Below, in pieces: positions 1 to 37,494 of a stretch of DNA of 37,494 nucleotides. The translations under genes were made by a program, and so were the position numbers. The DNA is from Bacteroidota bacterium. Lineage in GTDB: Bacteria; Bacteroidota; Bacteroidia; Flavobacteriales_F; PHOS-HE28. The stretch spans positions 1 to 37,494 of the forward strand of contig JAKQEI010000012.1 of NCBI GenBank assembly GCA_029573495.1, written 5' to 3'. The notes under the pieces were generated by a model that saw only the letters and a list, made by a program, of their open reading frames with translations, was not told the origin of the DNA and searched no databases. The stretch's first letter is position 1; each line of letters begins with the position of its first letter.

Positions 1-737
1 CGACCAACAACAACACCTTCGAGGTAACTACGGCGGCAGCCTACAGCGGGTCCAAGAGCACACGCATCGTGAACACGGCGGCCATGGACGGCCATTTGGA
101 CAACCTGGTCTCAGCAACCTACGATATGAGCAATGCCGAGCAGGTGGTGGTGAGCTTCCGTTATGCCTATGCCCAGCGGAACAGCTCCAGCGATGACCGC
201 CTGCGGATCTATGTGTCGAACAACTGCGGCACGTCGTGGTCGCTCCGCAAGCAACTACGCGGGTCCACCGACCTGAACACCGCCGGCAATCCGGCAACGG
301 GCAGCTTCATCCCGAGCAACAGCCAGTGGGGCTATGCCGAGGTGACCAACATCAGCGAATCCTACCATGTGAGCAACTTCCGGGTGCGCTTCGAATTCGA
401 GAGCAACGGAGGCAACAACATCTACCTCGACGACATCAACCTGAACAGTCAGGCGGTCGGCTTGGAGGAACTGTTCCAGGGCGGGGCCTCGCTGGCGGTG
501 GTCCCCAACCCTGCACATGGCACCGCACAGGCCTTGGTCGAACTTGCGACCGGTGGTCAGGCGGTGCTGACGATCGACGATGTGCTGGGCCGCCATGTGG
601 CCGTGGTGCATCAAGGCCTGGTGCAGGCGGGCCTGCAACGGATCGACCTGCCGGTCAGTGCGCTTGTTCCCGGCGTATACCTGTTGCGGCTACAGTATGC
701 CGATCGCTCGGAGACCGTGCGTTTCGTAGTGGAGTAG
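1..737 (+). CDS. C-terminal part of a secreted T9SS type A sorting-domain protein (5' truncated)
   Basis: The frame is open from position 3 to the TAG at 735-737, so the gene starts before the window and the ATG at 69 is internal. The visible 245 or so residues form two parts. The first is a beta-sandwich-like region rich in aromatic and Asn residues, ending in YLDDINL. The second is a typical T9SS type A C-terminal sorting domain of about 80 residues, starting around LAVVPNPAHG and ending in the GVYLLRL...VRFVVE pattern. That domain directs export across the outer membrane and is usually cleaved. The sandwich region resembles the module before the sorting domain in Bacteroidota M43 (pappalysin-like) metallopeptidases. 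The catalytic part would lie outside the window, so the peptidase identity is a guess. A strong terminator follows at 761-784. Confidence 0.85.
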   Translation, partial: TNNNTFEVTTAAAYSGSKSTRIVNTAAMDGHLDNLVSATYDMSNAEQVVVSFRYAYAQRNSSSDDRLRIYVSNNCGTSWSLRKQLRGSTDLNTAGNPATGSFIPSNSQWGYAEVTNISESYHVSNFRVRFEFESNGGNNIYLDDINLNSQAVGLEELFQGGASLAVVPNPAHGTAQALVELATGGQAVLTIDDVLGRHVAVVHQGLVQAGLQRIDLPVSALVPGVYLLRLQYADRSETVRFVVE

Positions 738-760
738 ACCGGGACCGGGCTATACATGAG

Positions 761-784
761 AAAACCCCGCAAATGCGGGGTTTT
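761..784. terminator. Bidirectional hairpin terminator
   Basis: A perfect 10-bp inverted repeat (AAAACCCCGC / GCGGGGTTTT) surrounds a 4-nt loop. The arms end in A and T runs, so the hairpin has a U tract in both directions. It lies between the end of the plus-strand secreted-protein gene and the 3' end of the minus-strand tRNA, and can serve both. Confidence 0.9.
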
Positions 785-788
785 CCTT

Positions 789-864
789 TGGTTGACCGAC
801 CAGGGCTCGAACCTGGACTCTTCTGAACCAAAATCAGACGTGTTGCCAGTTACACCATCGGTCA
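789..864 (-). tRNA. tRNA-Gln (anticodon UUG)
   Basis: Read on the minus strand, the sequence folds as a full cloverleaf. The 7-bp acceptor stem is TGACCGA/TCGGTCA, the D-arm contains GTGTAACTGGCAACAC, the anticodon stem TCTGA/TCAGA encloses loop TTTTGGT with anticodon TTG, and the T-arm is CCAGG-TTCGAGC-CCTGG. Discriminator A is followed by a genome-encoded CCA (789-791 on the plus strand). The total is 76 nt including CCA. It decodes CAA/CAG glutamine codons. A promoter lies just upstream at 894-924 and the hairpin at 761-784 lies downstream. Confidence 0.95.
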
Positions 865-893
865 ATACCGCTTCGGCTGGCACCAAAGCGCCG

Positions 894-924
894 CAAAAGT
901 AAGCGATCGGGCAATGCCCGCAAT
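894..924 (-). promoter_or_regulatory. Promoter of tRNA-Gln (-33/-7 of the Bacteroidota type)
   Basis: On the minus strand, ATTG (924 to 921) is followed by a 19-bp spacer and then TACTTTTG (901 to 894). This fits the Bacteroidota housekeeping consensus TTTG-N19-20-TAnnTTTG, with a perfect -7 box. Transcription would start near 889, about 25 nt before the mature tRNA 5' end. Confidence 0.65.
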
Positions 925-1025
925 ATTGGACCTCGGCCCCGCCGGGACTTTCGGTATTTTCGCCGCCGTACGTCCCGTCCTTTCCGCTGAGGGTGTGGTC
1001 GTTACCGAATTCCCGAACCCTGCGC

Positions 1026-4000
1026 ATGGACTATAAGAAGCTGAACGTCATCACGGGCTGGCTCGTCTTCCTGGTGGCCGCCTGGACCTACGTCACCACG
1101 ATCGAACCCACGGCCAGTTTCTGGGACTGTGGGGAATTCCTGGCCACGGCGAACAAACTGGAGGTGGGCCACCCGCCCGGAGCTCCCTTGTTCATGATGA
1201 TCGGTCGAGTGGCGAGCGCCTTCGTCGGTCCGGAGGACGTGCCCGTGGCCATCAATATGCTCAGCGCCTTGTGCAGTGCCTTCACCATCCTTTTCCTCTT
1301 CTGGACCATCACGCACATGGCCCACAAGGTGATCACCCGGAACGGGGACGAACCGGGGACCGGTGGCATCCTGGCCGTACTGGGCAGCGGCATCGTCGGA
1401 GCGCTGGCCTACACCTGGAGCGACACCTTCTGGTTCAGCGCGGTGGAGGCGGAGGTGTATTCCATGTCCTCCCTGTTCACGGCGATCACCTTCTGGGCGA
1501 TCCTGAAATGGGAGAACGTGGCCCATGAAGCGCATAGCACCCGCTGGCTCATCCTCATCTGCTACCTCCTCGGGCTGGGCATCGGTGTGCAGCTGCTGGC
1601 ATTGTTGTGCATCCCGCCCATCGCCATGGTGTACTACTTCAAGCGCTACGAGACCACGCCGAAGGGCATCCTCACGGCCTTCGTGATCAGTGCGATCATC
1701 CTGGGCACCATCCAGAGCGTGATCATCCCGGGTGTGGCGAAAGTGGCCGGCAAGTTCGAGCTGCTCTTCGTGAACGACCTGGGCCTGCCCTTCAATAGCG
1801 GCAACCTGTTCTACTTCCTCCTGGTCGCCACCTTGATCGTACTGGGCCTGCGCTGGACCCAACGCACGGGTCGCGTGATCGCGAACACGGTGATCCTGGG
1901 CATCACGGTGATCCTTATCGGGTACAGCACGTACGCCATGACCGTGATCCGCAGCCTGGCGAACCCACCGATCGACGAGAACAACCCGGAGAACGTCTTC
2001 AACCTGGTGAGCTACCTGAACCGGGAGCAATACGGGGACCGCCCGCTTTTGATCGGCCAGTTCTGGGACAGCCCCTATGCCGCCGAACGCAAGGATGGTA
2101 CTCCTGTCTACAGCGCGGTGTACCGCATCGAGAAGAACGGCCGGCTCGTGAAGAACGAGTACGACGGATGGAGCGCCGAACATTTCGTGGCGGAGAATCC
2201 GGGACACACCATCGACCACGCCTATGTGATCACCGATCCGCGCAAGGGCACCGAGGTGGTGTACGAACCCGAGTTCACGATGCTCTTCCCGCGGATGTAC
2301 AGTTCGCAACGCAGCCACGTGGATGCGTACAAGGAATGGAGCGATTTCAAGGGCCGCCCCATGCGCTCCACCGACCGGGAAGGCAAGCCGACCGTGATCC
2401 ACAAGCCGACCTTCGCGGAGAACATGCGCTTCTTCTTCAGCTACCAGCTGGATTGGATGTACTGGCGCTACTTCCTCTGGAACTTCGCCGGCCGTCAGAA
2501 TGATATCCAGGGCCACGGCAACATCCTGGAAGGGAACTGGCTGAGCGGTGTGGATATGATCGACGAGCAACGGCTCGGTTCGCAGGAGTTCCTTCCGTCG
2601 AGCATGACGGAGAACAAGGGCTACAACCGCTTCTATCTGCTCCCGCTCCTTCTGGGGATGATCGGCTTCGTGTACCAGCTCGTGCGGCACCCGAAGGATT
2701 GGGCGATCACCCTGATGCTGTTCTTCTTCACCGGCATCGCCATCGTCATCTACCTGAACCAGTACCCCTTCCAACCCAGGGAGCGGGACTATGCCTACGT
2801 GGGTTCGTTCTATGCCTTCGCAGTGTGGATCGGACTCGGCGTACTTGCCCTCTATGATGCCGCCCGGAGCATCACCCAGAAGGAGCTTGGCATGGCGGTG
2901 GGTGCGGCTGCCGGCCTTGGCGCGTTGAAGTACCTGGTGGAATGGGATGGTGACCACTCCATGTCGTACACCATCCTGTACATGGCCCTGGTGGGGGGTG
3001 CCGCCCTTTTCGCCTTCCACCTGCTTGGGCGTGTGATGAAGAACAGCGTCTTGCATGCGGCTTTGGCCACGGTCCTGGGCCTTGTCATCCCCGTGGTGAT
3101 GGTGGCCGATGGCTGGGACGATCACGATCGCAGTACACGCATGCCCGCGCGCGACCTCGCTTCGGACTACCTGGAGAGCTGTGCACCGAACGCCATCCTC
3201 TTCACCAATGGGGACAACGACACCTTCCCGTTGTGGTATGCGCAGGAGGTGGAGGGCATCCGCACCGATGTGCGCGTGGTGAACCTGAGCCTGCTGAACA
3301 CCGATTGGTACGCCGACCAGATGCGCCGCAAGGCCTATGAGAGCGAGCCCGTGCCCATCATGATGGATCCCGGCAAGTACCGGCAGGGAACGCGTGATGT
3401 GGTGGCCCTGATCCCACAGAGCAAGACGTACCGCGACCTGAAGGAGATGATGGACTTCGTGACCAACGACCGCAACATGCAGGTGCTTTTCCAGCGCGGC
3501 GTGAAGGACGCCTGGTTCCCGACGGACATGTTCAGCCTGAAGGCGGACAGCGCGGATGTTTTCGGCTCCGGCACCCTGCAGGTCGGGGACTCCGGCTGGG
3601 TACCCCGCGTCGAATGGAAGATCGACCGCCAGGTGTTGTTGAAGAACAACCTCCTGCTCCTTGACATGCTGGCCAACAACAACTGGAAGCGGCCCATCTA
3701 CTTCGCGGTGACCACCGGACCGGATAGCTACATCAACCTCCAGGACCACTTCCAGCTGGAAGGCCTCACCTACCGCCTGGTTCCGGTGAAGACCCCCAAT
3801 CGCAACCCGAACATGAACGGACGTGTGGCCACGGACATCATGTACGACAACGTGATGAACAAGTTCAAGTGGGGCAACATGGATACCGAGGGGGACATCT
3901 ACCTGGACGAGAACATCCTGCGCATGACCACCAATCTGCGGCTCCAGTTGAGCAGCCTGGCGGAAGCCCTGATCCAGGAAGGGCGTGATGAGCAGGCGCG

Positions 4001-4379
4001 CAAGATCCTGGACCTCTCATTGGAGATGATGCCTGAGCGCAATGTGCCCTTCACCCGCATCATGCTCCCCACAGTGGAAGCCTACTATGACATCGGTGAT
4101 ACGGCCAAGGCCAACGCCATTTCCGATCGTCTCTTCACCATCATGGAGGAGAACATGGCACACTTCCTGAGCCTTGATCGGCGGTTCGCCGAGCGGCTGG
4201 GGGATGACATGGCACTCACCCACGCGGTGATGGGACGCCTGGCCACCGAGGCCATGCGTTCGGACAGCACCTTCGGCGAAGGCCTGAAGGAACGGTTCGA
4301 TGCGATGGAGGAGCAGTACCAGGGCAAGCTGATGGAGTTGAGCTCGGGCCGCCGTGCGGGTCAGCGCATGCGCTTCTGA
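1026..4379 (+). CDS. DUF2723 family membrane protein (GT117-type, O-mannosyltransferase-like)
   Basis: A 1117-residue polytopic membrane protein. The N-terminal half carries the DUF2723 signature: an early transmembrane helix, then the acidic loop FWDCGEF and the HPPGAPL motif about 20 residues later, followed by about ten more hydrophobic helices. The acidic WDCGE loop sits where protein O-mannosyltransferases place their catalytic acidic residue. Human TMEM260, which shares this domain, is an established protein O-mannosyltransferase; a similar role on exported proteins is inferred here. The second half has the family motif TNGDNDTFPLWYAQE near residue 740, and the last 160 residues look like TPR-type helical pairs. 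The ATG at 1026 is preferred over an in-frame upstream ATG at 993, because the first helix then begins normally at MDYKKLN. A weak -7-like TATTTTCG lies at 955-962. The deacetylase gene follows 3 bp after the stop. Confidence 0.9.
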   Translation: MDYKKLNVITGWLVFLVAAWTYVTTIEPTASFWDCGEFLATANKLEVGHPPGAPLFMMIGRVASAFVGPEDVPVAINMLSALCSAFTILFLFWTITHMAHKVITRNGDEPGTGGILAVLGSGIVGALAYTWSDTFWFSAVEAEVYSMSSLFTAITFWAILKWENVAHEAHSTRWLILICYLLGLGIGVQLLALLCIPPIAMVYYFKRYETTPKGILTAFVISAIILGTIQSVIIPGVAKVAGKFELLFVNDLGLPFNSGNLFYFLLVATLIVLGLRWTQRTGRVIANTVILGITVILIGYSTYAMTVIRSLANPPIDENNPENVFNLVSYLNREQYGDRPLLIGQFWDSPYAAERKDGTPVYSAVYRIEKNGRLVKNEYDGWSAEHFVAENPGHTIDHAYVITDPRKGTEVVYEPEFTMLFPRMYSSQRSHVDAYKEWSDFKGRPMRSTDREGKPTVIHKPTFAENMRFFFSYQLDWMYWRYFLWNFAGRQNDIQGHGNILEGNWLSGVDMIDEQRLGSQEFLPSSMTENKGYNRFYLLPLLLGMIGFVYQLVRHPKDWAITLMLFFFTGIAIVIYLNQYPFQPRERDYAYVGSFYAFAVWIGLGVLALYDAARSITQKELGMAVGAAAGLGALKYLVEWDGDHSMSYTILYMALVGGAALFAFHLLGRVMKNSVLHAALATVLGLVIPVVMVADGWDDHDRSTRMPARDLASDYLESCAPNAILFTNGDNDTFPLWYAQEVEGIRTDVRVVNLSLLNTDWYADQMRRKAYESEPVPIMMDPGKYRQGTRDVVALIPQSKTYRDLKEMMDFVTNDRNMQVLFQRGVKDAWFPTDMFSLKADSADVFGSGTLQVGDSGWVPRVEWKIDRQVLLKNNLLLLDMLANNNWKRPIYFAVTTGPDSYINLQDHFQLEGLTYRLVPVKTPNRNPNMNGRVATDIMYDNVMNKFKWGNMDTEGDIYLDENILRMTTNLRLQLSSLAEALIQEGRDEQARKILDLSLEMMPERNVPFTRIMLPTVEAYYDIGDTAKANAISDRLFTIMEENMAHFLSLDRRFAERLGDDMALTHAVMGRLATEAMRSDSTFGEGLKERFDAMEEQYQGKLMELSSGRRAGQRMRF

Positions 4380-4382
4380 CCC

Positions 4383-5009
4383 ATGGCACCGGCGCGGGTC
4401 CCACGCATCGTGCAGTGGCTTCTGCCCGGCTTCACCTGGCGCATACCGACCAAGGAGCGGGTGCTCTATCTGACCTTCGACGATGGTCCGATCCCGGAGG
4501 TGACGCCCTGGGTATTGGACGAACTGGCGCATGCCGGGGCGAAGGCCACCTTCTTCTGCATCGGCAGGAACGGAGCCGCTAATCCCGGTATCCTGGCGCG
4601 CATCCGTGCGGAAGGGCATGGCGTGGGGGACCACACCTGGGACCATGTGCGGGGGAGACGGACGGACACCAGCACCTATCTCGGGAGCGTGGCTCGTTCC
4701 TCGGGGATCACAAGCCGTTCGCTGTTCCGTCCACCTTACGGCAGCCTGACCATGGCCCAGGTCAGGGCGCTGCGTAGGTCTTTCCGGATCGTACTATGGG
4801 ATGTCCTCAGCGGCGACTATGATCCGCGCGTGGATGCCGCCGAATGTATCCGCAGGGTGATCGACCACGCCCGTCCGGGATCGATCGTCGTGTTCCATGA
4901 CAGCCTGAAGGCGGAGGCCACCTTGCGCGGAGCGCTTCCCAAGGTCCTGGAACACTACGGTCGGGCCGGTTATCGCTTCGAGGCCCTGCCCTTCGCTACG
5001 GTGGGGTGA
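4383..5009 (+). CDS. Polysaccharide deacetylase (NodB homology) family protein
   Basis: A 208-residue single-domain NodB-type carbohydrate esterase. The conserved motifs appear in order: TFDDGP (residues 31-36, with the catalytic base Asp and a metal Asp), HTWDH (84-88, the two metal-binding His), RPPYG (116-120), and FHDS with His172 as the likely catalytic acid. The family removes N-acetyl groups from peptidoglycan or other amino sugars using a divalent metal. No signal peptide or membrane segment is evident, so the compartment is uncertain. The gene starts 3 bp after the DUF2723 gene, so the two are almost certainly co-transcribed, which suggests a joint role in envelope glycan handling. 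Its last 14 bp overlap, tail to tail, the end of the minus-strand PorE-like gene. Confidence 0.9.
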   Translation: MAPARVPRIVQWLLPGFTWRIPTKERVLYLTFDDGPIPEVTPWVLDELAHAGAKATFFCIGRNGAANPGILARIRAEGHGVGDHTWDHVRGRRTDTSTYLGSVARSSGITSRSLFRPPYGSLTMAQVRALRRSFRIVLWDVLSGDYDPRVDAAECIRRVIDHARPGSIVVFHDSLKAEATLRGALPKVLEHYGRAGYRFEALPFATVG

Positions 5010-7200
5010 TCGAAAGCACGGTGTATTCGACCCGGCGATTGGCGGCGTGCTCCTCCTCTGAACAGGTGACGCCGGGCGCACAGTGGTTCTTCAACTTGGA
5101 GATCCCGTATCCTTTGGCCACCAGGCGGTCCCTGGCCACGCCCTTGCCTGCGAGGTACTCCACGATCGCATCCGCGCGCCTCTGATCCAACTTCGCCGAC
5201 TCCGCACCATCACGCGAATCGCTGTGCACACCGATCTCCACCTTGATGCCCGGATTCACGTTCATCCGCTCGGCCAGGCCATCGAGCTCCGTACGCGCGA
5301 CGGGATCCAGCTTGGCGTCGTTCCTCGCCCAACGCACGTACTTCAGCGGGACAGGGCTTCCGATGAGCATCGGCTCGAAGGATAGATCGCGCACCTCGTT
5401 CAGGTCGATGATGCCTTCCCGCATGCCGATGGTGCTCACGGGGATGCTCATGCTGTAGTAGCCGGGCTTCTCGAGAAGCACCTCGAACTCCTCATTGCTC
5501 TGCATGCGGATGCTGAAATCCCCACCCTCCCCGGTCTGGAAGGATTCGGAGAAGAAGCTGCTGAGGTTAACGACCGTCACGGTGACCCCTTCCACGAACC
5601 CTGGCACGTCCCTCTGCCGGATGGTCCCACGCAGCCAGATGCCCGCACTGGCCACCAGGTGGATGTCCCGTGATAGGATCTGTTGCATCTCGATCCTGTC
5701 CGTGCTCACATGCTGAACGCCGGGATAGCGCCCCTTCATCTCCGCCCTCACCTGGTACTCCCTGTTCTTCTCCACGGGGAAGGTGTACTCGCCGCGCGAA
5801 TCGGTCATGGTGGTGGCCAGGAGCGCACCGTTCTTATCAAGGAGCTTCACCTCCAGATCGAACAAGGGCGATCCGGTGTCGTCGTCAATGACCGTACCCG
5901 TCACGAGGAAGCTCTGCTCGAGGGGCGCGAGCATCTCGAACGCATAGATGTCGTCGTCACCAGCGCCGCCCTCCCGGTTGCTGGAGAAGAAACCACGACG
6001 ACCCGCTTTGTCGATGATGAATGCGAAGTCGTCGTGCGTACCGTTGACAGGAGCACCAACGTTCATCGGTGGAGCGAACTCGTCCAATCCGAGGTAGCTG
6101 GCCGCAAGGATGTCCATACCCCCGAGCCCGGGATGTCCGTTGCTGGAGAAGTACAGGGTCCCATCCGAACCGATGAACGGAAAGGCCTCGTTCTGGGGCG
6201 TGTTGATGATGGAGCCCAGGTTGACCGGCTCGCCCCATTGACCGCCCTGATCTATGCACATGTAGATGTCCGTACCGCCATAGCCACCCGGCATATCGCT
6301 CACGAAGAAGAGTCGTTTGCCGTCATTGGACAAGGCCGGGTGTCCCACGCTGATCTCCGAATTGTTGTAGAGGAACTGCTCCACTCTACCCCAGGAGCCA
6401 TCCTGGGCGTAAGCCTTGTAGATGGCCAGTCGTGAGATACCACCCGAGCTCTTCTGCGAACGGCCACCATAGTAGTTGTTGCGCGTGAACCAGATCACGT
6501 CCCCGCTCGCACTGGCGGTCGCTGGTCCCTCGTGCAGCTTGGTGTTCACTGAACCCTCCAGCGCTCTTGCATTGGCCAGATCACCGTTCGGGGTGACATC
6601 GGCGACGAACAGATCGAGGAAAGGCTGGTCGTTCCAGGCGGCGCGACGTTCGATGCCGGTGGTGATGTTCCGTGCAGATGAGAAGATCACGCGATCGTTG
6701 CCGAGCCATGCGGTGCCGAAGTCGGAGAAAGCCGTGTTGATCCCGGTGGGCCTCACGATGAAACGGTCCGGTGTGGCCATGAAGTTGCGCGCAAAGCCGT
6801 TGATGTTGCTGCGCAGCGGGCTGCCTTCGGTCGCCGTGGCCGCCAGGTAGCGGTCCATCCACTCCTCCGCCTCCACGTACTTACCATTGCTCTTCAACGC
6901 CTCTGCGTAGTGGTACATCTCCTGCGGCTCCCGGTTCAGGAACTTCACCACCATGGCATACCACTTCTCCGCCTGGTCGCTCTGCCCCGTCCGCATGTAG
7001 CACTCGGCAAGGCGTTTGGTCACGTGCTCGTTCACCGCGCCGAGCTCCGTGGCCGTCTTGTAAGCCTCGATGGCGCGGGCATAGGCCATCTGTTCGAAAT
7101 AACGGTCCGCCTCCTTGATGTACGGGTCCGCATTGCCCTGGGCCGCTGCCGGATGCAGCAACAGGAGCGTAAGGGATAGAAGGACCAGCGCGCGTACCAT
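4996..7200 (-). CDS. PorE-like multidomain OmpA family protein (TPR, beta-propeller, CRD, OmpA_C)
   Basis: A 734-residue exported protein. A signal peptide ending HPAAAQG has no lipobox Cys. TPR-type helices occupy roughly residues 25-140, followed by a PD40/WD40-like beta-propeller at about 160-430 (blades such as GTLYFSSNGHPGLGGMDI and RRGFFSSNREGG). Next come carboxypeptidase-regulatory-like beta domains at about 435-610. A C-terminal OmpA peptidoglycan-binding domain spans about 625-734, with the EIGVHSDSRD, RRADAIVEYL and GYG motifs and the final NRRVEYTV. This order matches PorE (PG1058) of the Porphyromonas gingivalis T9SS, which anchors secretion components to peptidoglycan. It is the last gene of the surface-protein cluster. 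Its ATG overlaps the stop of the upstream PorP gene (TGATG), so translation is probably coupled. It may be a paralogue dedicated to this cluster rather than the core PorE. Confidence 0.85.
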   Translation of the reverse strand: MVRALVLLSLTLLLLHPAAAQGNADPYIKEADRYFEQMAYARAIEAYKTATELGAVNEHVTKRLAECYMRTGQSDQAEKWYAMVVKFLNREPQEMYHYAEALKSNGKYVEAEEWMDRYLAATATEGSPLRSNINGFARNFMATPDRFIVRPTGINTAFSDFGTAWLGNDRVIFSSARNITTGIERRAAWNDQPFLDLFVADVTPNGDLANARALEGSVNTKLHEGPATASASGDVIWFTRNNYYGGRSQKSSGGISRLAIYKAYAQDGSWGRVEQFLYNNSEISVGHPALSNDGKRLFFVSDMPGGYGGTDIYMCIDQGGQWGEPVNLGSIINTPQNEAFPFIGSDGTLYFSSNGHPGLGGMDILAASYLGLDEFAPPMNVGAPVNGTHDDFAFIIDKAGRRGFFSSNREGGAGDDDIYAFEMLAPLEQSFLVTGTVIDDDTGSPLFDLEVKLLDKNGALLATTMTDSRGEYTFPVEKNREYQVRAEMKGRYPGVQHVSTDRIEMQQILSRDIHLVASAGIWLRGTIRQRDVPGFVEGVTVTVVNLSSFFSESFQTGEGGDFSIRMQSNEEFEVLLEKPGYYSMSIPVSTIGMREGIIDLNEVRDLSFEPMLIGSPVPLKYVRWARNDAKLDPVARTELDGLAERMNVNPGIKVEIGVHSDSRDGAESAKLDQRRADAIVEYLAGKGVARDRLVAKGYGISKLKNHCAPGVTCSEEEHAANRRVEYTVLSITPP

Positions 7201-8129
7201 CAGAAGTAACGGGGTGAAATGGTGCGGCCGCGTAGGAAGCGGAAGTCGTAGCTGAGCATCACCTCATGGGTTCCGGCATTGTAGGCACCGATCGCCGTGG
7301 TGGTGAGGTCGAAGGCATAACCGGCGCGCAACTGGTCGTTGATCTGGTACTGACCCATCACGCCGAAGGAGTTGCCGAGGCGGTACATGGCACCGAACCA
7401 GATGCGTTCGCGCAGCAGGAAGTTCGCATTCACGTCGAGGGAGAACGGGGCACCTTCGACGGTGCGGAACAGGAAGGAAGGCTTGAACTTGATGTCCTTC
7501 GAGATATCCATGACATAGCCCGCCATGAGGAAGTAATGCCGGGCCTCCTTGGCCGGGGTCACCGCACCGCCGCTCACGTCGTTCAGGTCGTTCTCCAACA
7601 GTTTGGGAGCGGATAGGCCGACGTAGTAACGCGGTGCATGCCAGAAAAGACCGAAACCGAAATTCGGCAGCATTCGGCTCTGGATGTTCACGTTGGCGGG
7701 ATCGTTCTCCACTACCCGGCTGAGCGATGCCAGATCGGCTTGGTACATGTTCACCCCACCCTTCAGACCAAAGGCCAGACGGGTATCGGTCCCGGTGCGG
7801 ATACGATAGGCGAAGTCCGCATAGGCGGAGGTCTGCCTGGCCGGTCCGATCCGATCGTTGATGGCGGAAAGGCCGAGTGCGATGCTCTCGTTCTTCAAAG
7901 GCGTGTGCGCCAGGAAGGTCTGCGTGGTGGGCGCACCATCGAAACCCACCCATTGATGACGGGATAGGGCCATCACGGTGAACACATCAGCGCTGCCGGC
8001 ATAGCCCGGATTGAAGGCCAGCGTGTTGAACATGTACTGGCTGAACAATGGATCCTGCTGTGCGGAGGCCACCGGTACGAACCCCCACGTGCAGGCGAGG
8101 AGGACCAGGAGCTGTCGGGTCCTTCTCAT
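7200..8129 (-). CDS. PorP/SprF family T9SS outer-membrane protein (cassette 3)
   Basis: A 309-residue protein. A signal peptide (...PVASAQQ) is followed at once by the family signature DPLFSQYMFNTLAFNPGYAGS and later SRHQWVGFDGAPTT. The rest is alternating amphipathic strands of a beta-barrel, ending in the HEVMLSYDF strand. PorP/SprF proteins sit in the outer membrane and are needed for secretion or attachment of particular type B sorting-domain proteins; SprF serves SprB in Flavobacterium. The start codon overlaps the stop of the 2845-aa repeat protein by ATGA, and the stop overlaps the start of the PorE-like gene. The three are therefore a translationally coupled run, and the partner is probably the repeat protein directly upstream. 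Confidence 0.92.
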   Translation of the reverse strand: MRRTRQLLVLLACTWGFVPVASAQQDPLFSQYMFNTLAFNPGYAGSADVFTVMALSRHQWVGFDGAPTTQTFLAHTPLKNESIALGLSAINDRIGPARQTSAYADFAYRIRTGTDTRLAFGLKGGVNMYQADLASLSRVVENDPANVNIQSRMLPNFGFGLFWHAPRYYVGLSAPKLLENDLNDVSGGAVTPAKEARHYFLMAGYVMDISKDIKFKPSFLFRTVEGAPFSLDVNANFLLRERIWFGAMYRLGNSFGVMGQYQINDQLRAGYAFDLTTTAIGAYNAGTHEVMLSYDFRFLRGRTISPRYF

Positions 8130-11100
8130 CGGATCAATTGGATATAGCCGGTGAACGGCTCCTCATCGGGAACCAGTTCAACAACGTAGTAGTAGGTGCC
8201 AGCCGGTGCTGGACCGGAGATCAACGCATCGGGCGAGGAACCATCCCATACGACGCTCTGGTTGTCGTACCCCGCACCATCGAAGACCTTCGCCCCCCAG
8301 CGGTTGAAGATCCTCACCGTGTTGTTCGGGAAGCCCTCGATCCCGGGGATCAGGAACCGATCATTCACACCATCGTCGTTCGGCGAGAAGGACTGCGGGA
8401 TGAACACCTCGGTATCGAAGGAGCAGGGGCTCGTCGCCGCTACCTGGAATTCCGAACATCCGTAAGCATCCGATATGGTCGCGGAGAAGGGACTGCTCAC
8501 AATGACCGGATCGCTGGTGAAGACATAAGGCGAAGTCGCGGAGAGGATGCCCGGATCACCAGCGACCGTGTAGGACATCGGATCACCTCCCAGAATGCTG
8601 AAGCTGACGACGTACGTCCGGTCAACCTCATTGCAGATGGTCGTCACTTCCACCGCCTCCGGGTTGCTCACCACCTCCACCTTCACTACGCTGGAAGCAG
8701 GGGCACAGCCGGGAACCTGAACGGTGTAGATGAAGTCATAGTCGGCTGGGGCAAGCTGCGTGGTATTGAGGACATCACCACTGAGGGCGCCGGTCCCGCT
8801 CTGATCGAGCCAGGTCCCACCGGCATCCGGTGTTCCGTTCAGTGCCGGGAACAGCGGGAAGGCCAGCAACGTATCACACACGACCACCTCACCCTGCAAG
8901 CCCGGATCCGGACGTGGGTTGATGGTGATCTGGAAGACCGCGCTGGAATCCGGACAATAGGCGTTGCCGACCACGGTGTACGCATAGCTGCCGCTCGGTC
9001 GTGTAGCCGGGTCGAGCATGCCATCGAACGGTCCACCAGGACCGCTCCAGGTCCCGCCATCATCCGGCTCACCAACGAGCAGGCTTGCCAGGTCCAACAC
9101 CGGATCGCCCGCACAGATCACCATGGGATCCGGAGCCGATCCAGGATCCGGGTAATCCACCGTGGAGATGAGCAAGGTCGCCTGCACCGATCCGCAACCG
9201 GGATCCTCGATGGTGTATACGAAGGCGTTCTGGCCGCCTGGTGGCAGCACGGTAGCGTTCAACAAGCTGTCCTCCACGATCGCACCGGTACCGTTCAGGT
9301 CGGTCCAGTTCCCACCCTGGTCCGGGGTGCCATCCAACGCATTGAAGAGGGAGAAGCGTGGCTCCGCACCACAGATGGTCAGGGTGTTGTCATCACCCGC
9401 ATCCGCACCGGACCCCACATTCACCGTGATCGTGGCCACCGCATCGGGGCATGGCGGATCTCCGTTGATCCGATATTCGAACGCATAGGTGCCGTTCCCC
9501 ACGGCTGATGGATCAAAGGTGCAACCGTTCAAGGCACCGGTACCATTGATGTCCGACCAGGTCCCGCCCTCTCCTGCTCCACTGCCCAGCGCCGCGCACA
9601 GATCCACCTCGGTCTGGGTGGCGCAAGCGGCAATGGTGGCACTCGTTCCTGCGAAGGGTGCCAGATTCCTGTTGATCGTCAAGCGCGCCGTATCGTTCAC
9701 ACAAGGCGCCGTACCCAGGATCACATAACTGAATACCCCGCCTTCCTCGCTCGCCGGATCGAAGGTCGGAACGTGTCCCTCACCACCCTCTACGTACCAG
9801 GCACCTCCTTGTTGTGGAAGGCCGCCCAGTTCCCCGATCATGTTGAACGATGCGAAGCTTGAACAGATGTCGATCGTGCGATCGTCGCCCGCATACGGCG
9901 CCAGGGGTTCCGTCACAGTGATGATCGCCTGATCCGCCGCGCATGGAGCCTGACCCGGAACACGGTACATGTAGGAGCCCGGCGAATCCACTGCCGGGTT
10001 ATAGATCCCGGAGACGACAACGGGACTGGGGAGGATGGTCCATGTTCCACCGGTCTGAGCATTCGGCCCGAGCAGGCTGAAGAGATCGATCGGGGCATCA
10101 TTGGAACAGATGCTCAACGGGCTATCATCGCCGGCGTTAGGAGGTGTTCGCACCACGACCGTCACCAAGGCGGTATCCGCTGCACAGGAGCCCACGCCCG
10201 GCACGATGTACTTGTAAATGCCGGGCTCATCCGTTCCCGGTTGGAAAGTGCCATCGTGCGCTAGACCGGAAGGGTTCAGCCAGGTCCCGTTCCCATCGGG
10301 GTCGCAACTCAAGCTGCCGATGAGTTGGCTCTGCTCATCGGTCAGGCAGAAGGTCTGCGTTCCATCGCAACCGGCGAAGGGACCTTCCTGCACCGTTACG
10401 CTAACAAAGGCCGTGTCGCTCGCACAGCTGGAGGTTCCTGGGATCACATATCGGAGTTCACAGGTGGTGTTGGCCGGGGTCGAACTACCATTGAACGCTC
10501 CACCGATCAATCCACCACATCCATTCACGTCGGTCCATGCTCCTCCGGGTTGCGGGGTACCACCCAGGGAAGAGAATAGATCGAGCAGCTGGTTCTGGCA
10601 GATGGTCACAGAGGCATCCTCGCCAGCGTCCAGCGCATCGGCAAGGTTCAATGTGACAACGGCAGTGGCTGCGGGACAGGGGCCTGTTCCAGCGACCGTG
10701 TAGGTGAAGTGATAGGTGCCCGGCGCAAGGCTCGTGGCATCCAGCACCCCACCCGTCAATTGTCCAGTTCCATCATCGTCACTCCAGGTGCCGCCAGCGT
10801 TCGGTGTGCCACCAAGTCCAGCAGCCAATTGTATCGCATCATCCCCAACACAAGCCGCGAGGTTGCCGTTCGTTCCCGCATTGGGCCTTGGGACCAAGGT
10901 CACCTGCACCTGGGCCGTGGCGTTGACGCAAGGTGTCAAGCCGGCCACGGTGTACAGGTAGGCCCCGCTCACATCCATGGTCGGATCGAAGAACTGCGAA
11001 TGATCCAGGCCGCCGAATGTCCAGCTTCCGCCCGTATCCGGTGTTCCATCGAGCAGGTCGTACAAGGCCACCTGAGGCCCACCGGAGCAGATCTGCACGG

Positions 11101-14100
11101 CCGAACTGATGCCCGCGTTGGGCGCGTTGTTCACGATGATGGTAGCCGTCGCGGAGTCCGACTCGCAGGGGGTCAGGCCGAGGATGCGGTACTTGTATAC
11201 CCCGGGCGCTGCCGTTCCGGGCGTGAACAGCTCACCCACCTGCACTCCTAAGGGGTCGTACCATGTTCCCGTTTGCTCCGGCGTACCGGTAAGGACCGTG
11301 AAGAGCGAGAACGGTTGGGCGTTGCTGCAGATCGTCCTCACCCCGTTGTTCCCTGCATCGGGTTGATGGTTCTGGATCACGTTCACCTGCGCCTGAGCGC
11401 CTGCGCATGGAGCCGTACCCGGCACCGTGTAGGTATACACACCGGGCTCACTTTGTCCGGGAATGTAGATGCCTTGGTGCGACTCCAGCTCAGGGTCCAC
11501 CCAAGTACCGAATGTCTGCGGCGATCCGTTCAACACGTTCAACAGGGGAAAGGCGGGGTCATTGTCACAGACGATGACCTGGCCGTTGAAACCGGCGTTG
11601 GGCGGTTGGTTCACGGTCATCGCGACGGTGGCAGTAACTGCCGAACATCCCTGCGGACCTTCGACACGGTACACATACACACCGGCTGCATCAACCCCAG
11701 GCTGGAACACCCCGCTATGGGATGCCCCGGTCGGCTGGTAAGTCCAAGTACCACCGACCTGCGCGTTCGGTCCCAACAAAGGAAGCATCGGGACTGAACC
11801 CTGATTCGCACAGACGCTATATGAGGTGGACACTCCGGCGTTCGCACGCGGATTCACGATGATGGTCAAGGTACTGGACGCGTTCGGGCATGGCGACTGG
11901 CCGGTCACCGTGTAGGTGTAGATATAGGTGCCGGGCACCACCATGGAAGGGTTGAAGAAGCCCGACACGATGGAGGTGGACGGAGCCGGTCCTCGCCAGG
12001 TACCGTTCATCAAAGAAGGGGAGCCGCCCAGGCTGTCCACCATGGCGAACCCGGTGGCATTGTCACAGACGGTGATGGTACGGCTCGTGCCTGCGTTGGG
12101 TGGCTGCCGCACGATCACTGTGGCTTGTGCGGTCGCATTCGCACAAGGCGGAAGACCGGCGACCGTGTAGGTATAGGTACCCGGGGCTGTTTGACCGGGG
12201 ATGAAAAGCCCATTGAAGCTCGTCGTCGCCGGCGCCGGTCCTGACCAGGTACCACCCGGATCGGGGCTCCCTCCCAATACCGTGATCAGGTTGACGCTTG
12301 GTCCACCTGCACAGAGCGTCGTGCTCCCGTTGCTCCCTGCCTGTGGTGCCGCGTTCTCCGTTACGGTCACGATGGCGATGTCCGATGGGCACGGAGAGAG
12401 ACCCGTTACGGTGTAGGTGTAATCACCGGGGTCGTCCATCAGCGGTTGGTACAGGCCATTGTGGTTGCCAGGGGGTGGGCCCGGACTCGTCCAGGACCCG
12501 CCTGGGGTCGGGCTGCCCGTCAACCGATCGAACAACAGGAAGGAGGAGCTGTTGCTGCACACGGTGGTATCGCCATTCCCACCTGCGTCCACCGCCTGGT
12601 TCACGTTCACCGTGAGCGAGGCGGTACCCGGACTGCAGGGGGCGGTTCCGGCCACCGTGTAGATGTATACCCCCGGTGCATCCACGCCCGGAACGAAGAT
12701 GTTCGCATGGGGGTCACCATTGAAGGTCCAGCTACCCGGTTGCGGACTTCCACCGAGTCGGAGGGTCATGTTGAAAGGACCGTCGCTGCTGCACACCGTC
12801 GTCGATGCGCTCGTTCCAGCGACCGGGGCGGCCACTTCTGCAACGGTCACCGTGGAGCTGGCGTTCGGGCAGGGTGCGGTGCCGTTGAGCGTGTAGGTGA
12901 ACACACCCGGGTTGTTCGTTGGTGGGTCGTACGTACCGCTACCAGGGCTCCACGTACCGCCGGTCTGTGGGTTGCCGGTCAGCAGGGTGAAGAGGTTGAA
13001 CGACCCGCTGTTGCTGCACACCGTGGTGCTTGCGCTCAACCCGGGGTTACGCGCTGCGATGACGGTCACGCTCACCAGGGCATTGTCCGCGGCACAGGAG
13101 GCGGAGCCACTCAGTTCGTAACGGAAGCTGTAGGTACCGGCGGCCTGCAAGGTGGCGTTGAAGAACTGGCCGGTGACAGCGTTCGTACCCGAAAGTTCGA
13201 CCCATGTACCACCGGGTTGTGGCGTACCTCCGAGCCCAGAGAAGAGATCCACCAGGGTATTGGACCCGCACACCGTAAGCGAACCGTTCGCACCTGCGTC
13301 CAGGGCGGCCACGATGGTCACACGCACGGTGGCTTGGTCAGCGCCGCATTGGCCGGTGCCCGGGACGGTATAGGTGAAGTCGTAATCACCCGGTGCCATG
13401 CCGGTGGGGGTGAAGACACCCGCGGTCAACTGGCCGGTCGCGTCATCATCGGTCCAGGTACCACCGGAGGTGGGCGTACCACCGAGTTCGGCGAAGAGGT
13501 CCACATCCCCGGCATCGGAACACACGGTGATGGTGGCATCGGTACCCGCATCCGGTGCCTGGTTCACGGTGATGGCCACCGTTGCCGAGGCATTCGTGCA
13601 GGGCGGTGTTCCGGTCACCGTATAGGTGTACACGCCAGGCGCACTTGTGCCCGGGGTGAAGATCGCCGTGCCGGGTCCGCCGCCGGGAACGGTCCACGTT
13701 CCACCCGCATCAGGTGTTCCACCCAACGTGGTGAAGAGGTTCACAGGTGCGTCCGTGCTGCACAGGGTAAGCGTTGCATTGCTTCCTGCGACCGGCTTCC
13801 GGCGCTCTGTCACGGAAACGACGGCGGTGGCCGATGGGCAGGGGCTCAACCCCGCAACGGTATAGGTATAGGCGCCCGGGGTGGAGGTCCCTGGCACATA
13901 AGCACCCGTGGGAACGGGCTGCCCGCTCGGGTTGGTCCAGACCCCACCCGTCATCGGTGATCCGCCCAGGCGTGTGATCAACTGGAAGGAGGCCTGGTCG
14001 CTGCAGACCTCGGTGGTCCCATTGGTCCCAGCGTTCGGCGCCTGGTTCACAACAACCGTCACGAACGCCGTGTCGTTCGCACAAGGCGGCGTGCCGTTCA

Positions 14101-16663
14101 CCACGTACTTGTACACGCCAGCGGGTGTGGTCCCAGGTGTGAAGGTCCCGGAGAACGGTGCGTTCGCCGGGGTGAGCCATGACCCACTTCCGCTCGGTGT
14201 GCCGCCCAGCACGGTGAAGAGTTGGAACGGTGCCATGGTGCTGCAGACCGTGATGGAACCGTTGCTGCCCGCTTCGGGGGCCTGCACCTTCACCACTTGC
14301 ACCGTGCCCGACAGCGCCGTGCACGGTGATGTTCCGCTCACGGTGTAGGTGTAGGTCCCAGCGGGGTCCGAAGCCGGATCCAAGGTGCCCGGGTGGGGCT
14401 GCCCGTTCGGCCTGGTCCAGGTGCCTCCGGGGTCCGGTGAACCAGTGAGGCTGTTGAAGAGGTTCACGGCAGGGCCGTTGGAACAGACCGTGAGGTTGCC
14501 GTTCCCGCCCGGGTCCGGTGGTTGCACCACGCTCACGGAGACCGTGGCGGTGGCGTTCGCGCACGGTGCGGTTCCCGGAGCAGTGTACGTGTAGGTACCG
14601 GCCACGGAAGTCCCGGGCGTGAAGGTGCCATTATGGGATCCACCACCCGGCGCGGTCCAGGTCCCTCCTGGGTTCGGACTACCACCAAGCAGGCCGAAGA
14701 GTTGGAATGGGGCAGCAGAGGCGCACACCGTGGTGCTTCCATTGGTGCCTGCGTTGGGTGCCTGCACGATGTTCACCGTGACCACCGCCGTTGCATTGGC
14801 GCATGGTGCGAGGCCGTTCACCGTGTAGGTATATGCTCCTGCTGCGCTCGTTCCCGGGATGAAGGTTCCATCGCTCGCAGAGCCACCGGGGCCTGTCCAA
14901 GTGCCGCCAGGCGAAGGCGAGCCACCCAGCAAGCCAAAGAGGTTGAACTGTGCCGCGTTGGAGCACCGCGTCACCGTGGCGTTGGTCCCGGCGTTCGGGG
15001 CGGTGTTCACAGCCACGGTCACCGTGGCGGACGCATTCGCACATGGCGGAACGCCAGCCACGGTGTAGGTGTAAACACCGGGCGCACTTGTTCCAGGGAC
15101 GAAGGTCCCGGAGAAGGTGCCTCCTCCTGGAGCGGTCCAGCTACCACCACCGTTGGGTGAACCGCCCAAGAGCCCGAAAAGGGCGAAACTGGCATCGGTG
15201 CTACAGACGGTGGTGCTCGCATTCGTGCCTGCACGCGGTGCAGCCTGCACACTGATGATCAAACTGGCCGTGGCAGCCGCACAAGGCGAGGTACCTGCGA
15301 CCGTGTAGGTGTAGGTGCCGGCCACATCGGTCCCTGGGACGAAATTGGGACCATGGGGTCCACCTGGCCCGGTCCATGTGCCACCGGCCTGGGGTGTACC
15401 GCCCAGCCTGCTGATCAGCGCAAAGGTGGATGCGTTGCTACAGACCGTGAAGGTGGCACCCGTGCCTGCGTTGGGAGCATTCACCACGGCGACAGTCACC
15501 GTGGCCGAGGCGTTCGCACACGGTGGTGTGCCCAGGACCGTATAGGTATACACCCCCGGTGTCGATGTCCCGGGCGTGAAGGTCGACGTCACGGCGCCAC
15601 CTCCGGGCCCTGTCCATGCTCCACCTGCATCCGGCGTTCCACCAAGTTGGGTGAAGAGGTCGAAGGCAGGTTGATCGTTGCATACTGAAATGGAAATGCT
15701 CGTTCCAGCAGAAGGCGGCTGGTTCACTGTCACCGTAACGGTCGCTGTCGGGTCCACACAGGGCTGCGGATCACAAGGGACCGTGTACGTGTATGCGCCC
15801 GGAGGGTCCACCAATGGATCGAACAGAGCATCGGTGGGATCGCCATCCGGGTCGGTCCAGGAACCACCGGCATCCGGGGTACCACCCAGTGCCGCGAACA
15901 TGTCAGCGACAGCGCTCGTGGTGCACAAGGTGAGGGTCCCGTCCGTCCCGGCATTCGCATTCTGTGGAAGTTGCACGAACAGGTTCGCGGAGCGCGCGGC
16001 ACAGGAAGCTTGGGCAGGCACACTGTAGGTGTACGAACCGTATGGATCCGATGTGGGGTCAAAGGTGCCATCGCACGCGCCACTTGGACCGGTCCAGGAC
16101 CCGCCAAGCTCAGGGTAGCCCCCCAGCGAATCGATCATGTCGAAGGGCGTTGCGATCATCGGGACATCCGCCGCCGCGTTCTCCCCGGCTTGGATGCCGG
16201 TGAGGATGGCGGCTTTCCAGCCCGCATCATTACCAGACCCATCGGTGTCCCACTTCAAGGTGAGGCATCCTGATGGATGGGAGGAGGACACCTCCAGGTC
16301 CAGCCAGTCATCGTGATGATCGCCGACCAGGAACGGACTTCCTGTCGCACTCGTACCCTGGAAGATCTTCAACTCATCACCGGGATCATTCGCCAGGTCC
16401 CATTCAACGAACCGCAGGACAGTGGTAGGTCCGGCATTCGGACCACCTGTAGGGCAGACGGTGGCCGTAGCATTCACTCCGTTCGGGTAAGGTTGATCCG
16501 GGCCGCCTGGATCACAGATCACGCCATGGCATTGATCCACGTCCACGCCATCGGTCAATGTGATCACCTGACCCCAAGAGACCCGGGTCGGGGTCATCGC
16601 CATGAGAAAGAGCAGGCCAAAAGCCCACTCCGATCGTGGTCTGCTAGAAAATGAATGGATCAC
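8126..16663 (-). CDS. Giant repeat surface protein with T9SS type B sorting domain (2845 aa)
   Basis: The signal peptide has its hydrophobic core at residues 14-24 and a likely cut near SWGQ. A CUB-like domain (about 32-160) has the FVEWDLAN...DELKIFQG and CLTLKWDTDGSGNDAGWKAAI patterns. About 31 tandem repeats of about 80 residues fill 164-2665. Each repeat runs from (A/P)NAGTN...VCS through LGG(S/T)PxxGG(T/S)WT and G(V/T)YTYTV to a Cys in PCANATA. After a linker, the last 95 residues (from EVFIPQSFSPNDDG to GTYYYVVEL...YIQLIR) are the gliding-motility-associated type B sorting domain (CHU_C). Such proteins are exported by the T9SS and remain on the cell surface as adhesin-like or filamentous material. 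The paired cysteines in each repeat could form disulfides. The stop overlaps the next PorP gene by 4 bp. A weak minus-strand -7-like TAACTTGC lies at 16698-16705. No frameshift is visible. Confidence 0.92.
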   Translation of the reverse strand: MIHSFSSRPRSEWAFGLLFLMAMTPTRVSWGQVITLTDGVDVDQCHGVICDPGGPDQPYPNGVNATATVCPTGGPNAGPTTVLRFVEWDLANDPGDELKIFQGTSATGSPFLVGDHHDDWLDLEVSSSHPSGCLTLKWDTDGSGNDAGWKAAILTGIQAGENAAADVPMIATPFDMIDSLGGYPELGGSWTGPSGACDGTFDPTSDPYGSYTYSVPAQASCAARSANLFVQLPQNANAGTDGTLTLCTTSAVADMFAALGGTPDAGGSWTDPDGDPTDALFDPLVDPPGAYTYTVPCDPQPCVDPTATVTVTVNQPPSAGTSISISVCNDQPAFDLFTQLGGTPDAGGAWTGPGGGAVTSTFTPGTSTPGVYTYTVLGTPPCANASATVTVAVVNAPNAGTGATFTVCSNASTFALISRLGGTPQAGGTWTGPGGPHGPNFVPGTDVAGTYTYTVAGTSPCAAATASLIISVQAAPRAGTNASTTVCSTDASFALFGLLGGSPNGGGSWTAPGGGTFSGTFVPGTSAPGVYTYTVAGVPPCANASATVTVAVNTAPNAGTNATVTRCSNAAQFNLFGLLGGSPSPGGTWTGPGGSASDGTFIPGTSAAGAYTYTVNGLAPCANATAVVTVNIVQAPNAGTNGSTTVCASAAPFQLFGLLGGSPNPGGTWTAPGGGSHNGTFTPGTSVAGTYTYTAPGTAPCANATATVSVSVVQPPDPGGNGNLTVCSNGPAVNLFNSLTGSPDPGGTWTRPNGQPHPGTLDPASDPAGTYTYTVSGTSPCTALSGTVQVVKVQAPEAGSNGSITVCSTMAPFQLFTVLGGTPSGSGSWLTPANAPFSGTFTPGTTPAGVYKYVVNGTPPCANDTAFVTVVVNQAPNAGTNGTTEVCSDQASFQLITRLGGSPMTGGVWTNPSGQPVPTGAYVPGTSTPGAYTYTVAGLSPCPSATAVVSVTERRKPVAGSNATLTLCSTDAPVNLFTTLGGTPDAGGTWTVPGGGPGTAIFTPGTSAPGVYTYTVTGTPPCTNASATVAITVNQAPDAGTDATITVCSDAGDVDLFAELGGTPTSGGTWTDDDATGQLTAGVFTPTGMAPGDYDFTYTVPGTGQCGADQATVRVTIVAALDAGANGSLTVCGSNTLVDLFSGLGGTPQPGGTWVELSGTNAVTGQFFNATLQAAGTYSFRYELSGSASCAADNALVSVTVIAARNPGLSASTTVCSNSGSFNLFTLLTGNPQTGGTWSPGSGTYDPPTNNPGVFTYTLNGTAPCPNASSTVTVAEVAAPVAGTSASTTVCSSDGPFNMTLRLGGSPQPGSWTFNGDPHANIFVPGVDAPGVYIYTVAGTAPCSPGTASLTVNVNQAVDAGGNGDTTVCSNSSSFLLFDRLTGSPTPGGSWTSPGPPPGNHNGLYQPLMDDPGDYTYTVTGLSPCPSDIAIVTVTENAAPQAGSNGSTTLCAGGPSVNLITVLGGSPDPGGTWSGPAPATTSFNGLFIPGQTAPGTYTYTVAGLPPCANATAQATVIVRQPPNAGTSRTITVCDNATGFAMVDSLGGSPSLMNGTWRGPAPSTSIVSGFFNPSMVVPGTYIYTYTVTGQSPCPNASSTLTIIVNPRANAGVSTSYSVCANQGSVPMLPLLGPNAQVGGTWTYQPTGASHSGVFQPGVDAAGVYVYRVEGPQGCSAVTATVAMTVNQPPNAGFNGQVIVCDNDPAFPLLNVLNGSPQTFGTWVDPELESHQGIYIPGQSEPGVYTYTVPGTAPCAGAQAQVNVIQNHQPDAGNNGVRTICSNAQPFSLFTVLTGTPEQTGTWYDPLGVQVGELFTPGTAAPGVYKYRILGLTPCESDSATATIIVNNAPNAGISSAVQICSGGPQVALYDLLDGTPDTGGSWTFGGLDHSQFFDPTMDVSGAYLYTVAGLTPCVNATAQVQVTLVPRPNAGTNGNLAACVGDDAIQLAAGLGGTPNAGGTWSDDDGTGQLTGGVLDATSLAPGTYHFTYTVAGTGPCPAATAVVTLNLADALDAGEDASVTICQNQLLDLFSSLGGTPQPGGAWTDVNGCGGLIGGAFNGSSTPANTTCELRYVIPGTSSCASDTAFVSVTVQEGPFAGCDGTQTFCLTDEQSQLIGSLSCDPDGNGTWLNPSGLAHDGTFQPGTDEPGIYKYIVPGVGSCAADTALVTVVVRTPPNAGDDSPLSICSNDAPIDLFSLLGPNAQTGGTWTILPSPVVVSGIYNPAVDSPGSYMYRVPGQAPCAADQAIITVTEPLAPYAGDDRTIDICSSFASFNMIGELGGLPQQGGAWYVEGGEGHVPTFDPASEEGGVFSYVILGTAPCVNDTARLTINRNLAPFAGTSATIAACATQTEVDLCAALGSGAGEGGTWSDINGTGALNGCTFDPSAVGNGTYAFEYRINGDPPCPDAVATITVNVGSGADAGDDNTLTICGAEPRFSLFNALDGTPDQGGNWTDLNGTGAIVEDSLLNATVLPPGGQNAFVYTIEDPGCGSVQATLLISTVDYPDPGSAPDPMVICAGDPVLDLASLLVGEPDDGGTWSGPGGPFDGMLDPATRPSGSYAYTVVGNAYCPDSSAVFQITINPRPDPGLQGEVVVCDTLLAFPLFPALNGTPDAGGTWLDQSGTGALSGDVLNTTQLAPADYDFIYTVQVPGCAPASSVVKVEVVSNPEAVEVTTICNEVDRTYVVSFSILGGDPMSYTVAGDPGILSATSPYVFTSDPVIVSSPFSATISDAYGCSEFQVAATSPCSFDTEVFIPQSFSPNDDGVNDRFLIPGIEGFPNNTVRIFNRWGAKVFDGAGYDNQSVVWDGSSPDALISGPAPAGTYYYVVELVPDEEPFTGYIQLIR
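8660..16170 (-). repeat. Tandem array of about 31 protein-coding repeats, about 240 bp each
   Basis: Manual counting on the translation gives about 31 units, the first (N-terminal) degenerate. Two subfamilies are visible. The common form has WTGPGG...PGTSAPGVYTYTV. A slightly different form has WTDDDGTGQLTGGV or NGTGAL and usually PG(T/D)Y(H/D)F(T/I)YTV. The unit boundary falls near the (A/P)NAGTN motif. Conservation is highest among units 3-18 and lower toward the C-terminus. Confidence 0.85.
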
Positions 16664-16830
16664 GGCCAGAATAACAAAGCCCTGGTAAGAGGGACGTGCA
16701 AGTTATGCGGTTAGGACGCGTCGAGGTCAATTCGGTCTCGCCTTCCGCACCAACTGTCGACGGTCATGGTGTTTTCGTCGACCAATCGCTCGTACGACCG
16801 ATGTCGGACGAGGTGCACGCCGCGTGGCGC

Positions 16831-17736
16831 CTATGGCTGTACCGCTGGCGAAGGCTCCTTGCCCAGGGTGATCGCAAGCATCACTTCATGCGTGCCCGTG
16901 CTATAGTTGCGAAGGTTGCTGGTGATGATATCATACGAATAGCCGAACTGGAAGGTCTTCTTAAGCCAATACCCCACCATGGCCGTGTAGGCGTCGTTGG
17001 TGCGGTAGCCTGCCCCGAGCCAGAAGGTGTTCCTGTACCTCACAATGGCATTGAGGTCGATCTTGGCCGGCACAGGACTCGTGTATTTCACCAGTACGGA
17101 GGGCTCGATCCGCCAATCCTCACCCACCGGGAAACGATATCCGCCCATGGCGTAGTAGTGGTCCTCCATGCGGCTCAAGGTCTCCTTGGTCTCATCCAGG
17201 AAGTACACCTTGTTCTGCAACAACTGTGGTGCGGTGGCACCGAACCAGAAACGCTCACCATACAGGTAGAAACCGAATTTGGCATCAGGCAGGAGATCAC
17301 CACGCAATTGGTCATCCATCACCGGATCGTTCGGGTCATGGAACTGGATCTTCGACCCATCGATCAGGAATTGCAACAGCCCGGCGGAGACGGAAAGGGA
17401 GAGCTTCACGTCCTCCGTCAGCTGCAGGTGGTAGGCATAGGAGAGCTGGAACCCCGTGCGACGCGAAGGACCAACGATGTCCGTGAAGAGGTAACCACCC
17501 ACGCCCATCTTCTCGCCGATCGGCGTGGTACCGCTGAAGGTGAAGGTGCGTGGCGCATCCTGGATACCCACCCACTGGTAGCGATGGCCGCTCCGCAGTT
17601 CGAAGAAGGGTCGGCTGCCAGCCACCGCCGGGTTGAACACGTAATCATTGAACTGGTACTGCGTCAGCTGCGGCAACTGTTGGCCGCTGGCGTTCAACAC
17701 CAAGGCGACCAGACTGAGGAGAAGTGGATGGCGCAT
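16831..17736 (-). CDS. PorP/SprF family T9SS outer-membrane protein (cassette 2)
   Basis: A 301-residue protein. A short signal peptide (...LVLNASGQQ) leads into LPQLTQYQFNDYVFNPAVAGS and GHRYQWVGIQDAPRTFT, the PorP/SprF signature. Barrel strands follow, with the late family motif FQFGYSYDIITSNL and HEVMLAITLG at the end. It lies 10 bp downstream of the 3114-aa SprB-repeat gene, the same order as sprB-sprF in Flavobacterium, so it is probably the secretion partner of that giant. A gap of 167 bp separates it from the next downstream gene, so the cassette boundary may include a promoter or terminator there, although I see no convincing hairpin. Confidence 0.92.
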   Translation of the reverse strand: MRHPLLLSLVALVLNASGQQLPQLTQYQFNDYVFNPAVAGSRPFFELRSGHRYQWVGIQDAPRTFTFSGTTPIGEKMGVGGYLFTDIVGPSRRTGFQLSYAYHLQLTEDVKLSLSVSAGLLQFLIDGSKIQFHDPNDPVMDDQLRGDLLPDAKFGFYLYGERFWFGATAPQLLQNKVYFLDETKETLSRMEDHYYAMGGYRFPVGEDWRIEPSVLVKYTSPVPAKIDLNAIVRYRNTFWLGAGYRTNDAYTAMVGYWLKKTFQFGYSYDIITSNLRNYSTGTHEVMLAITLGKEPSPAVQP

Positions 17737-17746
17737 GGGTCTTCGA

Positions 17747-20700
17747 TCAGCGGATGATGGTGAGCGGACCGGTGTAAGGCTCCGGGAATCGTTCGTCGTT
17801 CAGCTCGATGACGTAGTAGTAGGTCCCCACCGGAACGAGGCCATCCTTGTACCGGCCATCCCAGGGTTGTTTGTAGCCCACGCTGCGGAACAGCAACTCG
17901 CCCCAGCGGTTGTACACCTCCACCTCGCAATCCGGGAAAAGCTCGATCAGATCGATCTGCCAGGCATCGTTGCTTCCATCGGCGTTCGGAGTGAAGCCGT
18001 TCGGGATCACCACGGTCGGCACCACCGTCACCAGCACCGAATCGGTATCCACGCATCCGTTCGGCGCCACGACCGTGAGGGTGAACCAGGTCGTGACGGA
18101 CGGAGATGCGATCGGTGCCGCAATGGAGGCATCGCTCAACAGGCTGTCCGGAGCCCAGCTGAAGACGGCTCCCGTCGGTCCGGAAGGAGAACCGCCAAGG
18201 GTCGCGGTCTCGTTGATGAAGATGGTCTGGTCAACACCGGCATCAGCGATGGGCAGGGCGAGCGATGTGACCAGCACCACGTCCGTTGAGGTACACGGTC
18301 CATCGGAAACAACGAGCGTGAAAAGGTGATCACCCGCAGGAAGGACAGGCAGGTCGATGATGGGGGTGGTGCCGATCTCGTTGCCATCCGCATCGCGCCA
18401 TGACCAGGTGACCACACCGATGCTGGCGGACCCGTCAAGCGTGGTGATGGTACCGGTACACACCTGTTGATCCGGACCCGCATCAGCGATGATGGTGACA
18501 TCAGCACCGACCGTGATCACCGTGTCGATCGTACATCCGTTCGCGTCTGACAAGGTCAGGTCGTACGCACCCGGTACCAGGTCCGCGAGGTCCTCCGTGA
18601 TCGCGGTGAATGCGCCCGGCCCGTTCCATGCGAAGGAGTAGGATGGCACACCACCGAAGGCGGTCGTGGCAATCGCTCCATCAGCCGCGTCGGCACAACT
18701 CGCATTGGCCAGGGTATTCACCGTGAACTCCAGGACCGGTGGTTCCTGCACGGTGTAGTTGAAGGTACTGTCGCATCCAACGGCATCCGTGATCGTGAGG
18801 ACATAGCTCCCCGCACATAGGTCCGTGGCGGAAGTGCCATCCGGTCCGTTGGGCGGTTCCGGCGACCAGGCATAGGCCAGCGCTCCAATACCGCCGGAAG
18901 CGTTCGTTGCAACAGCACCATCACAAACGCTGTTGCACAGCAGGTCCGTCACTACGGCGTTGTCAACGATGGGCGCGAACGGTAGCACCGTGAAGGGCAC
19001 GAGGGTATCACAACCCAGCCCATCGGTGATGGTCACACTCCAGTCGCCCGCGCACAGGTCGCTGACCGACATCGTTCCCTGCCCGGAGGCATCAGGCTGC
19101 CATAGATAGGTGAAGGAGCCCGCACCACCCGCAGGGTTCACGCTCGCGGTCCCATCGCAAGGCCCATTGCAGGTCTCCCCAAGGAAGACCAAGCCGGGAT
19201 CGATCGGGGTGCCCTCGGTGATCGTGAACGGGAGGTCGATCGAGCAGCCGTTCGCGTCCGTGATCCGCGCGTTGTACGCATCGGCACAGAGCAGGTCAAC
19301 GTTCGTCGTGTCCACTGCGAAGGTGGCGCCGTTCTGGTCGGTCCAGCTGACCGTGTAAGGTTCAACACCACCCGTGATCATGAGCGAAGCGGTCCCTTCG
19401 CAATCGCCGAAGCAGGTGTTATCGGTCGTGGTCACCATCGCGTCCAGCACCGGTGGATCAACAAGGTCCACGGTGACGATGGTCACGCATCCGTTCACAT
19501 CACTGACCGCGCAGGTCCATGTATCCGCGCACAGATCGTTGGCGATGGCGCTGCCCTGGCCGTTCGGTGGCACGGGATCCCAGGTGTAGGTGTAGGCACC
19601 CGTGCCTCCTTGAGCGGTGAGCTGGATGGCACCATCACAAGCACCATTGCAGGTGATCGAGGTGACATCTGAGGTCACGACCAACGGATCAGGCCCAAGG
19701 ATCAGGAATGGAACCACGATGGAACATCCTGCATCATCGGTGATGGTGACCTCGGCGGTACCGGCACACAAGCCCTCAGCCATCGGGTTACCCTGGCCGT
19801 TGGTCGGCACGGGGTTCCACTCGATGGTATACGGGGGCAGTCCACCCGTGGGTCCAACGGTGGCAGTTCCATCACACACCCCGGCACAGGACACCGGGGT
19901 GGTGCTCAGGTTCGCGATGACGGGGTCGGGTTCGGCAACGATGGCGGTATCGATGCTGAGACAGCCGATGCCGTTCGTGACAGCGACCAGATAGGTTCCA
20001 CCGCACAATCCGGTGAGCTGTTCCGTCGACAGCCCGAGGTCGTTGCCGTTCGCATCGAACCACGCGACGGAACACAGCGGCGTTCCGCAATTGAACTGGA
20101 CCTCAGCGCTGCCATCGCACACACCTGGGCAGGTGGTGGTATCGGCCGTGGTGGCCAGCACTTCGCCATTCAGGTCCTGCACCGGGACAAGCGCATCAGC
20201 GGTACAGCCGGCAGCATCGGTCACCTGAACCGTGTAGAACCCGCTACAGATGCTGCTCAAGGTATCGTTCGTTCCCAGGATCGCAGCGCCAGAGGTCCAA
20301 AGGAACAGGTACGGGTCCTGACCACCGCTGACGGAGACAACGGCTTCGCCATTGCAAAGACCGCACTCACTGGAGGTGGTGCTAATGTTGAGGACAAGCT
20401 CGTCGGGTTCGAGCACCTCATACGAGAACACCGCAGTGCAACCGTTCGCATCGGTGATGGTGAGTGTGTAGTTACCCGCGCAGAGGTCGAAAGCTCCATT
20501 ACTTCCTTGTCCATTCGGTGGCAACGGGTCCCACAGGTACGTCAATGCACCGGTCCCACCAACGCCTGTTACCACGATGCTTCCATCACAAGTGCCAAAG
20601 CAGGTGGCATCCGTGACCACGGCCGATGCGGTGATGGGCAGGGGTTCGATGATGAGGACCTGAACCGTGGTATCGCATCCTGATGCATCGGCAATGAGCA

Positions 20701-23700
20701 CTTCATACACTCCAGCGCAGAGTCCGGTGGCTTGGGGGGATCCCTGGCCGGCGCCGGGATCGGGGGACCAGGTGTAGGTGTATGGTTCGACACCACCGAC
20801 CGGTCCGACCGTCGCGGTCCCATCACAGGCACCCGGGCAGGACACCTGGGTGCTGCTCAGGTTGGGCACGATCGCTGTGCTCGTACCGACCACCGCTTCT
20901 GCAATGCTCACGCAGCCCGACCCGTTGGTCACCTGCACGGTATAGGTTCCCACGCACAGGCCGGTCAGCACAGGATCCTGTCCGAGCACGTTGCCATCCG
21001 CGTCCGTCCATTGGACCGTGCATGGATCCACGCTGCAGGAGAAGTTCACCGCCACCTGTCCGTCGCACCCATTGGCACACAAGGTCTGGCCATCGACCAC
21101 CTCCAATACCTCCGCATCGCTGTCGGACACCTGAACGAGCGTCTGTTGGCTGCATCCGAAATCATCGGTCACGGTGAGGGTATAGATGCCGCCGCATAGG
21201 CCCGTGGCCACGGGATCGGTGCTCACCAAGGTGGCCCCGAGCATCCAGCTGTACGCATAGGAACCCGTTCCACCGACGACCGTGGCCGTCGCGGTCCCAT
21301 CGCAGAGCGGACAGGTGCTTTGTGTGGTACTGGTCGTCACAGAGAGCGGGGCGGGTTCGGGAACGGTGAATGTCCGCTGCAACGAACAGCCGTTGTCATC
21401 GGTGATCGTCACGTTCACATTGCCCGCACAGAAACCAAAGGCGGCGGATGAGCCCTGGCCACTGGCGGGAGCAGGACTCCAGACGAAGTTGTAGTTGCCG
21501 GAACCACCGCTGACGACGAGCGTGATGTTCCCGTTGCAGGCACCTGCACAGGAGGTACCGAGGACGATGGAGTTGAACAGGGTGAGCGGTGGTGGCTCGG
21601 TGATCAGCACCTCCACCACGGTCTCGCAACCGTTGCCATCGCCAATGGTCACCTGTTGCACCCCGGCACAAAGACCGGTCGCGTTCGGCGTACCCTGACC
21701 GGCGCCGGGTGGCGGATCCCAGGTGAAGGTGTAGGCGGGAGTGCCGCTCACGATCCCGACGGTCGCGGTGCCGTCACATTCACCTGCACAGGAGACCGGG
21801 CTGGAACTGGTGTTCACTGTAAGCACCACCGGAGCGAACACCGTTGCCGTATCGATGGTGACACAACCCGATGCGTTCGAAACGGCCACATAGTACTCAC
21901 CGGGACAAAGGCCGCTGATCGCATTGACTTCCGTGGCGAGCGCGTTGCCGTCAGCGTCACTCCATGCGACGGAGCACGCCGGATCCGAACACGTGAATGC
22001 CACCGAGACACTTCCATCACAAACATTCGGGCAACTCGTGGCGCCATCGGTCACCGTCAGGTCCTCTCCATCGGTATCGGTGATGGGCACAAGGCGTTGG
22101 ACGGAACAACCATTCTCATCGCGTACGGTCACGGTGTACAGCCCTGCGCAGAGATCGGTCACAGTGTCCGCATTGCCTACAACGGCACCTTGCGCGTTCG
22201 TCCACTCGACCGTGAGCATGCCGGCGCCTCCAGCATAGGTAGCTGTCGCGGCCCCGACACAGACCTGACATTGACTGGGCGTGGCGGCTACGGACAATGT
22301 CAATGGTGCGGGTTCGGTCGTGATGTAGGTCGCCTGCTGCGTGCAACCGGTATCATCCGTGATCAGCACGTTCCAGGTGCCGGCGCAAAGGCTGGAGATC
22401 ACTGCGGTACCCTGTCCAGCCGGTGGTTGCGGTGACCAGAGATAAGTATATCCCGAAGCGCCCCCGGAGGTGGTCAGTGCGATGGAACCATCGCAGATCC
22501 CGGCGCACAGGGGGTCCGTGATGACCACATCCGCGATGATGGGCGGTGGCTCGGTGATCAGGACTTCGGCGACGATGCTGCAGCCCGCATTGTCCACGAT
22601 GGTCACCTGCACGGTTCCCGCGCAGAGGCCCGAAGCGGTCGGTGTGCCCTGCCCGACGGGTGGCGGCGGCGACCACGCATAGGTGTATGGTTCGGCACCA
22701 CCGGTCGGTCCTACGGTCGCGCTCCCGTCACATGATCCATTACAGGTCACCGGCGTACTGCTGCTGTTCGGAACGATCACGGCGCTCGGGTCGATGGTGA
22801 TGGTCAGCGTCGTGTCACACCCGTTGTCATCGGAAAGTGTCACGGCGTACGTTGTCCCCGCGCACAATCCGGTCGCAGTCGGCGTGCCCTGCCCTCCGCC
22901 TGGCGGCGGTTGCCACTCGTACTGTATAGTACCCGTGCCACCACTGGCGGTGATCGTCGCCGATCCCGTGCAGGGGCCGGCGCAGGTCTCCGGCGAAGTG
23001 ACGACCGAGGCGGTGATCGGAGCCGGATCGTTGATCACGAACGCGATGGTCGTGTCGCACCCGGCGGCATCCGTGATGGTCAAGGTGTAGGGCCCCGGAC
23101 AGAAGCCACTGGCATCGGGGGTTCCCTGACCGATGGTCGGGGCAGGTGACCAGACATAATCCAGCGCACCGGTACCACCGCTCGCGGTCACGTTCGCGGT
23201 ACCGTCACACTCACCCGTACACGAAGCATCCGCAGTGACAAGGTCCACGGTTATCGGCGCGGGTTCCACGATGGTGAAGGTGATGGTCGTGTCACATGCA
23301 CCGGACGTGATCGTCACGGACCATTCTCCCGCACACAGACCGGAAACACTCGCCGTGCCTTGCCCTTGGGGCGGCTGTGGCACCCAGTTGAACGCGTAGT
23401 TCCCATCACCGCCGGTCGGCGCAAGGGTGATCGTGCCGTCGCAATCCCCTGCGCAGGTCACATCCGTCTGCGTTCCATTCGGCGCGATGGCATCCGGCGA
23501 CGTGATGGTAAAGGCGATCGTCGTGTCGCAGCCAACGTCATCGGTCACCGTGAGCAAGTATGCCTGTGCACATAATCCGGATACCTCATCGGTCCCCTGT
23601 CCATTCCCCGGTTCCGGCGACCATGCATAGGTATAGGGGAAGACACCGCCGCTTGCGATCACGCCCGCTTCTCCATCGCAGGTGTTCGGGCAGGAGGTCG

Positions 23701-26700
23701 GTGTGAGTTGAAGGGACAGCAGGATAGGTGATGCCGGTTCGATGTTGAAGAGCACCGTGATCGAACAACCATTCGCATCGGTGATGAGGACGGTGACCGC
23801 TCCCGCGCAGAATCCGGTCGCACTCGGCGTCCCCTGACCCGTTGCAGGTTCAGGTGTCCACAGATAGGTGTAGTCCGGAGCACCACCACTAACGACCACG
23901 CTCGCGGCGCCATCGCACAAGTTCCCGCAGGTCACGTTGGTCTTGTTCTGCAACGCCGTCATGGGCACGGGCTCCAGAATGGTGAAGGCGATGGTCGTGT
24001 CACAACCTGCTACATCCGTGATCGTCAGCTGATGGATCCCTGCACATAGGTCGGTCGCCGTGGTCGTTCCCTGTCCGGTCACCGGTCCGGGACCCCAGGT
24101 ATAGGTGAGTGTCCCGGTGCCTCCGGAAGCCGTCACCGAGGCGGTACCATCACAGGTACCCGGACAGCTGGTATCCGTCGTCGTGATGGTCGCGGAAATG
24201 GGCAGCGGCTCGACGAGCGTGAAGGTCACTGTCGTATCGCAAGCACCCGAGGTGATGGTCACAGCCCAGTCGCCGGCACAGAGCCCCGAGGCTTCCGAGG
24301 TCCCCTGGCCCACCGGTGGGGCTGGCGACCAAGCGTATGTGAAGGTCCCATTCCCACCTGTGGGTGCCAACGTGATCCGGCCATCGCAATCGCCCGCGCA
24401 GGTGACATCGGTCTGCGTGGCATTCGGTTCGATGGAGGGAGGCGCAGTGATCGTGAACGCGATGGTACTATCGCATCCCACCGCATCTGCCACGGTGAGG
24501 CTGTATGCCTGCGGGCAAAGCAGTGTGGCTCCGCTCGTCCCCTGCCCGGCTCCTGGCTCGGGGGTCCACGTGTAGGTATAGTCCGGCATACCGCCGGTCA
24601 CGATCACCCCGGCTTCGCCATCGCATACCCCCGGGCAGCTGGCCGGGAGCAACTGCAAGGAGATCAGGAGCGGAACCGCTTCTTCGATGACGAAGTCCAC
24701 GGTCAGGGTGCATCCGTTCACATCGGTGATAAGTACGGAGACCGGTCCTGCGCAGAAGCCGGTCGCATCAGGCGTTCCTTGTCCGGTCGCAGGTTCCGGC
24801 GTCCAGACGAACGTGAAGCCCCCATTCCCTCCTGCAGCCACGACCGAAGCCGTTCCGTCACAAAGGTTCCCGCAGGTGACGTTGGTCTGGCTCGAGGTGG
24901 CGGTGATCGGCGGTGGTTCGTTGATGAGGAAGGTGAGCGTGGTATCGCATCCACTGGCGTCGGACACCAACAAGGAGTAAGGACCCGCACACAAGCCGGT
25001 CGCCGTGGAGGTCCCCTGGCCACCAGCGGGTGCCGGTGTCCAAACGAAGGTGTAGTCCGGCGTGCCACCGCTCACGGAAACGGTCGCCTCACCGTCGCAA
25101 GTGCCTGCGCAGGTGGCATCCGTTGCATCCACCGAGGCCAACAATGGAGGCGGCGCGTTCACCGTGAAGGTGATCGCCGTATCACAACCAGCGACATCCG
25201 TGATCGTCACAAGCCAGTCTCCCGGACAGAGCCCGGATACCGAGGGTGTTCCTTGACCTGATGGTGGGGCTGGCACCCACAGATAGGTGTAACCCGGTGT
25301 TCCACCGGAGACCGTCAGGACAACAACACCATCACATGTGTTGGAACAGGAAGCGTCCGTCACATCCCCCTGCACATCGAAGGGTGGTGGAGCATCGATG
25401 GTGATGGACACCAGCGTATCGCAACCCGAAGGCACATCGGTGATCAGCACCGTGTACGCGCCGGCACACAAGCCGCCTGCGCTGCCGGTACCCTGTCCCG
25501 ATCCCGGGGGTGGGTTCCAGGCGAACGTGTATGGCCCTACGGTTCCGGATGGCGTCACGATGGCGGAGCCATCGCAGGTGGAGGCACAGGAGGCAGGTGT
25601 TGCCTGGATAGTGAGGTCGATCGCCGGCGGCTGCGCAATGACGAAGGCAACCGTGGTGTCACAACCGTTGGCATCCGCTATCCTGACGCTGTAGTTGCCG
25701 GCACAAAGGCCGTTGACGCTCGGCGATCCTTGAGCTGCCGGCGGCGGCGTCCACGTGATGGTGAGCCCACCGGTTCCACCGGTGGGCGCCACGCTGGCGG
25801 TGCCATCACATTCCCCAAAGCAACCTGCATCGGTGAAGGTGAGGTTGGGGATGATCGGTTGCACATTGAAGAAGAACGTCGTGTCGAAGGTGCACTGGTT
25901 GGCATCCCGGATCTGAAGGGTGTTCAGGCCTGCACAGAGCTGGTTGAACGAGGAACTTGAACCTGCCCCGTTGTTCCAATTGTATGTCGATGGCGAGACC
26001 CCGCCGATCGCCAGCGCGGTCCGGGTGCCATTGCAGACATCCGCGCAGGTGGGTGGTGTCCCTTGACCGAAGAAGATGACGCCGATGGGGGCCGGTTCGG
26101 TCACGTTCACCTGCACGGGACAGGAGATCCCTTGTCCCTGATCGGTCACCACAACGAGCTGCGGTCCGCCGCAAGCCGTGGTCCAGGTGGCCGTGGTCGG
26201 TCCTCCATTCAACCACGAATAAGTGAAGTTCCCGCTTCCACCGGAGACGGTGACCGTGACCGTTGCATTGCATTCACCGCGGCAGCGCACACCGAAACCG
26301 TTGTAGTTGGTCACCACCTGCGCGTTGACCGTGAAAGGCGTCTGGCCCGGATCCGTACCGCACACGTTGATGTCCCGGTCTCCGCCGATCAATGCATCCG
26401 AGGAGTGTTGCACCTCCCCGTTCACCTCCAGCACCGCCGAAGGAGCGAGCAGTTCACGCAGCACATCTCCGGTCGGGGCTTCCTGAAGGGACCACACCGA
26501 CCGACCGGCCATGATCGAACCACGCGCGGGCGCCTCCTCCACGACATGGTGCGCAGTGATCCGTGCGGCATTGGCGATGAGCGTACCCTGCCTGAGGCGC
26601 ACGGTACCATCCACGCGAAGGTCGCTGACCACCGACCATGAGCCGCTCCCGTCGAGGATCAGGTCCCCCGCGAACCGTGCGCCGCGCACATCGATGTTCA

Positions 26701-27091
26701 CCCCTTGTCGGCGCACTGCAAGCCGCACCGCCATGCCACCTTCCCATGCCACATCACCGGTCGCCGAGAGCTCGCCTGCGATCGATAGTTCGGAGCGTGT
26801 GTGACCCTCGAAGCGCACCGCGGCCGGACCGGCGTTAACCAGCATTGAACGGCATTCCGCGCGACCCTCCGTCACGATGTGCAGGTCGGCGGCGGCCGCG
26901 ACCACCACGTCCTCATCAATGCGAGGCACGGATGCCCCACCGGCCCCATCCTGCGTTGTGCTCCAGTGGGAGACATCCTCCCAACGACCATCACCTCCGA
27001 CCCAGTAACGGGTCTGCGCCGCAACGGTGGTCGCCCAGGCGAACAGGAGGAAGGTCAGGAGCTTCGGAAGCAGTGCGTAGGTTCTATTCAC
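17747..27091 (-). CDS. SprB-like giant surface protein with 33 SprB repeats and type B sorting domain (3114 aa)
   Basis: The signal peptide ends TTVAAQ. The mature N-terminus RYWVGGDGRWEDVSHWS starts a beta-rich region of about 240 residues, of a kind common in Bacteroidota surface proteins. Then come 33 SprB repeats (about 265-2830), each with (T)CxGxCDGtasvtxsGGtg-YtYxW, a QGT...LCAG turn and a tDxxGC strand. Four cysteines per unit are typical. Two PKD-like beta-sandwiches follow (AGPDQQVCTGTITTLDGSAS and DAGVDQTIFINETATLGG). The last 90 residues, from VIPNGFTPNADGSND to PYTGPLTIIR, form the type B sorting domain. SprB of Flavobacterium johnsoniae is a mobile adhesin moved along the cell during gliding; adhesion is the inferred role here, and gliding cannot be judged from this window. 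The gene lies 12 bp after one PorP gene and 10 bp before another. Confidence 0.93.
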   Translation of the reverse strand: MNRTYALLPKLLTFLLFAWATTVAAQTRYWVGGDGRWEDVSHWSTTQDGAGGASVPRIDEDVVVAAAADLHIVTEGRAECRSMLVNAGPAAVRFEGHTRSELSIAGELSATGDVAWEGGMAVRLAVRRQGVNIDVRGARFAGDLILDGSGSWSVVSDLRVDGTVRLRQGTLIANAARITAHHVVEEAPARGSIMAGRSVWSLQEAPTGDVLRELLAPSAVLEVNGEVQHSSDALIGGDRDINVCGTDPGQTPFTVNAQVVTNYNGFGVRCRGECNATVTVTVSGGSGNFTYSWLNGGPTTATWTTACGGPQLVVVTDQGQGISCPVQVNVTEPAPIGVIFFGQGTPPTCADVCNGTRTALAIGGVSPSTYNWNNGAGSSSSFNQLCAGLNTLQIRDANQCTFDTTFFFNVQPIIPNLTFTDAGCFGECDGTASVAPTGGTGGLTITWTPPPAAQGSPSVNGLCAGNYSVRIADANGCDTTVAFVIAQPPAIDLTIQATPASCASTCDGSAIVTPSGTVGPYTFAWNPPPGSGQGTGSAGGLCAGAYTVLITDVPSGCDTLVSITIDAPPPFDVQGDVTDASCSNTCDGVVVLTVSGGTPGYTYLWVPAPPSGQGTPSVSGLCPGDWLVTITDVAGCDTAITFTVNAPPPLLASVDATDATCAGTCDGEATVSVSGGTPDYTFVWTPAPAGGQGTSTATGLCAGPYSLLVSDASGCDTTLTFLINEPPPITATSSQTNVTCGNLCDGTASVVAAGGNGGFTFVWTPEPATGQGTPDATGFCAGPVSVLITDVNGCTLTVDFVIEEAVPLLISLQLLPASCPGVCDGEAGVIVTGGMPDYTYTWTPEPGAGQGTSGATLLCPQAYSLTVADAVGCDSTIAFTITAPPSIEPNATQTDVTCAGDCDGRITLAPTGGNGTFTYAWSPAPPVGQGTSEASGLCAGDWAVTITSGACDTTVTFTLVEPLPISATITTTDTSCPGTCDGTASVTASGGTGTLTYTWGPGPVTGQGTTTATDLCAGIHQLTITDVAGCDTTIAFTILEPVPMTALQNKTNVTCGNLCDGAASVVVSGGAPDYTYLWTPEPATGQGTPSATGFCAGAVTVLITDANGCSITVLFNIEPASPILLSLQLTPTSCPNTCDGEAGVIASGGVFPYTYAWSPEPGNGQGTDEVSGLCAQAYLLTVTDDVGCDTTIAFTITSPDAIAPNGTQTDVTCAGDCDGTITLAPTGGDGNYAFNWVPQPPQGQGTASVSGLCAGEWSVTITSGACDTTITFTIVEPAPITVDLVTADASCTGECDGTANVTASGGTGALDYVWSPAPTIGQGTPDASGFCPGPYTLTITDAAGCDTTIAFVINDPAPITASVVTSPETCAGPCTGSATITASGGTGTIQYEWQPPPGGGQGTPTATGLCAGTTYAVTLSDDNGCDTTLTITIDPSAVIVPNSSSTPVTCNGSCDGSATVGPTGGAEPYTYAWSPPPPVGQGTPTASGLCAGTVQVTIVDNAGCSIVAEVLITEPPPIIADVVITDPLCAGICDGSIALTTSGGASGYTYLWSPQPPAGQGTAVISSLCAGTWNVLITDDTGCTQQATYITTEPAPLTLSVAATPSQCQVCVGAATATYAGGAGMLTVEWTNAQGAVVGNADTVTDLCAGLYTVTVRDENGCSVQRLVPITDTDGEDLTVTDGATSCPNVCDGSVSVAFTCSDPACSVAWSDADGNALATEVNAISGLCPGEYYVAVSNASGCVTIDTATVFAPVVLTVNTSSSPVSCAGECDGTATVGIVSGTPAYTFTWDPPPGAGQGTPNATGLCAGVQQVTIGDGNGCETVVEVLITEPPPLTLFNSIVLGTSCAGACNGNITLVVSGGSGNYNFVWSPAPASGQGSSAAFGFCAGNVNVTITDDNGCSLQRTFTVPEPAPLSVTTSTTQSTCPLCDGTATATVVGGTGSYAYSWMLGATLVSTDPVATGLCGGIYTLTVTDDFGCSQQTLVQVSDSDAEVLEVVDGQTLCANGCDGQVAVNFSCSVDPCTVQWTDADGNVLGQDPVLTGLCVGTYTVQVTNGSGCVSIAEAVVGTSTAIVPNLSSTQVSCPGACDGTATVGPVGGVEPYTYTWSPDPGAGQGSPQATGLCAGVYEVLIADASGCDTTVQVLIIEPLPITASAVVTDATCFGTCDGSIVVTGVGGTGALTYLWDPLPPNGQGSNGAFDLCAGNYTLTITDANGCTAVFSYEVLEPDELVLNISTTSSECGLCNGEAVVSVSGGQDPYLFLWTSGAAILGTNDTLSSICSGFYTVQVTDAAGCTADALVPVQDLNGEVLATTADTTTCPGVCDGSAEVQFNCGTPLCSVAWFDANGNDLGLSTEQLTGLCGGTYLVAVTNGIGCLSIDTAIVAEPDPVIANLSTTPVSCAGVCDGTATVGPTGGLPPYTIEWNPVPTNGQGNPMAEGLCAGTAEVTITDDAGCSIVVPFLILGPDPLVVTSDVTSITCNGACDGAIQLTAQGGTGAYTYTWDPVPPNGQGSAIANDLCADTWTCAVSDVNGCVTIVTVDLVDPPVLDAMVTTTDNTCFGDCEGTASLMITGGVEPYTVSWTDQNGATFAVDTTNVDLLCADAYNARITDANGCSIDLPFTITEGTPIDPGLVFLGETCNGPCDGTASVNPAGGAGSFTYLWQPDASGQGTMSVSDLCAGDWSVTITDGLGCDTLVPFTVLPFAPIVDNAVVTDLLCNSVCDGAVATNASGGIGALAYAWSPEPPNGPDGTSATDLCAGSYVLTITDAVGCDSTFNYTVQEPPVLEFTVNTLANASCADAADGAIATTAFGGVPSYSFAWNGPGAFTAITEDLADLVPGAYDLTLSDANGCTIDTVITVGADVTIIADAGPDQQVCTGTITTLDGSASIGVVTWSWRDADGNEIGTTPIIDLPVLPAGDHLFTLVVSDGPCTSTDVVLVTSLALPIADAGVDQTIFINETATLGGSPSGPTGAVFSWAPDSLLSDASIAAPIASPSVTTWFTLTVVAPNGCVDTDSVLVTVVPTVVIPNGFTPNADGSNDAWQIDLIELFPDCEVEVYNRWGELLFRSVGYKQPWDGRYKDGLVPVGTYYYVIELNDERFPEPYTGPLTIIR
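18640..26320 (-). repeat. Tandem array of 33 SprB repeats with a four-unit higher-order period
   Basis: Single units are about 80 residues (about 240 bp). Related units recur every fourth position. The first Cys codon of the diagnostic unit, with a VSC or VTC start, lies at 22742, 21788, 20837 and 19886, giving spacings of 954, 951 and 951 bp. An earlier block shows the same period: units starting VTCGNLCDG at 24872 and 23927, 945 bp apart, are each followed by matching EAGV, ITLAPTGG and TASGGTG units. Confidence 0.85.
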
Positions 27092-27103
27092 GGGATCTTG
27101 CTT

Positions 27104-28045
27104 CTAATCGAACGCTGGACAACTGATCATGCGCTTGGCGCCATCATCGGCACGACATGGGGTGATCGCGAGAATGACCTCATGGGTGTTGGAACTGGCA
27201 GAGCGCAGGCGGGAAGTGGTGATGTCGTAACTGTACCCGAGTTGGAAGTACTTCAGGAAGCCGACCTTCATCATGGCCACCAGGGCATCACCATTGCGAT
27301 AGCCGATGCCGATGCCATGGAGGCGGTTCCATTCGACCATGCCGTTGATATCCATGGCGATGGGTGCCCCGCCGGCGAACTTCGCCAGGCCGCTCGGCAC
27401 GAATGCGGTCTTGCGCCCGATGCGGTAGCGGTAGCCTGCGCTGAACATGATGTGCCGACCGAAGCGTGACTCATCGGTCCCGATCTCACCCAGGCGGTTC
27501 GCCAGTGCTTCGTGGATCGACAGACCGGCCCAAGCGGTCTTGCTATAGCACCAGATGCCCGGTGTGATCTCCGGATAGACCAAGGCGGTGGCCTGGGAGG
27601 TCAGTGCTGGATCGTCATAATCGGCAAGCGTGACCTCTCCAACGGACAGCTTCACCTGCCTGACCCCGGCGAAGAGCCCCATGGACAGGTAGAAGTTCCT
27701 GCTCATCTGGATGTGGTACGCATAAGCGAGCAGGAATCCCGTGTACCCGAAGTTGCCGGCCTCGTCCGCCTCGATGAAGGCGCCGACACCATGCTTATTG
27801 GCCTGGAACGGCTTACCCTTGGCGCGCAGGACCCCATGCAGGCTCACCCAACCCGTTGTCGGAGCACCTTCGTAGCCAACCCATTGCTGCCGATAGCCCA
27901 GGCGCAGGTCAAGGCAGTCCTTGCTTCCCGCCACGGCCGGGTTCACGCTGAACTGGTTGAAGACGTACTGGGAATACTGGGCCAACTGCTGCGCATGACC
28001 GCCCGATACGAGCAGCAGGAGGAACAGCGTCACCGGATACCTCAT
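27104..28045 (-). CDS. PorP/SprF family T9SS outer-membrane protein (cassette 1)
   Basis: A 313-residue protein starting MRYPVTLFLLLLVSGGHAQQ, a clear signal peptide. The frame stays open 53 codons further upstream, but that stretch is antisense-like and overlaps the previous gene. The ATG at 28045 overlaps its stop as ATGA and gives the signal peptide, so it was chosen. The family signature is LAQYSQYVFNQFSVNPAVAGS, with GYRQQWVGYEGAPTTG and the late FQLGYSYDITTSRLRS...HEVILAIT. It follows the small type B sorting-domain gene and precedes the SprB-like giant by 12 bp. By position it is probably the partner of the small protein, though it could also serve the giant. Confidence 0.92.
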   Translation of the reverse strand: MRYPVTLFLLLLVSGGHAQQLAQYSQYVFNQFSVNPAVAGSKDCLDLRLGYRQQWVGYEGAPTTGWVSLHGVLRAKGKPFQANKHGVGAFIEADEAGNFGYTGFLLAYAYHIQMSRNFYLSMGLFAGVRQVKLSVGEVTLADYDDPALTSQATALVYPEITPGIWCYSKTAWAGLSIHEALANRLGEIGTDESRFGRHIMFSAGYRYRIGRKTAFVPSGLAKFAGGAPIAMDINGMVEWNRLHGIGIGYRNGDALVAMMKVGFLKYFQLGYSYDITTSRLRSASSNTHEVILAITPCRADDGAKRMISCPAFD

Positions 28046-29031
28046 CGTATGATGGTGACAAAGCCCGTGTATGGGGGAGAGCGCCCTTCGAGCTGGTTCA
28101 ACTGGATATGGTAATAGTAGGTCCCCACCGTGAGCGCGCGCCCGTTGTGCGTACCATCCCATGGATCGCGGTAGCCATTGCTGCGGTACACCACCTGGCC
28201 CCAACGGTCGTGGATCACCACCTCGGCGCCCGGATAGTCCGACATGCCCGGGATCTCCCAGGTATCGTTCTTGCCGTCGTTGTTCGGGGTGAAGGTGTTG
28301 GGTGGTTCGATCCGTCTGATCACTTCCACGACGACCTCATCGGTATAGGTGCACTCGTCGATCACACTAGTCATGGTGTAGATCGTGGTGGCGGAAGGGC
28401 TGGCGATGGGGTCCGGTATCCCATTGCCACTAAGGCCCGCAGTAGGCGACCAATCGATCGTTCCGACGCTAAACCCGTCGAGCTGGGTCCCCTCCCCGAA
28501 ACCTATGGTGCGGTCGGTCCCTGCGCTCATGTCCACCCCGATGATATCGGCTCCTGGACCCGTCACGGACAGCCTGAAGTCACACTGCGCCGGGAACAAG
28601 GTGCCGTTGTTCATGGCTCCCGCAACGATGATCCAATAGGTCGTGTTAGGGTCCAGGGTCTGGGTGGTCACGGAGAAGTCGATGTCGCTCTCTTCACAAG
28701 GGGAAACGGCATCGAACTCCGTGAGCGTGCACGTGCCATCGCCCTGAAGGACCACCACGTTGAGTTCATCGTCATAGTCGGGAAGGTCCAGACAATCGCC
28801 GATGAGGATGGAGACGGTGACGGGACCACCGACGGAATTGGTAACGAAGGTGTACCAGGTGGTCGACGGTGTGCCGCAGAATCCGGGAATGGCCGTGCCA
28901 CCGGTGTTGTCGCCCAGGACATCGGTATGTGCACAGATGCGCTGTGCATTGGCGCAGTCACCGTTGGGTGGCTGCGCGCGGAGGGTATGGGCCAGGAGGA
29001 TCATGGCCAGGAGCGGAACAACGCGGATCAT
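28042..29031 (-). CDS. Small T9SS type B sorting-domain protein (329 aa), first gene of the surface cluster
   Basis: The signal peptide MIRVVPLLAMILLAHTLRAQ is followed by a beta-sandwich of about 150 residues containing NAQRIC, STTWYTFVT and DPNTTYWIIVAG. This resembles the pre-peptidase-C-like carbohydrate- or protein-binding modules of secreted Bacteroidota proteins. A short Ig-like segment (WSPTAGLSGNGIPDPIASP) precedes the type B sorting domain (residues 240-329, PNTFTPNNDGKND to PYTGFVTIIR). The ATG at 29031 was chosen because the signal peptide starts there; an in-frame ATG 30 codons upstream would bury it. The stop overlaps the PorP start by ATGA. Upstream, a minus-strand TACCTTCG at 29074-29081 is a possible -7 box. 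The specific function is unknown. Confidence 0.88.
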   Translation of the reverse strand: MIRVVPLLAMILLAHTLRAQPPNGDCANAQRICAHTDVLGDNTGGTAIPGFCGTPSTTWYTFVTNSVGGPVTVSILIGDCLDLPDYDDELNVVVLQGDGTCTLTEFDAVSPCEESDIDFSVTTQTLDPNTTYWIIVAGAMNNGTLFPAQCDFRLSVTGPGADIIGVDMSAGTDRTIGFGEGTQLDGFSVGTIDWSPTAGLSGNGIPDPIASPSATTIYTMTSVIDECTYTDEVVVEVIRRIEPPNTFTPNNDGKNDTWEIPGMSDYPGAEVVIHDRWGQVVYRSNGYRDPWDGTHNGRALTVGTYYYHIQLNQLEGRSPPYTGFVTIIR

Positions 29032-29073
29032 CGCGAAAGACGGGGCCGTGCGCGGATGCACGTACGGCCGAGC

Positions 29074-29081
29074 CGAAGGTA
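29074..29081 (-). promoter_or_regulatory. Possible -7 box for the surface-protein cluster
   Basis: The minus-strand TACCTTCG matches TAnnTTTG at 5 of 6 fixed bases, 43 bp before the start codon at 29031. No -33 TTTG lies at the right distance. This is weak and offered only because it is the best candidate in the 230-bp gap that precedes the cluster. Confidence 0.3.
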
Positions 29082-29132
29082 GAAGGCGGTGTTCCCGAGC
29101 CAGGTCGCGCATGGTCCGCACTTTCGCACAAG

Positions 29133-29146
29133 GTACTGTTCAGTAC
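29133..29146. promoter_or_regulatory. Inverted repeat GTACTG-TT-CAGTAC upstream of the surface-protein cluster
   Basis: A 6-bp perfect inverted repeat with a 2-bp spacer lies in the 230-bp gap between the receiver-Crp gene (stop at 29262) and the surface cluster (start at 29031). It does not have the TGA-N6-TCA form of the other operators in the window. It could be a transcription-factor site; nothing else supports this. Confidence 0.3.
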
Positions 29147-29261
29147 ACGGGAAGCCGAGCCGGAACATCCCGGACACCGTGACTCAGAGCCTCATGAGCC
29201 TGTCCATCAGGTGATAGGGACCGACAGGAGTCGTCTATGTACCGCCACTTGGGAAAGACAC

Positions 29262-30323
29262 TCAGCCGCGGGCGAGCTGTTCCAGCCGAGCCTTGTTCTT
29301 GATCCGGATGCTACGGCCCTGCGTATCGATCAAGGCATCCTCCTTCAGTTCGGTCAGGCAGCGGATCAACGATTCAGTGGCGGTACCCACGATGGTGGCG
29401 AGGTCCTCACGGCTCATGTGCAGGCCGAGGTCGGCATCATCCCCGGTCCCGAACCGCTCATGCACGCGCAAGAGGGCCTGTGCCACCCGCTGCCTCACAC
29501 TGGAGTAGGCCAGTTGCAGCAGGTGCTCCTCCATCTCCCGGGCATTGCCCGCGAGCATCTTGATGAAGCGGATGCTGACATCGCGATCCTTGTAGAGCAA
29601 GGATAGCAGGTCCTCTCGCGGCACCAGCGCCACCTCGGTGTCCTCCAATGCCTCGGCCGTTTCCACCGCACGGCCGTTCTCGAACAGGCCCATGTAACCG
29701 ACCAGGTCCCCGCTGCCATGCAGACCCGTCACCAGTTCCTTGCCATCGTGGTTGATCTTGAAGGTGCGCAATTTGCCGCTAACGATGTAGGGCAGCTGCC
29801 GGAGCTCATCTCCTTCGTGGAAGAGGACCTCCTTCTTCCTGAACTCCCTTGTCCGACGCTCCTTGGCCAGGTCCTTCAGCGGATCCAGGGACCTGGCCTG
29901 GTCAATGAAGCGGTTGAAGCCCTCGAAGCCCTTGTCGAAACCTTTTCGGAACAGATCGCTGCGCTTGAGGCGGCCTTCGATCGCGTTGAGCAGCTCGCTC
30001 TCCTCGAATGGTTTGGTGAGGTAATCATCCGCGCCGAGCTCCATGCCTTTGCGTACATCGCCACGCTCCGCTTTGGCGCTGAGGAATACGAAGGGGACCT
30101 CCGCCGTTGCGGGATCGCGGCCGAGCATATGAAGCACCCCGTAACCGTCCAGTTCGGGCATCATGATGTCACAGAGCACCAGATCGGGCACCTCCTTCCG
30201 GGCGGCTTCCACCCCCTTTCTACCATTCTCCGCCTTGATCACGCGATAATTGGCCAGCTCGAGGATCTCAGCGGTGTTCTCGCGCATATCGGCGTCGTCC
30301 TCGATCAACAGGATCGTCTTCAT
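29262..30323 (-). CDS. Response regulator with Crp/Fnr output domain (REC-cNMP-HTH fusion)
   Basis: 353 residues. The receiver domain (1-120) has acidic pocket E8-D9-D10, phospho-acceptor D52 in the CDIMMPELDG motif, S82 and K104. After a helical linker, a Crp-type beta-roll (about 155-270) leads into a Crp family helix-turn-helix (about 295-340, SREDLATIVGTATESLIRCL). The beta-roll lacks the cAMP-contacting Glu and Arg of Escherichia coli CRP: the stretch reads GYMGLFENGRAVETAE. Phosphorylation, not cyclic nucleotide, is therefore the likely signal. It is the third gene of an operon with the dioxygenase-like gene and the PAS kinase, and its start overlaps the kinase stop by 4 bp, so the kinase is its expected partner. 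It is a candidate for the factor that binds the TGA-N6-TCA operators found nearby, including the one before its own operon. Confidence 0.92.
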   Translation of the reverse strand: MKTILLIEDDADMRENTAEILELANYRVIKAENGRKGVEAARKEVPDLVLCDIMMPELDGYGVLHMLGRDPATAEVPFVFLSAKAERGDVRKGMELGADDYLTKPFEESELLNAIEGRLKRSDLFRKGFDKGFEGFNRFIDQARSLDPLKDLAKERRTREFRKKEVLFHEGDELRQLPYIVSGKLRTFKINHDGKELVTGLHGSGDLVGYMGLFENGRAVETAEALEDTEVALVPREDLLSLLYKDRDVSIRFIKMLAGNAREMEEHLLQLAYSSVRQRVAQALLRVHERFGTGDDADLGLHMSREDLATIVGTATESLIRCLTELKEDALIDTQGRSIRIKNKARLEQLARG

Positions 30324-31552
30324 GGGGAGAGGTGTTGCGGTAATTCGACCTTGAACATGGTGGCTCCGGGCCTGCTGGTGAAGGAAATGGAACCGTGCAT
30401 CAGGTCGAGGTATCGTTTGACCAGGTTCAGCCCAAGGCCTGTGCCCTGGATCGTGACGGCGTTGCTCCCACGGAAGAAACGTTCGAACAGGTGGACCTGG
30501 TCCTCCGCCGGAATGCCCATCCCTTCATCGGTGACGGTGACCAGCACCCGGCCCTCGTTGATGGTCGTGTGCAGGCGGATCGGCTTGTCCTCGGGGCTGT
30601 ACTTCACCGCGTTCGTCACCAGATTGGTGATGATGTTGCTGAGCATCTGCTGGTCCAGTGTGACGTTCCGTTCAGCACCATCATGGTCGTAGGTGATGGT
30701 CTGTCCGGTCCGGGTCAGCGCACGCAGCTCCTCGATCAGTTCGATGCATTGGTGCACCAGGTCCGCCGGCGCGGGTTGCACCACCACCTCGCCTTGTTCG
30801 ATCCGTTCCAACGACAGGAACTCGTTCAACATGGCGGTCATCTCACGGACCTTGCCACGGATGCGTGCCACATGCTTCCCCACGCGTTCGTCACCCGCCC
30901 CATCCGTGTACCTGGCGATCAGGTCCACACTGCTCATGATGGTGCTCAACGGGGTCCTGAACTCATGGCTCGCCATCGCTACGAAGCGGCTCTTCAGGGC
31001 ATGGAGCTCGCGTTCCTTATCGAGCGCCTCGCGCAGCCCACGTTCCGCTTCCCTCAACTGTTGGGTGCGTTGCTCAACGCGGTCCTCGAGCTCCTGGTTC
31101 GAACGTTGGAGGGCCTTCTCGGCCTCATGTCGGAGGGTGATGTCCGTGACCAGGCCCATCACATACGTATGCCCGTCAAGCTCGAAGTGGTTCAAGCTGA
31201 TCTCCACCGGGAACTCGGATCCATCCTTGCGCCTTCCGCGCAGGTCCATGCCGATACCCATCGAGCGCCTGACCGGCTTCGCGTGATAGGCGGCACGATG
31301 CTCGATGTGTCGCGCACGCAACTGTTGAGGGATCAATACTTCGATCGGCTGACCGAGCAACCCCTTGTCCGAGTACCCGAACATGACGGCGAAACGCGGG
31401 TTGTGCATGAGGATCGCGCCGGTCGGATCCACCACCACCAACCCTTCGGCCGCGGCGGTGAAGAGCATTTCGCAGATACGCGCGACATCCGCAGGGCCGA
31501 ATGCCTCGACGGTGGTGTTCGACATGCGACCAAGGTAGCTGGCTGCCCGCAT
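30320..31552 (-). CDS. PAS domain sensor histidine kinase
   Basis: 410 residues with no membrane segments, so probably cytoplasmic. A PAS domain (about 20-140) ends in the PAS-type GRRKDGSEFPVEISL and MGLVTDITLRHEAE motifs, followed by a coiled-coil linker. In the HisKA domain the phospho-accepting His is H196 (ASHEFRTPLS). The HATPase domain has the N box with N314 (TNLVTNAVKYS), the G1 box DEGMGIP (D342) and the G2 box GTGLGL. It would autophosphorylate and pass phosphate to the downstream receiver-Crp protein. The PAS ligand cannot be told from sequence. The start at 31552 is 3 bp after the stop of the dioxygenase-like gene, which suits coupled translation. A second in-frame ATG at 31525 is an alternative and would leave all domains intact. 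Confidence 0.92.
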   Translation of the reverse strand: MRAASYLGRMSNTTVEAFGPADVARICEMLFTAAAEGLVVVDPTGAILMHNPRFAVMFGYSDKGLLGQPIEVLIPQQLRARHIEHRAAYHAKPVRRSMGIGMDLRGRRKDGSEFPVEISLNHFELDGHTYVMGLVTDITLRHEAEKALQRSNQELEDRVEQRTQQLREAERGLREALDKERELHALKSRFVAMASHEFRTPLSTIMSSVDLIARYTDGAGDERVGKHVARIRGKVREMTAMLNEFLSLERIEQGEVVVQPAPADLVHQCIELIEELRALTRTGQTITYDHDGAERNVTLDQQMLSNIITNLVTNAVKYSPEDKPIRLHTTINEGRVLVTVTDEGMGIPAEDQVHLFERFFRGSNAVTIQGTGLGLNLVKRYLDLMHGSISFTSRPGATMFKVELPQHLSP

Positions 31553-31555
31553 TGA

Positions 31556-32077
31556 TCAAGCGGAAGGTCCCGCCGCACGCCATTGATCGGCGCCTGTCCG
31601 TTCATCGAACACGCGCCATTTGCTCATTGGCGGTGCGTAGAGGTTGAGCGTGAACGCCCGCGTGGCGCCCTGGTTCTGGAAGCGGTGGATGGAGTTGCTC
31701 CGCGAAAGCTCCATCAGCTCACCGGTGTGTAAGCGCGAGGCCTTCCTGAGCCGCAGGGCCCCGTCCTCGAGCAGCTCGAACCGCTCCGCCACCAGTTCAC
31801 CCCCCAGCACACGGATCCAGGCCGTTTCGCTGTCGTAGTCATGGATGCTGGTCCGTTGTCCGGGTTCAAAGCAGATGACCAGCAACTCGAAACGAGCGTT
31901 CCGGACCACACAATTCCTCGTGTAGTTGGAAGGGTCCCACTTCAGGTAGGGCATCAGGTCCAGGCTGGCAGTGGCATACCGGGCCATGATGTCGCCGAAT
32001 AGCTCCGCAGAGGGCTCGCGCAAGAGCTCACGAACGAGCTCACCGATAGTGGTCAACGGTGTCGATACCGACGACAT
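31556..32077 (-). CDS. Cysteine dioxygenase-like cupin protein with a His-to-Tyr change at a metal ligand
   Basis: 173 residues of the cysteine dioxygenase type I family, which oxidises L-cysteine to cysteine sulfinate with a three-His Fe(II) centre. Colinear landmarks are YTRN (R54, the substrate carboxylate Arg), FELLVICFEPGQRTSIHD (H79, first iron ligand), SIHRFQN (H131, third ligand) and LNLYAPP (Y147, the active-site Tyr). The position of the second iron ligand is Y81 (HDY in place of HDH). The position of the crosslinked Cys is A86. The enzyme may be inactive, altered, or use another substrate. The ATG at 32077 was preferred over one at 32092, because the latter would begin at the predicted transcription start, only 6 bp from the -7 box. 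It heads an operon with the kinase and receiver-Crp genes. Confidence 0.82.
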   Translation of the reverse strand: MSSVSTPLTTIGELVRELLREPSAELFGDIMARYATASLDLMPYLKWDPSNYTRNCVVRNARFELLVICFEPGQRTSIHDYDSETAWIRVLGGELVAERFELLEDGALRLRKASRLHTGELMELSRSNSIHRFQNQGATRAFTLNLYAPPMSKWRVFDERTGADQWRAAGPSA

Positions 32078-32097
32078 GGGTTCCACGGGCATCGAGG

Positions 32098-32105
32098 CAA
32101 ACCTA
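32098..32105 (-). promoter_or_regulatory. -7 box of the dioxygenase-kinase-regulator operon
   Basis: The minus-strand TAGGTTTG matches TAnnTTTG perfectly. The start codon (32077) lies 21 bp beyond its end. No -33 TTTG is visible, but the operator at 32128-32141 is centred 29.5 bp upstream of its first base, as expected for an activator-dependent promoter. Confidence 0.65.
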
Positions 32106-32127
32106 CCGGGTGCACGGAGCGTGCGAT

Positions 32128-32141
32128 CTGACGATCGTCAG
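32128..32141. promoter_or_regulatory. Crp/Fnr-type operator CTGACGATCGTCAG
   Basis: A perfect 14-bp palindrome of the form TGA-N6-TCA, the half-site geometry shared by Crp and Fnr sites. It sits between divergent genes: the dioxygenase-like operon on the minus strand and the DUF983-regulator operon on the plus strand. Relative to the minus-strand -7 box it lies near -41.5. No matching box is found at the same distance on the plus side. Confidence 0.6.
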
Positions 32142-32233
32142 TCCGCGGAACAGGCCTTCGAGGGGGCGCCAAGTTGGCATGGCGGGTGAGGAACATCACC
32201 AACGGGACCGGACCAGGTCCGGAACTTCGCGAC

Positions 32234-32647
32234 ATGGCTTGGAAGGATACGATGCTGTACAGCATCCTGGGCTTCAAGTGCCCCTATTGTCACACCGGGG
32301 ACTTCTTCGTATCGCATCCGTACGACCTGAAGCACACGGGGGATGTCCATGAGCACTGCGGCCAATGCGGTCGCCGGTTCAATATCGAGCCCGGATTCTA
32401 TTACGGTGCCATGTACGTTTCCTATGCCATCGGGGTCGCCGCCATGGTCACGGTCTGGGTGGCGTGCAGCGTCCTGTTCCCGGACCTCTCCCCGACCGGC
32501 CTGGTGATCGCCATCCTGTCCACCCTGTTGGTGGGCGCCCCCTATTTCTACGCACTGAGCAAGATCATCTGGGCGAACCTGTTCTTCAAATACGATCGCA
32601 CAGCCCTCAATTCCGGCGGAGGGAAGATGATCGACGGATCGCGGTAA
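32234..32647 (+). CDS. DUF983 family zinc-ribbon membrane protein
   Basis: 137 residues. The N-terminus MAWKDTMLYSILGFKCPYC carries a CPYC pair (C16, C19), followed by a CGQC pair (C42, C45), a four-Cys zinc-ribbon-like arrangement. The family pattern NIEPGFYYGAMYVSY and two transmembrane helices (about 59-81 and 89-112) follow. The molecular function of DUF983 is not known. The ATG at 32234 was preferred to a TTG 60 bp upstream, because homologues start a few residues before the first CxxC. The Crp/Fnr regulator gene begins 9 bp after the stop, so the two form an operon. Confidence 0.82.
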   Translation: MAWKDTMLYSILGFKCPYCHTGDFFVSHPYDLKHTGDVHEHCGQCGRRFNIEPGFYYGAMYVSYAIGVAAMVTVWVACSVLFPDLSPTGLVIAILSTLLVGAPYFYALSKIIWANLFFKYDRTALNSGGGKMIDGSR

Positions 32648-32656
32648 CTTGCCCGC

Positions 32657-33259
32657 ATGTTCGTCGACCCCGAATTGAAGCGTGCGATCGATCAGGTCGG
32701 CATCCGCAAGCGGGTCCCTGCAGGCACGGAGCTGATGCGCGTGGGGGATACGATCACGCATATCCCGATCGTTGAGCACGGCAGCCTGCGCATCCTTGCC
32801 CAGGATGGTGAAGGTCACGAACGCTACCTGTACCACATCCTCGCGGGTGAGTCCTGCGCATCCTCCCTCACCTGCTGCGTTTCCAAGCGGATGAGCGCCG
32901 TGCAGGCCATCGTGGAAGAGGATGCTGATCTGCTCCTCATACCGGTGCGGTACGTGGACGAGTGGATGGTGCATCCGGAATGGCGCAAGTATGTGAACGA
33001 GGTACAGGCCCAGCGCTTCCAGGAGCTGCTGGAGGCCTTCGAGGTGGTGGCCTTCCGCCGGCTGGATGAACAGCTTTGGAACTACCTGATGAAGAGGTCC
33101 CAGGCCTCCGGCGAGCATCTGCTGCACCTGACCCACCAGCAGATCGCCGATGAGCTCAGTTCACCCCGCGAAGTGATCACCCGCTTGCTTCAGCAATTGA
33201 AGGTGCGCGGCATGGTAACGCTCGGCCGCGGCATGGTCGAGGTGCATCCGGTCGGCTGA
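32657..33259 (+). CDS. Crp/Fnr family transcriptional regulator
   Basis: 200 residues. A Crp-type beta-roll sensor domain (about 10-110) and dimer helix (about 112-140) precede a winged helix-turn-helix (about 152-195, LTHQQIADELSSPREVITRLLQQL). No N-terminal Fnr-type four-Cys iron-sulfur cluster is present, and the cAMP-binding Arg pattern is absent. Instead, three cysteines cluster in the beta-roll at C67, C73 and C74 (GESCASSLTCC), where Crp has its nucleotide-binding loop. Thiol-based sensing is therefore conceivable. It is encoded with DUF983, divergent from the dioxygenase-kinase-regulator operon and near the thioredoxin, rhodanese and SQR genes. It is an alternative candidate for the protein that binds the TGA-N6-TCA operators. 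Confidence 0.9.
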   Translation: MFVDPELKRAIDQVGIRKRVPAGTELMRVGDTITHIPIVEHGSLRILAQDGEGHERYLYHILAGESCASSLTCCVSKRMSAVQAIVEEDADLLLIPVRYVDEWMVHPEWRKYVNEVQAQRFQELLEAFEVVAFRRLDEQLWNYLMKRSQASGEHLLHLTHQQIADELSSPREVITRLLQQLKVRGMVTLGRGMVEVHPVG

Positions 33260-33270
33260 CCGGGGGCCGA

Positions 33271-33654
33271 TCATTTCTCCACCGGCGCACCAGCCTTCTT
33301 CCAGGCGCTCATTCCACCGTCGAGATCAAGGACCTCCTTGAATCCCATCTCGCGGAGCATGTTCCTGGCGTCCTCACTGCGACCACCGGCAGCGCAATAG
33401 AGACGCACGGGCTTCTTCTTGTCCAGCTCCCCGATACGGGACTTGAAGTCATCGCTGAACCAATCGATGTGCAGCGCTCCCTGGATATGCCCGGTATTCC
33501 ATTCCTGCGGAGTACGCACATCCACGAGCTGTACACCGCCCTTGGCCAATTCGGCCTGGAGGGTCGCAACATCCACGGTGTTCGGGGACTGGGCCATGGT
33601 CACATTGACAGTGATCCCCAGCAGAAAGGTGGAAAGGAGGGCTATCCCGCGCAT
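33271..33654 (-). CDS. Exported rhodanese-like domain protein
   Basis: 127 residues. A signal peptide (MRGIALLSTFLLGITVNVTMAQ) is followed by one rhodanese domain. Its motifs are LVDVRTPQEWNTGHIQGALHID, the catalytic loop YCAAGGRSEDA with C87 as persulfide-carrying Cys, and LDGGMSAWKKAG. The loop has the CxxGxRS form of active single-domain rhodaneses, which move sulfane sulfur between carriers. The ATG at 33654 was chosen over one 45 bp upstream because it begins the signal peptide. The gene lies 19 bp after the thioredoxin gene and is probably co-transcribed with it. A degenerate internal promoter is also possible (palindrome at 33705-33717). Confidence 0.88.
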   Translation of the reverse strand: MRGIALLSTFLLGITVNVTMAQSPNTVDVATLQAELAKGGVQLVDVRTPQEWNTGHIQGALHIDWFSDDFKSRIGELDKKKPVRLYCAAGGRSEDARNMLREMGFKEVLDLDGGMSAWKKAGAPVEK

Positions 33655-33673
33655 GATCGGAGGGTTTAACGGT

Positions 33674-33967
33674 CTAAAGATGCGGAGCGATGGCGTCATG
33701 TAGTTGAGCGGCGCTCATGACCCCAGACCGCCGCCAGACCACCTTCCCGTTCTTGAAGATCATCAAGGTGGGGACCCCGCGCACCTGGTAGGCCTGCGCG
33801 GCGGCGGGATTCTTGTCCACATCGACCTTGATGACCGAGGCGCGCTCACCCACCGCGCCCTTGAACTCGGCGAGGATGGGGGGCATCATCTTGCACGGCC
33901 CGCACCATTCGGCGAAGAAGTCCACAAGTACCGGCTTGTCCCCGGCGATGATCTCCTGGAAGGTCAT
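33674..33967 (-). CDS. trxA: Thioredoxin
   Basis: A 97-residue single-domain thioredoxin. It has the redox motif WCGPCK (C22 and C25), DVDKNPAAAQAYQVRGVPT with the conserved cis-Pro, and MIFKNGK. No signal peptide is present, so it is cytoplasmic. It reduces protein disulfides and can supply electrons to peroxiredoxins; a probable peroxiredoxin begins at the end of the window. It precedes the exported rhodanese gene by 19 bp. No operator with the TGA-N6-TCA spacing seen at neighbouring promoters was found upstream. The symbol follows family usage; whether this is the main housekeeping thioredoxin is not known. Confidence 0.92.
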   Translation of the reverse strand: MTFQEIIAGDKPVLVDFFAEWCGPCKMMPPILAEFKGAVGERASVIKVDVDKNPAAAQAYQVRGVPTLMIFKNGKVVWRRSGVMSAAQLHDAIAPHL

Positions 33968-34068
33968 GTTCGTACGTTATTGGTCCGTGGATCCTGAGGA
34001 TCAAGTTCCGCGCCAGGCCGGATCCCTGTTATCCTGTCAGTCACGCGCCGGTGTCCCACTCCGAGGGC

Positions 34069-34272
34069 TCACTCCTCATGCTTCTCTTCCTCCTTGTGCC
34101 GTTTGAAGGAATTGAACAGGAGGCCGCCCATGAACGCACCGTACAACGAACTGTTCACCGGGCTACTCGTGATGGCGCAACCGGTGGTGCATCCGAAGTA
34201 CACCCAATAGAAGTACCCTCCAATGGCGCCCAGGGCCACCCCCATCAGTGTCAATAGCACGATCCTCCTCAT
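34069..34272 (-). CDS. DUF6132 family small membrane protein
   Basis: 67 residues. It has a transmembrane helix (about 4-22), then the motif YFGCTTGCAITSSP with two cysteines, a second hydrophobic segment (SLYGAFMGGLLFNS) and a charged tail (KRHKEEEKHEE). The pattern GC..GC.ITS.p..S.lYGa..G matches DUF6132, a Bacteroidota family often found beside sulfur or rhodanese-type genes; the function is unknown. The ATG at 34272 overlaps the stop of the upstream DUF2892 gene as ATGA, so it was preferred to an ATG 9 bp upstream. Confidence 0.75.
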   Translation of the reverse strand: MRRIVLLTLMGVALGAIGGYFYWVYFGCTTGCAITSSPVNSSLYGAFMGGLLFNSFKRHKEEEKHEE

Positions 34273-34469
34273 CGTTTGCACGTGCTCCAGCCGAATAACG
34301 TGTACAACGGGCAGAAGCTCACCAGGCTCGTCAGGACGAACACCCCGGCCAGGATGAGCAGTACGGCACCCATGGTGCCGGTGATCACTCCCTGGTAGTA
34401 GAGCACACCTACCACGATGGCGATGAGGATGCGCACGAGGCGATCCGCTGAGCCCATGTTCGCTTTCAT
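34269..34469 (-). CDS. DUF2892 (YgaP-type transmembrane domain) protein
   Basis: 66 residues: MKANMGSADRLVRILIA, followed by two hydrophobic helices and the end SFCPLYTLFGWSTCKR. The N...DR..R...G pattern and the CPLY...G..TC end are typical of the YgaP-type membrane domain. In Escherichia coli that domain is fused to a rhodanese; here a separate exported rhodanese lies nearby. It is translationally coupled to the DUF6132 gene. Its promoter shares an operator with the divergent SQR-like gene. Confidence 0.82.
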   Translation of the reverse strand: MKANMGSADRLVRILIAIVVGVLYYQGVITGTMGAVLLILAGVFVLTSLVSFCPLYTLFGWSTCKR

Positions 34470-34489
34470 GATCGTTCGGATTGTTCCCT

Positions 34490-34497
34490 CAAAGCTC
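34490..34497 (-). promoter_or_regulatory. -7 box of the DUF2892-DUF6132 operon
   Basis: The minus-strand GAGCTTTG matches 5 of 6 fixed bases of TAnnTTTG. Its first base is 29.5 bp from the centre of the operator at 34520-34533, and the start codon at 34469 lies 21 bp beyond its end, mirroring the SQR promoter on the other side. Confidence 0.5.
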
Positions 34498-34519
34498 GCA
34501 CATCCCGGCCGGAACGATG

Positions 34520-34533
34520 GTGAGGATCATCAC
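34520..34533. promoter_or_regulatory. Shared Crp/Fnr-type operator GTGAGGATCATCAC between divergent operons
   Basis: GTGA-N6-TCAC is an inverted repeat with Crp/Fnr geometry. Its inner bases share the TGAnGATCnTCA core with the operator at 32128-32141. It lies midway between the DUF2892 and SQR-like genes, at equal distance (29.5 bp) from a -7 box on each strand. One bound dimer could thus activate both promoters from near -41.5. Confidence 0.65.
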
Positions 34534-34555
34534 GGATCAGGTGGGGCCGACCCGA

Positions 34556-34563
34556 TAGGTTCG
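34556..34563 (+). promoter_or_regulatory. -7 box of the SQR-like operon
   Basis: TAGGTTCG matches 5 of 6 fixed bases of TAnnTTTG. It begins 29.5 bp after the operator centre (34526.5) and ends 20 bp before the ATG at 34583. No -33 element is visible. Confidence 0.55.
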
Positions 34564-34582
34564 TGGAACAATACGGCTCACC

Positions 34583-35785
34583 ATGACCCAACATCACCAA
34601 CTCCTTGTCATCGGCGGCGGAAACGCAGGGCTATCGGCAGCGGCCCTTCTCCTGCGGAAAGCCCCTGGTACCCGGGTCGCGATCGTGGAACCCTCGGAGA
34701 AGCACTACTACCAGCCTGCGTGGACCCTTGTAGGCGGCGGGGCGTTCAACATCCAGGACACCGAGCGCAACGAAGCGGACTTCATCCCGAAAGACGCGAC
34801 CTGGATCAAGGGGCGCGTGGCCAGCTTCCAGCCGGAGGTCAACACGGTGACCCTGGAGGATGGGGTCGTGATCGGTTATGACCAGCTCCTGGTCTGTCCG
34901 GGGATCCAACTGGATTGGAACGCGGTGAAGGGCCTGCCGGAAGCCATCGGGAAGAACGGCGTGACATCCAACTACAGCTTCAAGTACGCACCCTACACCT
35001 GGGAGCTGATCAAGGGGCTCCGGAAGGGCAGGGCCCTCTTCCACAATCCGCACACGCCCGTGAAATGCGGGGGTGCGCCGCATAAGATCATGTACCTGGC
35101 CGCTGATCACTGGCGGCGCGAAGGGGTCCTGAAGGAAATGGACATCCAGTATTGGAGCGGTGCCGGCAAACTGTTCTCCGTGCCGCAATACGAGAAGACC
35201 CTGCTCAAGGTCGTGGAGCGCGGCGGGATCAAGCTCAACTTCAACTGGCGTTTGGACGAGATCGATGGACCGGGCAAACGAGCGCGCTTCGTCGGCTTCG
35301 GCGAGAAGAACAAGGACGAGGAGCGCTGGGTGGAATATGACATGATCCATGTGACGCCACCTCAAAGCGCGCCCGACTTCATCAAGCAGAGCCCGCTTGC
35401 GAACCAGGCGGGATGGGTGGATGTGGACAAGCACAGCCTGCAGCATGTCCGGTACAAGAACATCTGGAGCATCGGCGATGCGGCCGGACTGCCGACCTCC
35501 AAGACCGGGGCCGCGATCCGCAAGCAGACACCGACGGTCGTGGCGAACATCCTCGACGCGATGGCGGGCAGGACCCCACACGTGGATTACAACGGGTATA
35601 CCTCCTGTCCGTTGGTCACCGGCTATGGCAAGTTGGTGCTCGCCGAGTTCGATTACAACAACAAGCCACAGGAGACATTCCCCTTCGACCAGAGCAAGGA
35701 GCGCTGGAGCATGTACCAATTGAAGAAGCAGGTGCTTCCCCGGCTCTACTGGAACTTCATCTTACGTGGACAGGCACAAGGCTGA
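34583..35785 (+). CDS. Sulfide:quinone oxidoreductase-like FAD flavoprotein (type II / SQOR-like)
   Basis: 400 residues of the two-dinucleotide-fold flavoprotein type. The N-terminal FAD motif is LLVIGGGNAGLSAA. Two spaced cysteines, C162 (PVKCGGAPHK) and C342 (YTSCPLVTGYGK), match the active-site pair of mitochondrial-type SQOR. The FAD-contacting IWSIGDAAGLPTSKTGAAIRKQ follows at 295-315. The C-terminus (LKKQVLPRLYWNFILRG) resembles the amphipathic membrane-binding tail of these enzymes. The family oxidises sulfide to sulfane sulfur and passes electrons to the quinone pool. The nearby rhodanese, thioredoxin and dioxygenase-like genes fit a sulfide/sulfane sulfur context. Substrate is not proven. 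The exported protein gene follows 11 bp later. Confidence 0.88.
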   Translation: MTQHHQLLVIGGGNAGLSAAALLLRKAPGTRVAIVEPSEKHYYQPAWTLVGGGAFNIQDTERNEADFIPKDATWIKGRVASFQPEVNTVTLEDGVVIGYDQLLVCPGIQLDWNAVKGLPEAIGKNGVTSNYSFKYAPYTWELIKGLRKGRALFHNPHTPVKCGGAPHKIMYLAADHWRREGVLKEMDIQYWSGAGKLFSVPQYEKTLLKVVERGGIKLNFNWRLDEIDGPGKRARFVGFGEKNKDEERWVEYDMIHVTPPQSAPDFIKQSPLANQAGWVDVDKHSLQHVRYKNIWSIGDAAGLPTSKTGAAIRKQTPTVVANILDAMAGRTPHVDYNGYTSCPLVTGYGKLVLAEFDYNNKPQETFPFDQSKERWSMYQLKKQVLPRLYWNFILRGQAQG

Positions 35786-35796
35786 ACGAACGACCC

Positions 35797-37386
35797 ATGA
35801 AGATCGGAACACTCCTATTGCCCATCGCGATCACCGCATCCGTGATCGCCACCGCCCAACCCTTCGCCGGCCGCGTCCTTGTGCTGGAGGAGATAGCACC
35901 CGCTGGCATGCCCGGCCTGCAATCCTTCGCCTGGGGAACCCATGATGGCCAGTGGCTGCTGATCGGTGGACGTACCGATGGCCTTCATCGCCGGCAACCA
36001 CCGGTCAGCTTCCTGGCCTCGGGCAACAACGTCAACGCGTACGTGGTGGACCCTGCGACCTGGCAGGTCTGGTCAGCTTCCCTGAACGCGTTGCCGCAAG
36101 ACCTGCTGGAACAGTTGCAAAGCACGAACATGGAGTTCGAACAACAAGGGACGACACTGTACTGCATCGGTGGCTATGGATACTCCCCCTCCAACGCCGA
36201 TCATGTGACCTACGCCTTCCTCTCGGCCATCGACCTGCCCGGTGTGATGGACGCCATCCGCAACGGCACCTCGATCACACCCTACTTCCGTCAGATCGCC
36301 GATCCCCGCATGGCCGTCACCGGAGGCCAGTTGAGGAAGGTCGGCGACCATTTCAACCTTGTGGGTGGTCAGCGTTTCATGGGCCGCTACAATCCGATGG
36401 GACCCGACTTCGGCCCCGGATTCGTCCAGGAATACACGAATGCGCTCCGCCGTTTCATCATCCTCGATGATGGGGTCGACCTCTCCATTGCTGACTACTG
36501 GACCCTGGTGGACACCGTGAACCTCCATCGGCGTGACTACAACCTGCTGCCGCAGATCTTCCCGGACGGCCAGGAAGGGCTCACCGTCTTCTCCGGTGTC
36601 TTCCGCTATGATGCGGACCTGCCCTGGTTGAACACTGTCGACATCCGTGGCACGGATGTGAGTGTGAACAACGCATTCGAGCAGTTGTTCAATCAGTACC
36701 ACTCGGCGCACGCCTGTCTGTACGAAGGATCAACACAGACCATGCGCTCCATCTTCTTCGGGGGTATCGGAAGATACCAGCCAGCTGCAGGTGGTGGCCT
36801 GCAGGACGATACCAACGTACCCTTTGTGAACACGATCAGCCTGGTTGAACGCGATGGGTCCGGCCAGATGACGGAGAGTGCGATCGGGCAGATGCCGGCA
36901 TTGCTGGGTGCCAGCGCCGAATTCATCCCCTGGCCGGGCACCGAACAGACGAGCTCCGGCATCCTGCTCCAGGACGCGTTCGCCGGGGATACCGTGGTGC
37001 TCGGCCACATCGTGGGCGGCATCGAGAGCTCGGCGCCGAACATCTTCTTCATCAACACCGGCACGCAGAGCACGGCCACGAACAAGGTGTACCGCGTGCT
37101 GCTGGTGGACCCTTCAACCGCGGTGAACGACGCGGACCGAACGGAAGGGGCCCTGCGCGTCACCACGAATGGACAGGTCCTGAACATCGAGGCGTCGCTT
37201 CAAGGGAACAGTGCGGCCCTCGTACGTCTCATTGACAGCACCGGGCGTGTCGTTCGCCACATCGCTGCCGGCGTGGGTACAGGTGAACATCGCTGGACCG
37301 TGGACATGCGCGACCTCGCAGCCGGACCATACCTCATCGAGGTGCGCGATGAACACCTGCTGCTCACCCGTCGCATCATGCACTGA
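35797..37386 (+). CDS. Exported kelch-like protein with T9SS type A sorting domain
   Basis: 529 residues. A signal peptide (MKIGTLLLPIAITASVIATAQ) is followed by repeated beta-propeller-like blades of about 60-70 residues, with GG...W motifs such as WLLIGGRTDG, LYCIGGYGYSPSN, FNLVGGQRFMGRYN and SIFFGGIGRYQPAA, suggesting a kelch-type propeller. The last 75 residues or so, with ALVRLIDSTGRVVR and AAGPYLIEVRDEHLLLTRRI, look like a type A sorting domain, although the usual PNP start is weak. The ATG at 35797 was chosen because it starts the signal peptide; an open frame further upstream overlaps the SQR gene and is a shadow. It lies 11 bp downstream of the SQR-like gene, so the two are probably co-transcribed. 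The function is unknown. Confidence 0.85.
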   Translation: MKIGTLLLPIAITASVIATAQPFAGRVLVLEEIAPAGMPGLQSFAWGTHDGQWLLIGGRTDGLHRRQPPVSFLASGNNVNAYVVDPATWQVWSASLNALPQDLLEQLQSTNMEFEQQGTTLYCIGGYGYSPSNADHVTYAFLSAIDLPGVMDAIRNGTSITPYFRQIADPRMAVTGGQLRKVGDHFNLVGGQRFMGRYNPMGPDFGPGFVQEYTNALRRFIILDDGVDLSIADYWTLVDTVNLHRRDYNLLPQIFPDGQEGLTVFSGVFRYDADLPWLNTVDIRGTDVSVNNAFEQLFNQYHSAHACLYEGSTQTMRSIFFGGIGRYQPAAGGGLQDDTNVPFVNTISLVERDGSGQMTESAIGQMPALLGASAEFIPWPGTEQTSSGILLQDAFAGDTVVLGHIVGGIESSAPNIFFINTGTQSTATNKVYRVLLVDPSTAVNDADRTEGALRVTTNGQVLNIEASLQGNSAALVRLIDSTGRVVRHIAAGVGTGEHRWTVDMRDLAAGPYLIEVRDEHLLLTRRIMH

Positions 37387-37394
37387 TCGCGAGG

Positions 37395-37408
37395 GTGACC
37401 TTCGTCAC
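37395..37408. promoter_or_regulatory. Crp/Fnr-type operator GTGACCTTCGTCAC
   Basis: GTGA-N6-TCAC has the same outer half-sites as the operator at 34520-34533. It starts 9 bp after the stop of the exported-protein gene and is centred 29.5 bp upstream of a -7 box at 37431-37438, which serves the gene starting at 37456. Confidence 0.6.
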
Positions 37409-37430
37409 TGCTCGAGGAGGTGCGCATCCG

Positions 37431-37438
37431 TTCCTTTG
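37431..37438 (+). promoter_or_regulatory. -7 box of the gene at 37456
   Basis: TTCCTTTG matches 5 of 6 fixed bases of TAnnTTTG. It is placed 29.5 bp after the operator centre (37401.5) and ends 18 bp before the ATG. This is the same architecture as the other three promoters. Confidence 0.5.
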
Positions 37439-37455
37439 TGGCCAATAGAACGAAC

Positions 37456-37494
37456 ATGGAGAACACCATCCACATGCCGCGCATCGGCGACCAG
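37456..37494 (+). CDS. N-terminal fragment of a probable peroxiredoxin (3' truncated by window end)
   Basis: Only 13 codons are visible: MENTIHMPRIGDQ. The PRIGD start resembles the N-terminus of Bacteroidota AhpC/TSA-type peroxiredoxins, in which MPRIGDxAP leads into the thioredoxin fold. The peroxidatic Cys would lie outside the window, so the identification rests on a short match plus the redox context. A complete operator and -7 box precede the start. Confidence 0.45.
   Translation, partial: MENTIHMPRIGDQ

Follow-up and report, generated by a model that had tools for sequence, protein, structure and literature searches.

Analysis of the window, the whole stretch of 37,494 nucleotides, revealed five promoters of one layout, and the full explanation that we consider likely is that they are class II promoters activated by Crp/Fnr-type regulators and belong to a sulfide/persulfide/thiol-redox regulon of a Flavobacteriales lineage. 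Sequence comparison established the fixed spacing, the operator symmetry, which genes are served and how seldom operators stand at any other distance; activation rather than repression is what we infer from the operator position. Occurrence of the fixed-distance layout in an uncultured Flavobacteriales lineage and in distant Bacteroidota relatives points to a sulfide-response circuit, and a circuit with this layout appears to be undescribed so far.

Genes and promoters of the window

The genes of the cluster are as follows.

29262..30323, minus strand: REC-Crp, with receiver, cNMP and Crp HTH domains (Pfam Response_reg, cNMP_binding, HTH_Crp_2); third gene of the cysteine dioxygenase operon
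30320..31552, minus strand: PAS-histidine kinase (Pfam PAS, HisKA, HATPase_c); second gene of that operon
31556..32092, minus strand: cysteine dioxygenase type I (Pfam CDO_I 5.9e-18), start at 32092 or 32077
32234..32647, plus strand: DUF983 protein (Pfam DUF983 5.6e-05, barely over cut-off)
32657..33259, plus strand: Crp-family regulator P0001 (Pfam HTH_Crp_2, PF13545, and cNMP_binding, PF00027, both over cut-off)
33271..33657, minus strand: rhodanese-like protein (Pfam Rhodanese 4.9e-24)
33674..33967, minus strand: thioredoxin (Pfam Thioredoxin 2.1e-27)
34072..34272, minus strand: DUF6132-like membrane protein (Pfam DUF6132 E 0.0007, below cut-off)
34272..34469, minus strand: DUF2892 / YgaP-like transmembrane protein (Pfam YgaP-like_TM 6.9e-20)
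34583..35785, plus strand: SQR-like flavoprotein (Pfam Pyr_redox_2; NCBIfam type III SQR model 1e-65, below cut-off)
37456..37494, plus strand: start of the peroxiredoxin gene, truncated where the contig ends (NCBIfam peroxiredoxin over cut-off)

The peroxiredoxin gene is complete on the overlapping contig C28 (L031 4186-4836, minus strand). As annotated, the genes served by the promoters are sulfide, persulfide and thiol genes. The promoter elements were obtained by direct reading and rescan, except where the rescan is named as the source.

32128-32141, minus strand: operator CTGACGATCGTCAG, CTGA class
32186-32199, plus strand: operator GTGAGGAACATCAC of the fifth promoter, DUF983-Crp (rescan)
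34520-34533, strand-neutral: operator GTGAGGATCATCAC, common to two divergent promoters
37395-37408, plus strand: operator GTGACCTTCGTCAC
32105-32098, minus strand: -7 box TAGGTTTG, 6/6, cysteine dioxygenase promoter
34497-34490, minus strand: -7 box GAGCTTTG, 5/6, DUF2892 promoter
34556-34563, plus strand: -7 box TAGGTTCG, 5/6, SQR promoter
37431-37438, plus strand: -7 box TTCCTTTG, 5/6, peroxiredoxin promoter
32222-32229, plus strand: -7 box GAACTTCG, 4/6, DUF983 promoter, at the same operator distance as in the other four (rescan)

The first-pass annotation had reported three operators (from 32128, 34520 and 37395) and four boxes with 29.5 bp from operator centre to box; these positions and this distance were found to be right in each case. 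Its count of four promoters was correct for those four and overlooked the fifth (DUF983-Crp, 32186-32229). Start codons had been placed 18-21 bp past each box, which for cysteine dioxygenase, whose start is ambiguous, holds only with the ATG at 32077; the alternative ATG at 32092, also in frame, is just 5 bases past the box. The DUF983 ATG coincides with the predicted first transcribed base. An Rfam scan of positions 31500-37494 gave no match.

Rescanning 17 TGA-N6-TCA sites in 2 orientations at 11 offsets gave 374 cells, of which 4 scored at least 5/6, all at a single offset; they were precisely the four boxes already described. A box of 5/6 occurs at 54 of 74,974 positions in the GC-rich window (0.00072) and is rarer there than assumed earlier (19/4096, or 0.0046), so the earlier estimate that four of four is improbable by chance was even conservative. 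The binomial p for at least 4 of 34 oriented sites in the window at one given offset is 1.2e-8, or 7.5e-7 after multiplication by 61 offsets.

Mapped starts of Flavobacterium psychrophilum, an organism other than the host, place TAnnTTTG at -12 to -5 (available text of PMC9723704), and class II activators are centred at -41.5 (available text of PMC5957442). With the box so placed and 29.5 bp between the two elements, the twofold operator is therefore centred at -41.5. The geometry of the proposed Crp/Fnr-type dimer near -41.5 is supported, anchored by the mapped starts of another flavobacterium. Absence of a -33 TTTG element, taken earlier as a mark of activator dependence, is not diagnostic. 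Bound at -41.5, a Crp-family dimer would border the polymerase site on its upstream side, in the place of a -35-type element, and could enable RNA polymerase to use a -7 box (-12 to -5) that often departs from the consensus.

Conservation of the spacing

A total of 45 genomes of the genus were scanned with the composite pattern GTGA-N6-TCAC-N{12,32}-TAnnTTTG. The scan, suggested by the first-pass annotation, came out in its favour and gave 108 matches in 37 genomes, 95 of them at N21-N23, and 1 match with the pattern read backwards; the sites recur ahead of orthologous sulfur/redox genes. Some genome-wide matches are coding, 9 of the 30 examined lying inside a called ORF. In the window and 40 loci from relatives (166 oriented GTGA-N6-TCAC operators, 61 offsets, 73 boxes), the -7 box followed the operator at N22 51 times and at the other 60 offsets combined 22 times; the N22 peak appears only when the inner spacing of the operator is N6. 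Among 51 loci of distant Bacteroidota, the count at N22 was 24, where an offset had 1.02 on average. The pattern CTGAC-N4-GTCAG gave 24 matches, 13 at N22, against 0 in the control.

When boxes scoring 4/6 or better at N21-N23 from an operator were counted for each gene, a site was found in 17/17 DUF2892 promoters, where the box reads [GC]AnCTTTG in all 17, in 11/11 SQR promoters of this set (another scan found a site at 20 of 21 SQR loci), in 14/15 peroxiredoxin (Prx) promoters and in 8/16 MBL-rhodanese promoters, while the internal-gene controls gave 1/34 (Crp) and 1/19 (rhodanese-2). In 29 of 30 cysteine dioxygenase loci examined, TGA-N6-TCA stands upstream of the gene with a box scoring 4/6 or better at N22, and DUF983 promoters carry an operator in this position at 8 of 13 loci, the window counted. 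These counts, like those above, stem from related genomes and are non-independent.

In the genome to which the window belongs, the exact composite gave 6 matches against 0 in the control; two of these are a single site seen on C20 and on C28, contigs that overlap, and the match on C100 falls inside an ORF. Allowing up to 2 mismatches was noisy (123 against 55 in the control). The layout is also present at the operator of the nosZ cluster of this genome, and is thus not restricted to sulfur genes, as well as upstream of an ScdA-type Fe-S repair gene. An ArsR-type gene lies downstream of some sites.

Operator classes and their candidate readers

Two operator classes were found, GTGA..TCAC and, at the cysteine dioxygenase-kinase-REC-Crp operon, CTGA..TCAG. 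Which base precedes TGA depends on the gene: C in 26/29 cysteine dioxygenase sites, and G in all SQR (20/20), DUF2892 (17/17) and Prx (14/14) sites. MBL-rhodanese operators are mostly hybrid: the upstream side is CTGA in 7/8, and the far end has C, A or G. Of the single sulfur/redox regulon proposed earlier, the gene set stands, with promoters of two operator classes that probably form two regulons.

The two classes fit the differing recognition helices predicted for the two Crp proteins of the window. That of P0001 reads S-P-R-E-V-I-T-R, with the CRP-like R-E-x-x-x-R, and that of REC-Crp reads T-A-T-E-S-L-I-R, invariant in 8/8; they differ at the residue that reads the base before TGA in CRP. 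P0001 is the most likely reader of the GTGA..TCAC sites, because it is encoded in the cluster, has the R-E-x-x-x-R helix and has its own transcription unit with a site. REC-Crp is most likely the reader of the CTGA..TCAG site in its own operon, which would amount to autoregulation. The idea that CTGA sites are confined to genomes with REC-Crp was dropped because REC-Crp is present in 41 of 45 genomes.

One Crp-family regulator (P0001, REC-Crp or another) reading both classes, with the flanking base tuning affinity, is rather unlikely: the identical core TGA-N6-TCA and N22 in both classes and the hybrid MBL-rhodanese operators would suit it, but the gene-specific base before TGA and the helix residue that differs argue for separate readers.

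The genome encodes five cNMP-domain regulators, and three others besides P0001 keep the helix Glu and Arg, which weakens any argument by elimination that P0001 alone could read the sites. No P0001 relative was detected at 1e-30 in G009, G011, G016, G029, G038 and G041 (completeness 73-83% for G011, G016 and G029), yet these genomes keep SQR sites; P0001 is therefore not the sole possible reader. These findings, together with the layout at the nosZ cluster and ahead of the ScdA-type gene, would suit another Crp/Fnr protein as chief reader, sensing oxygen, NO or carbon state, with the sulfur genes part of a general redox regulon. We regard this as unlikely, as P0001 lies inside the cluster, is the only one of the five with the R-E-x-x-x-R expected for an outer G and, in Algoriphagus, has a site about 95 bp upstream in 13 of 15 loci.

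It is very doubtful that the bound protein is a repressor obstructing polymerase on the -35 side until sulfide frees it. Sulfide-responsive ArsR-type regulators do repress (available text of PMC9774590), and the ArsR-type genes downstream of some sites agree with this, but the boxes lie nearly all at N21-N23 and hardly any at 0-20, where a simple repressor could sit. A chance meeting of common TGA-N6-TCA words with boxes can be dismissed: most of the 17 such sites in the window lack a box and some genome-wide matches are coding, but single-offset clustering in the window, the genus, the 40 loci and distant Bacteroidota, with the per-gene counts, speaks against it, and one offset is indeed conserved in many genomes, as refuting chance would require.

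P0001 and known regulatory systems

P0001 belongs to the Crp/Fnr superfamily, having a cNMP-binding domain and a Crp-type winged helix. Cys67 and Cys73 are present in 31/31 aligned relatives (Cys74 in 30/31) and in 121/121 relatives of at least 60% identity; their presence in 51/51 of the distant set is no evidence, because those loci were chosen by a scan pattern containing the cysteines. The phosphate-binding arginine of CRP is Arg82. At the corresponding position 79 of P0001, 121 proteins show T, V, I, E, S, M or other residues, and the neighbouring position 78 is R or K in 120/121, so that an alignment shift is possible. Identity with cAMP-CRP is unsupported, the aligned arginine position not being kept, and so is identity with FNR, since no Cys precedes residue 67 and there is no N-terminal cysteine cluster.

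Cysteine-based persulfide sensing works through a conserved cysteine pair that forms a di- or tetrasulfide. Since the cAMP arginine appears absent and Cys67 and Cys73 are kept, P0001 may be a thiol or sulfur-state sensor; the signal would be a sulfur species or the thiol redox state, sensed by these conserved cysteines. Tentatively, P0001 and its relatives could be Bacteroidota persulfide sensors of the Crp/Fnr family that detect sulfane sulfur via a Cys67-Cys73 bond in the former cyclic-nucleotide pocket. From a strict class II position on TAnnTTTG promoters they would activate genes of sulfide oxidation. In places this would go through one operator common to two divergent promoters, overlaid by an operator of ArsR type located between Crp site and box.

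The E. coli -10 hexamer starts at -12, and in E. coli class II promoters, too, the -10/-7 element begins 29.5 bp from the centre of the operator. They also share the twofold operator at -41.5 (available text of PMC5957442); unlike them, the present promoters have the Bacteroidota TAnnTTTG core, a near-invariant spacing and another regulator and targets. SqrR/BigR, CstR and FisR resemble P0001 in having conserved cysteines and, as proposed for P0001, in regulating genes for sulfide oxidation and persulfides (available text of PMC9774590); they are ArsR, CsoR and Fis-type proteins, whereas P0001, a Crp/Fnr protein, is not one of them and is placed as an activator. HcpR and CrpPg of Porphyromonas gingivalis are likewise Bacteroidota Crp/Fnr-family regulators, CrpPg reported as cAMP-independent; HcpR differs as a heme/NO sensor and CrpPg in being tied to virulence genes, and the available text of these accounts describes no fixed -41.5 layout (PMC12750200, PMC12040651). 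Crp/Fnr homologs from one Flavobacteriales MAG were predicted to sense carbon (available text of PMC8510549), and the available text of PMC12596196 mentions neither Crp nor Fnr. No Crp/Fnr-type activator of a sulfide regulon in Bacteroidota was found in the open-access literature searched.

The results bear on Crp/Fnr action at the unusual Bacteroidota core promoter, which is poorly charted. The 22 bp rule (Flavobacteriales, Cytophagales) offers a sequence-only route to directly regulated genes and to start-site prediction in uncultured members. P0001 is a candidate sulfide-responsive activator from a family unnamed among sulfide sensors in the available text of the review PMC9774590, and with REC-Crp it would form a natural regulator pair whose operators differ at one base, maybe matching one helix residue. 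Among solved structures, the best sequence match of P0001 is PDB 3dv8, a Crp/Fnr-family protein with a function not named by its depositors; Cys74 is not kept in it, and its cysteines align with Cys67 and Cys73.

Promoters and genes of the cluster

A total of 374 cells (every TGA-N6-TCA operator of the window, both orientations, 11 offsets) were scored for the TAnnTTTG-like -7 box, and only four reached 5/6 box bases, all at one offset. These are the four promoters of the first-pass annotation, and direct reading and a rescan returned the same coordinates and distances for its three operators (32128-32141, 34520-34533 and 37395-37408) and four boxes (32105-32098 and 34497-34490, minus; 34556-34563 and 37431-37438, plus). 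A fifth promoter, before the DUF983 and Crp genes, had been overlooked. The chance rate assumed for a box, 19/4096, was an overestimate rather than an underestimate, because 5/6 boxes occur at only 54 of 74,974 positions in this GC-rich window (61.7% GC). The binomial chance value is 1.2e-8 for a single preset offset, or 7.5e-7 once corrected for 61 offsets. The window is the entire contig C20; contig C28 overlaps its end and runs on with a peroxiredoxin (Prx) and an MBL-fold protein, which has two rhodanese stretches and is persulfide dioxygenase-like. The assembly has 306 contigs and an estimated contamination of 8.5%.

Genes and further sites of the cluster and related contigs
Minus strand: cysteine dioxygenase, PAS-histidine kinase, receiver-Crp (Pfam and NCBIfam)
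Plus strand: DUF983, Crp-family regulator P0001 (Pfam and NCBIfam)
Minus strand: rhodanese, thioredoxin, YgaP-like DUF2892 (Pfam and NCBIfam)
Minus strand: DUF6132 (Pfam/NCBIfam match under cut-off)
Plus strand: SQR-like flavoprotein (SQR model match under its cut-off)
32186-32199: operator of the fifth promoter, upstream of DUF983 and Crp; 4/6 box, spacing as in the other four
L031 4054-4096: own operator and box of the C28 MBL-rhodanese gene
Contig C58 835-879: site; the genes after it are ArsR-like, TauE-like and a second MBL-rhodanese (named from likeness to relatives that were Pfam/NCBIfam-tested)

Two very long minus-strand ORFs lie at 8126-16663 and 17747-27091 (2845 and 3114 aa).

Conservation of the operator-box architecture

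Analysis of the window and 40 loci (two from some genomes) revealed 166 oriented GTGA-N6-TCAC operators, with boxes of at least 5/6 at gaps of 22 (N22, 51 boxes), 23 (six) and 21 (two); the other 58 offsets in the range 0-60 hold 14. Among inner operator spacings of 0-12, only N6 gave a peak, and the reversed sequence of the set held two oriented operators. Counting boxes of at least 4/6 at N21-N23 in loci with at least 100 bp upstream, sites were found for DUF2892 (17/17), SQR (11/11), cysteine dioxygenase (11/11) and Prx (14/15), and partially for DUF983 (8/13), MBL-rhodanese (8/16) and DUF6132 (7/24), 16 of the 17 DUF6132 genes without a site coming after a DUF2892 match. The controls, mostly internal genes, gave 1/34 (Crp) and 1/19 (rhodanese-2). 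Among 22 SQR matches, 21 were scanned (L083, its 5' end missing, was left out) and 20 had a site (N22, 14; N23, six), L088 being the sole miss. For cysteine dioxygenase, 30 of 43 matches were fetched and 29 had a site, every one N22; L267 was scored as a miss. Box wording differs by gene: [GC]AnCTTTG for DUF2892 (17/17), TCnCTTTG for Prx (9/14), TA[GC]GTTCG in 4/5 SQR promoters of the window's type and TA[GC]GTTTG in 14/29 cysteine dioxygenase promoters.

Across 45 genus genomes, which are related to one another, the composite pattern GTGA-N6-TCAC-N{12,32}-TAnnTTTG gave 108 matches (105 distinct) in 37 genomes, against one for the backwards pattern. Gaps of 21, 22 and 23 account for 14, 40 and 41 matches, and the remaining 18 allowed gaps for 13 in total. 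Six gap-22 matches are copies of one coding stretch (within an ORF in G000, G003 and G004; judged by likeness in G014, G037 and G043), leaving 34; with a crude ORF caller, 9/30 matches with fetched flanks lie inside a called ORF. The genes downstream of other matches, assigned by eye except where marked, are thioredoxin reductase (four), ArsR-type regulators (four; one tested by profile), a TauE exporter (one directly, two further on; one tested by profile), rhodanese-thioredoxin (one) and DUF983 (two).

In distant Bacteroidota, 80 of 190 loci were retained from a profile scan of named genomes. The 51 used (L199-L249; 42% GC; many Cytophagales) gave 24 boxes of at least 5/6 at N22, where offsets 0-60 average 1.02. 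Algoriphagus has a site about 95 bp upstream of Crp in 13/15 loci, and L228, L238, L241 and L245 have a further site upstream of a divergent SQR match.

Two divergent boxes lie at equal distances from operator 34520-34533. Among the loci scanned, two operators are flanked on each side by a box of at least 5/6, that of the window and that of G007 (L151); the genus matches add one in G037 (C282; 6/6 boxes). Other relatives have separate operators for the neighbouring genes.

Several sites stand before other genes. At L049, L057, L068, L069 and L072 they precede a family of about 250 residues, lipoprotein-like, which by eye we take to be MbnP-like. Weaker composite matches (L033 4609-4651, L035 6753-6795, L036 629-671) lie near genes that by eye resemble those of phenylacetate, homogentisate and tryptophanase-type catabolism. 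In L032, one operator within 11480-11553 separates a cytochrome c/nosZ-like operon from a divergently oriented unnamed gene, and its boxes, 5/6 and 4/6, are at the usual distance; a further site (12954-12996) is upstream of an ScdA-type gene.

Position relative to the transcription start

Mapped starts in F. psychrophilum put TAnnTTTG at -12 to -5 (PMC9723704, in part). An operator centre 29.5 bp upstream of -12 therefore lies at -41.5, where E. coli Crp sits at class II promoters (PMC5957442, excerpt), and the proposed placement of a Crp/Fnr-type dimer there fits. The missing -33 TTTG, taken earlier as fitting activator dependence, is not diagnostic on the excerpted text of PMC7366714. After 88 distinct sites, the counts of ATG triplets are 17 at 4-6 bases past the box, six at 7-14 and 62 at 15-24, as would be expected if transcription starts about five bases after the box; an ATG four bases past the box has its A at +1. 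The DUF983 ATG of the window (32234) is exactly the predicted first transcribed base, as are ATGs at L151, L153, L155 and L156 (Prx) and L163 and L165 (DUF983), and these transcripts may be leaderless.

Operator classes and candidate regulators

The base preceding TGA is G in all SQR (20), DUF2892 (17) and Prx (14) sites; in the 29 cysteine dioxygenase sites it is C (26), A (two) or G (one). The pattern CTGAC-N4-GTCAG-N{12,32}-TAnnTTTG matched 24 times, in 19 of the 45 genomes, and its control not once; the gap is 22 in 13/24 and 21 in 5/24. MBL-rhodanese operators are for the most part hybrids. The recognition helix of P0001 reads S-P-R-E-V-I-T-R at the positions of Arg180, Glu181 and Arg185 of E. 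coli CRP, a register that agrees with the CRP model match; that of the receiver-Crp protein reads T-A-T-E-S-L-I-R, which retains Glu and Arg and lacks the Arg180 equivalent. Arg180 of CRP reads the outer G, so this difference between P0001 and the receiver-Crp protein would explain the GTGA/CTGA split.

P0001 lacks the cAMP-phosphate arginine at the aligned position. Its pocket sequence is GESCASSLTCC, and its protein sequence has no Cys upstream of residue 67. Cys67 and Cys73 are invariant among 31 proteins with identity down to 37% (Cys74 in 30/31), occur in 121/121 proteins (P0001 and the best 120 of 4,489) and are each matched by a cysteine in the alignment with PDB 3dv8. Because of these conserved cysteines and the sulfide-oxidation targets, the simplest proposal is that these thiols would sense a sulfur species. 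The excerpted text of a review names CstR, SqrR/BigR, PigS and FisR as sulfide/persulfide regulators, and no Crp/Fnr protein (PMC9774590). P0001 as sole reader is argued against by SQR sites kept in six genomes (G009, G011, G016, G029, G038, G041) without a P0001 relative at 1e-30. The N23 SQR sites are L089, L090, L092, L096, L097 and L098 (G010, G041, G044, G029, G012, G009), in genomes whose P0001 relatives show only about 40% identity or were not found; SQR spacing (N23 versus N22) may vary with regulator type.

A second dyad, ATAG-N6..9-CTAT, stands between Crp operator and box in 22/108 genus matches (for example L059, L062, L063, L064, L070, L075 and, in the window's own genome, L304 835-879). 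Since several of these promoters are upstream of ArsR-type and TauE genes, the dyad suggests a second, ArsR-type operator within the same promoter. In four matches (L060; G009, G023, G025) TTAGT..ACTAAC stands immediately upstream of the box; the L060 promoter precedes a 137-residue membrane protein with no Pfam match.
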